Positions 1-64,000 of a stretch of 64,000 nucleotides of DNA are shown here, piece by piece. The stretch is taken from assembly GCA_031269775.1 (NCBI GenBank), contig JAISYQ010000027.1, forward strand, positions 1 to 64,000, given 5' to 3'. Origin of the DNA: Streptococcaceae bacterium. Lineage in GTDB: Bacteria > Bacillota > Bacilli > Lactobacillales > Streptococcaceae. Position numbers and translations under genes: made by a program. Below the pieces are notes generated by a model. The model worked only from the letters and a program-made list of their open reading frames with translations. It ran no database searches and had not been told where the DNA came from. How positions within the stretch are numbered: position 1 is the stretch's first letter; each line of letters begins with the position of its first letter.

Positions 1-2
1 TT

Positions 3-224
3 GGCTATGCGATTTCAGGGGGTATTTTAGCTCGATTTGATAGCGGATATCAAGGCGCTTTAAATTTTCATAAAAATAGCGAGATTCCCAAAAATAAATC
101 TAAAAAATTATCGTTAACAGCAGCAGCTGTATAGTCGGCAAAGGACTTACCAATTATGCTAGCGATATTAACTGGGGTAATTATGGTATTTGCCCAGCCT
201 TTTGGATTAACATCTAGAATCTAA
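3..224 (+). pseudogene. C-terminal remnant of an integral membrane protein with an in-frame stop
   Basis: The reading frame enters from outside the window. It reads GYAISGGILARFDSGY and continues in the same frame past a TAG at 132-134 into LPIMLAILTGVIMVFAQPFG, a hydrophobic helix, before TAA at 222-224. A conserved-looking frame on both sides of a stop suggests a membrane transporter end that has acquired a nonsense mutation. If so, the product loses its last membrane helix. The family cannot be named from this piece. It is followed by a hairpin at 269-299. The gene call is moderate; the pseudogene status is inferred from the stop alone. Confidence 0.45.
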
Positions 225-268
225 AATTCCGCTACTGAGAAATTAGTTTTAACCACATATCATAAATT

Positions 269-299
269 CTAGAAAGGTTTGTTTTTTGAACCTTTCTAG
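269..299. terminator. Bidirectional hairpin terminator
   Basis: The arms CTAGAAAGGTT and AACCTTTCTAG are perfectly complementary and enclose a short T-rich loop. The hairpin sits between the plus-strand membrane protein remnant and the minus-strand cutC/tkt genes, where a terminator for both directions is expected. The T-run after the stem is weak on both strands. Confidence 0.55.
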
Positions 300-303
300 T
301 TCA

Positions 304-690
304 AGGTAAATTTTTTCAAAATCTTCACAAATCATCACTAAAGCCTTAACAGCTGTTTAACTTTCTCTTCATCAAGCCAATTTTCTTCATTTAAAGCACC
401 AAAAACAATTCCGTCAACACCTCGTTTGCTAGCTTCTAAATATATATCAGCCTCCATTATTTAGCCCAAAATCCGTGTAAATAAAATCTCCACTTCGCGA
501 GCGAATCATACACATAACAGAGACTTGTTTTTCATGTGCGTATTGCGTTGTTAGCTCAATGACATTAACACTTAGCTATGCCACCGACTGATAAATTATC
601 ACATAACTCTATGCGATTAGCTCCTGCATCAATAGCTTTTGGAATATTCATAAAATTTTCTGCACAATATTCTTTGATCAAAATTAAGAT
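304..690 (-). pseudogene. cutC: Decayed cutC (copper homeostasis protein CutC) remnant
   Basis: On the minus strand three adjoining frames read as one CutC protein. They are AIDAGANRIELCDNLSVGG, then EKQVSVMCMIRSRSGDFIYT, then GVDGIVFGALNEENWLDEEK. The RIELC, MIRSRSGDF and GVDGIVFG blocks are typical of CutC, a TIM-barrel cytosolic protein once linked to copper tolerance. Frameshifts near 565 and 455 and loss of the C-terminal half show it is dead. It begins just past the end of tkt on the same strand and was probably co-transcribed with it. The family match is from memory of CutC motifs. Confidence 0.75.
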
Positions 691-693
691 CTC

Positions 694-2694
694 TTACAAA
701 CTCTCAAATGTTTGCACAATCTTTTCAACTGTAAAACCAAATTTTTCAAAAATAATTTCCCCTGGTGCACTTGCTCCAAAGTGATCTACACTAACACTTA
801 CCCCATCTAAACCAAGATATTTTGCCCATCCAAAGCTTGCAGCTGCTTCAATAGCTACACGCTTGCGCACTTTTTTTGGTAAAACAGACTCTTGATACTT
901 ACTAGATTGTACATCAAATAAGTCCATACTTGGCATCGAAACAACAGATACGTCCCTTCCTTTTTTTCTTAAAGCTTCTTGTGCTAACATAGCCAAGTTT
1001 ACTTCTGAGCCGGTTGCAATTAAAATCCCCTCTGGTGTTGCTTCTTTGGCAAAAGATAAAACATAAGCTCCTTTTGTCACAAACTCTCTTGCTTTTTCTC
1101 TTGTTCCTTTAAGTACTGGTAAGCTTTGCCTGCTTAAAATAAGCGCCGTTGGTTTTGTTTTAATTTGAACCGCTAACTCCCAAGCAGCAGCGACCTCGTT
1201 TCCATCAGCCGGACGAATCACACATAAATTGGGCATTGAACGAAGATTTGCTAATTGCTCAATCGGCTCATGCGTTGGCCCATCTTCACCAACAGCAACA
1301 GAGTCATGCGTTAACACATAAATTATTGGTAATTTTTGCATCGCAGCTAAGCGAATTGCTGGCAATAAATAATTAACAAAGACAAAGAAAGTTCCACCAT
1401 AAACAAGTGTCCCACCATGCAAAGCAATTCCATTCATCGCTGCTGCCATTGCAAACTCACGCACACCAAACCAAATGTTTTTACCCTTATAATTATCCGA
1501 CTCAAAATCTGCTGCTGCTATCATAGTATTATTTGATGCTGAAAGGTCAGCCGATCCACCCCAAAAATTAGGTAAAGCTTTAGAAATTGCTTGAATCATC
1601 TCTTTTGAAGTCACGCGACTAGCAGCAGACTCTCCTACTTTATAGCTTGGAAGATTTTTTTGCCAACCTTTTATTAACTCGTTTGCAAAAGCCTTTTCAT
1701 ATTGTTCAGCTAATTTAGGATAAGCTTTTCTATACTTTGCAAATAAAGCATTCCACACTGCTTCTTCCTTTAATCCTTTATCAAAGATTCTCTCTTTAAA
1801 ACGAGCTGCCACCTCTTTTGGCACTGTAAATTCAGGATATTCCCAACCATAAGCTTTTTTAGCCGCTATCACACCATCTTTACCAAGTGGTGCACCATGT
1901 ACACTAGATGTTCCTTGCTTAGGAGATCCAAAACCAATAATCGTCTTTACTTCAATTAACGTCGGTTGATCAAGCGTTTTTTTTGCTAAATCAATCGCAC
2001 AAGAGATTGCTTTTAAATCATTACCATCTTCAACTAAAATATGCTGCCAACCATAAGCTTTAAACCGACCGCCAACATTTTCTGTAAAAGATTTAGACGT
2101 TGGTCCGTCTAAAGAAATGTCATTTGAATCATACAAAACAATCATTTTTCCTAACTTTAAATGTCCAGCAAGAGAAGCTGCCTCTTGAGAAACTCCTTCC
2201 ATCAAATCACCATCACCGACCAAAGCATAAGTGTAGTGATCTATAATCGCAAAATCAGGCTGATTATATCCTGCTGCTAAATGTGCTTCAGCCATCGCAA
2301 TTCCTACAGCCATAGCTACTCCTTGCCCAAGAGGCCCTGTTGTTGCCTCAACTCCATCAGTATGATGAACTTCCGGATGTCCAGGCGTTTTTGACTGCCA
2401 TTGCCGAAACTGTTTTAAATCATTAATCGATACTTTAAAACCTGCTAAATGCAGTAAACTATAAAGCATTGCAGAGCCATGACCGGCTGAAAGCACGAAA
2501 CGATCGCGATTAGTCCAATCTCTTGATGTTGTTGGATTAATTTTTAAATGATGTGACCATAAAACATAAGCAAGAGGCGCAGCTCCCATGGGCAAACCTG
2601 GATGCCCTGAATTTGCTTTTTGCACCATATCTATCGATAAAGTACGAATTGTATCTACCGCTAACTGATCAATCTTATCAAACAATAAATTCAT
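694..2694 (-). CDS. tkt: Transketolase
   Basis: Thiamine-diphosphate enzyme of the non-oxidative pentose phosphate pathway that moves two-carbon ketol units between sugar phosphates in the cytosol. The length (about 666 aa) is that of the family. The sequence shows SGHPGLPMG (about residues 29-37), the ThDP/Mg motif GDGDLMEG (160-167) with a downstream Asn, and the second-subunit motif [13 protein letters not shown]. The printed ATG at 2694 lies directly against AGGGAG with no spacer. The TTG three codons on (2685) has a normal spacing, so the true start may be TTG at 2685. The gene stands alone, divergent from dnaX. Together with zwf in this window it suggests an active pentose phosphate route. 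Confidence 0.95.
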
Positions 2695-3061
2695 CTCCCT
2701 ATTTTTATTCTTACCTCTCGTATTTTACTAAGAAACATACCACAAGACAATCTTAGTATGAAGTTTGTTACATTTATAAATTTCTTCTTAAATAAAATAG
2801 TAAGCTCTACTAATCATTAAAAAGATGGTATTAATGCTACTTAATCTATTAATTATTAACTTGAACGGTGGAAAGATTTAACTAGATAATAATGGTTGAA
2901 GAAACTTAAGTTATCTAACACTTCTTTAACAGCTCATTATTAGCCGGAAATTTAATATTTTCTAACGCATAAGTTGCATTCAAAAATGTATCAGCATAAA
3001 AATTTGCTATGCTATAATACTTGCAAATGAGGATAAAAAGACTTTTAAGGGTGAGAATGTC
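2695..3061. other. Divergent intergenic region between tkt and dnaX
   Basis: This is 367 bases of AT-rich sequence with no convincing gene. It must hold the tkt promoter on the minus strand and the dnaX promoter on the plus strand. The only clear element I see is the extended -10 at 3010-3018. I see no repeat or structured RNA. Confidence 0.5.
3010..3018 (+). promoter_or_regulatory. Extended -10 promoter element for dnaX
   Basis: TGCTATAAT is a perfect extended -10 (TGnTATAAT) 44 bases before the dnaX ATG. No good -35 hexamer lies 17 bases upstream, which is common for extended -10 promoters. Confidence 0.5.
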
Positions 3062-4780
3062 ATGAATTATCAAGCGTTATATCGAACTTTTCGTTCACAG
3101 CGTTTTGATGAAATTATTGGGCAAAAAGCCATTTCGATAACTTTAAAACAGGCAATTTTGCAAGGAAAGGCAAGTCATGCGTATTTATTTACCGGCCCTC
3201 GTGGAACTGGGAAAACTAGTGTAGCTCGCATTTTTGCTAAAGCTTTGAATTGTCATCACTTGCAAGATGGTGAACCGTGTAATCAGTGTGAGATGTGTAT
3301 AGCAATTACTGAAGATCGCCTAGAAGATGTTTTAGAGATTGATGCCGCTAGTAATAATGGTGTGGATGAGATTCGCAATCTTCGTGATACAGTGAAATAC
3401 TCCCCAGTTTTAGCAGATTATAAAATTTATATTATTGATGAAGTACATATGCTTTCAACTAATGCTTTTAATGCTTTATTAAAGATATTGGAAGAGCCGC
3501 CAGCTAATGTTGTTTTTATTCTAGCTACTACAGAAGTACATAAAGTTTTGCCAACAATTATTTCAAGAACACAACGTTTTAATTTTAAGCGAATTGGGAT
3601 AAAAGATATCGTTTATCATTTAAAAGATATTTTACAAAAACTTAAAATTAAGTTTGAAGAAAAAGCACTTTATACAATTGCTCGCGTAGCTGAAGGTAGT
3701 ATGCGGGATGCGTTATCGATTTTAGATCAAGCTATTTCTTTCACAGAAGATACTCTAACAAGTGAAGATACCATGATGATAACGGGCAGCTTGACAAGAG
3801 ATATGATGGATCGGTATATGTTAGCAGTTTATGAAAAAAATGTTGAAAAGTCTCTTAAGGTTTTAGGAACGATCCTTGAGCAAGGAAAAGAAGCTAAACG
3901 TTTTTTAGAGGATATGATTTTATATAATCGAGATTTATTGATGTATAGATATGCTGCGCAATTAGTTACAGAAATAAGAGGAGTTTTAACGGATACGTTT
4001 AAACAGTTGAGTATTAAACTTTGTTCTGAAGATATCTATACTTATATCAAACTTTTAAATGAAGCACAACAAGAAATTCGTCTAAGTAATCTTACAAATG
4101 TATATTTAGAAGTTGTAACTGTAAAATTAGCAACATCTTCACAAGCTTCATCAATTATTAAGACCTGGGAAAATGATCATAAAGGTTTAGAATCTTTACG
4201 CGAAGAATTGAGTCAATTGCAAAATATAGTTAAAAATTTACAAAAAGGTAAAGATATTTTTTCTGAAAATCGTTTAGTAAATAATAATTCAAGTAAAAGC
4301 AAAGCTGATTATAAAAATCCAGTTGCGCAAATTCATCAAGTATTATTATCGGCCACCAAAACACACTTAACTACTTTAAAAAAGGTATGGCCAGATTTAT
4401 TGAATTCTCTTGATGCAAGGTGCAAAGCAATGATGAAGGCCAGTGAGCCGGTAGCTGCTAATGATGGACAAATGGTTGTTGCTTATGATTATGATATTTT
4501 AGCAATAAAAGCAAGTAAGGATGAAACACTAAAACAAGTTGTTCGTAATAATTTAAATAAGATGATTGGTTTTGCACCTGATTTGGTCATTGTCACAAAT
4601 AGTCAGTGGCCAAAACTTCGGCGGGCGTTTATTAAAGAAAATAGAAAAAAATTGCAATTAGATAAAGTTGATATGACGCAAAATATCGTCGCCAAAGATT
4701 ATAAATCTTTCAATAAAGATGCAGATATTATTGATAAGGCCGTTAATTTATTTGGTAAAGATATGGTTAAGGTTAGATAA
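3062..4780 (+). CDS. dnaX: DNA polymerase III gamma/tau subunit
   Basis: Clamp-loader ATPase that places the beta sliding clamp on primed DNA and holds the replicase together. Seen: N-terminal YQALYRTFRSQRFDEIIGQ, Walker A GPRGTGKT (45-52), the four-Cys zinc module (C64, C73, C76, C79), Walker B IIDEVH (124-129) and the sensor region LATTEVHKVLPTIISR. At 572 aa it has all clamp-loader domains and a modest tau tail. Start ATG follows AAGGGTGAG. Unusually, it is followed by uvrC and not by the ybaB-recR pair seen in most Firmicutes. Confidence 0.96.
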   Translation: MNYQALYRTFRSQRFDEIIGQKAISITLKQAILQGKASHAYLFTGPRGTGKTSVARIFAKALNCHHLQDGEPCNQCEMCIAITEDRLEDVLEIDAASNNGVDEIRNLRDTVKYSPVLADYKIYIIDEVHMLSTNAFNALLKILEEPPANVVFILATTEVHKVLPTIISRTQRFNFKRIGIKDIVYHLKDILQKLKIKFEEKALYTIARVAEGSMRDALSILDQAISFTEDTLTSEDTMMITGSLTRDMMDRYMLAVYEKNVEKSLKVLGTILEQGKEAKRFLEDMILYNRDLLMYRYAAQLVTEIRGVLTDTFKQLSIKLCSEDIYTYIKLLNEAQQEIRLSNLTNVYLEVVTVKLATSSQASSIIKTWENDHKGLESLREELSQLQNIVKNLQKGKDIFSENRLVNNNSSKSKADYKNPVAQIHQVLLSATKTHLTTLKKVWPDLLNSLDARCKAMMKASEPVAANDGQMVVAYDYDILAIKASKDETLKQVVRNNLNKMIGFAPDLVIVTNSQWPKLRRAFIKENRKKLQLDKVDMTQNIVAKDYKSFNKDADIIDKAVNLFGKDMVKVR

Positions 4781-4839
4781 AGAAAGAATGGTAAGTTTTA
4801 TTTTCTTGAAATCTTTCAACAGAAAATGGCGGTAAAAAA

Positions 4840-6627
4840 ATGAATATGCAGATTAAAGAAAAATTAAGCTTACTTCCAAGTAATCCTGGATGTTATTTAA
4901 TGAAGGATAGCTTTAGTACAATCATTTACGTGGGAAAAGCGAAAGTTTTAAAAAATCGTGTGCGCTCATATTTTGTTGGCAGTCATAATACAAAGACAGA
5001 GCATTTGATAAGTGAGATTGCTGATTTTGAGATAATTGTAACAGAATCAAATATTGAAGCACTTTTACTTGAAATTAATCTGATTAAAAAAAATCAGCCC
5101 AAGTATAATGTTATGTTAAGGGATGATAAAACATATCCATTTATTAAAATTACCAATGAAAATTACCCAAGACTTTTAATTACACGTAAAGTTCTAAAAG
5201 ATAAAGCATATTATTTTGGTCCCTTTCCCAATGTGGGAGCAGCTAATGATACAAAGAAGATTTTGGATAGATTATACCCACTTAGAAAGTGTAAAATCGC
5301 GCCTAAAGAGGCATGTTTGTACTATCATATGCAGCAATGTTTAGCACCTTGTATATTTAATATTTCTAAAAAAGTATATCCTTTAATGGTAGGAGAGATA
5401 AAAAAATTTTTAAATGGCGGGCATGAAGTGATCACCAAAAAGTTAAAGATGAAGATGGATGATGCTTCTAAACAACTAGCCTTTGAAAAAGCTGCTGAAT
5501 TGCGTAATCAGATTCAATCTATTGAAACGGTATTACTTAAACAAAGGATGATGAATATCGATCAAAAGGACCGTGATGTGTTTGGTTATGTTGCAAGCAA
5601 GGGATATATGTGTGTGCAAGTTTTTTTTATACGGCAGGGAAAATTAATCGAGCGTGATGTTTCATTATTTCCTTTTTATGGGGAAGTATCGGAGGATTTT
5701 TTAACATATATTGGGCAATTTTATGAAAAGAATGAACATTTTATACCAAAGGAAATTTTGCTGCCGCAAGAAGTTGATGTAGCAAGTGTTAAAGCAATGA
5801 TTAAGACTAAAATTTTACAGCCAAAACGTGGTGAAAAGAAAAAATTAGTGGATTTGGCGATAAAAAATGCCAATATCAGTTTGCAAGAAAAATTTGATTT
5901 GCTAATAAAGCGTGAAGAAAAAACGATCGGTGCGATTAAGCGCTTAGGTGAGGCAATAAATATTCCAACACCTGTTCGAATCGAAGCTTTTGATAATTCA
6001 AATATTTCAGGAACAAGTCCGGTAGCTGCAATGGTTTGTTTTATTGATGGAAAACCAGTCAAAAATGAATATCGTAAGTATAAAATTAAAACAGTGCAAG
6101 GCGCTGATGATTACGCATCAATGAAAGAAGTAATTTATCGAAGATATTCACGTGTTCTAAAAGAAAGTTTACCGTTTCCAGATCTGATTTTACTTGATGG
6201 TGGTAAAGGTCAGATTGATGCAGCGTTAGAAGTGCTCTATAATCAGTTAGGTTTGGATCTTCCAATTGCAGCTTTGGTAAAAAATGAAAAACATCGCACA
6301 CATGAGTTATTGTTCGGCTCAAAGTTTGAAAAAATCCCACTTCTTCGTAACTCTGAAGAATTTTTCTTACTAGAGAGAATTCAAAATGAAGTACATCGTT
6401 TCGCGATTACTTTTCACCGCAAGTTACGTTCAAAAAACAGTTTTACATCTATTTTGGATGATATTAAAGGAGTAGGAACAAAACACAAGAGGTCTTTGCT
6501 TAAAAATTTTAAATCTTTGAAAAAAATCAAAGAAGCAAGCATTGAAGAATTGCAAGCAGTTGGACTTGCGAAAAATATAGCTAAAAAAATAAAAAAAACG
6601 TTGATGGACTATAGGTCACACTACTAA
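4840..6627 (+). CDS. uvrC: UvrABC system protein C
   Basis: Dual-incision nuclease of nucleotide excision repair that acts with UvrA and UvrB. At 595 aa it has the full family layout: an N-terminal GIY-YIG nuclease (GCYLMKD at 17-23 and YVGKAK about 30-35), a UVR domain that binds UvrB (around 207-227, [12 protein letters not shown]), an RNase H-like second nuclease ([11 protein letters not shown] and LLDGGKGQ), and a C-terminal helix-hairpin-helix ([16 protein letters not shown]). It lies 59 bases after dnaX and is probably in the same transcript. Confidence 0.96.
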
Positions 6628-6639
6628 TAATTTTTGCAA

Positions 6640-6817
6640 ATGAAATTTGACAGTATTGAAATTTTTCTATAGAATACACCTGCTGTATTTGCGAAACTTC
6701 GTACGTACAAGCGTTATAGATAGTAAACAGATTCTAATAAGTTCAGATTATAGACACTTAGTTTGACAAATCTGACAAACAAGCAGATTTTAAGCACTTT
6801 TATAAGGAGGTGCCGTA
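6640..6817 (+). promoter_or_regulatory. Possible ribosomal protein L21 leader region
   Basis: The 190 bases between uvrC and rplU contain several short complementary stretches (for example around 6700-6790, with repeated acagatt and tctgac motifs) and end in a strong TAAGGAGGTG ribosome binding site. Firmicutes commonly carry a structured L21 leader here. I did not derive a confident fold, so this rests mainly on position. Confidence 0.3.
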
Positions 6818-7132
6818 ATGAATAAGTATGCAATTATTAAAACTGGGGGTAAACAAATTAAGGTTGAAGCTAATCAAGCTATTTATGTTGAAAAATTAAA
6901 TGTAGAAGTCGGAGAAAGGGTAACATTTGATAAAGTTGTTTTAGTTAGTGGAGACTCTACTACTGTGGGAGCTCCATTAGTAAAGGGAGCAACAGTTGTC
7001 GGAACAATAGAAAAACATGGCAAACAAAAAAAAGTTGTGATTTTTCAGTATAAACCTAAAAAGCATTCTCATCGTAAACAAGGCCATCGTCAACCATATA
7101 CAAAAGTAATCATTGATACAATTAATATTTAG
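6818..7132 (+). CDS. rplU: 50S ribosomal protein L21
   Basis: Large-subunit protein L21, 104 aa, the normal length. It starts [17 protein letters not shown] and has the C-terminal basic block [17 protein letters not shown] typical of L21. A strong AAGGAGG lies 8 bases before the ATG. It heads the conserved Firmicute order rplU-prp-rpmA, and all three genes are present here. Confidence 0.97.
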
Positions 7133-7213
7133 TCTTAAGAATCTGTCGTTAAAAGTTTTTATAACAAAATTTTTAACAGCTAACTTCCTGATTTGTATAA
7201 ATGGAGAAAAGTT

Positions 7214-7558
7214 ATGATTAATGCAGTTTTTAAGCGTAAATGTGATAAAAGTGCAGATATTCTTTGTTGTACAATTAAAGGCCATGCTTTAAGCGGAGAA
7301 TATGGCAATGATGTTGTTTGCGCAGGGGTAAGTGCTTTAGCGATTAATGCAATCAATTCGATGGAACTTTTAGCTTTAACTAAGCCGATTGTTAAAATTA
7401 ATAATAAAACTGGTTATCTTTATATTGAACCTGTTAAAAGTAAGACAATTAAACATAATAATTATTCACAGCTTTTACTTGAAAGTCTTTATTTAGGTTT
7501 GAGAACAATTGAAAAAGATTACGGTAAGTATATAAAAATTGAAAATGTAGTCGATTAA
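7214..7558 (+). CDS. prp: Ribosomal-processing cysteine protease Prp
   Basis: Small cysteine protease that removes the N-terminal extension of ribosomal protein L27 before it enters the ribosome. Seen: the catalytic pair in IKGHALSGEYGNDVVCAGVSAL (His and Cys) and the small alpha/beta fold of the YsxB family, about 114 aa. The start is placed at ATG 7214 because GGAGAAAAG lies just upstream; the longer frame from 7193 has no ribosome binding site. The substrate gene rpmA lies downstream and carries the matching cleavage site. Confidence 0.92.
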   Translation: MINAVFKRKCDKSADILCCTIKGHALSGEYGNDVVCAGVSALAINAINSMELLALTKPIVKINNKTGYLYIEPVKSKTIKHNNYSQLLLESLYLGLRTIEKDYGKYIKIENVVD

Positions 7559-7739
7559 TTTGAAAATTTATACAATCTTAACAGCGTTGTGCCTTATTTG
7601 TTTGCCACATTCTTGTAAGTAATAGACCTGTTCATACGCTTGCATTTCTAGCTTTGAAACAAAAACAAAACTTACACTTAATTTGGCAAACTTAATGAAA
7701 TTCTCAAATTAATTGATTATAAATAAGGTGGTGGATCTT

Positions 7740-8021
7740 ATGTTAAAGATGAATTTGCAATTCTTTGCTCATAAAAAAGGTGGCGGATCAACCTCTAATG
7801 GACGTGATTCCAAGTCAAAACGCTTAGGAGCAAAAGCAGCTGATGGTCAAATTGTTAAAGGTGGTTCTATTCTTTATCGTCAACGTGGCACCAAAATTTT
7901 TCCAGGGATAAATGTTAGTATCGGCGGAGATGATACTTTATTTGCTAAAATCGAAGGTGTCGTACGTTTTGAACGTCGTGGCCGTGATAAAAAGCAAGTA
8001 TCTGTTTATTCAGCAGGATAA
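7740..8021 (+). CDS. rpmA: 50S ribosomal protein L27, with Prp-cleaved N-terminal extension
   Basis: Large-subunit protein L27, whose N-terminus reaches the peptidyl transferase centre. The start is set at ATG 7740 because AAGGTGGT lies upstream. The protein begins [17 protein letters not shown]. In Firmicutes Prp cuts after the FF to expose AHKKGG, and this exact motif is present, so maturation by the prp product two genes upstream is expected. A 180-base non-coding gap separates it from prp. A strong terminator follows at once. Confidence 0.96.
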
Positions 8022-8040
8022 TGCAAATATTTTTCACAAA

Positions 8041-8067
8041 AACAGTCAGTCAATGCTGACTGTTTTT
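8041..8067 (+). terminator. Rho-independent terminator of the rplU-prp-rpmA operon
   Basis: A perfect stem AACAGTCAG / CTGACTGTT with a 6-base loop is followed by TTTTATT. It starts 20 bases after the rpmA stop. Confidence 0.85.
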
Positions 8068-8070
8068 ATT

Positions 8071-8230
8071 AGACCTCCTCGGAAATTAGGGTATAAAAAG
8101 AATTCGTTTCAATTTTTTCCTGAGACAAGGAAAAAAACGTAAAAATAGTTGTTCTATTTTGAGGCTTTTTGACGATGTATCGGGGAAAAAGAAAACAAAA
8201 TTCTAATACATCTAGTTTTCGAGAAGATCT
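8071..8230. repeat. Repeat B copy 1 (160-bp inverted-repeat element)
   Basis: Starts AGACCTCCTCGGAAA and ends with the imperfect reverse complement TTTTCGAGAAGATCT. It is flanked by ATT on both sides (8068-8070 and 8231-8233). It matches the elements at 40704-40863 and 47984-48143 but lies in the opposite orientation. No coding sequence is visible, so it is a MITE-like element. It sits directly behind the rpmA terminator. Confidence 0.8.
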
Positions 8231-8417
8231 ATTCTTCCAGCATACTGATCGCCTTACGAAAAACACTTGCTAAATTCACACTTTATCGTTTCTTTGCTTT
8301 ATTTATCACAGAAAAGATAATGAGTAAAAAGTGAAAAATTCTCTTTTATTATTTGTCAATAGAGGTATAATTTTTTTAAATATAACAATCTTATAGAATT
8401 TCAGGATGGGAGTTACA

Positions 8418-9287
8418 ATGGCAAGAGATTATGGAGAAGTTTTTAGAGAATTACGTGAAGCAAAAAATATTACTTTAGATGACCTAGATGGTGGAGAAGT
8501 TTCTCCTAAACAGTTAGCAAGATTTGAAAATGGGCAATCTGATTTATCAGCAAAAAAATTATTTCGTGCATTAAAAATGATTAATGTTTCGATTGAAGAA
8601 TTTTTAGTAATGGCCAAAGATTATGCTGATAATACGATAGAAGAATTATTTCTTAAACTAGCAAAAAATCATTACGAAGCTAATTTACCGTTATTGCATA
8701 GTTATTTAAAAAAAGAACTTTCTCTTACAAAAAAAGAAAAATGGCGGTACTTAAATGTTATAATGATTTCAATTTCGATTCATAATTGGGATAAAAATTT
8801 TAAAATTCCAAATTTTAACCAAAAACATGTTGCTGATTATCTATTATCTTTAAAAATATATGGTTATTATGAATTAGTAATATTTATGTTTTTAGCAGAT
8901 ATTTTAAATATTGATATCATGTGCATGCTTGTAAAAAAAATTATTGCAAGAAAAGATCTTTATTGCAGTATTTCAAAAAATAAGCAAATTTTAATAAAGG
9001 CGCTATTAAATATTGCTATGGTTTGCATAATGAAAGATCATCTTAAGAACGCTTTTAATTTTCTACATGAAATTTCTTTATTATTAGAGGAAGAATTTTT
9101 GCACGAGCGTAATATTTTTCTTTATGTTCAGGGATTTTATTGTTTGAAAGTGGGTAAACGTGATGAGGGTTTTGAAAAAATGATGGCAGCTATTGGTATT
9201 TGGGAGCAGTTAGGAGCTAAAAATATAGCAAAAAAACATAGAGAATTCTTTTTTGAGCAATATTATAGAAAAAATGATGACGAATAA
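8418..9287 (+). CDS. Rgg/GadR/MutR-family transcriptional regulator
   Basis: Probable DNA-binding regulator of about 289 aa. The N-terminal 65 residues form an XRE-type helix-turn-helix (FRELREAKNITLDDL and SPKQLARFENGQSDLSAKKL). The rest is an all-helical TPR-like domain rich in Leu, Ile, Tyr and Phe, the layout of Rgg proteins that sense short hydrophobic peptides. ATG 8418 is preferred over 8406 because GGGAG lies 7 bases upstream. I found no adjacent SHP-type pheromone gene. With four bacteriocin-like loci in this window, a role in their control is possible, but nothing in the sequence links them. Confidence 0.8.
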   Translation: MARDYGEVFRELREAKNITLDDLDGGEVSPKQLARFENGQSDLSAKKLFRALKMINVSIEEFLVMAKDYADNTIEELFLKLAKNHYEANLPLLHSYLKKELSLTKKEKWRYLNVIMISISIHNWDKNFKIPNFNQKHVADYLLSLKIYGYYELVIFMFLADILNIDIMCMLVKKIIARKDLYCSISKNKQILIKALLNIAMVCIMKDHLKNAFNFLHEISLLLEEEFLHERNIFLYVQGFYCLKVGKRDEGFEKMMAAIGIWEQLGAKNIAKKHREFFFEQYYRKNDDE

Positions 9288-9727
9288 ACAGAATTAAAGA
9301 GTCTGTTGACGCTTTAAAGATCATCATAAACAAGCTCTAAAGCTCAAGACCCGCCCCAAACAGTTGCTGCATATGTTAAACCAGCAATAACCTCCACAAA
9401 TCTCTTTAAATTTTTAATCCGACAAATTTTTCCCGCCCCACTCATGTATTTCAGATCATGACACAACAGCTCTGCTATATAAATTAAAAATTTTAGCGAA
9501 ACACACATCTAACTTTCTATTTTTATCTTGTCTTAGCATTGATTTTTCACCATTTTGGGACGGTGCTTACAGATAACATCATTTCGATAAGTTATAAAAA
9601 TAATTTTTCCATGAGAAGCGTCGTTTAGAATAGATGCAATCTCCTAACGCCCATAACAAAGGCGTAGTTGCCCCTCCTTTTTTTTGAAAATTTTGTAAGC
9701 ACACCAAATGCTGGTGTCTCAGGGAGA
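9288..9727. other. Non-coding gap with possible gene remnants
   Basis: This is 440 bases between the Rgg-like gene and bioY with no open gene. A short inverted repeat (AGAGTCTGTT...AAACAAGCTCT) lies at 9298-9338. On the minus strand short peptide-like stretches occur in changing frames, for example ASILNDASHGKIIFITYRN near 9620-9560. They could be a decayed gene, but I cannot assign them to a family. Confidence 0.4.
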
Positions 9728-10273
9728 TCATTTTTTCGTTTTTTTAAAAGTCCAAATCCATAGGGAAAAAATTAGCAATTTCAACAGATCTGCAGCATAA
9801 AACGGAACTATCCCAAGCGTATATGCTCTTGAGAAACCAACAAAATATGCAAGTTGTAAATATCCCCATACAAATGTGATTAATATGCCTACCAAACCTG
9901 CTAAAAAGATTGCTCCAAAGCTCCTATTATGGTATCTATGTAAAAGCGTACCGGAAAAATACACTGCAGGGACAAATCCTAGTAAATATCCTCCAGTTGG
10001 ACTTAATATCCTCCAAATACCGGAGGAAAATCCCGCAAAAACTGGCAGTCCCATTATTCCTTCCAGCAAGTAAAGCAAAACGGCAATAGTCCCTCCTTTC
10101 GAGCCCAGCATGGAAACAACAAATAAAACAGCCATTGTTTGCAATGTTAATGGAATCGGCACGAACGGAATCGATATTTGGGCTCCCAGAGCAATGGCAA
10201 ACGAACCACATAAACATTGCAGCAACCTCTGCACACCTAAAACTTGACGCTTTACAGATTGTTTAAACAACAT
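9728..10273 (-). CDS. bioY: BioY-family biotin transporter substrate-binding subunit
   Basis: S component of the ECF-type biotin transporter, an integral membrane protein of 181 aa with about six helices. Seen: the conserved QISIPFVPIPLTLQTMAVL block, LLEGIMGLPVFAGFSSG, GGYLLGF and VWGYLQL, all diagnostic of BioY. It works with a shared ECF energizing module that is not in this window. It is monocistronic, so the cell probably takes up biotin. The upstream region is AT-rich with no clear BirA operator. Confidence 0.93.
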   Translation of the reverse strand: MLFKQSVKRQVLGVQRLLQCLCGSFAIALGAQISIPFVPIPLTLQTMAVLFVVSMLGSKGGTIAVLLYLLEGIMGLPVFAGFSSGIWRILSPTGGYLLGFVPAVYFSGTLLHRYHNRSFGAIFLAGLVGILITFVWGYLQLAYFVGFSRAYTLGIVPFYAADLLKLLIFSLWIWTFKKTKK

Positions 10274-10419
10274 CTCTTTACTTCACTTCTCTTTCACGAA
10301 AAAATAAAACCGACTTTTCAATATCAACTACAAATAAATTGTATCCCAATTTAAAATTCTAACAATTCTTTTTTTCACAAGTATGCTCATTTAATCAATA
10401 ATTGGGGCTGACATATTTT

Positions 10420-11340
10420 TTATCTACTACTCATCACCGCTTCTAAAATAGCCATCCTTGCATAAACACCATTTTTCATCTGCTCTACAATTTTTGATTT
10501 TGGAGATTCAACTAAAACACTTGCAATTTCCACATCACGATTAATCGGAGCTGGATGCATAATAATAGCTCGTTTTTGCAAACGCTTTGCTCGCTCTTTA
10601 GTTAACCCATACAATTTATGATACTCTTCCTTAGAAAAATTTTGCTGATTATTATGACGCTCATGCTGCACTCTTAACATCATCAATACATCTACTTTAT
10701 CGATCAAATCATCCAATGGTAAAAATTGACCGTAATGATCGAATTCCTCATTGTGCCATTCTTTTGGTCCAGAGAAAATAATCTTTGCTCCAAACCTTGT
10801 TAACATCTGCATATTACTGCGTGCTACACGCGAATGTATTAAATCACCAACAATTGCCACTCTCAGATCAGAAAATGCTCCAAATTCCTCTTGAATCGTC
10901 ATTAAATCTAGTAAACACTGTGAAGGATGCCCTCCACTGCCATCACCACCATTAACCACATGGCAATCAATTATAGGAGCATTGATCAAATTTTCCCAAT
11001 AACGTTTTACATTTGATCTGATCACTACTACATTGACTCCTAAAGCAGATAAAGTTACTAGCGTATCATACAAAGTTTCTCCTTTTTGCAACGAACTCGT
11101 CTTTACATCAAGCTCTAGCACATCCATTCCTAATTTACGCTGTGCAATATAAAAACTATTATGCGTGCGCGTGCTATTCTCAAAAAAGAGATTTGCAGCA
11201 AAAATTTGCTTTTTAGGAGAGTCCCATAACCATGAATCTTTTTGCTTAAAAGCAGATGCTCGCTTTAACAGCAGCAAAATTTGCTCATTGGTCAAATCTT
11301 CCACACTAACAAAATGATCAATTTTGGCAATCAATGTCAT
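10420..11340 (-). CDS. pyrB: Aspartate carbamoyltransferase catalytic subunit
   Basis: First committed step of pyrimidine synthesis: carbamoyl phosphate plus aspartate gives N-carbamoylaspartate. Seen: the carbamoyl-phosphate motif [36 protein letters not shown], and the C-terminal [13 protein letters not shown]. At 306 aa it is the normal length. The start is set at 11340 because GAGGAG lies 8 bases upstream; the five-residue longer form has its ATG inside that site. It stands alone, without the rest of a pyr operon or a clear PyrR attenuator. Confidence 0.94.
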
Positions 11341-11451
11341 TTTTAAACTCCTCATTCAATGATTTTTATGGTAAAATCAAATTCAAAATAACTCCAAAAA
11401 TTGTATTCATTTTCTAGTTTTTAAAAGGTATGCATTAAATCTATTTTTTAA

Positions 11452-13182
11452 TTAGGGGACTATTAAATATTTTTGAACCAATGCAATAACTTCCTCAGCA
11501 GTATCACTTTTATTTAATGCCTGATCAACTAATTCTTCCATTTTCTTTGTATCCAAACGCTTTATCAAACTACGCGTTTTAAGAATTGAAGTCGCACTCA
11601 TAGAAAATTCATCTAAGCTCATACCAATCAACAAAGGCACTGCTATTTGATCTGCCGCCATCTCGCCACACATCCCAACCCATTTGCCTTCTTTATGCCC
11701 TGCATCAATCACTTGTTTAATCAAACGTAAAATGGCTGGATTATACGGCTGATAAAGATTGGAGACTTGTTCATTCATCCGATCTGCTGCCATTGCATAC
11801 TGAATCAAATCATTTGTTCCAATTGACAAAAAATCTACTTCTTTAGCGAAACGATCTGCTATTACTGCAGCTGCTGGGATTTCGACCATAATTCCAATTT
11901 GAATGTCCTCAGAAACAGGAATCTTTTCAGTTAAAAGCTTTGTTTTTTCTTCCTCATATATCGCTTTGGCTGTTCTAAATTCTTGCAATAATGCAACCAT
12001 TGGAAACATTATTCTAAGCTTTCCATAAATCGATGCACGAAGTAAGGCACGCAACTGCGTACGAAACATTTTTTGGCCTGTTTTGGAGATAGAAATTCTT
12101 AATGCTCTAAATCCTAAAAATGGATTTATCTCTTCTTTTAAATGAAAATATGGCAGCTTCTTATCTCCACCGATATCCATCGTTCGCACAATCACTGACC
12201 TTTTGTTCATATCTTTCAAAACGCTTTTGTAAGCATTAAACTGATCTTCTTCTGTTGGAAAATCTGCTGCTTTCATATATAAAAACTCTGTCCGATATAA
12301 ACCAATGGATTCTGCGCCTTTATCAATAACACTAGCAATATCTTTTGGTGTTCCAATATTGGCAGCTAATTCAAAATATTTCCCATCCAAGGTAACTGTT
12401 TTGGCATCTTTTAATAAATCCCATTCAGCTTTTTTTGCTAAAAATTTCTTACCTGCTGCCAAAAATTTCTCCTTTTCAACAGAGGTTGGATTAATAAGCA
12501 CTTCTCCAGTATTTCCATTTACGGCAATAAAATCTTCTGCTTTAACCAAAGAGGTAATATTATTAACTCCTACAATTGCTGGAATTTCAAGAGATTTAGC
12601 CATAATTACCGAATGTGAAGTACTTCCACCAATATCTGTAACAAAGGCTTTAACAAATTTGCAATTTAGCTGCGCTGTATCAGATGGTGCTAAATCATGA
12701 GCAATTACGACAACTTCTTTATCAATCATCGTCATATCAGGTAAAGTTACCCCTAATAAATGAGCTAAAATGCGCTTAGTAACATCCCGAATATCTGCTG
12801 CACGATCTTTCATATAAACGTTATCATCCATATTTTCAAAAATTTTTATATATCCACCAGTAATATCCTTTAAAGCGGATTCGGCATTAACTTTTTCTTC
12901 TTGAATTTTCGCTTTAATTTCATCAGTCATAACTGGATCAGCCAAAATCATTAAATGCGCATCAAATACTTGAGCCTCTACTTCCTTTAATAGTTGCGCT
13001 GCTTTTTTACGAATAGCTTTCAAATCATTTGTTGATGCCCTCAAAGCAGCTTCAAAACGTGCCTTTTCTTGATCTATATCAGCTACATTTATCCTTTTAA
13101 AAGATAAATCTGGTTGAACAAATAAATAAACTTTTGCAACTGCAATACCATCACTTGCACCAATTCCTTTTAGCTTTTTCAT
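11452..13182 (-). CDS. ptsI: Phosphoenolpyruvate-protein phosphotransferase (PTS enzyme I)
   Basis: General PTS enzyme that takes phosphate from PEP and passes it to HPr. The 576-aa protein carries the active-site His190 in [11 protein letters not shown], the PEP-binding block [10 protein letters not shown], the signature [13 protein letters not shown], and the C-terminal GMCGEMAAD. Its ATG directly follows the ptsH stop codon, so the two are one operon and translationally coupled. The order ptsH-ptsI is the usual Firmicute one. Confidence 0.97.
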
Positions 13183-13452
13183 CTAACTAGACAATCCTTC
13201 TTTCACCATAGTTTCTTCAATACCTGCCATTGCTTCTACTTCATCTGCCCCTTCTACAGAAATTTTCACATCAGCATCTTGACCAACACCTAAGGACATA
13301 ACACCCATAATAGACTTCAAGTTAACTGTTTTACCTTTATATTCTAAATTGGTCTCTGAAGAGAATTTTGCTGCAGTTTGTACTAGCAAAGTAGCTGGAC
13401 GAGCATGAATACCAGTTTCTGCTACAATGTGAAATTCTTTTGAAATTGTCAT
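13183..13452 (-). CDS. ptsH: Phosphocarrier protein HPr
   Basis: Small cytosolic phosphocarrier of the PTS, 89 aa. His16 in TGIHARPA is the site phosphorylated by enzyme I. Ser47 in [11 protein letters not shown] is the regulatory site for HPr kinase, which in Firmicutes turns HPr into the co-repressor of CcpA. Both sites are present, so it can serve both transport and catabolite control. First gene of the ptsHI operon. Confidence 0.97.
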
Positions 13453-13493
13453 ATCTATCTTACTCCTTCAATATAAAACGTATGAACGTATGT

Positions 13494-13552
13494 TAGAGTC
13501 TGTTAACAATCTTTAGTGAAATAAATCGCTTAAAAGAGAAGTAAACAGACTA
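13494..13552. repeat. Short inverted repeat upstream of ptsH
   Basis: TAGAGTCTGTTAAC at the left and GTAAACAGACTAT at the right form an imperfect 13-base inverted repeat about 60 bases long. The ends resemble those of repeat A (GAGCCTGTTAAC) in shortened form. It lies in the divergent region between ptsH and zwf and could form a hairpin near the ptsH promoter. Confidence 0.45.
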
Positions 13553-13814
13553 TTGCAAATCACCTCTAAAATTTTTTCATTTTAGCCTATTAAAACCTCT
13601 TTACAGATATTGACTATAACATTAATGAATTGATAAAACAATTATTTCGACACCTTAATTTAGTATTATTAGTGATGGAGAGATTTTTGAAAAAAAATAG
13701 CTCTTTAATATGTTCTTTGCTAAACTTAATTATGAATTTAAACATTAAAAGTAATTATTCTAGTCGATTAAATCAAAAATACGTAACAAATCGTGATATC
13801 TTCGGAGGAAGTAT

Positions 13815-15320
13815 ATGATTAAAGAAAAATATTGCCTGTTTACTATATTTGGTGCAACAGGAGATTTAGCAAAACGCAAACTTTACCCGTCACTTTTTCG
13901 TTTATATAAAAGAGGAGAATTGCATAAACACTTTGCTGTTATCGGAACTGCTCGCAGGCCTTGGACAAATGATTTTTATCGTCAAGTGATCATTAAATCT
14001 ATCTTAGAGCTCATCGAAAATGAAAAACAAGCAGCTCATTTTGCCAGTCATTTTTACTATCAATCTCATGATGCAAGAGATACTAAGCATTATATTACTC
14101 TGAAAAAATTAGGTGAAAAGTTAAAAAAAGATTATTACATCAATGATAATCAAATTTTCTATTTAGCAATGGCGCCACAATTTTTTGCCGGTATCGTAAG
14201 TCATTTAAAATCACAACATATTATTATGGGAAAAGAATTTGAGCGTTTAATTATTGAAAAACCCTTTGGTTCAAATCTTAAAACAGCCACTATTTTAAAT
14301 AAAGAAATTACCAAAAGTTTTCCTGAAAAAGATATTTTTCGAATTGATCATTATTTAGGCAAAGAGATGATTCAAAATATCTCTGCTGTACGTTTTGGCA
14401 ATCTTGTTTTTGAAGCGTTGTGGAATAAAAAATATATTGATAATATTCAAATTACTTTTGCAGAAAGTATCGGTGTTGAAAATCGCGCAGAATACTATGA
14501 AGTAAGTGGAGCTCTAAAAGATATGGTGCAAAATCATATTTTGCAAGTACTCTCTCTTTTAGCAATGGAGGCACCTAAACGTTTTAAAGAAAAAGAAATT
14601 CGTAAAGAAAAGATAAAAGCATTACGTGCTATTTGTAAGTATACTGAAGAAAAAGCGCTAAAAAATTTTATTCCTGGACAATATGTAGCTGGAGACTTTG
14701 ATAATCAACATTTTTTAGGATATCGTGAAGAAATTGGTATTGCAAAAAATTCAACAACAGAAACTTTTGTAGCTGGTAAATTTTTTATTGATAATGAGCG
14801 TTGGCAAGGAGTACCCTTTTACGTGCGTACTGGAAAACGTTTAACAGAAAAAGGAACACGAATTAATATTATTTTTAAGAAAGTTGCAGAAAATTTATTT
14901 AACGAACAAAATAATCGTACAGCTTTACCAAATGTTTTAACCATTTATATTCAGCCAACTGAAGGCTTTAGCCTTTCACTCAATGGCAAAGAAATAGGGC
15001 AAAACTTTCAATTAACTCCTCTTAAACTACAATATCGTAACAAAGCAAGCATTTTAAGTAATTCGCCTGAAGCTTATGAAAAATTAATCTTAGATGTTTT
15101 AAATGGTAAACGAGCTAATTTTTCCCATTGGGATGAAGTAGCGCGCAGTTGGGAGTTAATCGATGTCATTTGTAATGCTTGGGATAATTATCCCCAAAAA
15201 ATCCCTACATATAAAGCTTACACTATGGGCCCGCACGAAGCATTTGAACTCCTAGAAAAACAGGGGCGTCACTGGGAGTGGAAGCCTGATGAATGGTACA
15301 TTAAAAGAGGAAAATTGTAA
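13815..15320 (+). CDS. zwf: Glucose-6-phosphate 1-dehydrogenase
   Basis: NADP-linked oxidation of glucose-6-phosphate, entry to the oxidative pentose phosphate path. At 501 aa it is family length. Seen: the N-terminal nucleotide site [19 protein letters not shown], the catalytic motif [14 protein letters not shown], and IEKPFG. GGAGGAAG precedes the ATG. It ends 2 bases before alaS, an unusual pairing, and the two genes are probably co-transcribed. Confidence 0.96.
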
Positions 15321-15322
15321 AA

Positions 15323-17983
15323 ATGCATGAAAGAAAAAAGAGAATGAAATTATTAACATCGGCAAAAATTCGGCAAATGTTTCTTGATTTTTTTAAATCA
15401 AAAGGACACACAATTGAACCATCTGCTTCGCTGATTCCAATCAATGACTCAACTCTTTTATGGATTAATTCCGGAGTAGCTACTTTAAAAAAATACTTTG
15501 ATGGTTCTGTCGTTCCTGAAAATCCTCGAATTGCTAGCGTTCAAAAATCAATCCGAACCAATGATATTGAAAATGTTGGAAAAACAGCACGTCATCATAC
15601 GATGTTTGAAATGCTAGGGAATTTTTCTATTGGCGATTATTTTAAAGAAGAAGCTATTAGCTGGGCATGGGAATTTTTAACTTCAGCTGATTGGATTGGT
15701 TTGGATCCTGAAAAATTATACATAACTGTCTATCCCAAGGATAAAGAAACTCGTCGAATTTGGGAAAAAGTCATTGGCCTTTCTAATAAGCATGTCATTG
15801 ATGCTGAAGATAATTTTTGGGATATTGGCGCAGGTCCATCAGGTCCTGATTCTGAAATTTTTTATGATCGCGGAGTTAAATATATAGACATTCCTAAAAA
15901 TCATTCTGAAAATTATCCTGGTGGGGAAAATGAGCGTTATTTAGAAATTTGGAATTTAGTTTTTTCGCAATTTAACCATCTTCCAAATACTGATACGTTT
16001 GAAGAGTTACCTCATAAAAACATTGATACAGGTATGGGGCTAGAGCGAATAGTTTCTATTATTCAAGAAACAAAAACCAATTTTGAAACGGACCTTTTTT
16101 TACCAATCATTCGTGAAATAGAAAAAATTTCAGGAAAAGTCTACGAACCAAAAAATTCAACTAAAAATATAAGTTTTAAGGTTATTGCTGATCATATTCG
16201 TGCTTTAAGTTTTGCCATTGGAGACACAGCTTTACCTGGTAATGAAGGACGCAGCTACGTCTTACGCAGACTTTTGCGCCGAGCGGCAATGCATGGAAAC
16301 CGCTTAGAGATTAAGCAAGCTTTTCTTTATAAATTGGTTCCAGTTGTGGGCGAAATTATGAAAAGTTATTATCCTGAAATATTAGAAAAATGTGTATTTA
16401 TTCAAAAAATCATTCAGCGTGAAGAAGAAACATTTAATCGAACAATTGATACAGGAGCTACTTTATTGCAACAAATGTTAGCTAATCTTAAAGACAGTCA
16501 ACAAAAACAAATTTCTGGAAAAGATATCTTTAAATTATATGATACTTATGGTTTTCCTGTAGAATTAACCGAAGAATTGGCACAAGAAGAAGGATTTGAA
16601 GTTGACCGTGAAGGTTTTAAAATGGCGATGAAAGAACAACAAAATCGAGCACGCGCAAACGTAATCAAAGGAACTTCTATGAATGTTCAATCTAAATTGC
16701 TAACACAAATTAAAGATCCTTCACAATTTAGTTACACTGAACAATCAATGAATGCCAAACTTTTATATCTTATTGCAAATAATCAAACACATAAGTTGTT
16801 AAGTTTCGGCAAAGCTGAACTGATTTTTGATCAAACACCATTTTATGCAGAAAGTGGCGGACAAGTGGCGGATTATGGAGTTATTAAAGACTTAGCAGGA
16901 GAAGTCATTGCTAAAATTATTGATGTCCAAAAAGCGCCCAATGGGCAGCATTTACACCAAGTAAAAATTTTAGGAGAGCTATTAGTAGGAGCTAGCTATC
17001 ATCTTGAAATTGATATTATTCGTCGCTATAAAATCATGAAAAATCACACATCTGCTCATTTGCTGCATGCGGCTCTTCATAATATTTTAGGAAATCACAC
17101 TGTGCAAGCAGGTTCTTTGAATGATGCTGATTTTTTACGTTTTGATTTTACCCATTTTACGCAAGTAAAAACAGAAGAGCTAGCTGCAATTGAAAAGCAA
17201 GTAAATGAAAAAATTTGGGAAGCAATACCTTCTGAAACCATTAAAACAAATATTGATACAGCCAAAAAAATGGGCGCTACTGCTTTATTTGGTGAAAAAT
17301 ATGGCAAAAACGTTCGAGTCTTGCAGATTGGGGACTATTCTGTTGAACTTTGTGGCGGCACCCATGTAAAAAACACAGCTGATATTGGTATTTTTAAGAT
17401 TTTAAAAGAAGAAGGAATCGGATCTGGCATACGTCGAATTATCGCTGTAACTTCACAAGCAGCTTATCATGCCTATCGCGAGGAAGAAAATGTATTACAT
17501 AAAATAACACGACAAGTCAAAGCTCCTCAACTCAAAGAAATACCTGAAAAAGTAGCTGTCCTTCAAAAACAACTGCGTGCATTGCAAAAAGAAAATGAGC
17601 ATCTCACCACCAAACTTGCTAATCAACAAGCAAATGACGTATTCAAAAATATCCAAAGAGCAAACAACGAAATAACTTATATTGCAGCTAAAGTAAATGT
17701 TAAAAATATGGGGCAATTACGCATTCTTTCTGATCAATGGAAACAGCAGAACCTATCTGATGTTTTAGTTTTAGCAACTGTTAATAAAAGAAAAGTTTCT
17801 TTGTTAGTTGCTATGAAGCCAAAAGCTTTGGAGCGTGGCTTAAAAGCAGGTGAATTAATTAAAAAATTAGTGCCAATCATTGGTGGCGGAGGCGGTGGTC
17901 AAGATCATCTTGCTCAAGCAGGCGGATCAATGCCTGAAAAAATTGATACGATGCTTCAAGCTGTAGCTAAATACCTTTTTTAA
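15323..17983 (+). CDS. alaS: Alanyl-tRNA synthetase
   Basis: Charges tRNA-Ala. The 886-aa protein has the class II catalytic core ([33 protein letters not shown]), the editing domain zinc motif HTSAHLLHA with CGGTHV, and the C-terminal oligomerisation domain ending in [16 protein letters not shown]. Two in-frame ATG starts are possible (15323 and seven codons later); both have AG-rich upstream sequence. Its 3' end marks the left edge of a mobile-element-rich island, and a diverged copy of the last about 22 codons is found again at 34336-34401. Confidence 0.97.
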
Positions 17984-17990
17984 AATGTTA

Positions 17991-18164
17991 GAACCTGTTA
18001 ACTTGTCTCCGTAATTACGACTTTTCTGGAAATTTTTTGCACTTCGCAGGCAGAAAACTTATACTTCGTTTTTTTATCCATTACCTAAAAGCTTATGTTT
18101 TTTGCCTCAAATTGCTTAAAAATTAGCTCAAAAATTTACTTCACTTGAGATCGTTAACAGGTTC
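17991..18164. repeat. Repeat A copy (174 bp), MITE-like
   Basis: Begins GAACCTGTTAAC and ends GTTAACAGGTTC, perfect 12-base inverted ends. The left flank is TTA and the right flank TAA, so the flanks do not match; recombination with another copy is likely. It begins 7 bases after the alaS stop codon. Confidence 0.75.
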
Positions 18165-18460
18165 TAAGGTTGAGAGAGGCGAGAAAATCACAACCCAAAC
18201 TCGCTATTTTTTAACATCGCCTACAGAAGTTAAGGATTTTGCGAAGAGTGTCCGCAAACATTGGTCAATTGAAAATCAGCTGCATTGGGTACTCAATGTT
18301 TCTTATTAGAGAAAATTCTTGTGGAGCAAAAAAGGATAATTCTCCTCTTAACTTAAATATTTTGAAAAAAATTGCCATGCCGCTGCTTAAAAGGACTGAT
18401 TTTGGAAGAATGGGCATCAGAAAAAAAATGTTTAAAGCTGCTTTAAACCCAAACAGATTT
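18165..18460 (+). pseudogene. ISAs1-family transposase C-terminal fragment
   Basis: Reads ERGEKITTQTRYFLTS, then KSVRKHWSIENQLHWVLNV, then after frame changes LNILKKIAMPLLKRTD and a lysine-rich end. The HWSIENQLHWVLNV block is a hallmark of ISAs1 transposases. The sequence differs clearly from the ISAs1 copy at 27617-28772, so it comes from another member. It is truncated on both sides by repeat A copies. Confidence 0.7.
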
Positions 18461-18463
18461 TTA

Positions 18464-18786
18464 GAACCTGTTAACTTTTCTCCAGAATTGCGCAATTTTG
18501 TTTAATTTTTAGCACTTTTTTGTCAAAAATCCTCGAAATAGCACCACTATTTTTGCGTTTTTTTCCGCAAATTGCTTAAAAATTAACCAAAAATTTCATC
18601 AATTTAGAGATTATTTTAAAAAAGTAATCATTGATTTGGGCCGGGAAGTAGCATGGTAATTGAAATTTTTGCTTTTGGAGCAAAATTTTGTTGTGTATAG
18701 AGAAAAATAAGTAGCAAGGATTAAGGATGTGCGAAACAATCAGAAAATAATGCTGTCGGCCTGCATAGCGAGATCGTTAACAGGCT
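18464..18786. repeat. Composite repeat A copy
   Basis: Starts GAACCTGTTAAC after TTA and ends with ATCGTTAACAGGCTT at 18786. The first about 150 bases match repeat A. The rest (about 18620-18780) is unrelated non-coding sequence, so this is either a copy with an insertion or two partial copies joined. No gene seen inside. Confidence 0.5.
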
Positions 18787-19385
18787 TTTAGAAACGAGAG
18801 AATATTTTTTAGAAACAAATATCGATTGGTTACATGAAAAAGAAGGGTGGAAAAATCTTAACGGAATAGGCATGGTTCGTTCCACAATTCTCAAGAAAAG
18901 AATAGAGAAGCAGGAAGTTCGCTATTTTTTGACTTCACTGCTAGATGTAAAAAAATTTGCTAAGTCAGATCAGAGAACACTGGGTAATAGAGAACAATTT
19001 ACATTTGGTTTTGGATGTAGCTTTTAGAGAAGACTACATTAAAACTAATAAGGGAAACAGTGCTGAAAATTTTGCTGTTATAAGAACCTGTTAACGCTCT
19101 CTCTATTGATGAATTTTTTGAGAAATTTTTGTGCATTTCTAGGAAAAAAACGCAGGTTTAGCGGTGCTAAATCGAGGATTTTTGACGAAGAAAGGCAAAA
19201 AATTGCCAGAAAAGTCACAATTACGGAGGATCGTTAACAGGCTCTAAGACATATTGCTTTAAATTTAATAAGAAGAGATACTTCTAAAATGAGTGTGAGA
19301 GGTAAAAGGCATAGGTGTGCTTACGATGATGAATTTTTGTATAAGATCTTGTTTGAGGGTTTTTAATTTTCATGCGTCAGCCCTG
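18787..19385 (+). pseudogene. ISAs1-family transposase, 5'-truncated and interrupted by repeat A
   Basis: Nearly identical to the 3' part of the intact ISAs1 copy at 27617-28772: TREYFLETNIDWLH, NLNGIGMVRSTILKKRIEKQ, then after a frameshift near 18965 the block ending in ENFAVI. A repeat A element (19084-19244) splits the gene at this point, and the frame resumes as RHIALNLIRRDTSKMSV. The right terminal repeat ATTTTCATGCGTCAGCCCTG is kept at 19366-19385. The N-terminal half is missing. Confidence 0.85.
19084..19244. repeat. Repeat A copy (161 bp) inserted in an ISAs1 transposase, with TAA target duplication
   Basis: Ends are GAACCTGTTAAC and GTTAACAGGCTC. TAA occurs on both sides (19081-19083 and 19245-19247). 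The intact ISAs1 gene has a single such site at the matching place, which proves the element moved as a unit and duplicated 3 bp. Confidence 0.9.
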
Positions 19386-19534
19386 CTTAGATCTGTCCTA
19401 AAAACTAGAGCAAATCTAATGTTAGGTTCTCATAAAAAGCTGCTTTAGTTGCCAAAATATATGGAATAACCCAAAACGATGCTAAGCCAAAAGTAATCAC
19501 AATCAATATATACCAGGGAAGAAAGCTGATATAG

Positions 19535-20358
19535 CTATTCCGATTTAAAATAGGCTTCAACCGCGTCCTGTATCGACTGATAGTTTTTAGAATGAAGCCG
19601 TAGCCAATTTTTTAAATTCGCCCAAAATTTCTCAATAGGATTTTTATCGGGCGAATAAGGAGGAAGCCAAATGATTCGGCACTTGTAAAGCTTAGCTATA
19701 CTATTTAATTTTTTCTTAGAATGAAAGCTTGCGTTGTCCATAACAATGACTGTCCCCGCTTTCAAAAGCGGACACAAAAACCACTCAAACCAAACGCTGA
19801 ACCAAGCGCCGGTTGTGTTCCAGTCGTAATTTACTCGACCGATTACTTTTTTACCGACAAGTCCAGCAACAATATTTAAGCGCTTAAACTTACGTCCTGG
19901 GCTTGGCAAATAAACCCGTATCTCTTTTGGAGCGCGACCGTACTCACGTGACATGTGCTTGTTAATCCCACACTCGTCGATGTAGCAAATATCAGTATCA
20001 GATGAAATTTCAGACATTTCTAGGTCGAATTTTTTTCGCTTTTCCTCGTCCCTTTCTGCATAAAAGGGTTCCCTTTTTTTAAAATGTGATCCCAACGCGC
20101 GCTAGCGCATCGGAAGCACCGAAAGTTAAGCCAAAAGCGCTCGGAAATTTGTTTTAAGGTCGCTGCGGGATTCTCTGAAACATAGGCCTTTAACTCCTCG
20201 GAATGAAATTTACTTGTCGACCTCTCCTTTGGCCGCTGTTTTAAACTTCCTGTTTCGTTTAAAAGTTTTTTCCATTCCTTTATTGTAGTTATGCCTACTC
20301 CAAGCTCCTCGTGCGCTTCTTTGTATGTGTGGCCTTTCGCAAGATGCGAGAGTGCCAT
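19535..20358 (-). pseudogene. IS630-family transposase, frameshifted
   Basis: Two overlapping minus-strand frames make one IS630 transposase. The first (from 20358) has the helix-turn-helix part GHTYKEAHEELGVGITTIKEWK. The second (to 19535) has the catalytic DDE part: YIDECGINKH, VIVMDNASFHS, and WLPPYSPDKNPIEKFWANLK. Between them the conserved sequence FGLTFGASDALARVG lies in a third frame, so two single-base slips in T-runs (near 20135 and 20090) are needed. Some IS630 elements use programmed frameshifting, but two slips make a dead gene more likely. TA-flanked ends were not located. Confidence 0.8.
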
Positions 20359-20439
20359 CTGCCGTGTTTTTTGGATATGCCATATTTTTTATATAACAGT
20401 TTTTGAGGCTTTTATAAAGCGCAACAGCTATATATATTT

Positions 20440-20640
20440 TTGTTTGAAAATTATTTTTTAGTTATGATACTATCACAGTGTTGGTAGATTAAATAATTTG
20501 ACAAACGAGAAAGAGGGTGTCCATAATGACCACAGACCGGCATATATAATAATTATTAATAGAGAATGTTCTTCTAACCGAGCAAACGCACCTTGATAAA
20601 ATGAAAAGAGAGTTTGGTGGTTTTTTTGCGTTGTGACTCA
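20440..20640 (+). repeat. Shared leader/promoter region upstream of the 40-aa peptide gene
   Basis: This stretch is repeated at 30820-31020, upstream of the lactococcin 972-like gene. Shared blocks include TTTTTAGTTAT, AATAATTTGACAAACGAGAA, and GCAAACGCACCTTGA. The second block contains TTGACA, a consensus -35. In both copies GCACC can pair with a later GGTG, so an RNA fold is possible. Between it and the peptide gene there is no other gene. Confidence 0.55.
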
Positions 20641-20751
20641 TTAAAAAAGGATAAAGAATCAGGGTAGTTGGCAATAAGCCCTGTACAAAAACAAGAAAAA
20701 ATATAAATGACGGATCAGATGAAAGATTATTTAAAAAGGAGGAAAGATTTT

Positions 20752-20874
20752 ATGTTGAAATTTGGAATAAAAAAATCGGTAAAAATTGGATGCGTAAGTA
20801 CTGGAGCTATTGTTTGTGTAAGTGCAGGTTATAATCAGTGGATTAAAGAAATTAAAAAATACGTTCGAATTTAA
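20752..20874 (+). CDS. Small cationic peptide, possible RiPP precursor
   Basis: A 40-aa peptide beginning MLKFGIKKSVKIGCVSTGAI, with a second Cys eight residues after the first, a central Gly/Ala/Val-rich stretch, and a Lys/Trp-rich tail. The start is well supported by AAGGAGGAAAG 8 bases upstream. It lies just upstream of a CPBP protease, a radical SAM maturase and ABC transporters, the arrangement of skf- and subtilosin-type systems, so it may be the precursor. It matches no precursor family that I recognise. An IS5-family element now separates it from the rest of the locus. Confidence 0.6.
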   Translation: MLKFGIKKSVKIGCVSTGAIVCVSAGYNQWIKEIKKYVRI

Positions 20875-20907
20875 TTTACACATTAGCTTTACTTAATTTA
20901 TTGTTTA

Positions 20908-21766
20908 GAACCTGTTAACTTGTCTCATAAATATGTTATGATTCAATCAAAAACGAAAATAGATAGGATGATTGAAAATGAGATATCCAAGTGACATTAG
21001 CCGCGAAGACTTTGAAAAAATCCGTCCAGAGTTAGAAAACTTTAAAAAGCGAACAAATCCCAGACTTTATGATCTATAGACACTCTTTGTGCGGTTTTGT
21101 ATGTTGCCAAAACGGGATGCCAATGGCGCGCTCTACCTCACGACTATCCACGGTGAGAAGTAAGTTTACAGATATTTTAAACAATGGAAAAGTCCACGAA
21201 AAGATGGGACAACTCTGTTTGAGGAACTTTTAAAAAAACGTAATTAGCCTTCGTGAAGAAGATAATCGCGATAAAGATACCATCTTTTGTATGCCCGCGC
21301 CCAAAGTGTAAAAAACACCGATACTGCTGAAAAAAAAAGCTATAATGGTGGTAAAAAGGTATCTGGTATCAAACGTCACATTGCCGTTGATACGAATGGT
21401 TTTCCTCCGTGCTTCTGTGACAACGGCCAATATTTCTGATAAAGCAGGGGCAATTGAAATGTTTGAGAATTATCAAACTTCTTTACCCAGTGTGAAAAAT
21501 ATCCTTTGTGATGGCGGATGTATAGGAAGCCCTTTTGCGGATAAAATTAAGGATATTTTGGATTGCCCTGTGGAAATCGTTAAGCGTTCAGATGAACATA
21601 ATTTTAAGGTGATTCCAAAGCTGGGTTACGGAGCGTAAGTTTTGCCTGGTTAGAGAAAGCTAGGCGGTTGTTCAAGAGTTGTGTGAAAACTTTCCAAAGT
21701 TAAGCAGATGGTGGTGCTGACGTTTTTAAGCATTCTTATAAGAAGATGAGACAAGTTAACAGGCTC
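20908..21766 (+). mobile_element. IS5-family insertion sequence (ISL2/IS1031-like), 859 bp
   Basis: Terminal repeats begin GAACCTGTTAACTTGTCT and end AGACAAGTTAACAGGCTC, an 18-base near-perfect pair. TTA is duplicated at 20905-20907 and 21767-21769, a 3-bp TNA target duplication as made by the ISL2/IS1031 groups of the IS5 family. The ends match those of all repeat A copies in the window, which makes this the likely parent. It carries one decayed transposase gene. Confidence 0.88.
20978..21760 (+). pseudogene. IS5-family transposase, multiply frameshifted
   Basis: Starts MRYPSDISREDFEKIRPELE, a typical IS5/IS1031 N-terminus. It continues in shifting frames through LFCAVLYVAKTGCQWRALPH, then KKVSGIKRHIAVDTNGFP, then ANISDKAGAIEMFENY, and ends near the QMVVLTFL block. 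Several stops and frameshifts (near 21079, 21165 and 21400) show it is inactive. All domains are still recognisable, so decay is recent. Confidence 0.88.
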
Positions 21767-21784
21767 TTAGAAAGTTATTTATTG

Positions 21785-22384
21785 ATGTTTAATTCTAAAA
21801 AAAAGACCTTGTTCAATGGATTTGCCGTATCCATATTAACTACTTTATGTTTCAATATTACAATTGTATCTTTTCACTTGATACATGTAGAAAATTTAAG
21901 TTTTTTTATTCACATGACTTTGCCATGCATAATCAGCATGATAGTCATTCCGTTTTTTGTTGAAAAAAAAATCTTCAAAGCAATTACACCGAGTATTAAC
22001 CAAATTTTAAGGCAACTTTTTATTTTTGGATTAACATTTATACCGTTTTCAATATTTTATTTTTTAAAGTATTCAAGTAAATTTGATAACACTGATATTC
22101 TTGTGAACTTAATAACTCACTATTTAGTAGTTGCATGTGGCGAAGAATACATTTATAGACATATTATTTTTAAAATAGTAAAAGCCAATTACAATGATTG
22201 GCTTGCTATTATTTTTAGTAGCGTATTGTTTGCTTTTATTGCCCATTTAAATGAACCAATCATAGATAATTTATACTATCAACTGCCAATGGGAATATTT
22301 CTTTGTATTGTTGCTAAATTTTTAAAAGGTATCGGTTTATCAGTCAGTTTACATGCTATCTATAACTTAATGGTTATTATTTAA
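21785..22384 (+). CDS. CPBP-family intramembrane metalloprotease
   Basis: Membrane protein of about 199 aa with six or more hydrophobic segments and the CPBP (CAAX protease/bacteriocin-processing) motifs EEYIYRHII, FIAHLNE and HAIYN, which supply the Glu/His metal ligands. In peptide loci such proteases process precursors or give self-immunity; skf carries one (SkfC). ATG 21785 is chosen because the longer frame runs into the right end of the IS5-family element, which appears to have removed the original upstream sequence; no good ribosome binding site remains. It is intact, unlike its neighbours. Confidence 0.85.
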   Translation: MFNSKKKTLFNGFAVSILTTLCFNITIVSFHLIHVENLSFFIHMTLPCIISMIVIPFFVEKKIFKAITPSINQILRQLFIFGLTFIPFSIFYFLKYSSKFDNTDILVNLITHYLVVACGEEYIYRHIIFKIVKANYNDWLAIIFSSVLFAFIAHLNEPIIDNLYYQLPMGIFLCIVAKFLKGIGLSVSLHAIYNLMVII

Positions 22385-22441
22385 AATAAGGAATTGCTGA
22401 TTTCTAAAAATTTCAAAAATAAGAACGAGAGGTACTCTTTA

Positions 22442-22930
22442 GTGAAAAAAGACATTAAAAAAAGTATAGGACTTATTTCATTTATTTTGCTAATTATTCT
22501 TTTAATTTTAAATTTTATACTAGTTAAAAATATGAACGCCTTTTCTATCTTGTTGACTATAGAAATTTTGCCTATTCTTTTATTTTCAATATTTTTAGCT
22601 TGTATTTCATGCTCTTTAAATTTGCAAAAACTGCAAAAAATAATATTAAATTTTTGTGGCTCCGCAATTTATTCTTTAGTTTTTTATTTTTATATTAAAA
22701 ATTTATATAATCCTCAAAATGAGAAAATAATTATAAATAATACAAAAAAGTTTGCTACTACTCATAATTTAGATGTTACAAATATTTCGTTCAATGTTAA
22801 TTTTTCATCTGCGCTTATGACCTTTTGTGCAATTTTTGTAATTACAATATTGATTTCTTTTTTTATCAGTAAAAAGGAGAATATAAGAAAAAATGTATCT
22901 TATATAAAAATACAGCGCAAACAAAGGTAA
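22442..22930 (+). CDS. Hypothetical membrane protein in the decayed peptide locus
   Basis: About 162 aa starting at GTG 22442, which has AGAGG 9 bases upstream; a longer TTG frame from 22394 has no spaced site. It shows four hydrophobic segments (around LISFILLIILLILNFILV, then two in the middle, then MTFCAIFVITILISFF near the end) with a hydrophilic loop between the third and fourth. I do not recognise the family. Its end overlaps the start of the radical SAM gene. The place in the cluster suggests immunity or transport, but this is a guess. Confidence 0.6.
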   Translation: MKKDIKKSIGLISFILLIILLILNFILVKNMNAFSILLTIEILPILLFSIFLACISCSLNLQKLQKIILNFCGSAIYSLVFYFYIKNLYNPQNEKIIINNTKKFATTHNLDVTNISFNVNFSSALMTFCAIFVITILISFFISKKENIRKNVSYIKIQRKQR

Positions 22931-24134
22931 AGGGAGTCAATGTAATCTATCATTTTGAAAATAATGCTCTTGCTGGTTTATCTGAAGAAGCTTCCAAATT
23001 ACTTGCAAAAATTGCCTCTGATCCTTTTTTTAAGCCAAATTTGAAAAATAAAGATATTAGAGAACTTTTACAATTTCTGATGGAAAACAATTTTCTCTCA
23101 ATTAAACCTTTTACTTACAAGAAAAACGAAATTGCCAGTGCTTATGTTCACTTAACTAACCAATGTAATCTTCACTGCAAAGGATGTTATTCTTTTGATG
23201 ATAAGCGAAATACAGCCGTTGATTTAAAAACAGAAATAATTTGTAAGGGACTGCGTCAACTAAAAGAAGTTGGAACAAAAATTATTGTTTTCTCTGGAGG
23301 CGAACCACTTTTAAGAAAAGATATTATTGAAATTTCCCAATTTGCTAAAAAAGATTGCCAATTTGAACAAATTATTTTAATTACAAATGGTACTTTCAAT
23401 TGTCCAGAAATTTTTTCTGAATTGGCAAAATATATTGATACTATTTCTGTTTCAGTGGATGCTTACGCAAAAGATTCTCCTTCATTTATTCGAGACGAAG
23501 GAATTTTCAAAAAAACAATAGAAACTATTCAACAACTAAAACAGTTAGGAATAGAGGTCAATATTCTCCCGACGATCCACCATCTTAATGCTAGAAAAAT
23601 AAGAAAATACTTAGAATTATCAGAACAATTAGCAACTCACATTAATTATAGCTTGCTTTCTGCTTGTGCAACGGAAGAGTTGAAAGATTTATTATTAAAA
23701 GATAAAGATCTTATATTTATTGCAAGTTTTTTACGAGATGCAAACCAAAAAATAATGGATACACCAATTAACGGAGCAGGATTAAGCGCTAGAGATCATT
23801 GTGGGGCAGGAAAACAATCCTTTCTATTGGAACAAATGGAAATGTCTATCCTTGCCATATGTTGATGACTGATAACTACTGTATGGGAAACATTCAAAAA
23901 TTACATATCAAAGATATGTTAATTTCGTCTAGTGTAGCAAAACAATTTTCTGATTTGAGTGTTGATCAATTGAATAATTCTTGTCTTAAATGTGAATTTA
24001 AATATTTTTGTGGTGGTGGTTGTCGTGCTCGTTCAGTAATGGTTAATAAAAATTTGTATCAAAAAGATCCTTATTGCAAACTTTATTTTAACTATTATTA
24101 TAAAGAAACTGAATTTATGACTTATGAAAAGTAG
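22893..24134 (+). pseudogene. Radical SAM-SPASM peptide maturase, broken by two frameshifts
   Basis: Would be about 410 aa. ATG 22893 has AAAGGAG upstream but shifts frame after four codons (near 22905), after which the frame reads KGVNVIYHFENNALAGLSEE, an N-terminal PqqD-like part. The radical SAM motif CNLHCKGC follows, with FSGGEPLL. A second slip in a T-run near 23822 separates it from the SPASM end (CGAG..., CKCEFKYFCGGGC-like Cys cluster and a last Cys). Family members install thioether or C-C links in RiPPs, as AlbA and SkfB do. Two frameshifts point to a dead gene, unless they are sequencing errors in homopolymers. Confidence 0.82.
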
Positions 24135-24142
24135 CGAAAAAA

Positions 24143-24196
24143 ATGTTTAATTCTTCATCCTTTTCGCCTGATTCACCTTCACCTGATAAAAACTAA
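24143..24196 (+). other. Tiny Ser/Pro/Asp-rich open frame
   Basis: A 17-aa frame, MFNSSSFSPDSPSPDKN, lies between the radical SAM gene and the ABC transporter gene. It has no ribosome binding site of its own. The composition is unlike the Lys/Ile-rich proteins around it. It could be a C-terminal extension of the maturase in a shifted frame, a peptide gene, or chance. Confidence 0.2.
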
Positions 24197-24214
24197 TTAA
24201 TGGAGGTGCTTATC

Positions 24215-25889
24215 TTGAATAGATTACTATTTCAACAAAAATGGAAGATATTTTTATTCACAATTTTATTGATCTTTTCGGGAGCACTCGAAGTTTCTTT
24301 TGCATACATCATTCAAATTTTTATTGATTCCCTTACTGGAAAGAATGTACAAATTTTTTTGTGGTCTATCTTTGGTTTTATCGCTTTTTTAATAACTAAT
24401 CTCTTATTGCACTGTTTTGCGGTTATAACTGAGGCCAATCTTTCAAAAAATTTGCATATTGCTTTAAAAAACAAGCTCGTGCAGACTATTTTATTACAGG
24501 ATTTAACAAAATTTCGAAGAACTAGTTCTGGGGAAAAACTTAATTTATTTGAAAATGATTTATCAGTTATTGAGCAGTCTTATTTTAAAAATATTTTTAC
24601 CATTTTAAAAGATCTTTTATTGTTCATATTTGCTTTCACTTTCCTCTTCTCAACAAATTGGATAATGACTTTAATCATTGTTTTTTTATCCATCTTGTCT
24701 TTTATTATTCCTGCAAAATTAAGTGATAAAATTGATGAATTAGTAGAAAAATATTCCCAAAAAAATGGAGACTTTTTGGAACAACTCAAAAATATTTTTG
24801 ATGGAATATTCGTTATCAAGTCGTTTGCAATTGAAAAAGTTATGTATAAAATTACAAATTCAAAATTATTCGCACTAGAAAATTCTTTATATAAACTAAA
24901 AATAAAAACGGGTTTTTGGAATCAAATTATGGCAACTTTTCAATATTTGGTAATTAGTATTTGTTTTTTGCTAGGAGGAAAAATGATTTTTTTCTGGTGA
25001 GATGACCTTGGGGGAGCTTATGGGAATTACTCAATTATTGAATCTCATCATTCAACCCATAAACGCTATAGCTACTGCCTTTATTGAAATTTTAGGAACA
25101 AAATCCATTAGAGAAAAAATTGAAAAATATCTAAATATCCCTGAAAAAAAACTTATAAAAGAGGAAATTGAAAATATTTCTTCATTTAAAAGCATTGCTA
25201 TCAAGCAAGTCAACTATGTGACGAATTCTCAGGATCATATTTTAAAAAATATTGATTTTATAATCGAAAAAGGGAAAAAGTATGCTATTGTTGGCCCCAG
25301 TGGTAGCGGAAAATCAACTTTGTTGAACAGCATTTCCCAATTAATTTCTCCAACTTCTGGAGAAATTTTAGTAGATGGTCATTTAAAAAATTTACGAAAA
25401 AATATTTCTTACATTAACCAAGATCCATTTCTTTTCAAGGATAGTATTATCAACAATATCACTTTATATCAGAATTATTCTTCTGAAGAGATCAATCGTG
25501 CTTTGGAATTTTCTGATCTTTCTAGTCGATTGAATCCAAAAGATTTGGAAGAGTTATGTTTGGAGAACGGAGCAAATTTTTCTGGTGGAGAAAAACAGCG
25601 AATTGCAATTGCCAGAGCCTACTTAAGCAATCGTCCAATTATGCTTTTAGATGAATTTACTTCAGCTATTGATAGTGAGCTGGGGCAGAGAATCGAAAAA
25701 AGAATTTTGAAATTAAAGAATAAAACATTGATATTTGTTACCCATAAATTGCATAAGAATTTTTTACTAACAATGAATGAGATCTTTTTTATGGAGCAAG
25801 GAAAAATCATCGAAAAGGGAAAATTTAAAGATTTATATCGAAAAAATGGGAGATTTTATGAGCACTTTCTTAAATTTTTTGTTTCTTAA
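24215..25889 (+). pseudogene. ABC exporter (membrane plus ATPase domains), frameshifted
   Basis: N-terminal part (TTG 24215, placed by GGAGGTG upstream) is a six-helix ABC membrane domain of about 260 aa. After a frame change at about 24995 the C-terminal part continues with LMGITQLLNLIIQPINA and a full ATPase: Walker A GPSGSGKST, signature NFSGGEKQRIAIA, Walker B IMLLDEFTSAID. Each half is intact, so a single slip separates them. It lacks a C39 peptidase domain. In this cluster it would export the modified peptide. The ATPase half alone could still be made from internal starts. Confidence 0.82.
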
Positions 25890-25935
25890 TTCATAATTTC
25901 TTCAAAAATAAAATGATAGGAGTTGGATAATTATA

Positions 25936-26820
25936 ATGGAAATATTAAGTCTTCGTCATGTGGGAAAAAAATACGATGGTACGCTAATTCTTGATGATAT
26001 AAATTTTAAGATGAGTAAAGGAGAAATTGTTGGTTTAGTTGGAGAAAATGGCGTTGGAAAAACAACTCTAATGAAAATCATTTTAGGTTTAACTTCCAAA
26101 GATAGTGGGGAAATTTTTTTCAATGGGCATACTGATTACTCATTTGACGGGAAAATAATGGAAAATATCGGTTATCTACTTGATTTCAATCTTTATGATT
26201 ACATGACTGGATATGAAAATCTTTATATTTTTGATAAATATTTTGCAATCCCTAGAAAGTCAAATATCGAATTAAGTACAAAAATCAAACATTTACTTTC
26301 TTTTGTTGGGTTAAAAAATGACAACAAAAAGGTGCGAAGCTATTCTTTTGGAATGAAGCAACGACTTGGACTTGCACTTTCTTTATTAAGAGATCCAAAA
26401 TTATTAATTTTAGATGAACCTTTTGTCGGATTAGATCCGATTGGAGTTGATAGATTGATTGAGTTCATTAAGAAAATTAGTTTAGAACAAAAAGTTGCTA
26501 TTTTGATATCCTCACATCAGCTCTCAGAGATAGAAATTCTTAGCAAGCGAATCCTACACCTTTCAAAAACTAAGTTGGTTGAACACAAGTATGAACAAGA
26601 AACAAAAATTATAAAAATAAAAGTCAATCACCTTGATAAAAATCTTAAACAATTAATTAGTGAATTCATTTCAATAATTAAAGATCATTGGCTTTATATT
26701 ACTAATATGGATGATTTTAATAAAGTTCTCAAAATGTTATTCGATTATCATATTCAAATATCTGATATTCATATTGAATACAAAAATATTAAAAATCTAT
26801 TTAAGCATTCGGAGGATTAA
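25936..26820 (+). CDS. ABC transporter ATP-binding protein, antibiotic-immunity type
   Basis: A 294-aa cytosolic ATPase of the CcmA/BcrA type. Seen: Walker A GENGVGKTT, signature SYSFGMKQRLGLALSLL, Walker B LLILDEPFVGLDP, and the switch His in ISSHQLSEIE, followed by a short C-terminal domain. It ends 5 bases before the ABC-2 permease gene and forms a pair with it. Such pairs give self-protection or export in bacteriocin loci. TAGGAG lies upstream of the ATG with a long spacer. Unlike the two genes before it, it is intact. Confidence 0.9.
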   Translation: MEILSLRHVGKKYDGTLILDDINFKMSKGEIVGLVGENGVGKTTLMKIILGLTSKDSGEIFFNGHTDYSFDGKIMENIGYLLDFNLYDYMTGYENLYIFDKYFAIPRKSNIELSTKIKHLLSFVGLKNDNKKVRSYSFGMKQRLGLALSLLRDPKLLILDEPFVGLDPIGVDRLIEFIKKISLEQKVAILISSHQLSEIEILSKRILHLSKTKLVEHKYEQETKIIKIKVNHLDKNLKQLISEFISIIKDHWLYITNMDDFNKVLKMLFDYHIQISDIHIEYKNIKNLFKHSED

Positions 26821-26825
26821 AGAAA

Positions 26826-27581
26826 ATGTTAAATCTTTTACAAGCAGAATTTTACAAATTAATGAAGAAAAAATTTTTTATCATAATTTTTTTATTTAAT
26901 ATCTTATCTTTATTTTATGCTTTAGGTATGAAATTCCATTGGAAAGCAATTAGTGTCAATACTAAAGATTTATCTCTTTTTATTTATCTCATGTTTATGT
27001 GGAGGCTACAAATTGTGCTTGGCATTCCACTAATTTATCTTTTTTATACAGCTTCTAATATGTTATCCAGTGAAATCATTAATGGTCAAATTCTTTTGGA
27101 AATTACCAAAGTAGCTTCCAGAAAAAGATTGCTTATTGCAAAATTTTTAACAATGGTACTTAGCTCTCTTATTTATTTCATAAATTTTTTCTTTTGTTCA
27201 ATAATTATTTATCTAACTTTTGTTTGGAAAAGCGACTATGGAGTGAAAAATTTATTATATTATTCTGAACTTGGAAAGAGTTTAGCGTTAACGAGTTTGT
27301 GTGATTTACTTTTTATTATTACATTTATTGCGGTCGCTACGATCTTTTCTATCTCAAAACCAGCTTTCACCTCCGCAATTTTAACTTTTACAATTACTCT
27401 TGTACTAAAAATACTGTCATACATTGACACAATTAATTTCTTATTACCTGGCTATTTTAGCTTAGTCAGCAATGCAAAAATAAATCTTTTTACAATTTCA
27501 TGTCAGTTGGTGATATGTAGCACAGTTTTATTTTTATGCTTAAAAATAGCAATAATTCATTTTAATAAAAAAAATTTTTAA
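26826..27581 (+). CDS. ABC-2 type permease, partner of the preceding ATPase
   Basis: A 251-aa membrane protein with six hydrophobic segments and the N-terminal pattern of ABC-2 permeases (MLNLLQAEFYKLMKKKFFII). GGAGG lies inside the end of the preceding gene, so the two are coupled. It most likely forms a two-subunit exporter that protects the cell from the peptide of this locus, or from a related one. Repeat A and an ISAs1 element follow directly, ending the locus. Confidence 0.85.
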   Translation: MLNLLQAEFYKLMKKKFFIIIFLFNILSLFYALGMKFHWKAISVNTKDLSLFIYLMFMWRLQIVLGIPLIYLFYTASNMLSSEIINGQILLEITKVASRKRLLIAKFLTMVLSSLIYFINFFFCSIIIYLTFVWKSDYGVKNLLYYSELGKSLALTSLCDLLFIITFIAVATIFSISKPAFTSAILTFTITLVLKILSYIDTINFLLPGYFSLVSNAKINLFTISCQLVICSTVLFLCLKIAIIHFNKKNF

Positions 27582-27588
27582 AAAATAG

Positions 27589-27603
27589 ATCGTTAACAGG
27601 CTC
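27589..27603. repeat. Solo right end of repeat A
   Basis: TCGTTAACAGGCTC matches the right end of repeat A and is followed by TTA. No matching left end is close, so it is a deletion remnant. Confidence 0.6.
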
Positions 27604-27616
27604 TTAGGCAATTGTT

Positions 27617-28772
27617 CAGGGCCGACGCATGAAAATCTTCAAATAAATATCTATAATCACCTTAAGAGGTGATTTTTAAATGTTAAAATATTTTGAAAAC
27701 ATTCAAGATCCTAGACAAGCATGGAAAGTCAAACACAATTTGCTAGAAATAGTAGTAATGGTAATATGTGCAGTTGTAGCTGAGTGTGAGGCTTGGTACC
27801 AAATAGATCACTACTGTCAACTATGGTTTAAACAAAAATTAAAGCTCAAACTCGAAAACGGGATACCTTCACACGATACAATGCAAAGAGTTTTCGAACT
27901 TATCGATCCAAACGAACTTGAGGCTTCTTTTAGAAGCTTGATACTAGATGTTGCAGGTTCACCTAAAAGCGGAACCGTTAGTATAGATGGAAAAACTATA
28001 AAATCTAGTAAAACCGACGACAAAAAAGCAGCATACATGGTAAGTGCGTGGTCTAGCAACCTAGGTCTTGTCATCGGTCAAGTAAAAACTTGTGAAAAAT
28101 CCAATGAAATTAAAGCAGTCCCCGAGCTCCTTAATCTTTTGGATGTAAGAGGATGTACAGTAACCGCTGATGCAATGAGTTGCCAAAAAGAAATAGTTAA
28201 AAAAGTAACACAAAGAGGTGCCGACTATTGCATAGCTTTAAAGCAAAATCAAAAAAATCTTTTCGAAGATGTAAGTTTTTATTTTTCTGATATTCAAAAT
28301 CTTAAGGCAACTAAAACTTTCGAAAAAGGTCACGGTCGATTAGAAACGAGAGAATATTTTTTAGAAACAAACATCGATTGGTTACATAAAAAAGATGAGT
28401 GGAAAAATCTTAACGGAATAAGCATGGTTCGTTCCACAATTCTCAAGAAAAGAATAGAGAAGCAGGAAGTTCGCTATTTTTTGACTTCACTGCTAGATGT
28501 AAAAAAATTTGCTAAGTCACTCAGAGAACACTGGGTAATAGAGAACAATTTACATTTGGTTTTGGATGTAGCTTTTAGAGAAGACTACAATAAAACTAAT
28601 AAGGGAAACAGTGCTGAAAATTTTGCTATTACAAGACATATTGCTTTAAATTTAATAAGAAGGGATACTTCTAAAATGAGTGTGAGGGGTAAAAGGCACA
28701 GATACGCCTACGATAATAAATTTTTGTATAAAATCTTGTTTGAGAGTTTTTAATTTTCATGCGTCGGCTCTG
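27617..28772 (+). mobile_element. Intact ISAs1-family insertion sequence, 1156 bp
   Basis: Terminal inverted repeats CAGGGCCGACGCATGAAAAT (left) and the complement of CAGAGCCGACGCATGAAAAT (right) are nearly perfect and typical of the family. One complete transposase gene lies between. I found no clear direct repeat of the target at the two junctions. It is inserted between the ABC-2 permease gene and the right half of a repeat A copy. Confidence 0.92.
27680..28753 (+). CDS. ISAs1-family transposase
   Basis: DDE transposase, 357 aa, full family length. Seen: N-terminal YFENIQDPRQAWKVKHNL, GIPSHDTMQRVFELIDP, the catalytic region SIDGKTIKSS and VTADAMSCQK, and the C-terminal HWVIENNLHLVLDVAFRED and RHIALNLIRRDTS. 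AAGAGGTGAT lies upstream. No stop or frameshift, so it may be active. The broken copy at 18787-19385 is almost identical over its length. Confidence 0.95.
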   Translation: MLKYFENIQDPRQAWKVKHNLLEIVVMVICAVVAECEAWYQIDHYCQLWFKQKLKLKLENGIPSHDTMQRVFELIDPNELEASFRSLILDVAGSPKSGTVSIDGKTIKSSKTDDKKAAYMVSAWSSNLGLVIGQVKTCEKSNEIKAVPELLNLLDVRGCTVTADAMSCQKEIVKKVTQRGADYCIALKQNQKNLFEDVSFYFSDIQNLKATKTFEKGHGRLETREYFLETNIDWLHKKDEWKNLNGISMVRSTILKKRIEKQEVRYFLTSLLDVKKFAKSLREHWVIENNLHLVLDVAFREDYNKTNKGNSAENFAITRHIALNLIRRDTSKMSVRGKRHRYAYDNKFLYKILFESF

Positions 28773-28775
28773 CAA

Positions 28776-28850
28776 ATATGAAGATTTTTGACAAAGAAAG
28801 GCAAAAAATTACCGAAAAATTCGCAATCACAAAGAAAAGTTAACAGGCTC
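28776..28850. repeat. Right half of a repeat A copy
   Basis: Matches the right half of the 19084-19244 copy (TTTTTGACAAAGAAAGGC, AAATTACCGAAAAATTCG) and ends GTTAACAGGCTC. The left half is missing at the ISAs1 boundary. Confidence 0.65.
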
Positions 28851-29212
28851 TCAGTAATACGTGAGCTCAAAGAATTGTAAAAATAGTAAAATATGTAGTG
28901 GAGTGATAAAATATTTTTGTTTAATTTATTAGAGCCTGTTAACGATCTCTAGTGAAATGAATTTTTGAGCTATTTTTTCACAATTTGAGGCTAAAAGCGT
29001 AAGCTTTTAGGTAACGGATGAAAAAAAACGAAGGATGAGTTTTCTTTCACCGGAAACCCAGCTTTTGAGTAATCAAGTAAACGAATTCCCTCACGCAAAA
29101 CACTGTCATTGAGCAGCGACATATCTATATCGTTAGATTGCTTTTTTTGTACGTATTGCCTCAAATAAAAACGCCCGCGAAACAATAGCCGCTTCCTCCT
29201 TGAAATGGATGC
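28851..29212. other. Gap holding a repeat A left half and an unassigned gene scrap
   Basis: A left end of repeat A starts at 28932 (GAGCCTGTTAAC after TTA) and can be followed to about 29037. From about 29040 to 29200 the minus strand has coding-like sequence in two frames (SNDIDMSLLNDSVLREGIR and FKEEAAIVSRAFLF, preceded by AAGGAGG), probably the broken end of an unknown gene. I cannot name it. Confidence 0.4.
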
Positions 29213-29800
29213 ATGGATGCTGATTTATGTATTGAGGTTCAGAATTTAGATATTTATAGGAAAGAACATCTCCTTGGCGGCTTATTGGCTTGTGCACCAA
29301 GAGCCAAATTAACAAATTTCTGGAACGATTTGGGAACAGGAGCCGCAAGACCTTTGCGCAGATCCATAACAGGCGAATCAACGAACGTAATTATAAACAT
29401 GATTAATAGAATTACTAATAACGGTGGTGGGAACGGCATTCAAGCCACAGTTAATAATTTGCTCGATGCGCACGACGCTGTTCATATAGGACAGTATCAA
29501 GCTGCCCTTCAGACTATTTTAAATGAATTAAGAGTTAGTAAAATGGTGGTGATAAATTTACGGAATCCTGACAATCACAATGACCAGCATTCCTGCGTTG
29601 CGTATGCTGGTGAATTTATAGGTGGAGCTCCTCCCGGCTTGGCAGCAGGAGCTCCTGGGGAAGAAATACATATTTTTAACCCATGGGGGGATGCTTTTAA
29701 ATTAGATAGTATTAACCCGGGGCCAGTCTGTGATGTGGCGCCAAATATAATAGCAGGGATTAATATGGAAATATATGAATATATTACTTTTACTTACTAA
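29213..29800 (+). CDS. Hypothetical protein, probably truncated; papain-like His/Asn motifs
   Basis: Open frame of 195 aa with no ribosome binding site and a stop just upstream of the first ATG, so the N-terminus is probably lost. Base composition is less AT-rich than its surroundings (Gly/Ala/Pro-rich stretch GGAPPGLAAGAPGEE), which suggests foreign origin. The end carries NDQHSCVAYAGE and, after the loop, IHIFNPWGDAF. This spacing of His and Asn-Pro-Trp-Gly recalls papain/calpain-type cysteine proteases, whose catalytic Cys would lie in the missing part. The similarity is by eye and weak. No signal peptide is visible. Confidence 0.45.
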   Translation: MDADLCIEVQNLDIYRKEHLLGGLLACAPRAKLTNFWNDLGTGAARPLRRSITGESTNVIINMINRITNNGGGNGIQATVNNLLDAHDAVHIGQYQAALQTILNELRVSKMVVINLRNPDNHNDQHSCVAYAGEFIGGAPPGLAAGAPGEEIHIFNPWGDAFKLDSINPGPVCDVAPNIIAGINMEIYEYITFTY

Positions 29801-29833
29801 TTGTTGATTTTAATAATCGAAAGGATGTTTTTT

Positions 29834-30574
29834 ATGAAAAAGTTAATAAAGTTAATGTTGTTAGCGTGTGTGTTGGGAATGTTTTGTTGTATTGGAGTAG
29901 TGGGAAATTGTATGAGTGAATCTGCAAAATTAAGCGTATTTTTGCCAAACAACAGTTGGCTTATCCATGAAGTAAGCACAAAATTACAGCAAGCGAATCG
30001 GGTTCCGATAGACGGTTGGCAAACAAGAATAAAGGTAAATTTCAATTGTTTGGAAAGGCACGGTGGGTCTGAACAAATTGTGGATATTAATTCTATTTTG
30101 AATAAAACTATTGTGAACTTGAGTATTCCAATGGGTGAAAAACGAATCATTGGACCTGCGGCTTTGTCGGTTACGGTTAAATTTGATAAACCTGTTGCAA
30201 GTATAGATGATGAGATTAGGGCTACGGATCCGCCTAAGGATGAAAGAAATGAAATCATTCCCTACGAGATAAAAGTTATGAATATTGGTTCTTGGGGGTA
30301 TGAAAGGGAGATAAATAGCATAGAAGAAATTGCTAATGAAAGGTTTGTAGATTTTTTATTTGACGAAGAAGATACAAAATTATTCCTTATTAATTTGGGA
30401 ACACAAAGTTCTGGGTATATTTTAGTAGACCATGACAACCATAAGTTGTTTTGGCCTCGTCGTGATTTTTGTTCATTCAAAAAAGGCCAATTCGCTGAAT
30501 TAAAAGATGTTCTCAGTGCTTATTGGAGATTAATTCAGCAAAATGATTTATGTAGAAGGCCACACTGGATATAA
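29834..30574 (+). CDS. Hypothetical secreted or membrane-anchored protein
   Basis: About 246 aa from ATG 29834, chosen because GAAAGG lies 7-12 bases upstream. N-terminus MKKLIKLMLLACVLGMFCCI is a signal peptide or single anchor; LLAC could serve as a lipobox, but the hydrophobic stretch continues past it. The rest is soluble, mixed alpha/beta, with an acidic DDEIRATDPPKDER loop and a Trp/Tyr-rich end (SAYWRLIQQNDLC). I recognise no family. It follows the truncated protease-like gene and precedes the lactococcin 972-like locus. Confidence 0.55.
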   Translation: MKKLIKLMLLACVLGMFCCIGVVGNCMSESAKLSVFLPNNSWLIHEVSTKLQQANRVPIDGWQTRIKVNFNCLERHGGSEQIVDINSILNKTIVNLSIPMGEKRIIGPAALSVTVKFDKPVASIDDEIRATDPPKDERNEIIPYEIKVMNIGSWGYEREINSIEEIANERFVDFLFDEEDTKLFLINLGTQSSGYILVDHDNHKLFWPRRDFCSFKKGQFAELKDVLSAYWRLIQQNDLCRRPHWI

Positions 30575-30608
30575 AATAAAAGCGTAGTAATAAAAAATTA
30601 CTTTCTAA

Positions 30609-30702
30609 GAGCTTGTTAACGATCTCATTTAGGCTAAAAGCTTACGCTTTTAGCCTAAAAATGCGCAAAAATTCATCAATAGAGAGACAAATTAACAGAT
30701 TT
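30609..30702. repeat. Short repeat A copy (about 94 bp)
   Basis: Starts GAGCTTGTTAAC and ends with the decayed TTAACAGATTT. It contains an inner perfect hairpin AGGCTAAAAGC / GCTTTTAGCCT, also seen in other copies as AAAGCGTAAGCTTTT. Confidence 0.6.
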
Positions 30703-30714
30703 TTAGAGGAAATT

Positions 30715-30791
30715 GGTAAGTTGTAAGATAAAATCGTCCACTGAGATGTCTTTTTTTCTTTTCACTGGACGGTTTTATCTTACAACTTACC
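30715..30791. repeat. Long inverted repeat: 26-bp stem, 25-base loop
   Basis: The left arm GGTAAGTTGTAAGATAAAAT continues with CGTCCA. The right arm TGGACGGTTTTATCTTACAA continues with CTTACC. The two arms are complementary over 26 bases with a single G-U/T-C difference. The loop is T-rich. It lies between a short repeat A and the leader region of the lactococcin-like gene. No T-run follows, so it is not a standard terminator. Confidence 0.85.
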
Positions 30792-30819
30792 CAACTTGCC
30801 CACGCCACAAGAATAATGT

Positions 30820-31020
30820 TGATAATTTGAAATTTATTTTTAGTTATAATAATGTGCTCCTGTCAGTGGATCAAATAATTTGACAAACGAGAAAGAGGCG
30901 TGCATGATGCTAACGAACAACGAACAACGAACAACGAACAACGAACATAATAATCAATAATAAAGCACGATTTTTTAACCGGGCAAACGCACCTTGAGAA
31001 AAAAGGAATTTGGTTGATTA
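30820..31020 (+). promoter_or_regulatory. Shared leader/promoter region upstream of the lactococcin 972-like gene
   Basis: Second copy of the region at 20440-20640. It holds ATTTGACAAACGAGAAAGAG (TTGACA inside), then four tandem AACGAAC-type units at 30921-30949, then GCAAACGCACCTTGAGAAAA. The tandem units are absent from the first copy, so they are a local expansion. The GCACC...GGTGC pairing near the end is kept in both copies. Confidence 0.5.
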
Positions 31021-31092
31021 TTTGTGGTGCTAAGAGTCTGCTAACGATCTCTAATATAGCGTTTAAAGGATTTTTTATGAGGAGTGTTTTTG

Positions 31093-31380
31093 ATGAAAAA
31101 ATTTAAGATTATTTTTGGAATTGCTGCAATTTTATGTAGCTTTGCTTTTTCTACTTATGTGTTGGCTGTATCTGTTGGTGGTGGGGAATGGAATTATGGT
31201 GTAGGTTGGAGTGGCAATTTCGGTTTTTCTGATTATCTTCATGGATCAAAACAACATAGTGCCTCTGTTAAACGTGGTGACGTTCTGCAGCGTGCCGAAA
31301 GTGCTCCTGGAGTTTGGGCTCAAGCAAAACTTTTTCATTTCCCTCCTACTAGGATGGAGTTTTTTTGGAATGCCTGGTAA
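31093..31380 (+). CDS. Lactococcin 972-family bacteriocin precursor
   Basis: A 95-aa pre-peptide. ATG 31093 is chosen because ATGAGGAGTG lies just upstream. A Sec signal peptide of about 25 residues (FGIAAILCSFAFSTYVLA) precedes the mature start VSVGGGEWNYGVGW; the GGGxWxYG block is the family mark. Lactococcin 972 is unmodified, is secreted by Sec, and blocks septum formation through lipid II. The mature part has the expected Trp/Tyr/Gly/His-rich composition and no Cys. The two genes downstream are the usual partners, so the locus looks complete. Confidence 0.88.
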   Translation: MKKFKIIFGIAAILCSFAFSTYVLAVSVGGGEWNYGVGWSGNFGFSDYLHGSKQHSASVKRGDVLQRAESAPGVWAQAKLFHFPPTRMEFFWNAW

Positions 31381-31427
31381 TATAAAAATATTTTATGTTA
31401 GCTTTTTTTAAGCAAAAAATAAACTTT

Positions 31428-31467
31428 ACAATAAACCTTCCCTTTAAAATTGGAGGAGGTTTATTGT
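31428..31467 (+). terminator. Hairpin between the bacteriocin gene and its ABC genes
   Basis: ACAATAAACCT pairs with AGGTTTATTGT around a 17-base loop. The T-run after it is short, so it could act as a partial terminator that makes more bacteriocin than transporter mRNA. Confidence 0.6.
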
Positions 31468-31498
31468 TTATCTAAATAAAAGTAAGAGAAGAAATAAA

Positions 31499-33637
31499 AT
31501 GAGAAAAATAGTATCGCTCTGCCTGTTATTTTTTGTTTTTTGTTCTGCTTTATTAATTATTAATGTTTATCAAATTAAGGATGAAATAAGGCTCAGATCG
31601 ATTGAGATGATTCCTAATTCTTCGTTTCATTTTTATATCAAGCAATCATCACAGCGAACAATTTCCGAAGAATTAACTTTTTTAGCAGAATTATCAAAAG
31701 AAGAAAAAATTTCAATTTTTAAAACGGATTATCTCAATGATAAGGATGAAACCATAGTTAAATCAGTAGTATTTGATAGGGAAAGCTTCCCTTTTCAACA
31801 ATTCTCTCTTCAAAATAAAAATTTATTTAAAAATAATAAAAATACCTATGCTAGCTTTGATATGAAGAGTAAACATCAAGTAGGAAAGCTTCTTACTTTT
31901 GTTAAAAAGAATAAGATTTTTTTACAATCATTAGAGAATTATTACCTGGATTCAAGTAAATCTTTAAATGGAATTTATTCGGTAGTATCGACAAAAAATC
32001 TCAATAAAGAAAGGATTGTCAACAAGCTAAGTGCTTTTTTTCAAGTAGATAGAAAAGAGCTGTTAACTAATCCTACTTCTGGTACTCTTGGGTTAATAAA
32101 CAGATATACAATGCTTTTTGCTTTAATTATAATTCTTTCTTTTTTGGTGCTGATTATTGTAACAGTTTACGCTCCTTTGATGGAAATAAAAAGCATTGGG
32201 GTTAAAAAATTAAATGGCATAAGTGATTTTACTATTTTTGGAGACTTTATCAAAAAAAATGTAACTCTATTAATTGGAACTTGTTTTTTAACGAATGCAG
32301 GGATTATTTTATATTTTAACTATCTGCCAGAAGGTTTTTTAAGAACATTATTTTTAGCCCAAATATTGATTTTTATGATCTTTTTTATGGCTAATAGTTT
32401 TACTTATTTGATTATCAAAAAAGTAACTATCAGCCAAATGTTAAAACAATTTTTAGATTTTAAATATGGGAATATTTCTTGTTTTGTGGTTAAATTTTTA
32501 CTTGCTTTGCTTTCTACCTTATTGTTGTTTCAGATTTCAACTTTATTTGATGACTTATTTAAGCAATATCAATTAAATAAAGCTTGGCAGAATAATGGCA
32601 AACTGTTAACTGTTGAATTTGTTCATTTGTCTGAAGAGGACAATCAAAATTTTTTACTTAATAATTTTGAATATGAAAAAAAATTCACCAGATTTTTTGA
32701 GAATTTAGAAAAAGAAACTAAGGCAATGTACATTCACAGCAGAGTTATAGATCCAGATAAAAACTTAGTAGTAGAAGGAAATAATCAAAAGAAAAATATT
32801 TTCAATTCCGAAGAAAAATATGAAGTAATGACCATTAATAATCATTTCTTAAAGACCTTACCTATTAAATACCAATCGGCAAAGGATGATATTCGGGAAT
32901 TTTTTATTCCAAATTCTTTTCAAAAGAATGAAGTTAAGATGAAATACCTTTGTCAACATCTTCTTTTTAGCAGTTTAAATTCCCAAGAAAGAGAAGGCAA
33001 AGTAATTGAAGAGCTACCGGTACGTTTGATTTACTATAATGATAATCATTTCTCTATTTTTTCATATAATTCAGAAAATAAAAATTTTTTAAAAAAACCT
33101 ATTTTTATGTTGTTTAATGCAAACAATATGACTTTTAATGAGCAAACCTCTTGTAATACAACTGGTGAAAATTGTCCCATTAAAATTACTAATTCTAAAA
33201 AAAATCGAGAAAAAATAAAAAAATTGATGAAGAAAAATAATATAAATGTAAAATTTTCAACAGTTAATTCAATCATTGGAAGCTATATTACCTCTTATAA
33301 AATGACGATCTTCCTTTTTAGTGTAATTTTACTTTTTGTCTTCTTATTAGATATCTTTGCTTTGATTTTCTTACTTATTTGCATTATTCAAAGTAAAAAG
33401 AAAAAACTTTCCGTTGAGCGATTATTAGGAGTTAAAATATTGAATCGCTACAAAATTGAATTTAGTTTAATTTTTGGTTTTTATTCTATACAAATTTTGA
33501 CGATTTGTTTATTTTGCAAGTCAATGTTTGTTATGCCAATGGCTTTAATAATTATTTTGTTTGAAGCTATCATAATCTTTTTAACAATTATTCGTAAAGA
33601 GAAGAAAAATTTAGTGTCTTTACTTAAGGGAGAATAA
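31499..33637 (+). CDS. Bacteriocin-associated integral membrane protein (lactococcin 972 immunity/transport family)
   Basis: A 712-aa membrane protein with an N-terminal helix, a large extracytoplasmic domain (about residues 25-190), four central helices, a second outside domain (about 370-590) and three C-terminal helices. This is the DUF1430 layout that always accompanies lactococcin 972-type genes and the ATPase next door. It resembles MacB/FtsX permeases with an internal repeat; the motif VKKLNGIS / VERLLGVK occurs before each helix group. It most likely protects the producer. It ends 2 bases before the ATPase gene. Confidence 0.88.
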   Translation: MRKIVSLCLLFFVFCSALLIINVYQIKDEIRLRSIEMIPNSSFHFYIKQSSQRTISEELTFLAELSKEEKISIFKTDYLNDKDETIVKSVVFDRESFPFQQFSLQNKNLFKNNKNTYASFDMKSKHQVGKLLTFVKKNKIFLQSLENYYLDSSKSLNGIYSVVSTKNLNKERIVNKLSAFFQVDRKELLTNPTSGTLGLINRYTMLFALIIILSFLVLIIVTVYAPLMEIKSIGVKKLNGISDFTIFGDFIKKNVTLLIGTCFLTNAGIILYFNYLPEGFLRTLFLAQILIFMIFFMANSFTYLIIKKVTISQMLKQFLDFKYGNISCFVVKFLLALLSTLLLFQISTLFDDLFKQYQLNKAWQNNGKLLTVEFVHLSEEDNQNFLLNNFEYEKKFTRFFENLEKETKAMYIHSRVIDPDKNLVVEGNNQKKNIFNSEEKYEVMTINNHFLKTLPIKYQSAKDDIREFFIPNSFQKNEVKMKYLCQHLLFSSLNSQEREGKVIEELPVRLIYYNDNHFSIFSYNSENKNFLKKPIFMLFNANNMTFNEQTSCNTTGENCPIKITNSKKNREKIKKLMKKNNINVKFSTVNSIIGSYITSYKMTIFLFSVILLFVFLLDIFALIFLLICIIQSKKKKLSVERLLGVKILNRYKIEFSLIFGFYSIQILTICLFCKSMFVMPMALIIILFEAIIIFLTIIRKEKKNLVSLLKGE

Positions 33638-33639
33638 CA

Positions 33640-34272
33640 ATGATAAAATTAACTAATTTGGGAAAAAAGTTCGGTGATAAACAAATATTTAATCAGTTCA
33701 ATCTAGCCATTAATGCTGGAGAAATGATTGCTTTGGTAGGAGAGAGTGGCTCAGGTAAATCGACTTTGTTAAATATTTTAGGTTTAATCGAAGATTTTGA
33801 TTCGGGAGAATATTTATTTTTGGGAGAGAAAAATATCAAAACGAATACAAAAAAAGCTTCAAAAAATATTCGCGAGAAAATAAGCTATTTATTTCAAAAT
33901 TTTGCACTAATTGAAACAGAAACAGTAGAAGAAAATTTACAAGTAGCTTTAAAATATAGTAAAGTTAGCAAACAAGAAAAACAAATCATTCTTTCAAAAG
34001 CTTTGGAAAAAGTTGGTTTAAAAGGATACGAAAAAAGAAAAGTGCATGAACTCTCTGGTGGAGAACAACAAAGAGTAGCCATTGCAAGGGTGCTGATCAA
34101 ACCAAGTGAAATTGTTTTAGCTGATGAGCCAACTGGATCTTTAGATTCCAAAAATCGTGATGAGGTGTTAAATTTATTAAAAGAAATGAATAAGAAAGGA
34201 AAAACGATTGTCATCGTAACGCATGATCCAAAAGTTTCTAAAAATTGTTCTAGGATTGTGGAGTTAGTATAA
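33640..34272 (+). CDS. ABC ATPase of the lactococcin 972 group
   Basis: A 210-aa ATPase of the MacB/LolD type: Walker A GESGSGKST, Q-loop YLFQNFALIE, signature ELSGGEQQRVAIARVL, Walker B IVLADEPTGSLD, and VIVTHDP. It pairs with the large membrane protein upstream to form the immunity/transport complex. GGGAG overlaps the end of the preceding gene, so they are coupled. It is the last gene of the accessory island; an alaS 3'-end remnant follows 64 bases on. Confidence 0.93.
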   Translation: MIKLTNLGKKFGDKQIFNQFNLAINAGEMIALVGESGSGKSTLLNILGLIEDFDSGEYLFLGEKNIKTNTKKASKNIREKISYLFQNFALIETETVEENLQVALKYSKVSKQEKQIILSKALEKVGLKGYEKRKVHELSGGEQQRVAIARVLIKPSEIVLADEPTGSLDSKNRDEVLNLLKEMNKKGKTIVIVTHDPKVSKNCSRIVELV

Positions 34273-34335
34273 AAATTCTAGAAATTACTAAAAACTTGTT
34301 TTGTAGCCAGAAAATTTATATTTGTTATCTTTACA

Positions 34336-34401
34336 GGTGGATTTAAACCTGAAAATATTAATAATATGCTACAAGCTGTAGCTAAACATCTTTGTATTTA
34401 A
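34336..34401 (+). pseudogene. Second, diverged copy of the alaS 3' end
   Basis: Reads GGFKPENINNMLQAVAKHLC and then ATT TAA. The real AlaS ends [20 protein letters not shown]. Within this, TGCTNCAAGCTGTAGCTAAA is kept at DNA level; about three quarters of bases agree overall. It is only about 22 codons long with no upstream alaS sequence. It bounds the 16-kb accessory island on the right, as the real alaS does on the left. Confidence 0.8.
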
Positions 34402-34463
34402 AATCAGTTTAGTTGTCTATTTGATAAAAGCAATTCACCTCACTAAAAATCATAAACAGATTC

Positions 34464-35729
34464 TTATTCAATTGCTTTATACCCAATATCTTTGCGATAA
34501 AAAAAGCCATCAAGCGATTGCTTATCTAGTTCATCATAAATTTTCTTTTGTGCAATTTTCACATTATCTGCTGTTGTACAAAGCAAAAAAATACGCCCAC
34601 CACTGGCAACAAGTTCTCCTTTCTCATCACAATTAACTCCTGCATAGTAAGGAGTTATCTTTGAATCATTAAATTTTGTAGGAACAGGCATTCCCTTTTT
34701 GCAATTCTGAGGATAACCCTGAGCAGTTATCACAACTCCTAATGTAATTCCATCCTCACGCCAAGTTATTACAGGTTCTTTATCGTTTAACAAATCATCG
34801 ATAATCTGACCCAAATCAGAAGTTAAACGTGGTAGCACTACTTGTGCTTCCGGATCGCCAAAACGAGCATTAAATTCAATTACTTTTGGACCCTTTTTGG
34901 TTGCAATAAGTCCTGCATAAAGAATCCCTGTAAAAGATGCACTATCTTGTTCCATTCCAATTACAACTGGTTTAACGATTCTTTCAAAAGCTTCATCAAT
35001 CACTTCCTGAGAAATTTGAGGAACTGGGGAATATGCCCCCATACCACCTGTATTTGGTCCTTTATCATTGTCATATGCTTGTTTATGATCTTGAGCAATC
35101 ACCATGGGATAAATCTTCTTATCCTTAACAAAGCTTAATAAAGAAAATTCTTCGCCTTCTAAAAATTCCTCCACAACTACACAAGAAACGCCTTCTCCAA
35201 ATTGATTTTTCTTCAACATATCTGATAATGCACCAAGCGCTTCTTCTATCGTAAAAGCCACTACAACACCCTTACCAGCTGCTAAACCATCTTTTTTGAT
35301 CACAATCGGGACACCTTTTCTTTTAACGTAAGATTTAGCTTTAGAAAAATCAAAAAATGTTTGATACTTAGCTGTTGGAACATTATATTTGTTCATGATT
35401 TCTTTGGCAAAACTTTTCGATCCTTCAATCATTGCTGCTGCTTTGCTCGGAGCAAAAATTTTCAGCCCTGCTGTTATAAAATCATCCACAATGCCATTTA
35501 ATAAAGGAATTTCTGGCCCAACAAAAGTCCAAGAAATTTGTTTCTTTTTTGCAAATTTAATCAAACTTTCATGATCATTCTCAGCTATATCAACTAAATC
35601 AATTCCATCTCTTTTCATTCCAGCATTTCCTTTAGCGACATAAACTTGCTCAACTTTCTTAGAATCTAGAAACTTTTTAGCAATTGCATGTTCACGTCCA
35701 CCAGAACCGATAACTAGTATTTTTAACAT
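34464..35729 (-). CDS. purD: Phosphoribosylamine-glycine ligase (GAR synthetase)
   Basis: ATP-grasp enzyme of purine synthesis, joining phosphoribosylamine and glycine. At 421 aa it is family length. Seen: the N-terminal VIGSGGREHAIA, VIKKDGLAAGKGVVVA, NTGGMGAYSP and the metal site EFNARFGDPEAQ. GGAGAAA precedes the ATG. It stands alone here, without purH, which is unusual for a Firmicute; the other pur genes must be elsewhere. Confidence 0.96.
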   Translation of the reverse strand: MLKILVIGSGGREHAIAKKFLDSKKVEQVYVAKGNAGMKRDGIDLVDIAENDHESLIKFAKKKQISWTFVGPEIPLLNGIVDDFITAGLKIFAPSKAAAMIEGSKSFAKEIMNKYNVPTAKYQTFFDFSKAKSYVKRKGVPIVIKKDGLAAGKGVVVAFTIEEALGALSDMLKKNQFGEGVSCVVVEEFLEGEEFSLLSFVKDKKIYPMVIAQDHKQAYDNDKGPNTGGMGAYSPVPQISQEVIDEAFERIVKPVVIGMEQDSASFTGILYAGLIATKKGPKVIEFNARFGDPEAQVVLPRLTSDLGQIIDDLLNDKEPVITWREDGITLGVVITAQGYPQNCKKGMPVPTKFNDSKITPYYAGVNCDEKGELVASGGRIFLLCTTADNVKIAQKKIYDELDKQSLDGFFYRKDIGYKAIE

Positions 35730-36072
35730 AATTTCTCCTTTTTTTACTTAGAGTCTGTTTATGACCTTTAATAACTTTGGCATCTCTCTGACTACTCTAA
35801 CAAAGAGGGGGAATTAAAGCTAGCTAAAGAGTCTATGTACAACACAGTGAAAAATTTCTATAAAATTGACTAATTAATTGATGTTTACCCTTACATTTAA
35901 TTTATATTAAAAAGATTTATTTTAAGTGAAGATAGTTTACGTTTTATTATATTTTTCGAAAAATTTTAATAAGATAATAATTGTTAGCGTAACTAGTATA
36001 AGATGATGATAATGTAAAAAATTGAGTAGGCGTATTATTCTAAATAAAATTTTAATTGAAAGGTTAATAAAA
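35730..36072. other. AT-rich intergenic region upstream of purD and the 29-aa peptide
   Basis: About 340 bases with no gene. Two AGAGTCT copies occur at 35750-35760 (AGAGTCTGTTT) and 35828-35834 (AGAGTCTATG), like the short repeats near other core genes. The rest is AT-rich and must hold the promoter of the small peptide gene; GTTAGCG...ATAAG-type sequence is seen but no convincing -35/-10 pair. Confidence 0.4.
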
Positions 36073-36162
36073 ATGAAAAAAGTTGAAGAAACAAAAATGA
36101 GAAATGTGAGAGCTGGAAAATTCAAAAATATAAAAATAAATCCACCTATTTTTTGGGGTTAG
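36073..36162 (+). CDS. Candidate 29-aa peptide with an INPPIFWG end
   Basis: A 29-aa peptide starting MKKVEETKMRNVRAGKFKNI and ending KINPPIFWG. GAAAGG lies upstream of the ATG with a normal spacer, and a strong terminator follows at 36220-36256. The charged N-terminal part and the hydrophobic, aromatic C-terminus resemble bacterial pheromone or leader-core peptides, but no processing enzyme lies beside it and no family is recognised. It could also be chance coding in a small RNA gene; an RBS-ORF-terminator arrangement is the only support. Confidence 0.4.
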   Translation: MKKVEETKMRNVRAGKFKNIKINPPIFWG

Positions 36163-36219
36163 TTGGCAATGTAAATATTATTTTTAAATGTAATCGTAGA
36201 TAGTCTTTGTGTTTAATTT

Positions 36220-36256
36220 AAAATCCCTACATCTAAAAAATTGATGTAGGGATTTT
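36220..36256 (+). terminator. Strong hairpin terminator
   Basis: AAAATCCCTACATC pairs perfectly over 14 bases with GATGTAGGGATTTT around a 9-base loop, and TTTTTTTT lies about 12 bases further on. It ends the transcript with the 29-aa peptide, as no other gene lies upstream. Confidence 0.8.
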
Positions 36257-36587
36257 AAATTAGAAAATCTTTTTTTTATTATGCTAGAATGGTTAAGAAT
36301 TTCATATATTATTAATATACGAAGTTTTAGTAAGAAACAAGGGAATTAAAAGTGAGAGAAAAGATTTAGTGGAAAAGATGCTTTTCAAAAATATTTTCTA
36401 CTTATAAGATTGAAAGATGTGAAAACTTAATTAAGCGTGTCAATTAAGTTTTTGATATAATAAATTTGCTTGAATATTCAACATTTTAAGATTACAGGAT
36501 CAAAATGCTTGTTAAGAGTCTGTTTAACTTTAGATTGCGAACACTAATTTTTTATTTAACATCTTTTAAAAGGAGACGAGTCAAAGT

Positions 36588-37088
36588 TTGTTATTAAAAT
36601 GGAAAACGAATGTAACAAGATTTGAGAAAGTTATGCTAATAATTTTGGCAATGCTTTTATTTTTATTTGTCAGCTTTTTTTTACTCTTTTTAAGGGCTCA
36701 TCAACCAATGTTTGTGGCAAAGAAGCAAACTATAGCAATTGCTAAATCTATAGTAGGTATGCAAAAAATAAAGAAATTTTATCATTTTACAAGAAAGAAT
36801 ACATATTATTCTGTAGAGGGACTTGATACTAAAAATCGAAAAGTTTATGTTATTGTTCCTAAAAGTGGTTCAAAGGTTACAATTATTGAAAAAAATCAAG
36901 GCATCACTGAAGAAAAAGCTATTTCATTGGTGAAAAACTCAACATCAAAAGTGCTTTTTAATAATATTGGTATATATGATAATAAGCCTGTATGGGAAAT
37001 TGTAACGAAATCTGATCTAAAAAATTATAATTATTATTTATTGGATTTTAAAACGGGTGAATATGTAAAAGAAATGAAAAATATTTAG
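36588..37088 (+). CDS. YpmB-like membrane-anchored protein
   Basis: A 166-aa protein with one N-terminal membrane helix (about residues 17-35, [20 protein letters not shown]) and an outside domain of two PepSY-like halves; the pattern of the last part, [25 protein letters not shown], fits the DUF5590/YpmB family. In Firmicutes this gene typically sits upstream of asnS, as here. Function unknown, presumed cell-envelope. The TTG start at 36588 is supported by AAAAGGAGA upstream with a long spacer. Confidence 0.8.
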
Positions 37089-37126
37089 AGCTGTTTAAAC
37101 AAGTTCTAAATAAGGAGAAAATATTA

Positions 37127-38425
37127 GTGAAAGATTTAGTTAGTATCATTGATACTAAAAAATATGTAGGCAAGACGGTAAAAATTGGTGCGTGGATTGC
37201 AGGAAAACGTTCTTCAGGAAAGGTTGCATTTTTGCAACTTAGAGATGGCACTGCTTATTTTCAAGGAGTTATAGTCAAAGCAAAGGTAAGGGATGATGTG
37301 TTTATTTTAGCTAAACATTTAGAGCAAGAATCTTCAGTAATTGCAGTAGGTGTAATTCGCAAGGATAAACGTTCAAAGTTTGGTTATGAGCTAGACGTAA
37401 TTAATTTAGAATTAGTAGGAGAGTCTCATGATTATCCGATTACGCCAAAGGAGCACGGAATAGATTTTTTAATGGATCATCGTCATTTATGGTTGCGTTC
37501 AAGAAAACAGCATGCCATTTTGCAGATGCGTAATGAAATTATTCGGGCAACATATGAATTTTTTAATGATCATGGGTTTATTAAGATAGATTCTCCGATC
37601 TTAACAGATACTTCAGCAGAGGGGACAACAGATTTATTTGAAACCGATTATTTTGGCAGACCAGCTTTTTTGGCTCAGACTGGTCAACTTTATGCTGAAG
37701 CAGGCGCTATGGCTTTTGGGAAAGTATTTACTTTCGGTCCTACTTTTCGAGCAGAAAAATCAAAAACACGCAGGCATTTAACGGAATTTTGGATGATTGA
37801 ACCTGAGATGGCCTTTATGCATCAGGAAGAGTCTTTGGAAATTCAGGAACAGTATGTGGCGTTTTTGATCAAGAAAGTACTGGAAAATTGTGATTATGCT
37901 TTGGATGCTTTAAAACGTAATAAAGAATTGTTAAAAAAATATACAAAGTTGCCATATCCGAAAATTACTTATGATGATGCAATTGCCTTATTGAAGGAAA
38001 ATGACTTTAAAATTTCTTGGGGAGAAGATTTTGGATCCCCGGAAGAGACGTTCATTGCTAACTTTTTTGAGAGCCCAGTTTTTATTTTAAATTATCCAAA
38101 AGAGATTAAAGCATTTTATATGAAACCACATCCTGTGAGAAAGGATGTCGTGATTTGTGCAGATTTAGTTGCACCAGAAGGCTATGGTGAAATTATTGGG
38201 GGAAGTGAGCGAGCAGTAGAACTTGATTATTTAGAAGAACAATTGAAAATATACCATTTAAAAGCAGAGGATTATGAATGGTATTTGGATTTGCGAAGGT
38301 TTGGTTCAGTGCCGCATTCTGGTTTTGGTTTAGGTTTAGAGCGAGTTGTTACGTGGATTGCTGGAAAAGAACATATTCGAGAGGCTATTCCGTTTCCAAG
38401 AACTCTAAATCGTTTATTTCCTTAG
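37127..38425 (+). CDS. asnS: Asparaginyl-tRNA synthetase
   Basis: Class IIb synthetase that charges tRNA-Asn. The 432-aa protein has the OB-fold anticodon domain ([24 protein letters not shown]-type start, read in pieces), the motif 2 region [20 protein letters not shown] with EMAFM, and motif 3 [10 protein letters not shown]. The GTG start at 37127 has AAGGAG upstream. The lack of an aspS-type insertion and the Asn-specific [12 protein letters not shown] support asnS over aspS. No T-box leader is visible. Confidence 0.95.
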
Positions 38426-38465
38426 TTAAAGATAATTTTAAAAGATATAAAAGGTTAAGAATTTT

Positions 38466-38939
38466 ATGAACAAACAACGAATACAGTATACTATGACATT
38501 AACTTCTGCTACTGTTTTAATTTTTATCGATCAGTTAATCAAAATTATAACCTCCCAAAATATTTCGTTAGGAGAATGTATTGTTTTCATTCCTAAAATT
38601 TTAAGTATTACTCATGTTCATAATAGCGGAGCTGCTTGGAATTTATTGGCTGATCATACACGCTTTTTGACATTTATTACGATTATTGTATCTGGGATAA
38701 TTTTTTATTATTTTTGGCGGTCAATGCAAAAATCAAGGTGGTTAACCTTTGCTTTGCTTTTAATGTTTTCTGGGGCAATTGGCAATTTTATTGATCGAAT
38801 CTGGCATAATCATGTAATTGACATGTTTAAAACAGAATTTATTAATTTTCCTGTATTCAATATAGCCGATAGTTATTTAGTAGTTGGCGTCCTTTTTTTA
38901 ATAATCTATATCTTTGTTATAGATAAGAAAGAACCGTAA
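38466..38939 (+). CDS. lspA: Lipoprotein signal peptidase (signal peptidase II)
   Basis: Membrane aspartic protease that removes signal peptides of diacylated prolipoproteins. The 157-aa protein has four membrane helices and the two catalytic Asp motifs, GAIGNFIDR and FNIADSYLVVG, plus HNSGAAWNLL. No stretch of the gene is damaged. It lies 8 bases before the RluD-type gene, the usual Firmicute pair. Confidence 0.95.
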   Translation: MNKQRIQYTMTLTSATVLIFIDQLIKIITSQNISLGECIVFIPKILSITHVHNSGAAWNLLADHTRFLTFITIIVSGIIFYYFWRSMQKSRWLTFALLLMFSGAIGNFIDRIWHNHVIDMFKTEFINFPVFNIADSYLVVGVLFLIIYIFVIDKKEP

Positions 38940-38947
38940 GTTTAATT

Positions 38948-39841
38948 ATGAAAGAGATTAATTTTGTTATTACAGATAAGTTAGAAAGAATAGATAAAGT
39001 ACTAGCAAAAAGGTTGGATAAATCTCGCACGCAGGCGCAAATTTGGCTCAAAAATGGACAAGTAAAAGTAAATGAAGTACTTATAAAGCCAAATTATAAA
39101 GTAAATATCGGTGATAAAGTGCAAGTGAAAGTTCCTGAGCCTAAAATGTTAAATGTTAAAGCAGAAAATATTCCTCTTAATATTGTGTATGAAGATTGCG
39201 ATGTTGTAGTAGTTAATAAACCGCAAGGAATGGTCGTTCATCCATCAGCTGGGCATTTTACAAAAACATTGGTACATGCGCTTTTATATCATATTGATAA
39301 CCTTTCAAGTGTTAATGATGTTTATCGTCCAGGAATTGTGCATCGAATTGATAAAGATACTTCAGGGCTACTTATGATAGCCAAAAATGATCAATCGCAT
39401 AAAATTTTGGCAGAACAATTAAAAAATCATACATCTTTACGCAAGTATATCGCTTTGGTCCATGGAAATTTTTCGCATGATACAGGCAAGATTGAAGTAC
39501 CTATTACTCGTAGTAAAGAAAATCGTAAAAAACAAGCAGTTGTTGAGAAGGGTAAGCCTGCTGTTACTTATTTTAAAATTTTAAAGCGTTTTGAAGAGTA
39601 TACGTTAATTGAATTACAACTAAAGACAGGACGAACACATCAAATTAGGGTACATATGGCATATATTAATCATCCTATAGCAGGAGATGCTATTTATGGT
39701 CCACGTAAAACACTAAAAGGTAATGGCCAATTCTTGCATGCACAAACTCTGGAATTTAAACATCCAAGAACAGGGGCTTTTTTATCTTTTAAAGCTCCTT
39801 TACCGAAAATTTTTGAAAAAACGTTAGATATGCTGCGTTAA
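38948..39841 (+). CDS. rluD: RluA/RluD-family 23S rRNA pseudouridine synthase
   Basis: Converts uridine to pseudouridine in rRNA. The 297-aa protein has an N-terminal S4 RNA-binding domain (RIDKVLAKRLDKSRTQAQIW, residues about 12-60) and the catalytic motif GIVHRIDKDTSGLLMIAKN with the nucleophilic Asp. The LKTGRTHQIRVHMAYI block is also present. The lspA neighbour is typical of the YlyB-type Firmicute homologues, so the exact target site is uncertain and rluD is a family-level symbol. Confidence 0.9.
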   Translation: MKEINFVITDKLERIDKVLAKRLDKSRTQAQIWLKNGQVKVNEVLIKPNYKVNIGDKVQVKVPEPKMLNVKAENIPLNIVYEDCDVVVVNKPQGMVVHPSAGHFTKTLVHALLYHIDNLSSVNDVYRPGIVHRIDKDTSGLLMIAKNDQSHKILAEQLKNHTSLRKYIALVHGNFSHDTGKIEVPITRSKENRKKQAVVEKGKPAVTYFKILKRFEEYTLIELQLKTGRTHQIRVHMAYINHPIAGDAIYGPRKTLKGNGQFLHAQTLEFKHPRTGAFLSFKAPLPKIFEKTLDMLR

Positions 39842-39983
39842 ATAAATTTATTGTAAATGTTTTAGAGTCAAAATTATTCATCGCTAGCACCACTAGATCA
39901 ATGTGATTTCAACAACTAAACCTAAGAGATTAAAAGACCTGTTATTTACTATAAAATAAGAAAAGTCACGTTAATTTGTTGCG

Positions 39984-40012
39984 TTTACTATTAAATTTTT
40001 GTTTGATACAAT
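39984..40012 (+). promoter_or_regulatory. Promoter of the LysM protein gene
   Basis: TTTACT (-35), 17 bases, then TGATACAAT, an extended -10 (TACAAT). It lies 30 bases before the ATG at 40043. Confidence 0.55.
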
Positions 40013-40042
40013 AAGCCAAAAGTTAATTTAGGAGGTAAATGC

Positions 40043-40612
40043 ATGGCTTTTAATAACAAAAAGGATAAGGCAAAAGAGCCGTGGAAATTACAGATTTATG
40101 ATACGGAACAAGAAGCTTCTAATTCACGATTGGCGCAACGTAAAAAGAAAAGAGGGAATACGCTATTTATTCGCTTGCTAGTGATTTTATTAATTGTTAT
40201 TGTCTCTATTCCAACATTGTTTTATTTTTTAACGGTAGGAAAAAGTAGAAGCGATAATGTTAATGTTGCTAAGCCTTCTAGTACAAAAAAAGCTAAATCT
40301 AATACACGTATTAGCAGCAATACTAGTTCAAAAAATTCTTCACAGGTAAAGAATTTACAGACAACAACTTCTTCAGAAGAAGAAGATTTATCTTCAATGT
40401 CAAATGCTTCGACCAACAATTCAACAACTTCTTCTTCTAAAACACCTACACAGCAATATGAAACAGTAGAAGAAGGGGAAGGATTACAGCAAATTGCTCA
40501 AAGAGTAGGAATATCTGTTGAAATATTAGCAAAATTAAATGGAATTACACTTAATTTAGATGGTTCTTTTTATCCTGCGATTTATCCAGGGCAAGAACTT
40601 CGGATAAATTAA
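40043..40612 (+). CDS. LysM-domain membrane-anchored protein
   Basis: A 189-aa protein with a charged cytosolic N-terminus, one membrane helix (about residues 47-67, RLLVILLIVIVSIPTLFYFL), a long Ser/Thr/Lys-rich linker (about 75-140), and a C-terminal LysM domain (ETVEEGEGLQQIAQRVG to YPGQELRIN). LysM binds peptidoglycan, so it probably sits across the membrane with its end in the wall, as seen in the SAG1386/EF1546 type of LysM proteins. TAGGAGGTAAA precedes the ATG. It has its own promoter and terminator. Confidence 0.88.
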   Translation: MAFNNKKDKAKEPWKLQIYDTEQEASNSRLAQRKKKRGNTLFIRLLVILLIVIVSIPTLFYFLTVGKSRSDNVNVAKPSSTKKAKSNTRISSNTSSKNSSQVKNLQTTTSSEEEDLSSMSNASTNNSTTSSSKTPTQQYETVEEGEGLQQIAQRVGISVEILAKLNGITLNLDGSFYPAIYPGQELRIN

Positions 40613-40636
40613 CTTTTTATTTAAATAATGTTATTT

Positions 40637-40699
40637 TAAAGCCTGTTTAATATTTTTGGTAAAACAAATTCTCTACCAAAGAATTTAAGCAGGCTTTTA
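40637..40699 (+). terminator. Terminator of the LysM gene
   Basis: TAAAGCCTG-TTTAA pairs with TTAAGCAGGCTTT, with an inner TTGGTA/TACCAA stem, and is followed by T residues. It starts about 25 bases after the stop. Confidence 0.75.
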
Positions 40700-40703
40700 T
40701 ATT

Positions 40704-40863
40704 AGACCTCCTCGGAAACTAAATGTATGAGAATTTCGTTTTCTTTTTCCCTGATACATCGTCAAAAAGCCTCGAAATAAAACACGTATCTTTAAGTTTT
40801 TTTCCTTGTATCAAGAAAAAATTGAAACGAATTCTCCTTATACCCTAATTTCCGAGGAGGTCT
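40704..40863. repeat. Repeat B copy 2 (160 bp)
   Basis: AGACCTCCTCGGAAA at the left and TTTCCGAGGAGGTCT at the right, a perfect 15-base inverted repeat. ATT flanks it at 40701-40703 and 40864-40866. Non-coding inside. The right end supplies a GAGGAGG sequence on the plus strand 40 bases before cmk, but the spacing is too long to serve as its ribosome binding site. Confidence 0.88.
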
Positions 40864-40905
40864 ATTAAAAAAGTTAATCAGCTATATTGGGGAAGGTTAA
40901 ATGAA

Positions 40906-41580
40906 ATGAAAAAAATAAGTATTGCTATTGATGGACCAGCTTCATCTGGTAAAAGTACAGTTGCAAAGCTTTTGGCTAAAGACTATGGTTATATTTATAT
41001 TGATACAGGAGCTATGTATCGTGCTTTAACTTATATTGCGTTGAAAAAAAAAGTAGATATTAATAATGAAACAGCACTTGATAATTTATTGAAAAAATTA
41101 TCAATTACTTTTAAACAAGAAGAAAACGGCCAACGAATCTTTGTTAACAAAAAAGAAGTAACTAATGATATCCGCCTACCTAATGTAACAAATAATGTTT
41201 CAACTTTATCTGTTCATAAAAAAGTTCGAGCTACCATGGTGAAATTACAAAAAAATTATGGAAAGCATGACGGTCTCATAATGGATGGTCGAGATATTGG
41301 AACAGTTGTTTTGCCAAATGCACAAGTAAAAATTTTTTTAGTAGCTTCTGTTTTAGAACGTGCCAAACGGCGTTTTAAAGAGAATCAAAAAAAAGGAATT
41401 TTAACTGATTTTGATACGTTAAAAGAAGAAATAAAACAACGAGATTTTCTAGATTCTACTCGTAAAGTTTCGCCTCTCATGCAAGCTAAAGATGCCTCTT
41501 TACTCGATACAACAGGATTAAATATTGCTGAAGCAGTGGAGAGGATCAAAAAAATTGTTAATGAAAAAATAAATAATTAA
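40906..41580 (+). CDS. cmk: Cytidylate kinase
   Basis: Phosphorylates CMP and dCMP with ATP. The 224-aa protein has Walker A GPASSGKST (9-17), YIDTGAMYRALTY, and the nucleotide motif MDGRDIGTVVLPNA with TRKVSPLMQAKDA. GGGGAAGG lies upstream. In Firmicutes cmk and rpsA are commonly adjacent, as they are here. Confidence 0.95.
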   Translation: MKKISIAIDGPASSGKSTVAKLLAKDYGYIYIDTGAMYRALTYIALKKKVDINNETALDNLLKKLSITFKQEENGQRIFVNKKEVTNDIRLPNVTNNVSTLSVHKKVRATMVKLQKNYGKHDGLIMDGRDIGTVVLPNAQVKIFLVASVLERAKRRFKENQKKGILTDFDTLKEEIKQRDFLDSTRKVSPLMQAKDASLLDTTGLNIAEAVERIKKIVNEKINN

Positions 41581-41773
41581 AGTGATTAAAATTTTCTAAC
41601 TTAGAATATACTTTTAATTTTGAGTAAAATAGCATAAACTGTTAATGTTAATTGGAGGCTGTCTAATTGTAATTTTAGGATAGCTCCATAAGAGTGTTTG
41701 CTTATCTTTAAATTGATCATCCTAAAAAAGAATCGTAAACAAACTCTGAAATTGTTGTAGGAGGATTTTTGTT

Positions 41774-42886
41774 ATGTCAGATTTTGAAAGTTTATTAAAT
41801 AGTCAGGAAGAGATTAAAGTTGGGGATATCGTTACCGGTATTGTTGAACAAATTGATGAACCCAATAAACAATTAATTGTAAGCCTTCCTGGTGGACTTC
41901 AAGGAGCAGTTCCTGCTCGTGAATTGTCTATTGGCTCAATTGAAAAGATTAATGATATTGTAAATATAGGTGATAAATTAGATTTAGTAATCTTTCGAGA
42001 AGTAAGGGAAAGTTCGCAAGATGACGGTATTACATTTATTTTATCTAAAAATAGATTAGTTGCACGTGCAGCATGGGATAAATTGCAAGAAAAAGAAGGA
42101 GAAATTATTAACGTTAAAATTTTAAAAACTGTTAAAGGTGGTTTATCTGCATCAGTTAATGGTTTACGCGGATTTATTCCTGCTTCTTTAGTTGAAGATC
42201 ATTTTGTTTCTAATTTTGCAAGCTATGTAGGAGAAAAGTACGATGTAAAAATTATTGAAGTTGAGCCATCGACAAATCGCTTGATTCTTTCTCGTCGCGC
42301 AGTCCTTGATTCTCAAAAATCAGCAGCAAAAGCTAAAATTTTTGAAAATCTTCATGAAGGTGATGTGACTAAAGGTATTGTTGCTCGTTTAACTGATTTT
42401 GGAGCCTTTATCAATTTAGGTGGGATAGATGGCTTAGCACATGTTTCAGAACTTGCTCATCACCGTGTTGTTAAGCCATCAGATGTTTTAACAGTGGGAG
42501 ATCATGTTAAAGTTAAAGTATTAAGCGTTGATTCTGAAAGAGAACGAATATCGCTTTCCATTAAAACACTAACTCCTAGTCCTTGGGATGATCTGGAAGA
42601 AAAAGTGCCTGTTGGTGTAATTTTAGAAGGAAGTGTTAAACGTTTAACTGATTTTGGAGCTTTTGTAGAAATTTTCCCTAATGTCGAAGGTTTAGTACAT
42701 ATTTCACAAATTTCATATGATCATATTTCTCATCCACAAGAAAAATTATCTGAAGGAGAAAAAGTGAAAGTTAAAGTATTAGAATTAAATCCTAAAGCTC
42801 ATCGCATTGCTCTTTCCATTAAAGCTTTAACGGAAAAAACAGATAATATGGTTGAAGATTTAGAAGATATAAATCATGAATTTTAA
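41774..42886 (+). CDS. rpsA: S1 domain protein, 30S ribosomal protein S1 homologue
   Basis: RNA-binding protein of 370 aa with four S1 repeats, shorter than the six-repeat E. coli S1 but normal for low-GC Firmicutes. The repeats start at about residues 17, 105, 190 and 275; the last two carry the clear LTDFGAFINLGGIDGLAHVSEL and LTDFGAFVEIFPNVEGLVHI-type motifs (each read in pieces). TAGGAGGAT precedes the ATG. It follows cmk, as expected, and is followed by a large terminator. Confidence 0.94.
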   Translation: MSDFESLLNSQEEIKVGDIVTGIVEQIDEPNKQLIVSLPGGLQGAVPARELSIGSIEKINDIVNIGDKLDLVIFREVRESSQDDGITFILSKNRLVARAAWDKLQEKEGEIINVKILKTVKGGLSASVNGLRGFIPASLVEDHFVSNFASYVGEKYDVKIIEVEPSTNRLILSRRAVLDSQKSAAKAKIFENLHEGDVTKGIVARLTDFGAFINLGGIDGLAHVSELAHHRVVKPSDVLTVGDHVKVKVLSVDSERERISLSIKTLTPSPWDDLEEKVPVGVILEGSVKRLTDFGAFVEIFPNVEGLVHISQISYDHISHPQEKLSEGEKVKVKVLELNPKAHRIALSIKALTEKTDNMVEDLEDINHEF

Positions 42887-42893
42887 TAAAATT

Positions 42894-42956
42894 AAAAATT
42901 AGAATAAATTTTAATTTAAATAATAGGTATTTAGATTAAAATTTGTTCTAATTTTT
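42894..42956 (+). terminator. Large terminator after rpsA
   Basis: Left arm AAAAATTAGAATAAATTTTA plus AT pairs with the right arm ATTAAAATTTGTTCTAATTT plus TT over 22 bases with one mismatch. A T-run follows. It insulates the core genes from the RiPP locus beyond. Confidence 0.85.
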
Positions 42957-43033
42957 TGTTTAAAATAGTAATAATAAAAATAATATGATAATATTCTTTT
43001 TAAGAATAATAAAAGAAAAGTGGTGGCTATCTT

Positions 43034-43978
43034 GTGCAAGAGGCCGTACGAGTAAATTTACAAGATTTTCTGCTTCAACAAGAAAACGAAATTGTCAAAA
43101 TGAATCAGCAATTTAAAAATTTTGGTTTAAAAATTGAAATTGATAAAAATCGCAAACAAAAAACAAAAATCACTTTATTTTATTTTTCTATTCATCAAGA
43201 TAAAAATTGTATCGGCTTTGTATACGGTCTCTACTTAAATAAAGAAGATTATTTATTAATTAAAAAAATATTTTTATTAAAACAATTTAGAAACACATAT
43301 AATATTCAATGGATTATGCAAAATTTTTTACAATTAGCAAAACAAAAGTGTAATATTTCTAAGTGTAAATGGGATTATATAATTTCTGAAGGATTAAAAG
43401 ATGCTTATTTTTATTTGTTAAAAAATATTCCTGGAATAAAAGTGAAAAAGAAAATGTCACTAAAAAGGTATACTTCAAAAACAAGTGATTTTGATCATCT
43501 AAGAAAATTACTTTGGTATCGGCCTTCTTTATTTCAAAAAAGAGGATATAAAGCAATCCTTTGGCGTGATTGCCCAGAAAATGTTAAACAAAAAATTTTA
43601 GATAAGGAAAAAATATTAAAGAAAGATCCGATATATCTCTCACCATTTATTAAAAATTTTGAAATAGAAGATACAGAAACAAGTTTTATTTTAGTTAAAC
43701 AAAAAACTTACGATCCATTTGGTTGGATGATTAGTGAAAAAGTGTCGAAAAATACAGCAAAAATTAGAAGATGGTACACTTATAAGAATACGCGAAATCT
43801 TCGAATAGCTCCATCATTTGCATCATTTATTTTAGAGAAAATAGCTAAAAGAAGTAAATACTTAATTTTTGATGTATCCATTGACAACTTATCAATGGAT
43901 AAAATAGTAATTAAGCGTTATTTTCATCCAATTTTAATGAATATTTCTGATGTTTGTCAGTTAGAAATAGCTATATAG
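43034..43978 (+). CDS. GNAT-like protein in the proteusin-like locus
   Basis: A 314-aa protein. The first half shows the GNAT pattern IGFVYGLYLNKEDYLLIKKIF followed by the FRNTYNIQWIMQNFLQLAK helix. The second half has a similar layout (DPFGWMISEKV, IRRWYTYKNTRNLRIAPSFA), so it may be a tandem GNAT. The acetyl-CoA loop (Q/R-x-x-G-x-G/A) is degenerate, so activity is uncertain. It lies 31 bases before the first precursor gene and is co-directional with the locus. A role in acylating the peptide or in self-resistance is a guess. The GTG start lacks a strong ribosome binding site. Confidence 0.5.
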   Translation: MQEAVRVNLQDFLLQQENEIVKMNQQFKNFGLKIEIDKNRKQKTKITLFYFSIHQDKNCIGFVYGLYLNKEDYLLIKKIFLLKQFRNTYNIQWIMQNFLQLAKQKCNISKCKWDYIISEGLKDAYFYLLKNIPGIKVKKKMSLKRYTSKTSDFDHLRKLLWYRPSLFQKRGYKAILWRDCPENVKQKILDKEKILKKDPIYLSPFIKNFEIEDTETSFILVKQKTYDPFGWMISEKVSKNTAKIRRWYTYKNTRNLRIAPSFASFILEKIAKRSKYLIFDVSIDNLSMDKIVIKRYFHPILMNISDVCQLEIAI

Positions 43979-44009
43979 TGAGTAAAAGCATCTAAGTAAG
44001 GAGAGGCTT

Positions 44010-44357
44010 ATGGAATTCTCAGAAGAAAAAATGAATGAAATTTATGCACGTGTCATGCAAAAAGCAACGACAGATAAAGAATTTCGTCAAGATCTAATGA
44101 AGGATGTAAATAAAACGATCGAAAAATTAATTGGTGAAAAACTTCCAGAAGGAACGAACTTAAAAGTTATTGAAAGTGATCCTAATTATAATGCCACTTT
44201 TGTTTTACCTAATTTATCAACTAGTGAAATGGATTTAGATGTTTTAGATAATGTAGCAGGCGGAGTTTCTGGGCTTATAATTATTAGTGTTTGTGCTGTA
44301 GCTATTGGAGATGGTGGAGGAACCATTTGTGGAGCCGATATGGGTACAGGAAAATAA
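44010..44357 (+). CDS. NHLP-leader RiPP precursor 1
   Basis: A 115-aa precursor. The leader (1-85) is a nitrile-hydratase-like peptide: MNEIYARVMQKATTDKEFRQ, IEKLIGEKLPEG, NATFVLPNLS, and LDVLDNVAGG, the last two Gly being the cleavage site. The 30-aa core begins VSGLIIISVCAVAIGDGGG and ends TICGADMGTGK. The CGAD.G block recurs in the other cores. AAGGAGAGG precedes the ATG. Such leaders guide modification enzymes in proteusins; the enzymes lie directly downstream. No exporter with a C39 peptidase is seen at this locus. Confidence 0.9.
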   Translation: MEFSEEKMNEIYARVMQKATTDKEFRQDLMKDVNKTIEKLIGEKLPEGTNLKVIESDPNYNATFVLPNLSTSEMDLDVLDNVAGGVSGLIIISVCAVAIGDGGGTICGADMGTGK

Positions 44358-44445
44358 GATTTTGTTTACTTTTATGAAAGCGTTTGAATGAAAAATATCC
44401 ATGATCTTTATTAAATTCTAAATAAAATAGAAGGAATGTTTACAT

Positions 44446-45768
44446 ATGAAATGGTCACGATATAGTAAATTATTTAAATCCCAAAAAAATGGATGGCTAC
44501 TTTATAATTCAGCATCTAATGCATTTTTAACGCTTGAGGAAAAAGCAGTGTCTGTAATTCAAGAAATCATAAAATCTCCCAAAACTTATGATTTTAGCAA
44601 TGCGGTTAATTTATATTTTCAGCTAAGAATAAGTGGTTTTTTAGTGGAAGATACTAAAGATAATGATTTATTTAATATTCTTAAAATGCGTCGTTTATTA
44701 GTTGGCTATGCAACTGATACTTTAACTTTAACGATTGCTCCTACGAGAAAATGTAATTTTGCCTGCCCTTACTGTTATGAAACAAATCGTACCAAATCGA
44801 TGATGAATGACGAAACTATAGAGAATTTATTAAAATTTATAAAAATGCATAAACAAGCGCGCAGAGTTTTTTTTGTTTGGTATGGAGGAGAGCCATTACT
44901 TGCTTATAAGAAAATAAAACAAATTAATGCAAAGATTGAGGAATTAAAAATACCGTATTCAGCAAAAATGATTACTAATGGATATTGCTTAACATCTGAA
45001 ATTTGTGAGGAATTAAATGATCTACATATTTCAGATATTCAAATTACAATTGATGGTGATCGAAAAACGCATAACAGTAGACGTTTTCTAATTGGTGGAG
45101 GTAAAACTTTTGATCGAATTATAAATAATATTGACACTTTATTAAGGTCAAACTATAAAGGAATACTACATTTACGTGTTAATATCGATACGAGAAATAG
45201 TAAGCAGTTTGCCAATGTTTATCGTTTTATTCAGAGCAAATACGATGATGAAACTTTAAAACGCATTTATATCTACCCTGGTTTTGTTCATGGAAAAGAA
45301 ACAACCCCTGATATAGCTTGTTTCTTTGATTATGTAAAAAAAGGAGAATTTATCGCCAAATTAGCAAAAGAAGAAAAGATAAGCCCTTTACCGATTTTTC
45401 CTCAATCAAAATACACTGCTTGTACCTTAGTACAGCATAATTCTTATGTAGTAGGTCCAGATGGAGAACTTTATAAGTGTTGGCATGATGTTGGAGAAAA
45501 GGATAAGGTTATTGGAAATATTGCATTTAAAAACTGGAATATGGCTCTTATAGCAGAAGGTATGATCTCAGGAAACTATTTAGAAGATAAAAAGTGTGAA
45601 AAGTGTTTCTTTTTTCCTGTTTGTGATGGTGGTTGTCCAAAATTAAGAATGCTTAATAATCGCGATAAAAAAAGACGAGATCATTGTTCTTATTTTAAAA
45701 ATAATCTTGAAGAGTTATTGGAGATTTACTATGAACAAAAGCGTGATAAATCAACCGTCAAATCTTAA
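44446..45768 (+). CDS. Radical SAM-SPASM peptide maturase
   Basis: A 440-aa enzyme. Cys103, Cys107 and Cys110 (CNFACPYC) bind the radical SAM cluster. VWYGGEPLL is the SAM-binding GGE motif. The C-terminal SPASM domain has CTLVQHNSYVVGPDGELYKC and then CEKCFFFPVCDGGCPKLR, for extra Fe-S clusters. The N-terminal 90 residues look like a RiPP recognition element. It belongs with peptide maturases that form cross-links or thioethers; the reaction here cannot be told. It overlaps the next gene by 38 bases. Confidence 0.9.
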   Translation: MKWSRYSKLFKSQKNGWLLYNSASNAFLTLEEKAVSVIQEIIKSPKTYDFSNAVNLYFQLRISGFLVEDTKDNDLFNILKMRRLLVGYATDTLTLTIAPTRKCNFACPYCYETNRTKSMMNDETIENLLKFIKMHKQARRVFFVWYGGEPLLAYKKIKQINAKIEELKIPYSAKMITNGYCLTSEICEELNDLHISDIQITIDGDRKTHNSRRFLIGGGKTFDRIINNIDTLLRSNYKGILHLRVNIDTRNSKQFANVYRFIQSKYDDETLKRIYIYPGFVHGKETTPDIACFFDYVKKGEFIAKLAKEEKISPLPIFPQSKYTACTLVQHNSYVVGPDGELYKCWHDVGEKDKVIGNIAFKNWNMALIAEGMISGNYLEDKKCEKCFFFPVCDGGCPKLRMLNNRDKKRRDHCSYFKNNLEELLEIYYEQKRDKSTVKS

Positions 45769-47116
45769 TAAGAAAAAATTGAATTGGATTGATTTTAAAC
45801 GTCTAATTGAATTGATTAGCGTTGATTTGAAAAATTATAAATTATTTGAAAAAAATCCAGAAAAATTTTTAGTGGAATTTGCTCTAAATTTAGAGCCTTA
45901 CTCAGCAAAAGAAGCAGTAGATATTTATTTAAAAAAGAAAAAGGCGGTTGACAATCCTTATATTATGCAAGCTTATAAAATTATTCAGCCAATTTATGAT
46001 GATCTTTTTAAGCGAGTAGATATTTCAAATTTTACATTTCTCAAGTTTCAAAAATGGATCCAGCGTAAGAAAAAAGCTCTTGCTTGGGAGAGCAAAGAAG
46101 CTAGAAAAATATTATCTCATTTTAATGCTCCGGTAATGTTTGAATTAAACCAAGGATGTAGCAGTCAATGTGATTTTTGTTGTTTAAATACCCATCCGTT
46201 AACAAAGATTTATCCTTATACAAAGGAGAATAAAAAATTTTGGTTAGAAATATTAAAAATTACAAAAGAGGAAATCGGTAATGCTGCTAGTGTTGGCGCT
46301 TGTTATTTTGCAACAGAGCCACTAGATAATTTCGACTATGAAAAATTTATCGCTGATTTTTATCAAGTGTTTTATACTTTTCCACAAACAACAACAGTTA
46401 AAGGCGCAACAAATATTAAACGTATCAAACAATTAATGAATCAATTAGGTCTAGAAGAGTTGCAAAAAGCAAAATTGCGTTTTTCTATTGTGTCACAAGA
46501 GCAGTTAAAATTAATTTATCAAAATTATACAAAAAAGGAATTAGCTTATGTGGAACTCTTAATGAATAATAAAGAATCCATCCATCCTTATAGTGATTCT
46601 GGCCGAGCAAGAAATATTCATAAAAAAAGAGGAAAAAAGAATTTTGAAGCCGCACCTTCGGTTTGCTTAATAGGTTTTTTGGTTAATTTATGCAGTAAAA
46701 CAATTTCCTTGATCACTCCCAGAAAACCAAGTAATAATTATCCATTAGGAATGGAAATAATATCTTCAAAAAAATTTTTAACTCCTAAAGAGTATCGCCA
46801 TATTATACGAAAAACAATTAATATTTTTATGCCTTTTAAAATAAATAAAAATCATAAATTGCGTTTTCATTCAGGAATTTCTATACAATCTAAAGGAAAT
46901 ATAGTTACTTTTTTAGGAGAAAACATTAAACGATCGCTGTCTTTAAGTGCAGAATCTCAAACAGTGCTTAAAAAATTGCAAAAAGAGGTATGTTTAATTA
47001 AAAATATCTTTAAAGAAAAAAAATATTCAAACTTTTTACGCAAGAGTATTTTAAATAGATTACAACATTTATATGATTTAGGCTTTTTAGAAATTTTAGA
47101 AAGAGAGGAATATTAA
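45731..47116 (+). CDS. PoyD-type radical SAM RiPP epimerase
   Basis: A 461-aa enzyme. ATG 45731 has GGAG 8 bases upstream, so it starts inside the SPASM gene. Cys143, Cys147 and Cys150 (FELNQGCSSQCDFC) bind the cluster. The blocks YPYTKENKKFWLEIL, CYFATEPLDNFDYEKFI, FYTFPQTTTVKGA and LAYVELLMNNKES are those of the PoyD family (radical SAM RiPP maturation amino acid epimerase, TIGR04517 from memory). This family turns L residues into D residues in proteusin cores, as in polytheonamide. It has no SPASM domain, as expected for PoyD. The assignment is by motif recall. Confidence 0.82.
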   Translation: MNKSVINQPSNLNKKKLNWIDFKRLIELISVDLKNYKLFEKNPEKFLVEFALNLEPYSAKEAVDIYLKKKKAVDNPYIMQAYKIIQPIYDDLFKRVDISNFTFLKFQKWIQRKKKALAWESKEARKILSHFNAPVMFELNQGCSSQCDFCCLNTHPLTKIYPYTKENKKFWLEILKITKEEIGNAASVGACYFATEPLDNFDYEKFIADFYQVFYTFPQTTTVKGATNIKRIKQLMNQLGLEELQKAKLRFSIVSQEQLKLIYQNYTKKELAYVELLMNNKESIHPYSDSGRARNIHKKRGKKNFEAAPSVCLIGFLVNLCSKTISLITPRKPSNNYPLGMEIISSKKFLTPKEYRHIIRKTINIFMPFKINKNHKLRFHSGISIQSKGNIVTFLGENIKRSLSLSAESQTVLKKLQKEVCLIKNIFKEKKYSNFLRKSILNRLQHLYDLGFLEILEREEY

Positions 47117-47118
47117 AA

Positions 47119-47439
47119 ATGTCTTGGTCACAGGAAGAAATAAATGAAGTATATGAAAAAGCAATGCAAAAGGCAACAACAGATGAAGAGTTTCGCCAAG
47201 AATTATTAGATGATCCTAAATTGGCGATTGAAAAATTGACAGAAAAATCTTTACCTGATGATTATACGATAAAAGTTGTAGAAGATGTGGATCCAAATTA
47301 CACTGACCCCAATTACGCTGCAACATTTGTTTTACCTTCTTCTTCAGCAAAAGAACTTAATTTTAATGATTTAAACAATGTAGCCGGAGGAAATATTAAC
47401 GTTTGTGGCGCACAAGCAGGAAGTGTTACTAAAGAATGA
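47119..47439 (+). CDS. NHLP-leader RiPP precursor 2
   Basis: A 106-aa precursor with a 91-aa leader (INEVYEKAMQKATTDEEFRQ; IEKLTEKSLPDDY; AATFVLPSS; LNNVAGG) and a very short 15-aa core, NINVCGAQAGSVTKE. The core keeps the CG-x-x-x-G block of the other cores. The leader carries a small extra repeat, VDPNYTDPNY. It starts 3 bases after the epimerase gene; AGAGAGGAA lies upstream of the ATG. Confidence 0.9.
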   Translation: MSWSQEEINEVYEKAMQKATTDEEFRQELLDDPKLAIEKLTEKSLPDDYTIKVVEDVDPNYTDPNYAATFVLPSSSAKELNFNDLNNVAGGNINVCGAQAGSVTKE

Positions 47440-47620
47440 AGAATTTTTTTCTTAATTTGATCATTTACAACAAAATACACCTAGATATTTATAAGCAATT
47501 TTAATTTAGCGCTCAAAAATATATAGAAGAATTGATTAGTGAGTTATATTTTTTAATAAATAAATGGGAATAAGATTGACTAATACCAATTTTAAATATA
47601 AAAATTAGGAGGAATATATT

Positions 47621-47968
47621 ATGTCATGGACACAAGAAACAATCAATGAGGTTTACGCAAAGGTAATGCAAAAAGCAACAACGGATGAGGAATTTCGGGA
47701 GGAGTTATTAAATAATCCAAATAAAACTATTGAAAAACTTACCGGTGAAAAACTTCCTGATGATTTTAAAGTAAAGATACTGGAAAACGATCCAAATTAT
47801 ACCGCAACATTTGTTTTACCGAATATGCGTAGTACTGATCTAAACATTGATGATTTGGAAAATGTAGCTGGAGGTTTTGGTGGATGTACTGCTGAATTTG
47901 GAGAGATTGGTGATGTCAATGTCAATGCATGCGGTAATCAAGTAGGAGGAAACCAAACTAAACAATGA
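47621..47968 (+). CDS. NHLP-leader RiPP precursor 3
   Basis: A 115-aa precursor. The leader is 85 aa (INEVYAKVMQKATTDEEFRE; IEKLTGEKLPDDF; TATFVLPNM; LENVAGG). The 30-aa core starts FGGCTAEFGEIGDVNV and ends NACGNQVGGNQTKQ. It has two Cys, as core 1 does. AGGAGGAATAT precedes the ATG. It stands 180 bases after precursor 2, so it may have its own promoter. Confidence 0.9.
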   Translation: MSWTQETINEVYAKVMQKATTDEEFREELLNNPNKTIEKLTGEKLPDDFKVKILENDPNYTATFVLPNMRSTDLNIDDLENVAGGFGGCTAEFGEIGDVNVNACGNQVGGNQTKQ

Positions 47969-47983
47969 AAATTTTTATTTATT

Positions 47984-48143
47984 ATACCTCCTTGAAAACT
48001 AGATGTATTGGAACTTCGTTTTCTTTTTCCCCAATACATCGTCAAAAATCCTCAAAATAGAACCACTATTTTTACGTTTTTTTCCTTGCCTCAGGAAAAA
48101 ATTGAAACTAATTTTCTTTATACCCTAATTTCCGAGGAGGTCT
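47984..48143. repeat. Repeat B copy 3 (160 bp)
   Basis: Left end ATACCTCCTTGAAAA, right end TTTCCGAGGAGGTCT. ATT flanks both sides (47981-47983 and 48144-48146). Same orientation as copy 2. It separates precursor 3 from the decayed fourth precursor. Confidence 0.85.
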
Positions 48144-48182
48144 ATTGGCCATAAATCCAAAAAATGATTGTTTAAATACAAG

Positions 48183-48445
48183 ATGTTTTTTTCATTTGAA
48201 GAATTTCATCAAAAATTATTAAGGGCTCTAAATTTGCAATTGAAAAATTAAATAGAAGAGGCGTTACTGGATGATTATAAGATTAAAATTTTAGAAAATA
48301 TCCCAATTTATACCGCGACATTTATTTTACCAAATATGTTATACATAGTGCTGAGTTAAATCTTGATGATTTAGAAAATGTCGCTGAAGGAACTGAACTT
48401 CAAGGTTCCCTAAGAGTATATGCCCAAAATCAAACTGGAAAATAA
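48183..48445 (+). pseudogene. Decayed fourth NHLP precursor
   Basis: Three frames together give a precursor: EEFHQKLL, then KFAIEKLN, then LLDDYKIKILENIPIYTATF with ILPNM, then LNLDDLENVAEG followed by TELQGSLRVYAQNQTGK. The GG cleavage site has become EG, and the core lacks the Cys-Gly block of the other three. Frameshifts and the lost start (replaced by repeat B next to it) show it is not functional. Confidence 0.8.
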
Positions 48446-48551
48446 ATAATCAAGGAAATTTCCCTTATCATTTATTTGAACAAGCACTTACACGTATTAT
48501 TTTAAATTACGTCTTAATTTTGCAAACAATTTTAATATACAAAACAACAGT

Positions 48552-48580
48552 CTGACATAAATAGCTCTTTATGCTAAGAT
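48552..48580 (+). promoter_or_regulatory. Promoter of lexA
   Basis: CTGACA (-35), 17 bases, TAAGAT (-10), 40 bases upstream of the lexA start. I did not find a clear CGAACnnnnGTTYG LexA box overlapping it. Confidence 0.6.
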
Positions 48581-48619
48581 AACTATGAAATTATTTAAAG
48601 CATTAAGAAGGTGAGTTAA

Positions 48620-49240
48620 TTGGCGAAACAAACAAGTCGTCAGATGGATGTGCTACGTTTTATTTATGATACATTAGAAAATAAAAAGTATCCACCAACT
48701 GTTCGTGAAATTGGTGAAACAGTAGGTTTATCTTCTACTTCAACTGTTCATGGCTATCTAGGCCGATTAGAAAAACAAGGATTGCTTCATCGTAATCCAG
48801 GCAAACCACGTATTTTAGAAGTTACACTAATTGGATTGCAAAAGCTAGGAGTGCAACCTAGTGAGATTCCTTTGCTTGGTCAAGTAGCTGCAGGAGGACC
48901 TATTTTAGCAGTCGAAGAAGCTACTGATTTTTTTCCTATACCGCCATATTTAAAACGTGAAAAAAATCCGCTTTTTATGTTGACTATTAAAGGAGATTCG
49001 ATGATTAATATCGGTATTCTTGATGAAGACATGATCATTGTTCGCAAACAGTCTAATGCTAATAATGGTGATATTGTGGTTGCAATAACCAAGGAAGAAG
49101 AAGCAACATGCAAGCGATTTTATAAAGAAAAAAATTATTTTCGCTTGCAACCGGAAAATGATTTTATGGAGCCAATTATTGTTGATCAAGTATCTATTAT
49201 AGGTAAGGTTATCGGCTTATATAGAAGTCATATATTTTAA
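48620..49240 (+). CDS. lexA: LexA repressor (SOS regulator)
   Basis: SOS repressor of 206 aa, cleaved by itself with RecA help. N-terminal winged helix ([21 protein letters not shown]), the cleavage site Ala91-Gly92 in QVAAGGP, and the catalytic pair Ser127 (GDSM) and Lys165 (ATCKRF). The TTG start at 48620 is supported by AAGGTGAG. It lies convergent to gyrB and has its own promoter. Confidence 0.95.
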
Positions 49241-49304
49241 AAAAAGGTAAAGCTATCAACAGAATCATTAACGCTTGAAGATCATAAACAGCTAGCTATA
49301 AATT

Positions 49305-51317
<2,013 letters not shown>

Positions 51318-51333
51318 TCAATTCATGCCTTTT

Positions 51334-51342
51334 ATTATAACA
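51334..51342 (-). promoter_or_regulatory. Extended -10 promoter of gyrB
   Basis: On the minus strand TGTTATAAT is a perfect extended -10. It lies about 68 bases upstream of the likely TTG start. The -35 is weak. Confidence 0.5.
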
Positions 51343-51561
51343 AATGTTAGGTGGTAAGTATACGCAAGCGCTGTGTGCGTGTTGAAATATATGCTTATCC
51401 ACGATAAAATAAAGCAGCTTTGCAAGCATCTTAACCCGTATTGAAAAAAGTATTTGTCTTAATTAAATCCAAAATCAAAATATTGCTAATACATCTTAGT
51501 TAAGATAAAAAACTTTTGTACTAACTTCATATGCAAAAAAGATAACTGGAGGAAAATTAAA

Positions 51562-53184
51562 ATGCTAACCGTAACAGATGTTAGTTTGCAATTTTCAGAT
51601 CGAAAATTGTTTGATGATGTAAAGATAAAATTTACGCCTGGTAATTGTTATGGTTTAATTGGGGCAAATGGTGCAGGAAAATCAACTTTTTTAAAGATTT
51701 TAGCAGGAGATATTGAACCAACAACAGGATCAGTTAGCCTTGGAATTAATGAACGTTTATCTGTGTTGCGCCAAAATCATTTTGACTACGAAGAAAAAAG
51801 CGTAATCGATGTAGTTATGATGGGTAATCAACGTTTGTACCAAATTATGAAAGAAAAAAATGCAATTTATGCTAAAGAAGATTTTTCAGATACAGATGGT
51901 CTTCGCGCTGCTGAGCTTGAAGGTGAATTTGCAGAACTAGGTGGATGGGAAGCAGAAAATGAGACTGCACAATTATTACAGGGCTTAAACATTTCAGAAA
52001 ATCTTCACTATGAATTGATGAGTGCATTAACAGCAGGAGAAAAAATCAAAGTATTACTAGCACAAGCATTATTTGGAAAACCTGATGTCTTGCTTTTAGA
52101 TGAACCAACAAACGGTTTAGATGTTAATTCGATTAACTGGTTAGAAGAATTTTTAATTGATTTTGAAAACACTGTGATTGTAGTATCGCATGATCGTCAT
52201 TTTTTAAATAAAGTATGCACGCATATGGCGGATTTAGATTTCAGAAAAATCAAGATCTATGTGGGAAATTATGATTTTTGGCTTAAATCTTCACAACTGG
52301 CATTAAAAATGAAACAAGATCAAAATACTAAAAAAGAAGAGCAAATTAAAAAATTGCAAGAATTTATTGCCCGTTTTTCAGCAAATGCTTCAAAATCTAA
52401 ACAAGCAACCAGTCGAAAAAAGATGTTAGAAAAAATTACGTTAGAAGATATTACACCATCAAGTAGGCGCTATCCATTTATCAGTTTTAAACCTGAACGA
52501 GAGATTGGAAACGATTTACTGCAAGTAGAAAATTTATCAGTTACAATTGATGGCAAAAAGATTTTAGACAATATTAACTTTACACTACGACCAGAGGATA
52601 AAACAGCATTTATTGCCGCAAACGACCTTACAACAACCACGTTAATCCGTGTAATTATAGGTAAGCTTAAACCAGATACTGGAAGTATTCGCTTTGGTAT
52701 TACCACTTCACAAAGTTATTTATCAAAAGATAGTACAAAAGAGTTTGATAGCAAGCTTTCCATTCTTGATTGGCTTAGACAATTTGCATCAAAAGAAGAG
52801 GATGATACCTTTTTACGAGGTTTTTTAGGACGAATGTTATTTTCTAAAGATGAAGTACTAAAATCTGTAAATGTCCTTTCTGGAGGCGAAAAAGTTCGTG
52901 TTATGCTTAGTAAAATGATGCTTTCTAAGGCGAATGTTCTTGTACTTGATGACCCAACAAATCATTTGGATTTGGAATCTATTACTTCACTTAATAATGG
53001 CCTAAAAGATTTTAAAGGAGCGTTAATTTTTGCATCACATGACCATGAATTTATTCAGACATTAGCAAATCGCATAATTGCAATTTCTGATAGAGGAATG
53101 GTGGAGCGTCTTGATACAACGTATGATGAATTTTTGGAGAATAAAAAGATAAGAGATCAGGTAGAAAAACTTTTCAAAAGTTAA
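51562..53184 (+). CDS. ABC-F family ATPase (YkpA/YbiT-like)
   Basis: A soluble 540-aa protein with two ABC ATPase domains and no membrane part, so an ABC-F factor that acts on the ribosome. First site: GANGAGKST, signature LTAGEKIKVLLAQAL, LLLDEPTNGLD. The linker of about 80 residues (about 240-320) is Lys/Glu-rich. In the second site Walker A has become AANDLTTTT, a degenerate P-loop, while the signature LSGGEKVRVMLSKMML and LVLDDPTNHLD are kept. This matches the YkpA/YbiT group, whose role is linked to ribosome function. GGAGG precedes the ATG. Confidence 0.9.
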   Translation: MLTVTDVSLQFSDRKLFDDVKIKFTPGNCYGLIGANGAGKSTFLKILAGDIEPTTGSVSLGINERLSVLRQNHFDYEEKSVIDVVMMGNQRLYQIMKEKNAIYAKEDFSDTDGLRAAELEGEFAELGGWEAENETAQLLQGLNISENLHYELMSALTAGEKIKVLLAQALFGKPDVLLLDEPTNGLDVNSINWLEEFLIDFENTVIVVSHDRHFLNKVCTHMADLDFRKIKIYVGNYDFWLKSSQLALKMKQDQNTKKEEQIKKLQEFIARFSANASKSKQATSRKKMLEKITLEDITPSSRRYPFISFKPEREIGNDLLQVENLSVTIDGKKILDNINFTLRPEDKTAFIAANDLTTTTLIRVIIGKLKPDTGSIRFGITTSQSYLSKDSTKEFDSKLSILDWLRQFASKEEDDTFLRGFLGRMLFSKDEVLKSVNVLSGGEKVRVMLSKMMLSKANVLVLDDPTNHLDLESITSLNNGLKDFKGALIFASHDHEFIQTLANRIIAISDRGMVERLDTTYDEFLENKKIRDQVEKLFKS

Positions 53185-53221
53185 AATACGTACAAAGAAA
53201 AGATAGAAAGCAGGTAAAACT

Positions 53222-54178
53222 TTGAGTGTTAAAAAAGATCTTTTTCAAATGATTCAAACATTTAACACAATTATTATTCATCGCCATAAGCGCCCAGATC
53301 CAGATGCAATTGCTTCACAATGTGGACTAAAAGAAATTTTAAAAGCAAGCTTTCCTCAAAAAAATATTTATGCAGTGGGAAGTTCCAATGATGGCTTAAA
53401 ATTTTTAGCTCGCATGGATGAAGTTAATGATCCTCTTTATCAAGAAGCATTGGTTATTGTTGTTGATACAGCAAACATTGAGCGGATAAGTGATGAGCGT
53501 TTTAAAAATGGAAAAAAGTTAATTAAAATTGATCATCATCCAAATGATGAAATTTATGGAGATTTATTATGGGTAGATCAAGCAGTTAGTAGTACAAGTG
53601 AATTAATTGTGCATTTTTACTTAGCTTTTAAAGATAAATTAATCATGACCACTGAAGCTGCTAGGTTATTATATGCGGGAATTGTTGGAGATACAGGTCG
53701 TTTCTTATATCCAGCTACAACAGCTAAAACCTTAGAAATTGCTGCTTTTTTATTAAAATTTGCCTTTAATGCAAGCGCTATAAGCCAAGAATTATTAACG
53801 ATTTCGATGAAGGTAGCAAAACTTTCAGGTTATGTTTACCAAAATATCAATGTTGATGAAAATGGAGCTGCTTATATTTTATTATCTTCAGAAATTTTAC
53901 AAAGATATGATGTAGCAGAATTTGAAACATCTTCTATTGTAACTTTACCAGGAATGATCAATGAAGTTTTAAGTTGGGTGATTTTTGTAGAAAAAACAAA
54001 AGGCGGCTTTCGTGCGCGCTTGCGTTCTAAAGGCCCAGTAATTAATAAAATTGCTAAACGTTATAATGGTGGTGGTCATTTACTAGCAAGTGGAGCTAAT
54101 GCAAAAAATCATAAAGAAATAAAAAAAATTTATCGAGAAATTCAAGATGCAACAAAAAAATGGAGAAATAAAAAATGA
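53222..54178 (+). CDS. nrnA: Bifunctional oligoribonuclease and PAP phosphatase NrnA
   Basis: DHH/DHHA1 phosphoesterase of 318 aa that degrades nanoRNA and hydrolyses pAp. Seen: HRHKRPDPDAIASQCGL, VVDTAN, the DHH motif KIDHHP, GIVGDTGRF, and the DHHA1 end RSKGPVINKIAKRYNGGGH. TTG start at 53222 with GCAGGT upstream. It lies 37 bases after the ABC-F gene and may share its mRNA. Confidence 0.93.
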   Translation: MSVKKDLFQMIQTFNTIIIHRHKRPDPDAIASQCGLKEILKASFPQKNIYAVGSSNDGLKFLARMDEVNDPLYQEALVIVVDTANIERISDERFKNGKKLIKIDHHPNDEIYGDLLWVDQAVSSTSELIVHFYLAFKDKLIMTTEAARLLYAGIVGDTGRFLYPATTAKTLEIAAFLLKFAFNASAISQELLTISMKVAKLSGYVYQNINVDENGAAYILLSSEILQRYDVAEFETSSIVTLPGMINEVLSWVIFVEKTKGGFRARLRSKGPVINKIAKRYNGGGHLLASGANAKNHKEIKKIYREIQDATKKWRNKK

Positions 54179-54345
54179 CCCTTAACGACAATCTCCCAAT
54201 GATGAATTGTCTCGTTGCACAGCTTACAATCCAAGCAAAGTTTGGGTAAGCTTGTAGCAACCCGATAAATTTTTTACCAAATTGCAATCAAACAAAGCTT
54301 GAAAGAATCTTTAAAATCTGCCACTGCCAGATTTTTTTGCCTCAA

Positions 54346-55068
54346 TCAGATATTTCTTTTTAAAACACTAATAAAGCTGAACCCCCCAAAAAAGATCAAA
54401 ATAATTCTACTGATTATAAAAATTAAACTTAATTTAAAATCAACTTCACCACTTAAACCTAAAGGCAAAATAAAAGGTTCATGATTGATAAATCCTTTTG
54501 CAAAAATGTCTAAAAAGGGGGACATTTCAATTTTTAAAAAAGATAAGATAAGTACAATTGGCATAAATGTATAAAGCCAAGTTATTTTTTTAGACCCTAA
54601 AAATAAACCAATGCCAAACACAAAAATAAAACTTGGCAGTAAAATGAGAAGTAGCGGCAAGATGAAATGAGAAAAATTTGTAAAGCGAAAAGTAAATACA
54701 TAAAAGCCCATACTGATCAAAATAAACACCGATGTAATCAAAAAATACGCAGCAAAAATCGAAGAAATTTTTAAAACAAAATATTTTGCGTAAGAAATTG
54801 GTGTAGATAAGGTGATTTCTTTTACTAAAGTCTCGTTTTTTGTAAATAACATAGTGATAAAAAACATCAAAACCAGCAACAAAAATGGCTGTACTTCACA
54901 TAAAAAGCAAGAAAAACTCCACTGTGAAAAAGGGGCTGTATAGCCTACGCCTTTAATGATTTTGGTATTTAAAACATATATAGAAAAAAATGCTGCTACA
55001 ATCAAAGTAATGATAAAAAATTTAGAAAATGCAAGCCGTTTTAATTCATATCGAAAGATTTTAAACAT
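54346..55068 (-). CDS. ABC-2 type permease of the Clo7bot-like locus
   Basis: A 240-aa membrane protein with six hydrophobic segments and an N-terminal FRYELKRLAFSKFF typical of ABC-2 permeases. Its start overlaps the preceding gene by 28 bases, and GGAGGTG lies in that gene 8 bases upstream, so the two are translationally coupled. Last gene of the locus. With the ATPase and the larger permease it probably makes an export or immunity complex. Confidence 0.82.
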   Translation of the reverse strand: MFKIFRYELKRLAFSKFFIITLIVAAFFSIYVLNTKIIKGVGYTAPFSQWSFSCFLCEVQPFLLLVLMFFITMLFTKNETLVKEITLSTPISYAKYFVLKISSIFAAYFLITSVFILISMGFYVFTFRFTNFSHFILPLLLILLPSFIFVFGIGLFLGSKKITWLYTFMPIVLILSFLKIEMSPFLDIFAKGFINHEPFILPLGLSGEVDFKLSLIFIISRIILIFFGGFSFISVLKRNI

Positions 55069-57401
55069 TGAACAACACCTCCGTCTTCTATCGTAATTTC
55101 CATTTCATTTAAAAAATCAGCAAAAGTTAGGGTTTGATCTGGATGATTGTGATATTTTTGATAAATATTCTTAAGTTTCTTTGAAAAATTTTTAGCTCCG
55201 ACACTCTCTTCAATTTTGTAAATTTCAAATGGAGCGAGCTTATGAATTTTAGCTCTTTTAACATCAATGGTTACAGGCCATTTTTGTAAACTTGACATCT
55301 TTGTTAAATATTTGGGATTTCTCTGATAAAAACCTCTTTTTACAAGCTTTGCTCCTTCTCTCCATTCAAAACTCTCTACCCCTCCTTTTCGTTCATTATT
55401 TAAAAATAAATCATCAGCAATTTTTTTGCCGAATCTATTTTTTATAAAAGAATAAGCAGAAAATTCAATCAAAGCTTCATAAGTCCATTCAGAATGTTTT
55501 TGATTAATTTCTATTTCCTTTTTTGGACGAATAATATCTGGTACTTCTTGATTAGAGATATTAACATTTTGCCACCAGAAATTAGCAAGAGATGCAGCTA
55601 AAATCTGAAGTGTTTGAGCGTGATTTAGCACTTTATTTTTAGTCACTTCATTCACCATAAGAATACCCTCACTTTGAGTGACAAGATTAGAATAATTAAA
55701 ACTATTCACCCCAGAAACACCTGAAGTAATAACGATTTTTAATGGCCTAACTCCTTGGTTAAGTGGCCCCATTTGATGAAAGAAAAATTGAAACATGGCT
55801 TTTATATCCTCAGCTTTTGTAATGTAATTCTCTTTATCTTCATAAGGATAAAAAAATTCGATATTTGAGCCTTCTTCAGTTTTATATTGTATTTTCCCAA
55901 AATTTGCAGCACACAAATAACAATCCTCTGCTTGATCGTCTGCAAAACTCCATTTAAAAGTGCCATCTTTACTTTCTGCAATCTTTTTATTTTCTTGACC
56001 TGTACTAACAACGTTTAAAGGAGCATCCAAACTAATCTCACCCTCTATTTTATTATTTGGTTTATTTACTAAAATTTGTGGTAAAAATTTTGTTTTAATA
56101 TAAGAAACATACCTACTTGAAACACCTGAAGTAAAATCTTTAACAATACTTAAATTTTTTGGCGATCCACCATAAGAAAATTCCAAGTTACTTATCCTTT
56201 TTTTAGGCAGCTGAACTTCTAATAAACTATAGGCATAGGCACGAGTTAAGGCAGAATTTTGCTCAGCAAATTTAATTCTTATAGGTTTGTGATTAAGGTT
56301 GATATAGTCAATTTTATATCCAGGTGAAATCAATATATATAGTGTTTGCTTACTAAAAGTTTGATTTTCCAAATCTTGTTTGAAAATAACAGAAGTTCTC
56401 TGAGCTTTTGTATCAATCATCATTTTCATTTTTGCAGTAGAAACTGTTTTTAAATTTTTGTTAATAAAGGGATCAAAATCATTATTTGCCATTAAGTTAA
56501 CAGTATCTATCAAAGAGATTTTTTTAGATAATGGTTCATGAGTAAAACTAAATACAGGTAAAAAAATGATGAAAAGAAGACTTATGGTTAGCAATTTATA
56601 CTTTTTTCCATTATAAAAAGCAGATTTTAATAATCCTTTTTGGTAACTCCTTGTACCTAAAAGACCAAATAAAAAGATGCTAAAAGAAAGACCAAAGCTA
56701 AACAATCGATTCCAAAAAAGAGCTGTTAAAATTTGTGTATTTCCAAAAAAATTTGAAACTCCTGTTACTGGAGATTGCACCCAACTGTATAGATAGGAAC
56801 ACATAGTTCCAACACTAAAACTTGCCAAAAAGAGAAAAAGCATTGCAATAATTGATAAATTAACACTTTTTGTTAAAAAATAAATCCCTGAACTTAGCAA
56901 AATGCAAAATACAATAGCAGTAAACATAATGCCAAAAAAACTGATAAAGTATAAATCCAGCTGATTAACCTCGTGCATTTTTATCAAAAAATACGGCATA
57001 AAAAGAAAAGAAGCAAGACTTGTTGCTATAAATCCTGTCAAACAAAGACTTATTGTTTGGAAAATATGATGTTTTATTGGACTGACGACAACATAAACGA
57101 CTTCTTCAATCCTTTCTCTTGAAATTTTATCTAATTCATAAAGCGTTAAAATACAGAAAAAAACTACCCCACATAAAGCTCCCATTTTGGTAGGAGTAAG
57201 TAAGGCAGTCGATAATTTTGTATAGCCTGGAAATATTAAAAAAATTAGAGAATTGGTATTATTTTTTGCAAAGATACTTAAAAAAGGAGCAAGGCAACTC
57301 AACATTAAAATAATCTGAGTTATTTTAGAACTACAAAGTCTTTTAACTTCATCAATTAATGAAGAGTAAAAATTTTTGAAAAATCTTTTTTGTAACATCA
57401 T
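55041..57401 (-). CDS. ABC permease fused to a degenerate M1-peptidase-like domain
   Basis: A 786-aa protein; the start at 57401 is set by AAGGGAGTG 8-9 bases upstream. Residues about 1-290 hold six membrane segments of ABC-2 type. A soluble domain follows and ends with QTLQILAASLANFWWQN and then EALIEFSAYSFIKN. In M1 aminopeptidases these positions read HExxH...WW and NEGFA. Here the zinc ligands of HExxH are gone (AASLAN), so the domain should not be catalytic. Permease-M1 fusions are known in ABC operons of this kind. Role: probably peptide binding or export. The similarity is read by eye. Confidence 0.7.
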   Translation of the reverse strand: MMLQKRFFKNFYSSLIDEVKRLCSSKITQIILMLSCLAPFLSIFAKNNTNSLIFLIFPGYTKLSTALLTPTKMGALCGVVFFCILTLYELDKISRERIEEVVYVVVSPIKHHIFQTISLCLTGFIATSLASFLFMPYFLIKMHEVNQLDLYFISFFGIMFTAIVFCILLSSGIYFLTKSVNLSIIAMLFLFLASFSVGTMCSYLYSWVQSPVTGVSNFFGNTQILTALFWNRLFSFGLSFSIFLFGLLGTRSYQKGLLKSAFYNGKKYKLLTISLLFIIFLPVFSFTHEPLSKKISLIDTVNLMANNDFDPFINKNLKTVSTAKMKMMIDTKAQRTSVIFKQDLENQTFSKQTLYILISPGYKIDYINLNHKPIRIKFAEQNSALTRAYAYSLLEVQLPKKRISNLEFSYGGSPKNLSIVKDFTSGVSSRYVSYIKTKFLPQILVNKPNNKIEGEISLDAPLNVVSTGQENKKIAESKDGTFKWSFADDQAEDCYLCAANFGKIQYKTEEGSNIEFFYPYEDKENYITKAEDIKAMFQFFFHQMGPLNQGVRPLKIVITSGVSGVNSFNYSNLVTQSEGILMVNEVTKNKVLNHAQTLQILAASLANFWWQNVNISNQEVPDIIRPKKEIEINQKHSEWTYEALIEFSAYSFIKNRFGKKIADDLFLNNERKGGVESFEWREGAKLVKRGFYQRNPKYLTKMSSLQKWPVTIDVKRAKIHKLAPFEIYKIEESVGAKNFSKKLKNIYQKYHNHPDQTLTFADFLNEMEITIEDGGVVQCLKSFDMN

Positions 57402-57420
57402 AATATGAAACACTCCCTTT

Positions 57421-58293
57421 CTACGAATATTTTGCAATCACATATGTGTAAGCATCTTCTAATGTTGGTTCAACCAGTGAAATTGAACTTTCTATTTTCT
57501 CGGCAATAACTCGGCACGAAACGCCCATCTTTGTAAATAATTTCGATGTAGATTTGTATCTATTGCCAATTTTTTTCATTATATCTCTATCTTCTTTTTC
57601 TTCAACTAGCCCCACATGTCCATTTGCTAATTGGATAAGTTCTGGTGAAGTCCCATCAAAGAGAATTTTACCCTCATTGATCACGATAATTCTCCTGCAC
57701 ACTGCTTGAATATCATCAATAATATGAGTTGATAAAAGAACAATTTTATCATGGGCCATTTTTGAAAAAATATTTCGAAATCTAATTCTTTCCTCTGGAT
57801 CAAGGCCTACCGTTGGCTCATCCAGAATAATTAATTCTGAATCTCCTAAAAGTGCTTGAGCAATTCCCACTCGTTGACGCTGCCCTCCAGAAAGATTTCT
57901 TATTTTTTCTTTTCGCTTCTTTTGTAAATTGACTTGTTCGATAACTTGATTAATATTTTCTTTTGCATTTTTTCCTAATTCTTTTAGCGATGCCATATAA
58001 TCTAAAAATTGATAAACGCTCAATTCATCATATAGTCCAAAATTTTGAGGTAAATATCCTAATTTTTTTTTCATTTCCTTTTCATAGTTAAAAAGAGGAA
58101 CATCGTTTACTTTAATTTCTCCAGAAGTAGGGAAAATTCTTGAAACTAATACCTTCATAAAGGTGCTTTTCCCCGCGCCATTTGGACCTAATAATCCCAC
58201 AAAATTAGGACTCTTTAACTCTACATTGATTTTTTGTAATGCTTTTTTCTTCCTATTGTAGGTAACACTTAAATCTTTAATACTGACCTTCAC
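57421..58293 (-). CDS. ABC transporter ATP-binding protein of the Clo7bot-like locus
   Basis: A 290-aa cytosolic ATPase: Walker A GPNGAGKST, Q-loop YLPQNFGLYDEL, signature LSGGQRQRVGIAQALL, Walker B LIILDEPTVGLDP, and the switch His in LLSTHIIDDI. GTG start with AAGGAG upstream. It sits between the protease and the permease genes, 16 and 19 bases from them, so this is one operon. Confidence 0.92.
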   Translation of the reverse strand: MKVSIKDLSVTYNRKKKALQKINVELKSPNFVGLLGPNGAGKSTFMKVLVSRIFPTSGEIKVNDVPLFNYEKEMKKKLGYLPQNFGLYDELSVYQFLDYMASLKELGKNAKENINQVIEQVNLQKKRKEKIRNLSGGQRQRVGIAQALLGDSELIILDEPTVGLDPEERIRFRNIFSKMAHDKIVLLSTHIIDDIQAVCRRIIVINEGKILFDGTSPELIQLANGHVGLVEEKEDRDIMKKIGNRYKSTSKLFTKMGVSCRVIAEKIESSISLVEPTLEDAYTYVIAKYS

Positions 58294-58309
58294 AGCTATT
58301 TCTCCTTTT

Positions 58310-59980
58310 TTATGTAAGACTTTCCAAAATCTTTTGATAAAGTTGATTCTTTTTTACTTCACCAATAGTAAAAATATCTTCTTTAAAAATTTTTTTTAAA
58401 TCATTGAATCTTAATTGATAATTTTTAAAATCCATTTGATATGTTTGAATTCCATCTTCTGCCTCTAGTGTTGAATGATCAAAAGTATTGTAAGAAGGTA
58501 CAAGAAAGATAAATTTCACTCCAAAATTTCGAAATTTTTGCAAAGTAAATTCCAACTCTTTAAGATTGACTTCACAATGAATACATAAAACGACCACATC
58601 GACTTTTGTTGCATGTAGATAAGACTCATTTAGCTTCCCAAAAGTTTGTTTATTTTGGTTGTTAATGAAAGAAATCCCGCCTCCTACATTGATAACAAAG
58701 ACATCAATCTTTTCATAAGCTTCTACACGATTCATATAATAGTTAATTGAGCCTACAATATCTGGAAAAATAACTTGCTTAGGATAATAAAAAACATCAA
58801 ATCCATAAATTACTCCCTCAGGATTGTAAGTAAGCGCTTTTGGATTCAATTCATCTATAGCAAAATTAGACACTAAGTTTTTCTGAATTTCAAATTTATG
58901 ACTATTCCTTCCTAAACTTAAAATTAAAAGAACCGGTTTTTCAAGGGAAGACAAATCATCATTTTTAAACTCCTCATGTGAGTATAGAAGATTATCAGAC
59001 ATTTGCTTAATCTTGCCAAGAAAGATCCATTCATAATTGGGAAATCGTTTTTTGATATTATCTGAGATCGCTATTTCTTGCAAAGTGGTATTGATAACAA
59101 CAATTACATCAAAAGTAGTATCCTCTTCTTTCAAAGTACCAAAACGATAAAATTTTTGATCTTTAAAATCCCAATAGGAAGTAACATTCTTAAGTTTCAA
59201 AAAATTGCTTATTTCTGAAATTTTTTTAGGTGGCAATAAAACCACCGCTAATTTTTTATCCTTGATCCTTTCTCCAATTTTCTTAGGAATTGGTTTAATA
59301 GATTTAATGAATTCTGATGCTTCATCAATTTGGAGTCCAAAATTTTTCTTCAATAAAATAAATTTATCAAAAATAGGAGTATCATTTAATAATTTTGCCA
59401 ATACTCCTGAAAAATAAGCACAAGCCAAACTGGTAGAAGAAAAATCAAATTCAAATCCATTCTCTTTTTGAATATGTTCTTCTAAACGGATAGAAACAGT
59501 TGTTTCATCAATTCTCTTAATTTTATTCTTTTGCTTTTGATTCACTATTACTCTTACCACATTTTTAAACTCAGCAGGGTAAGAAATATTGTTGGAATGA
59601 GAGCCTGCCGAAATAATTGCAACATTATTTAAAACAGCCTCCTGACAAACTTCAAAAAGCAAAGAAGAGTAATTGTTTATACCTAAACTAATGTTAACGA
59701 TATCTGCTCGTTCTTCTATTGCTTTTTTAATGCTTAAGATCAAACCCTTCATGGATAAGTTCCCGTTGCGATCTGTAATATTGAAATCTAAAATATCAAA
59801 AGGTATATCTACTTGCCTTAAAATTTCCTTTAAACACTCATCTCCATGCAAGTCATTAGAAATTTTATATTTTTCAATGACCTTTTCATTTTTTAAAAAA
59901 AAATGTTTGATGTTGACGTGATGATTAGAGATTATATTTTTATTCACACCTGTATCAATAAGTGCAATCTTTATAGTCAT
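58310..59980 (-). CDS. S8 (subtilisin-like) protease fused to a TIGR04066-like peptide maturation domain
   Basis: A 556-aa protein without a signal peptide, so cytosolic. The first about 230 residues form a compact subtilase with the triad Asp9 (IALIDTGV), His45 (DLHGD) and Ser184 (SSTSLACAYFSG). The usual oxyanion Asn of the AAGN motif is replaced (SAGSHS). The rest (about 240-556) resembles the TIGR04066 peptide maturation protein: LLILSLGRNSHKFEIQKNLV, EGVIYGFDVFYYP, and DVFVINVGGGI. In Clo7bot-type loci these parts are usually separate genes, as I recall. It probably cuts the leader after modification. The C-terminal match is from memory. Confidence 0.72.
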   Translation of the reverse strand: MTIKIALIDTGVNKNIISNHHVNIKHFFLKNEKVIEKYKISNDLHGDECLKEILRQVDIPFDILDFNITDRNGNLSMKGLILSIKKAIEERADIVNISLGINNYSSLLFEVCQEAVLNNVAIISAGSHSNNISYPAEFKNVVRVIVNQKQKNKIKRIDETTVSIRLEEHIQKENGFEFDFSSTSLACAYFSGVLAKLLNDTPIFDKFILLKKNFGLQIDEASEFIKSIKPIPKKIGERIKDKKLAVVLLPPKKISEISNFLKLKNVTSYWDFKDQKFYRFGTLKEEDTTFDVIVVINTTLQEIAISDNIKKRFPNYEWIFLGKIKQMSDNLLYSHEEFKNDDLSSLEKPVLLILSLGRNSHKFEIQKNLVSNFAIDELNPKALTYNPEGVIYGFDVFYYPKQVIFPDIVGSINYYMNRVEAYEKIDVFVINVGGGISFINNQNKQTFGKLNESYLHATKVDVVVLCIHCEVNLKELEFTLQKFRNFGVKFIFLVPSYNTFDHSTLEAEDGIQTYQMDFKNYQLRFNDLKKIFKEDIFTIGEVKKNQLYQKILESLT

Positions 59981-59999
59981 AAATTTACCTACTATTTCC

Positions 60000-61340
60000 T
60001 TAATTAATGGATAAATTCTCTAGATAGTTAACAAGTTCTTTATTCGGTCTAATTTTTTCTAGATAATATATTAAATTCTGTTCCACTTGATTTTGAGCCT
60101 TAATACAAAAATCATCTGTGAGATCAAAGATATCTTTAAAACATAACTGACAAAATTTAGCTGCCCAACAAGATTTACACTTTTGTGTTTTTTCTAAAGT
60201 TTTCTTTAAAAGCTTTCTTATTTTTTTTACATCCAATCCTTCAAACACATTTCCTAAACAAAAAACCTCTTCCTTTTCATTTACTCTCTCACAAATAATA
60301 ATTTTTCCCGAAGGCATCACAAAATTTTTTCTAATGCCAGGAGTACAAAATCCACCTGGAAAAATGTCCAATGCATATTCATTATTAAGCAAAGCTTTAT
60401 GGAATTTAACTGCATCATTTAAAACGGACTGATAAACAAAAAAATATTGTTCTGGGTTAAAACGAAAAGGTTTTTCAGTTTTTTCTTTTTTTAAAAATTC
60501 TAAAAAAAATTTTGTTGGACTGACATCGATTAACATCACATTAGATTTACACAGTTTGGCCAAATAATCGTATTGCTTTTTATTCCCCGTAACTGAAGTT
60601 ACAACACTATTGAAAATCACATGTGTTTTAAAAAATTTTGGATCTTTTTTATAAAACTTCACTACATTTTCAAAAACTTTATTAAAAGAAGGGGAATCAG
60701 ATTTATCTAGTCTAAATTTATCATGAATCTCTTTAGAACCGTCCAAGCTAATCGTCAAATGAAAATTGTGATCAATTAAATACGTTGAAATTTCTTCATT
60801 TCCAAGAAGCATAGCATTTGTTGTAATATAAAAAATAGGCATACGAAAAGGATAATTTTCTTTCCAATACTCTACGCATTCTTTGATTAAATTAAACTTT
60901 AATAAAGGTTCTCCTCCATAAAATCCCAAGTGTAGCAAATCACTTTCATGTGAATTTGTTGCTAAAAGATCAATTGCTTTAAAAGCGATATTTCTAGGCA
61001 TTTCTTTGAGTTTATATTCTTGATTAGTATATTTTGACATGTAACCGCAATATTTGCATCTAAGATTACATTGCTCAGTAAGTGCTAAGGTTAAACTTGA
61101 TATCCTATTGTTTACTAACCATTGAAATTCATCATACGTATAATAATGCCTGAAATTAAATTTCACAGGGTTATCAATATTTCGACATAAACTGCCTTTT
61201 AAAAATTTTTCACACTCTCCTGTAAAAAGACCTTGCTCTAATAAATCAAAAATTTTTGGGGAAATTTCAATTAAATCGCTATTAACAGCATCATAAAGAT
61301 AATTTCCCATTTTTGTTTTCAATGTTTTACATAAATACAA
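60000..61340 (-). CDS. Radical SAM-SPASM peptide maturase (CcpM-like)
   Basis: A 446-aa enzyme starting at TTG 61340 with GAGGAAG upstream. Cys91, Cys95 and Cys98 (CNLRCKYC) bind the SAM cluster; GFYGGEPLL is the GGE motif; the SPASM end reads CKSCWAAKFCQLCF plus one more Cys (DDFCIKAQ). The first 70 residues look like a peptide-recognition part (NYLYDAVNSDLIEIS). With the S8/TIGR04066 partner it fits the CcpM-type maturases of Cys-rich peptides. Its substrates should be the Cys-containing peptides upstream. Confidence 0.88.
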   Translation of the reverse strand: MYLCKTLKTKMGNYLYDAVNSDLIEISPKIFDLLEQGLFTGECEKFLKGSLCRNIDNPVKFNFRHYYTYDEFQWLVNNRISSLTLALTEQCNLRCKYCGYMSKYTNQEYKLKEMPRNIAFKAIDLLATNSHESDLLHLGFYGGEPLLKFNLIKECVEYWKENYPFRMPIFYITTNAMLLGNEEISTYLIDHNFHLTISLDGSKEIHDKFRLDKSDSPSFNKVFENVVKFYKKDPKFFKTHVIFNSVVTSVTGNKKQYDYLAKLCKSNVMLIDVSPTKFFLEFLKKEKTEKPFRFNPEQYFFVYQSVLNDAVKFHKALLNNEYALDIFPGGFCTPGIRKNFVMPSGKIIICERVNEKEEVFCLGNVFEGLDVKKIRKLLKKTLEKTQKCKSCWAAKFCQLCFKDIFDLTDDFCIKAQNQVEQNLIYYLEKIRPNKELVNYLENLSIN

Positions 61341-61448
61341 AAATTCTTCCTCTTTTTCCTCTATATTTTAAGAAAATTTTTCTATCGTACAATAAAAATA
61401 TTACTCAATTAAAATTAAAAGTACTTGCGCAATTAAGTTAATTAACTT

Positions 61449-61544
61449 TTAGTATAAACCTTTCCTTACAGCAATAAGTGCATGAAGCTGGTATCCACAA
61501 TAGCATCCAAGTGCTTTAAGTCTAGCTTTCTTAATTTTTAACAT
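61449..61544 (-). pseudogene. Leader-truncated second precursor peptide
   Basis: A 31-aa frame: MLKIKKARLKALGCYCGYQL, then HALIAVRKGLY. It matches the intact precursor (61787-61942) in LKxLGCxCG and in LxAxxKG, but it lacks the first about 18 residues of the leader, the third Cys, and the tail after GLY. No ribosome binding site precedes the ATG, and repeat A begins 41 bases upstream. It is best read as a paralogue that lost its 5' end. Translation from the ATG is still possible. Confidence 0.6.
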
Positions 61545-61587
61545 AAAAAAATCATTTTACGTCGCTGATTTTTGAAAATGCCTCTAA

Positions 61588-61753
61588 GAGCCTGTTAACC
61601 TTTTTCTCTATTGATGAATTTTTTGAGAAATTTTTACGTTAAAAGCGTAATCTTTTAGGTAATGGATAAAATAAACCGAACTAAAGTAAGTTTTCACACC
61701 CCAGACAAAAAATTACCGAAAAATTTACAATTATTGAGATCGTTAACAGGCTC
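61588..61753. repeat. Repeat A copy (166 bp) between the two precursor genes, with TAA duplication
   Basis: GAGCCTGTTAAC and GTTAACAGGCTC ends, perfect over 12 bases. TAA at 61585-61587 and 61754-61756 is the target duplication. It is the only copy outside the 18-31 kb island. Confidence 0.9.
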
Positions 61754-61786
61754 TAAAAAAGTCAACAACAATTTTACCAATTTCCC

Positions 61787-61942
61787 TTACTTTAATTGAC
61801 TTACAGTATAACCTTTTCCTATTGCAAGAAACGTCTTAAGTGCGCAACCACAATGGCATCCAAGTGTTTTAAGGCTATCATTTTTATTGAGAGTATTGAC
61901 TTTTTTTAGTTTTATTTTTGCCTTTTGCTTGTTTTTCATCAT
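61787..61942 (-). CDS. Cys-rich RiPP precursor of the Clo7bot-like locus
   Basis: A 51-aa peptide with a very basic leader (MMKNKQKAKIKLKKVNTLNK) and a core region LKTLGCHCGCALKTF ending in LAIGKGYTVSQLK. Three Cys in a CxCxC pattern. AGGAGG lies 5-6 bases before the ATG. It is the first gene of a minus-strand operon with the radical SAM maturase, the S8 protease and ABC genes. The three Cys are likely targets for thioether formation, but this is inferred from context. It was too short for ordinary gene callers to be sure. Confidence 0.82.
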   Translation of the reverse strand: MMKNKQKAKIKLKKVNTLNKNDSLKTLGCHCGCALKTFLAIGKGYTVSQLK

Positions 61943-62051
61943 ATAACCCTCCTTTCATTATTTGTATTTTACTTCACATATTTATCAAATTTTTTATTCT
62001 AGAAATACATAAAATCTTTAAAATATAACAGAAAAAAAATTCAACAGCAGC

Positions 62052-62080
62052 ATGTTATCATTTTCTTCAATTTTTGTCAA
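62052..62080 (-). promoter_or_regulatory. Promoter of the Clo7bot-like operon
   Basis: On the minus strand TTGACA, 17 bases, TAACAT. It lies about 110 bases upstream of the precursor start and is the only good match in this 265-base gap. Confidence 0.55.
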
Positions 62081-62207
62081 CAAATATTTTTGTGAATATT
62101 TTAAATGATGAAATCATATACACAAGTATAAATATAGAAAAATTTTGCATATTTTTTGAAAAAAATAAACTCTTTTGAATATCAAAATACCTTAATTTAC
62201 GTCTTTC

Positions 62208-63998
62208 TTAATCTACAGAAACATATTTTTCTGCTTGCAGTGTGTACATTTCATAATATTTTCCCCCAAGATGCATCAATTTTTTGTGTGTTCCTAGCTC
62301 AACAATTTCTCCTTGATCAAATAAAACGATTATATCTGCAAGTTTTGCACTACACATTCTGTGTGAGATTATGATTAGTATTTTGTTTTTTCCACCCTCT
62401 TTAAAAATTTTGAAAAATTCTTCTTCTGTTTTAGGATCTAAAGAAGCTGTTGGCTCATCTAAAATTAAAATAGGAGCATCAGAAAACAGAGTTCTTGATA
62501 TTGCTAATTTTTGCCACTGTCCGATCGAAGGTTCTATCGCATCTTCATAAAAATCCTTACCCAAATTCGTATCATATCCGTATTTATATGTTTGAATAAA
62601 TTCATTTGATCGCGTTTTTTTAGCAATTTTTTTGATATGAGTAAGGTTATCAATGTTATTGATGTCCCCAAATCCTATATTTTTTTTAACATTCATCAAG
62701 TAACAAAGATAATCTTGAAAACAAACACCAAATAATTTTTTATAATCCGCTGGATTGTAATTTTTTATATTCACTCCATTAAGGAAAATTTTTCCGTTTA
62801 ATGGCTTATAAATGCCTAATAATAGTTTTACAAAAGTTGATTTTCCACTTCCATTCTCGCCAACAAGGCATAATTTTTCACAAGTTTTAAATTTTAAATT
62901 TACATTTTTCAAAGCATAATTATTAGCCCCTGGATATTTAAAGGAAACATCGACAAATTCTACAGTACTCACAATTTGAGAAATTAAAACCTTTTTTGGA
63001 CTTTCAACGATTTCTTCTTTTATTTCTAAAAAATTGAATAAATAATTTAAAAACAACATACTTTTATTATTGGAAGCTACTAAGTCAACTAACGCTAATA
63101 AGCCCATTTCAAAAGAAACAATTGCTGTATTGTAAAGAATAAATTTAGATACAGAAACTAGCCCAAAAATAATTGCTTTAATAAGCCAATACATGACAAC
63201 TCCAACCCCAAAAATTGCAAAAAAATAAGTCAATATTATATATATTGTTTCTTCTCGAGCAATTTTTATATTTCCTTTGAAAAAATTTTCAAAAGAGTTT
63301 TTCCGTATCTTTTTTAGATAATCAAAAAGGTTAAAAATTCTTATTTCTTTGGCGTATTTAGGCGTAGAAATTAATGAAAAATAATACCAAATTTGTCTTA
63401 ATTGCATTGTTTTACTTATTAAATATTTATAAAGTTTGCCACCAGTTTTTTGTTTATAGTATAGTACCGGCAAAGCAAATACGACTAATAAGAATAAAGC
63501 AGATGCTTTCCATTTCATCAATATCACCATATAACCAACAGAAGAAATCGTTGTCGAAACGACACTAAACAGACTCTCCATTATATTAAGAGGTTCATAG
63601 CTTGCCTGATCTAGAGCATTTTTATAGGAATCTAAAAAAATCGGTGTATCCATTATTTCTTGGTTTATTTTTTGAAATTTACCTGCAATCATAGTTTCAA
63701 TGTTATGTGATAATTTATAACCTGTTATTTGACAAACAATCTTTTTAATATTTTCTGCAGAAAAATTAAGGACAATACCAAAAAGCATAATTATTAAGAT
63801 AAAAAATAAATGATTATAAGCATCTTGTGTTATAACTTCATTATTATGCTTATGTTCAAGAATTTTTATGATCTCAAAAGTTGTATAGGTTGTAATAATT
63901 GGACTTATTCCATTAATAATCATTGTTCCCAATGAGAAAAATAGGACCCAAGGTCCTGCTTTAAAAATTTCTTTAAATATAAAAGTTATTTTAAACAA
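62208..63998 (-). CDS. ABC exporter (fused membrane and ATPase domains), probably partial at the window edge
   Basis: At least 596 aa. The N-terminal about 330 residues hold five or six membrane helices. The ATPase domain has GENGSGKST, the signature SIGQWQKLAISRTL (an altered LSGGQ), LILDEPTASLDP and a switch His in IISHRM. The frame starts at a TTG two bases from the window end, and no ribosome binding site can be seen, so the true start may lie outside. A C39 leader-peptidase domain cannot be excluded upstream. It is co-directional with the operon and is a good candidate exporter. Confidence 0.85.
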   Translation of the reverse strand: MFKITFIFKEIFKAGPWVLFFSLGTMIINGISPIITTYTTFEIIKILEHKHNNEVITQDAYNHLFFILIIMLFGIVLNFSAENIKKIVCQITGYKLSHNIETMIAGKFQKINQEIMDTPIFLDSYKNALDQASYEPLNIMESLFSVVSTTISSVGYMVILMKWKASALFLLVVFALPVLYYKQKTGGKLYKYLISKTMQLRQIWYYFSLISTPKYAKEIRIFNLFDYLKKIRKNSFENFFKGNIKIAREETIYIILTYFFAIFGVGVVMYWLIKAIIFGLVSVSKFILYNTAIVSFEMGLLALVDLVASNNKSMLFLNYLFNFLEIKEEIVESPKKVLISQIVSTVEFVDVSFKYPGANNYALKNVNLKFKTCEKLCLVGENGSGKSTFVKLLLGIYKPLNGKIFLNGVNIKNYNPADYKKLFGVCFQDYLCYLMNVKKNIGFGDINNIDNLTHIKKIAKKTRSNEFIQTYKYGYDTNLGKDFYEDAIEPSIGQWQKLAISRTLFSDAPILILDEPTASLDPKTEEEFFKIFKEGGKNKILIIISHRMCSAKLADIIVLFDQGEIVELGTHKKLMHLGGKYYEMYTLQAEKYVSVD

Positions 63999-64000
63999 AT

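Follow-up and report, generated by a model that had tools for sequence, protein, structure and literature searches.

A 64,000-nucleotide stretch of a Streptococcaceae genome (hereafter the window) carries a tight operon, flanked by rpsA and lexA, in which three precursor genes stand together with a SPASM maturase gene and a PoyD-family gene. We consider it quite probable that the locus is a RiPP operon of the proteusin (NHLP-leader) type, acting by the pathway proposed below; a variant yielding D-residues and thioethers is its most likely form, and a product carrying both D-residues and cross-links is plausible. Five genomes have the genes in the same order, and purifying selection acts on every gene, with dN/dS values of about 0.07-0.29 across the genus, similar to rpsA; thus a chance origin of the locus can be excluded.

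Layout of the operon

A sequence-only reading of this DNA had grouped three NHLP precursors and two radical SAM genes into one locus, and all five genes were confirmed. The analysis added a probable tandem-GNAT gene and a decayed fourth precursor (Table 1). Sorted by size, the overlaps and spacings in the operon are -38, 2, 31, 88 and 181 bp, the 38 shared bp being those of the SPASM and PoyD-like genes; the best start of the latter is an ATG lying inside the SPASM gene and preceded by TTGGAGATTTACT. Promoter and terminator scans gave counts no higher than those in shuffles, and an Rfam search returned zero matches.

Table 1. Features of the operon, with positions counted along the window
Feature	Position	Strand	Evidence
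Probable tandem GNAT-fold acyltransferase, 314 aa, first gene of the operon	43034..43978	+	Foldseek, low-confidence AlphaFold2 model
Type I NHLP precursor	44010..44357	+	TIGR03793, 59 bits
SPASM radical SAM maturase	44446..45768	+	TIGR04085, over cut-off
PoyD-family radical SAM peptide epimerase (predicted)	45731..47116	+	TIGR04517, CxxxCxxC, Cys312
Type II NHLP precursor	47119..47439	+	TIGR03793, 57.8 bits
Type III NHLP precursor	47621..47968	+	TIGR03793, 71.8 bits
Decayed fourth NHLP precursor	48198..48391	+	frameshift and internal stop, tblastn

All five species retain the protein encoded by the first gene, which gave zero matches in Pfam, NCBIfam or PDB sequence searches. AlphaFold2 modelled it with low confidence (pLDDT 56) as two GNAT-type b-b-b-a-b-a-b halves, and the best Foldseek matches of this model are the tandem GNATs 3tt2 and 2wpw/2wpx (E about 1e-4), which makes a tandem GNAT-fold acyltransferase probable. 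GNAT genes adjoin PoyD in Aminobacter and Mesorhizobium too, their homology to the 314-aa protein being weak: when the Aminobacter GNAT was compared with it, an alignment of single sequences was suggestive (E 0.006, probability 6%), but a larger profile gave only E 0.35, and therefore only a probable fold is claimed here.

Precursors and the two radical SAM enzymes

All three precursors combine an NHLP leader with a GG-type site, as in proteusins, and their leader scores (Table 1) lie above the curated TIGR03793 cut-off of 50.9 bits. As had been read from the sequence, the leaders end in NVAGG and the cores span 15-30 aa: type I has an 85-aa leader ending DNVAGG and the 30-aa core VSGLIIISVCAVAIGDGGGTICGADMGTGK, type II a 91-aa leader ending NNVAGG and the 15-aa core NINVCGAQAGSVTKE, and type III an 85-aa leader ending ENVAGG and the 30-aa core FGGCTAEFGEIGDVNVNACGNQVGGNQTKQ. 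The leaders are nearly identical, nitrile-hydratase-like and 84-91 aa long; the cores are short and either glycine- and cysteine-rich or hydrophobic. Over 18 precursors, cysteine accounts for 0 of 1545 leader residues versus 31 of 414 core residues (Fisher p=5e-22), being found in every core (18/18) and in none of the leaders (0/18). The type I precursor is syntenic in all five species (dN/dS 0.13-0.29) and its hydrophobic core (VSGLIIISVCAVAI...) is kept across the genus, while the type II precursor has orthologues in sister species G001 and G003, and paralogues of type III are expanded in G001 and G004. The cores as a set are diverse, and thioether acceptor residues are not obvious from their sequences.

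These features bear on a possible, if somewhat doubtful, division of labour, in which the PoyD-like enzyme would act mainly on the hydrophobic type I cores and the SPASM enzyme on the Cys/Gly-rich types II and III, so that no doubly modified product would arise. Two physically different core classes do occur in every complete locus (GRAVY values of type I cores are +1.1 to +2.2, those of types II and III mostly about zero or below), and type I cores have V/I/A/S runs resembling known epimerase substrates. However, the leader is the same in all classes, each of which carries cysteine, type I included, and the overlap of both enzyme genes suggests coupled expression.

The SPASM radical SAM maturase announced by the sequence-only reading is encoded by a complete gene, evolving with dN/dS of 0.07-0.13. 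Its SPASM domain scores 59.3 bits against the TIGR04085 cut-off of 27, and together with the radical SAM domain, where the motif reads CNFACPYC, it has the CX9-15GX4C and CX2CX5CX3C arrangements and the last cysteine of SPASM maturases, the seven SPASM cysteines (326, 345, 384, 387, 393, 397 and 414) being invariant in five species. The nearest NCBIfam models are Clo7bot (TIGR04334, 211 bits), TIGR04463 (195 bits) and CefB (NF038107, 193 bits). The protein falls far under the equivalog cut-offs of all three, that of Clo7bot being 600 bits, so it is not assigned to Clo7bot and family scores do not fix its chemistry.

Thioether formation is the most likely activity, and we regard as unlikely that the enzyme performs instead a PlpX-type tyramine excision at CYG or makes a C-C or C-O cross-link. 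The genes for PlpD and PlpX lie in a single cluster, and C-Y-G-[DE] does occur in several of the cores resembling type III. PlpXY acts at XYG (PMC10533398) in another proteusin-type pathway with a PoyD-family epimerase, PlpD (PMC8326336). Nevertheless, tyrosine is absent from types I and II and several other cores, cysteine has the core-only distribution described above, and the nearest models are those of maturases of Cys-containing peptides; moreover, no separate PlpY-like partner gene was seen, which speaks against a splicease.

The PoyD-like protein was matched end to end by TIGR04517 (rSAM_PoyD; 309.9 bits, E=3e-92, profile 4-446 of 446), although its score lies about 15 bits below the curated cut-off of 325 bits. 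Its four orthologues, with 333.5, 325.1, 327.3 and 328.1 bits, are at or above that cut-off, and the protein keeps both its CxxxCxxC motif and the cysteine typical of the family; because of this we uphold the PoyD assignment, and the protein is predicted, from family membership and its catalytic residues, to be a PoyD-family epimerase. In an alignment of 15 homologues 39 positions are invariant, including the cluster cysteines (143, 147 and 150) and Cys312, and both the radical SAM motif and Cys312 are shared with cyanobacterial and rhizobial epimerases. A single conserved cysteine, Cys372 of PoyD, is the proposed hydrogen donor (PMC8326336); we equate Cys312 with it since it is the only non-cluster cysteine common to all 15 homologues, a set to which PoyD itself does not belong. 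The cysteine of the PoyD 'SPC' motif, replaced here by R, was considered as a missing catalytic residue and discarded, rhizobial members having V at that position.

It seems improbable that this protein shares only ancestry with PoyD and catalyses another radical SAM reaction. Its branch is long, with 22-26% identity to family members outside the genus, and the additional invariant cysteines Cys151 and Cys321 are confined to the genus; but the 39 invariant positions and the orthologue scores speak for PoyD chemistry, and a better match to an unrelated radical SAM family, which would have undone the assignment, did not appear, as no other NCBIfam radical SAM family matches. A PDB sequence search returned no relative of the protein, and its AlphaFold2 model, built from five sequences only, is poor (pLDDT 51).

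Distribution of the locus and its host

All five known species of one Streptococcaceae genus with 1.2-Mb genomes, represented by draft or metagenome assemblies, carry the locus, which was not found in the other Bacilli sampled; a first genome-contig scan, a viral-contig scan and phages likewise yielded no relatives. We consider very remote the idea that the locus is a remnant undergoing decay in a reduced genome: besides the small genome, it would be favoured by the fourth precursor, a pseudogene in which tblastn with precursor III matched residues 23-69 (55%, E=1e-15) in a frame interrupted by a stop and residues 69-85 continue in another frame, but G000 has intact copies of the remaining six genes, dN/dS across the genus is 0.07-0.29, and precursors have expanded in the sister species G001 and G004.

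The low-GC, lactic-acid-type host proposed earlier is indeed a member of the Streptococcaceae. The names of the sister metagenome-assembled genomes (Cc175, Cd354, Gsp477 and Roe453) look to us like termite gut samples, and the host is probably a small insect-gut relative of streptococci. The suggestion that this would be a new setting was only partly sustained. A full-length PoyD match was seen in this genome only among 400 Bacilli, so the enzyme is rare there; however, the claim is overstated because NHLP leaders are common in Bacilli (44 of 350 genomes) and PoyD homologues exist in other Bacillota, two sampled genomes having PoyD proteins over the cut-off that adjoin Nif11-type precursors. 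BAGEL4 'proteusin' clusters have also been reported in Paenibacillus (PMC10931772). The combination of genes for D-residues and cross-links was not seen elsewhere in Streptococcaceae, the enzyme families being already known.

Proposed pathway and comparison with known systems

According to our proposal, the ribosome would make several precursors sharing nearly identical leaders, and the SPASM enzyme would most likely form a thioether between every cysteine of a core and a carbon close to it, in the backbone or in a side chain. The PoyD-family enzyme would abstract the alpha-hydrogen of chosen core residues and the conserved cysteine would return a hydrogen on the other face, giving a D-residue. 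Both modifications are compatible, since the related SPASM enzyme PapB accepts D-residues at its thioether site (PMC9413430). The tandem GNAT-like protein may perhaps acylate the precursor or give self-protection. The C39 domain of an NHLM exporter would then cut the leader after Gly-Gly, and the peptide would leave the cell, probably acting on competing gut bacteria.

The absence of exporter and C39 peptidase genes pointed out by the sequence-only reading is true of the window, but a complete NHLM C39 exporter is encoded on another contig of the same genome, with ABC1 containing the C39 peptidase, ABC2 and HlyD all over their cut-offs (TIGR03796, 979 bits vs 853; TIGR03797, 779 vs 709; TIGR03794, 175 vs 156). 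In sister species G004 the NHLM exporter adjoins this same operon; thus, contrary to the view that release must depend on another gene, export and leader removal need no unknown one. The neighbours of the exporter on that contig (C9) are Nif11-type precursors, for which reason its use by the NHLP precursors is put forward as an inference.

PoyD-type epimerases are known chiefly from cyanobacteria and from uncultured symbionts of sponges. The locus shares with the proteusin systems poy (polytheonamide), osp (landornamide), plp (Pleurocapsa) and avp the NHLP leader with a GG-type site and a PoyD-family epimerase with its conserved cysteine, and plp also couples the epimerase with a SPASM enzyme, PlpX. 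Unlike them, it has several short cores, a Clo7bot-like SPASM enzyme and a probable tandem GNAT, its operon lacks a B12 radical SAM methyltransferase, LanM, arginase and PlpY, its exporter is unlinked in this genome and its host belongs to the Streptococcaceae. The locus places a PoyD-type epimerase among the Streptococcaceae, with very few genes and with several short cores of natural origin, which makes it a convenient test of how a single leader serves both an epimerase and a SPASM maturase. That it defines a new RiPP subclass, with PoyD-type D-residues and SPASM thioether rings on one NHLP-leader core and type I maturing into a mini-polytheonamide, is a speculative claim to which we give little credence; if true, the type I core would be a short D/L membrane-active peptide from insect-gut streptococcal relatives. 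Membrane-active products would provide competition among gut bacteria, in communities of the termite type, with a chemical basis.

The maturases of the Clo7bot/CefB/PapB type (ranthipeptide and related) likewise have Cys-containing cores and the SPASM cluster motif, and similarity to TIGR04334 is full-length (profile 1-439 of 440), whereas the precursors here are NHLP-led and the equivalog scores remain low, as noted. PoyD clusters on plasmids of Rhizobium, Sinorhizobium and Mesorhizobium and in Bacillota (G772) have a PoyD-family epimerase as well, some with an adjoining GNAT and G772 with NHLM exporter genes nearby; in contrast to the present locus, most rely on precursors of the Nif11 type together with a RiPP radical SAM C-methyltransferase, and in the stretches read most are without a SPASM maturase beside the epimerase. 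Finally, in the epipeptides (EpeX/EpeE, YydFG) of Firmicutes, streptococci included, a secreted peptide is likewise epimerised by a radical SAM enzyme, but EpeE is not significantly homologous to the epimerases of proteusins, carries two clusters and acts on a precursor with a short leader (PMC8326336).

An operon of known families in a genus of Streptococcaceae

The operon runs on a single strand in the order 314-aa gene, NHLP precursor, SPASM radical SAM gene, PoyD-like gene, two further NHLP precursors and a fourth that carries a frameshift; the two radical SAM genes overlap by 38 bp, and a plausible ribosome-binding site precedes most genes. Rfam, tRNA and promoter/terminator scans added nothing for the locus. 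The sequence-only reading had proposed NHLP precursors, which was borne out, as all three intact ones exceeded the TIGR03793 cut-off of 50.9 bits (59, 57.8 and 71.8); their leaders end in NVAGG.

Coordinates of the locus and of other elements (window unless stated)
Feature	Location	Particulars
Operon	43034-48445	
314-aa gene	43034-43978 (+)	first ORF
Precursor I	44010-44357	type I core, hydrophobic, VSGLIIISVCAVAI...; LSVAVVISVCAVAVQVK in G004
Precursor II	47119-47439	type II core, short, NVCGAQAGSVTKG-like
Precursor III	47621-47968	type III core, glycine-rich; CYG[DE] and CGNQ often present in cores of this type
~170-nt repeat	47975-48146; 40695-40866; 8070-8226	terminal ACCTCC/GGAGGT
ABC transporter ATPase-like pseudogene	24861-25862	six internal stops
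Membrane protein (~950-1000 aa) of NHLM exporter clusters	L060 984-3938 (G000, contig C9); L085 16685-19492	
~474-aa protein	L006 9824-11353 (G001, contig C58)	TIGR03798 E=0.007
Second NHLP system	L064 403-2007 (G003, contig C73)	two NHLP-like peptides, then SPASM enzyme
Orphan NHLP-type precursor	L065 4654-4971 (G003, contig C63)	48.3 bits, ends VAGG, hydrophobic core

The genus has five known species (G000, which holds the window, and sisters G001-G004); all share this gene order, and rpsA adjoins the locus in G000, G001 and G002. Pairwise dN/dS values of the SPASM gene (0.07-0.13), the PoyD-like gene (0.11-0.22), the 314-aa gene (0.13-0.25) and precursor I (0.13-0.29) lay near those of the comparison gene rpsA (0.11-0.22); judged on sequence, the locus is functional and not decaying. 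Beyond G000, no full-length PoyD match was found among 400 Bacilli genomes, while two other genomes among 399 Bacillota had one, both over the cut-off. In one of these (G772) the gene is surrounded by Nif11-type precursors, a large radical SAM-like gene and NHLM-type exporter genes, some identified by reading the sequence only. NHLP leaders are commoner than PoyD (44/350 Bacilli genomes), with none in the other Streptococcaceae genera sampled. The components belong to known families; what is unusual is their combination, the several short cores and the Streptococcaceae host, which probably lives in a termite-type gut, going by sister MAG names.

The modifying enzymes and their cores

Against TIGR04517, the model named for the check in the sequence-only reading, the PoyD-like protein scored 309.9 bits (E=3e-92, profile positions 4-446 of 446), formally under the cut-off of 325, but its four sister-species orthologues (54-77% identical) exceeded it with 333.5, 325.1, 327.3 and 328.1 bits. 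No other NCBIfam radical SAM family matched it. In an alignment of 15 homologues, including ones from Kovacikia, Nostoc, rhizobia and the two Bacillota genomes, 39 positions were invariant. These include all three cysteines of the cluster motif and also Cys312, the sole non-cluster cysteine kept in 15/15. The orthologue scores, the lack of a rival family and these positions argue that the protein is a divergent PoyD-family member; in the family tree it sits on a long branch exclusive to this genus (support 100/100). Hydrogen donation by PoyD has been proposed to come from its single conserved cysteine, Cys372, whose replacement (C372A) abolished epimerisation in vivo (PMC8326336); we take Cys312 as its putative counterpart.

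In the SPASM enzyme a CX3CX2C motif is accompanied by the full set of seven SPASM cysteines, which do not vary across the five species. Its closest models, Clo7bot, TIGR04463 and CefB (by name, maturases of Cys-containing peptides), scored far under their equivalog cut-offs, and it was assigned to none. When 18 precursors from five genomes were cut after V[AV]GG, cysteine made up 0/1545 leader and 31/414 core residues, with at least one in every core (Fisher p=5e-22, which overstates independence as the precursors are related). This makes cysteine the obvious target for the SPASM enzyme. By composition the cores form three types, as listed in the table for precursors I, II and III.

The PoyD-like enzyme would introduce D-residues and the SPASM enzyme thioethers. 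A doubly modified product seems chemically reasonable because plp (PlpD/PlpX), in which an epimerase and a SPASM enzyme also occur together, is a precedent, and because PapB tolerates D-residues (PMC9413430). The role of the product may be antibacterial or signalling.

The 314-aa protein had no family match and no homologues in the other Bacillota sampled. A low-confidence AlphaFold2 model shows two successive GNAT-like halves, and tandem GNATs were its best Foldseek matches. Since GNATs lie alongside the PoyD genes of Mesorhizobium and Aminobacter, our best guess, modestly favoured, is an acyltransferase.

Export

The sequence-only reading, seeing no exporter, held that release must depend on another gene; the same genome encodes a complete NHLM exporter on contig C9, with ABC1 bearing the C39 peptidase (979 bits, cut-off 853), ABC2 (779, 709) and HlyD (175, 156). 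With it lie a STAS anti-sigma antagonist, a protein with an LPG-synthase C-terminal domain (PF09924), a 984-aa MFS-containing membrane protein and two Nif11-like peptides. A matching exporter lies on other contigs in G001 and G003, and in G002 an ABC2 fragment is cut off by the edge of its contig. Only in G004 is the exporter linked, directly 3' of the operon. We infer that the G000 locus uses the C9 exporter, whose C39 peptidase would cleave the leader.

NHLM exporter clusters contain a membrane protein of ~950-1000 aa, in G000 the MFS-containing one, with STAS and sensor-type proteins nearby. Its versions look alike N-terminally and differ C-terminally (MFS in G000, guanylate cyclase in G772), and it looks like a recurrent regulatory partner. 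The ~474-aa G001 protein, with a weak Nif11-like N-terminal leader ending IVGG, suggests that the exporter may carry large proteins too.

Repeats and further precursors

The ~170-nt interspersed repeat has strong predicted stem-loops, differs in the middle among copies and somewhat resembles pneumococcal BOX elements; the 1.2-Mb genome has 52 matches, and of the sister species three have many and the fourth has 3. One copy separates precursor III from the decayed fourth precursor. The different NHLP system of G003 has a SPASM enzyme closest to TIGR04103 (252 bits), and its second peptide has nearly no core beyond the leader; the orphan precursor of G003 adjoins a truB-like gene.

What the first reader, a model, noticed from the sequence alone, without database searches (positions are those of the whole stretch)
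54346..61942. Clo7bot-like Cys-rich peptide locus with a 51-aa three-Cys precursor
A minus-strand operon has a small peptide (LGCHCGCALKTF core), a SPASM radical SAM maturase, an S8 protease with a TIGR04066-like part, and an ABC-2 type exporter. Clo7bot-type systems are known in Clostridia. Here the precursor is simpler (CxCxC, three Cys) than the classic Cys-rich ones and the host looks like a lactic-acid bacterium. The product could be a new small thioether peptide.
Basis: partly seen in the sequence, partly recalled or inferred. Interest (0 to 1): 0.8.

Follow-up and report, generated by a model that had tools for sequence, protein, structure and literature searches.

The report
Lachnocin-type modified-peptide cassette in lactic-acid bacterium
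A lactic-acid-type bacterium (its closest relative with this locus comes from a termite gut) carries a gene set that makes, chemically cross-links, trims and exports a small three-cysteine peptide; it belongs with a little-studied peptide family already named 'lachnocin' in clostridia, so it is a divergent relative of something catalogued, not a new kind of system.

Summary
The label 'Clo7bot' is wrong. The maturase is closest to the lachnocin radical SAM maturase (507 bits, cut-off 550), far ahead of CcpM (275), and the Clo7bot maturase model is not among its 25 best matches. Seven named genomes (one same-genus Lactobacillales MAG, six clostridia) carry the same cassette: a one-piece ABC exporter, one to three CHCGC precursors, the maturase, and a subtilisin-like protease fused to a TIGR04066-like part. 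A second, decayed precursor copy follows the first, with a 168-bp dispersed repeat between them. The likely product is a short peptide with up to three thioether links (-6 Da), trimmed in the cytoplasm and exported, perhaps a bacteriocin. Chemistry and activity are inferred. No paper in the library held here uses the name lachnocin. A divergent variant of a catalogued kind, of moderate interest.

The parts
62208..63998 (-). One-piece ABC exporter (membrane part + ATPase, 603 aa; its first codons lie just beyond the window end)
   Evidence: 46-53% identical to the ABC transporter in the same cassette in all seven related loci; full frame MKNQKTYL... on the genome contig.
62052..62080 (-). Promoter-like site TTGACA-17-TAACAT with TG before the second hexamer
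   Evidence: Consensus scan, 10 of 12 matches; consensus only, and the number of sites in the region is little above shuffles (8 against 5.7, sd 2.2).
61787..61942 (-). Precursor peptide, 51 aa; leader about 1-28, core from C29 (CHCGCALKTFLAIGKGYTVSQLK)
   Evidence: NF038169 lachnocin, 45.6 bits, cut-off 40; aligned with 15 other precursors. Shine-Dalgarno-like AAAGGAGGG upstream.
61587..61754 (.). 168-bp MITE-like repeat with 13-bp terminal inverted repeats (AGAGCCTGTTAAC), lying between the two precursor copies
   Evidence: Perfect inverted arms; 19 matches, itself included, in the own genome.
61449..61544 (-). Degenerate second precursor copy (MLKIKKARLKALGCYCGYQLHALIAVRKGLY): two Cys left, leader box lost, frame shifted near the end
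   Evidence: 73% DNA identity to 61810-61886; three-frame translation; no NCBIfam match.
60000..61340 (-). Radical SAM/SPASM maturase, 446 aa (start TTG)
   Evidence: NF038170 507 bits, full length, cut-off 550 not reached; CX3CX2C at C91/C95/C98 and the C-terminal cysteines C332, C350, C388, C391, C397, C400, C412 invariant in 8 sequences; nearest solved structure CteB 5wgg, E 6e-31.
58310..59980 (-). Leader protease: subtilisin-like S8 domain (about 1-205) fused to a TIGR04066-like part (about 324-555)
   Evidence: Asp9, His45 and Ser184 invariant in 8 sequences; the predicted N-terminal domain matches subtilisins, VIA Z 18.7.
57421..58293 (-). ABC ATPase of an accessory ABC-2-type transporter
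   Evidence: ABC_tran, 117.6 bits; 16 bp behind the protease.
55041..57437 (-). ABC-2-like membrane protein, 798 aa, with a long non-membrane C-terminal region
   Evidence: No family match of note; homologue in genus-mate G003 on another contig, none in eight clostridial genomes.
54346..55068 (-). ABC-2-like membrane protein, 240 aa
   Evidence: 67% identical homologue in G003 and a 77% identical fragment in G001; none in the other relatives searched.

Best explanation
This is a lachnocin-type radical SAM peptide (RiPP) cassette. The 51-aa precursor has a leader with a conserved recognition box (L-K-K-V-N-x-x-N ... V/L-[K/R]-T-L) and a core beginning CHCGC. The leader docks on the maturase, and the radical SAM/SPASM enzyme, with its auxiliary iron-sulfur clusters, joins the three Cys sulfurs to carbons of residues further along, giving a small bridged peptide about 6 Da lighter. 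The register of conserved residues suggests a nested hairpin: C33 to A40, C31 to G42, C29 to G44 (sums all 73). The cytoplasmic S8 protease, fused to a TIGR04066-like part, then removes the leader, and the conserved one-piece ABC transporter, which has no peptidase domain, exports the product. Shown: gene content, homology, synteny, conserved motifs and catalytic residues. Inferred: docking, thioether chemistry and linkage pattern, order of steps, export, and a bacteriocin-like role; the ABC-2 trio may be immunity or an unrelated neighbour.
For: Precursor over the NF038169 cut-off, and maturase full length to NF038170 with no other family near. The same exporter, precursor, maturase and protease set is found in seven other named genomes, one Lactobacillales and six clostridia. 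Leader residues K13, K14, N16, N19, T26, L27 and core A40 are invariant; C29, H30, C31, C33 are invariant wherever the core is present, and G44 is kept in 15 of 16. The nearest solved maturase is CteB, a thioether-forming enzyme. The S8 domain is closest in NCBIfam to QhpE, which cuts the leader off a thioether-crosslinked peptide in the cytoplasm before ABC export (PMC7876137). A cluster with CcpM-type maturase, TIGR04066 protein, subtilisin-like protease and ABC transporter made an exported antibacterial peptide when moved into B. subtilis (SacP23, PMC10731318).
Against: The maturase lies below the curated cut-off of NF038170 (507 against 550), as does its genus-mate (481). No chemistry or activity is measured. 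The predicted maturase model is poor (pLDDT 55), so leader docking is not modelled. The hairpin register rests on two conserved columns and could be chance. No known immunity family was recognised.
Confidence: 0.8

Rival explanations
1. The product is a ranthipeptide: the Cys are joined to beta or gamma carbons of nearby residues instead of alpha carbons across a hairpin.
For: The nearest solved maturase is CteB, and the PapB ranthipeptide model is among the matches (159 bits).
Against: The RumMC sactipeptide model scores as high (175 bits). The core has no Asp or Glu for PapB-type Cys-to-Asp/Glu links, and conserved A40 and G44 suit alpha-carbon links (inference).
Confidence: 0.35
2. The cassette in this genome is decaying: the only intact precursor is divergent, a MITE-like repeat lies between precursor and maturase, and the second precursor is broken, so little product is made.
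For: Degenerate second copy and 168-bp repeat; the core lacks Gly35, Gly47 and Phe49, which most relatives have.
Against: Precursor, maturase, protease and exporter are all open, with conserved catalytic residues; the leader box and the CHCGC are intact.
Confidence: 0.15
3. A Clo7bot-type system.
For: Shared general plan: a Cys-containing small peptide beside a radical SAM/SPASM enzyme.
Against: TIGR04334 is not among the 25 best models for the maturase; the peptide matches only the lachnocin model well.
Confidence: 0.02
4. The peptide is not a bacteriocin but a signal or a metal-binding peptide; the CHCGC stretch binds metal unmodified or partly modified.
For: CHCGC could bind metal, by general knowledge; no immunity gene is recognised.
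Against: A relative of thioether-making enzymes, a leader protease and an exporter are present in every locus studied.
Confidence: 0.15

Closest known systems
Lachnocin family (NCBIfam NF038169 peptide, NF038170 maturase)
   Same: Precursor over the cut-off; maturase best and full-length match; same cassette and CHCGC core as in Lachnospiraceae and Clostridium genomes.
   Different: Maturase below the equivalog cut-off; host in Lactobacillales; core lacks several commonly kept residues; degenerate second copy; ABC-2 genes next to it.
CcpM / CLI_3235-type systems (TIGR04068, TIGR04066, TIGR04069), e.g. SacP23 of Paenibacillus polymyxa and the Roseburia intestinalis cluster
   Same: CcpM is the second-best maturase model; a TIGR04066-like part, a subtilisin-like protease and an ABC transporter are shared (PMC10731318, PMC4573289).
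   Different: There the protease and TIGR04066 are separate genes and TIGR04069 is present; here protease and TIGR04066-like part are one protein and no frame is left for TIGR04069; maturase 275 bits against cut-off 500; no CLI_3235-type peptide.
QhpD/QhpE/QhpF maturation of quinohemoprotein amine dehydrogenase gamma subunit
   Same: Same logic: radical SAM thioether maker, cytoplasmic S8 leader protease, ABC efflux (PMC7876137).
   Different: QhpE model 86 bits against cut-off 165; the target there is an enzyme subunit.
Ruminococcin C / RumMC sactipeptides
   Same: Related maturase (175 bits); Cys-to-carbon links expected.
   Different: Cut-off 720 not approached; no sactipeptide precursor model matches the peptide.
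Clo7bot (maturase TIGR04334)
   Same: Only the general idea of a radical SAM peptide.
   Different: Not among the best 25 matches.

Membership tests
Lachnocin peptide NF038169 | Whole-protein score over the curated cut-off (40 bits) | tested here: met
   45.6 bits; G003 orthologue 62.8 bits.
Lachnocin maturase NF038170 | Best family and full-length match | tested here: met
   507 bits over 1-439 of 440; next CcpM 275.
Lachnocin maturase NF038170 | Score over the curated equivalog cut-off (550 bits) | tested here: not met
   507.2 bits; G003 481 bits. A divergent sister branch in the tree.
Lachnocin cassette | Precursor next to the maturase with exporter and S8/TIGR04066 protease (as seen in the six clostridial loci) | tested here: met
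Clo7bot | Maturase matching TIGR04334 | tested here: not met
   Not in the best 25 models of the window maturase, i.e. under about 48 bits against a cut-off of 600.
CcpM / CLI_3235 system | Maturase over TIGR04068 cut-off (500) | tested here: not met
   274.8 bits.
CcpM / CLI_3235 system | TIGR04066 protein over cut-off (200) | tested here: not met
   62.9 bits, over the C-terminal part only.
QhpE protease | Score over NF049966 cut-off (165) | tested here: not met
   86.1 bits.
Peptidase S8 (Pfam PF00082) | Gathering score and Asp/His/Ser catalytic residues | tested here: met
   31.7 bits, gathering 21.8; D9, H45, S184 invariant; subtilisin fold.
Sactipeptide or ranthipeptide class | Thioether from Cys sulfur to alpha (or beta/gamma) carbon | not testable with these tools
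   Needs mass spectrometry and NMR.

The most novel reading that the evidence does not exclude
Lachnocins are an uncharacterised class of very small sactipeptides whose CxCxC strand is stapled to an A-x-x-x-G strand as a three-rung thioether ladder, trimmed by a two-part S8/TIGR04066 protease, and have passed between clostridia and reduced-genome gut Lactobacillales.
Probability: 0.25. Interest if true: 0.6.

Novelty: new variant of a known kind. Interest (0 to 1): 0.36.

Why it matters
The lachnocin family has curated models, but I found no paper under that name in the library held here, so its chemistry and role look open. This locus gives a short precursor, a divergent maturase, and alignments of 16 precursors and 8 cassettes that fix the leader box, the core and candidate link positions, so the chemistry is directly testable. 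It also extends the family from clostridia to a Lactobacillales genus that includes a termite-gut MAG.

Tried and rejected
Clo7bot label: rejected by family scores. ABC-2 trio as the conserved exporter: rejected as a core part, as no homologue of its 798-aa protein was found in eight clostridial lachnocin genomes; in G003 it lies on another contig and in G001 a fragment sits beside housekeeping genes, so its link to the peptide is undecided. A terminator between precursor and maturase: none found in the window; G003 has a 13-bp stem there, and clostridial loci vary. Recent transfer by base composition: cluster GC 28% against window 31%, third-position GC like the housekeeping genes, so no signal. 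Known fold for the TIGR04066-like part: sequence search against solved structures and Pfam gave only weak hits, best CTP synthase N-terminus at E 0.016 for the window protein; the structure searches were filled by the protease domain, so this stays open. MITE-like repeat in plasmids: no match. Literature searches for 'lachnocin' and 'Clo7bot' returned nothing.

Full report
Observation. The minus-strand genes are present as described. The peptide frame 61787-61942 is preceded by AAAGGAGGG and ATG, and the maturase, protease, ATPase and the two ABC-2-like proteins follow; from the maturase on, the gaps are 19 and 16 bp and then overlaps. A promoter-like TTGACA-17-TAACAT lies at 62080-62052.

What it is. 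The peptide scores 45.6 bits to NCBIfam lachnocin NF038169, whose cut-off is 40. The maturase scores 507 bits over its full length to the lachnocin maturase NF038170 (cut-off 550), 275 to CcpM (cut-off 500) and 175 to RumMC; the Clo7bot maturase TIGR04334 is not in the top 25. So the family is lachnocin, and the maturase is a divergent branch just under the equivalog cut-off. The same holds for the only genus-mate in which the cassette was found (481 bits).

Related loci. One scan of species genomes with the two Lactobacillales maturases found seven named loci: a Lactobacillales MAG, isolate Gsp477_bin117 (the Gsp477 code is a Glyptotermes termite in PMC11707648), and six clostridia of Lachnospiraceae and Clostridium. 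All have one to three precursors with CHCGC or CHCTC, the maturase (43-51% identical), the S8/TIGR04066 fusion protein (36-46%) and a one-piece ABC exporter (46-53%). The exporter lies upstream of the precursor in the clostridia and in the window (62208 to about 64020), and downstream of the protease in the MAG. It is the conserved exporter; the ABC-2 trio is not, as its 798-aa protein has no homologue in eight clostridial lachnocin genomes. Genus-mate G003 has homologues of both ABC-2 membrane proteins on another contig, and G001 a fragment, so the trio is a genus-level accessory of unsettled role.

How rare. Over the family cut-off: 1 of 398 genomes drawn across the own phylum, 1 of 395 in the order, 2 of 5 in the genus (three of these assemblies are 58-88% complete), and 3 of 397 in the family of Clostridium sp. 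12(A). A Paraclostridium sordellii plasmid carries an annotated lachnocin maturase and peptide, so the cassette can travel on plasmids. The two Lactobacillales maturases group together (88/87) beside a clostridial group (98/98) on long branches, which fits an old acquisition or long divergence; base composition gives no sign of a recent one.

Anatomy of the precursor. In 16 distinct precursors K13, K14, N16, N19, T26, L27 and A40 are invariant (window numbering); C29, H30, C31 and C33 are invariant in the 15 that have the core; G44 is kept in 15 of 16 and position 45 is Tyr or Phe. One Clostridium weizhouense copy lacks exactly the CHCGC block with two flanking residues (L024:4211-4324). The Cys and the conserved residues fit a hairpin register: 33+40 = 31+42 = 29+44 = 73. 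From general knowledge, subtilosin A and thurincin H have such constant-sum nested links. The register here rests on two conserved columns and is an inference.

The protease. The N-terminal domain is a subtilisin by sequence and predicted fold, with Asp9, His45 and Ser184 invariant and no obvious signal peptide, so it is probably cytoplasmic. Its closest curated model is QhpE, 86 bits, under that cut-off. QhpE cuts the leader from a thioether-crosslinked peptide in the cytoplasm before ABC efflux, and acts once (PMC7876137). The C-terminal part resembles TIGR04066 (63 bits). In the SacP23 and Roseburia clusters TIGR04066 and the subtilisin-like protease are separate genes (PMC10731318, PMC4573289), whereas in all eight lachnocin loci studied here they are one protein.

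The second precursor. A 77-bp stretch at 61457-61533 is 73% identical to the precursor core region. It reads LGCYCGYQLHALIAVRKGLY, with the leader box and third Cys gone and the frame shifted near the end. Between the copies lies a 168-bp element with 13-bp terminal inverted repeats that recurs through the genome (19 matches). Three of the six clostridial loci have two or three precursors in tandem, so this looks like a decayed tandem copy.

Verdict. A real, conserved, correctly spotted radical SAM peptide cassette with the wrong family label. It is a divergent lachnocin-type locus in an unusual host. The chemistry, the linkage pattern and the antibacterial role are inferred and testable.

Noticed in passing
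window 44010-47968 (+): A second peptide locus: three NHLP-like precursor frames (two scanned: 59 and 58 bits, cut-off 50.9), a radical SAM/SPASM enzyme 44446-45768 nearest to the Clo7bot maturase TIGR04334 (211 bits, cut-off 600), and a PoyD-like epimerase 45707-47116 (310 bits, cut-off 325). In a reduced-genome Lactobacillales this proteusin-like set is unusual.
   Followed up: partly
window 61587-61754; own genome C4, C30, C1, C9, C13 and others: 168-bp MITE-like repeat with 13-bp terminal inverted repeats, 19 full or partial matches of 70-100% identity in the genome; a transposase frame (IS5-like by eye) lies beside a copy on C4 (L069:7335-8045).
   Followed up: partly
L069 (own genome C4:22000-34000), 4698-6236 (-) and the 73-aa frame just after it (L020:1210-1431): RumMC-like maturase (474 bits, cut-off 720) next to a 73-aa Cys-rich peptide like the Apre_1838 sactipeptide family (33.4 bits, cut-off 45), with ABC transporter genes.
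   Followed up: partly
window 22394-25889 (+): A radical SAM/SPASM gene split over two overlapping frames (23041-23865, 23799-24134), followed by ABC transporter frames; possibly a broken peptide maturation locus. Genus-mate G001 has a near-identical N-terminal stretch (L065).
   Followed up: no
L024:4211-4324: A natural Clostridium weizhouense precursor with leader and tail intact but the seven residues CHCGCHG missing, as if cut out in frame.
   Followed up: no
window 55041-57437, residues about 615-645: The long C-terminal region of the 798-aa membrane protein has ...QILAASLANFWWQ..., which by eye recalls an M1 aminopeptidase zinc site with its zinc ligands replaced; no family model supports this.
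   Followed up: no
G003 contig C46 (L067:4648-9346): A further radical SAM/SPASM gene followed by a membrane protein, an ABC ATPase and an ABC exporter in the genus-mate: this genus seems rich in peptide maturation loci.
   Followed up: no
plasmid NZ_CP080292.1, about 40227-41767: Lachnocin maturase and peptide annotated on a Paraclostridium sordellii plasmid: evidence that the cassette is mobile.
   Followed up: partly
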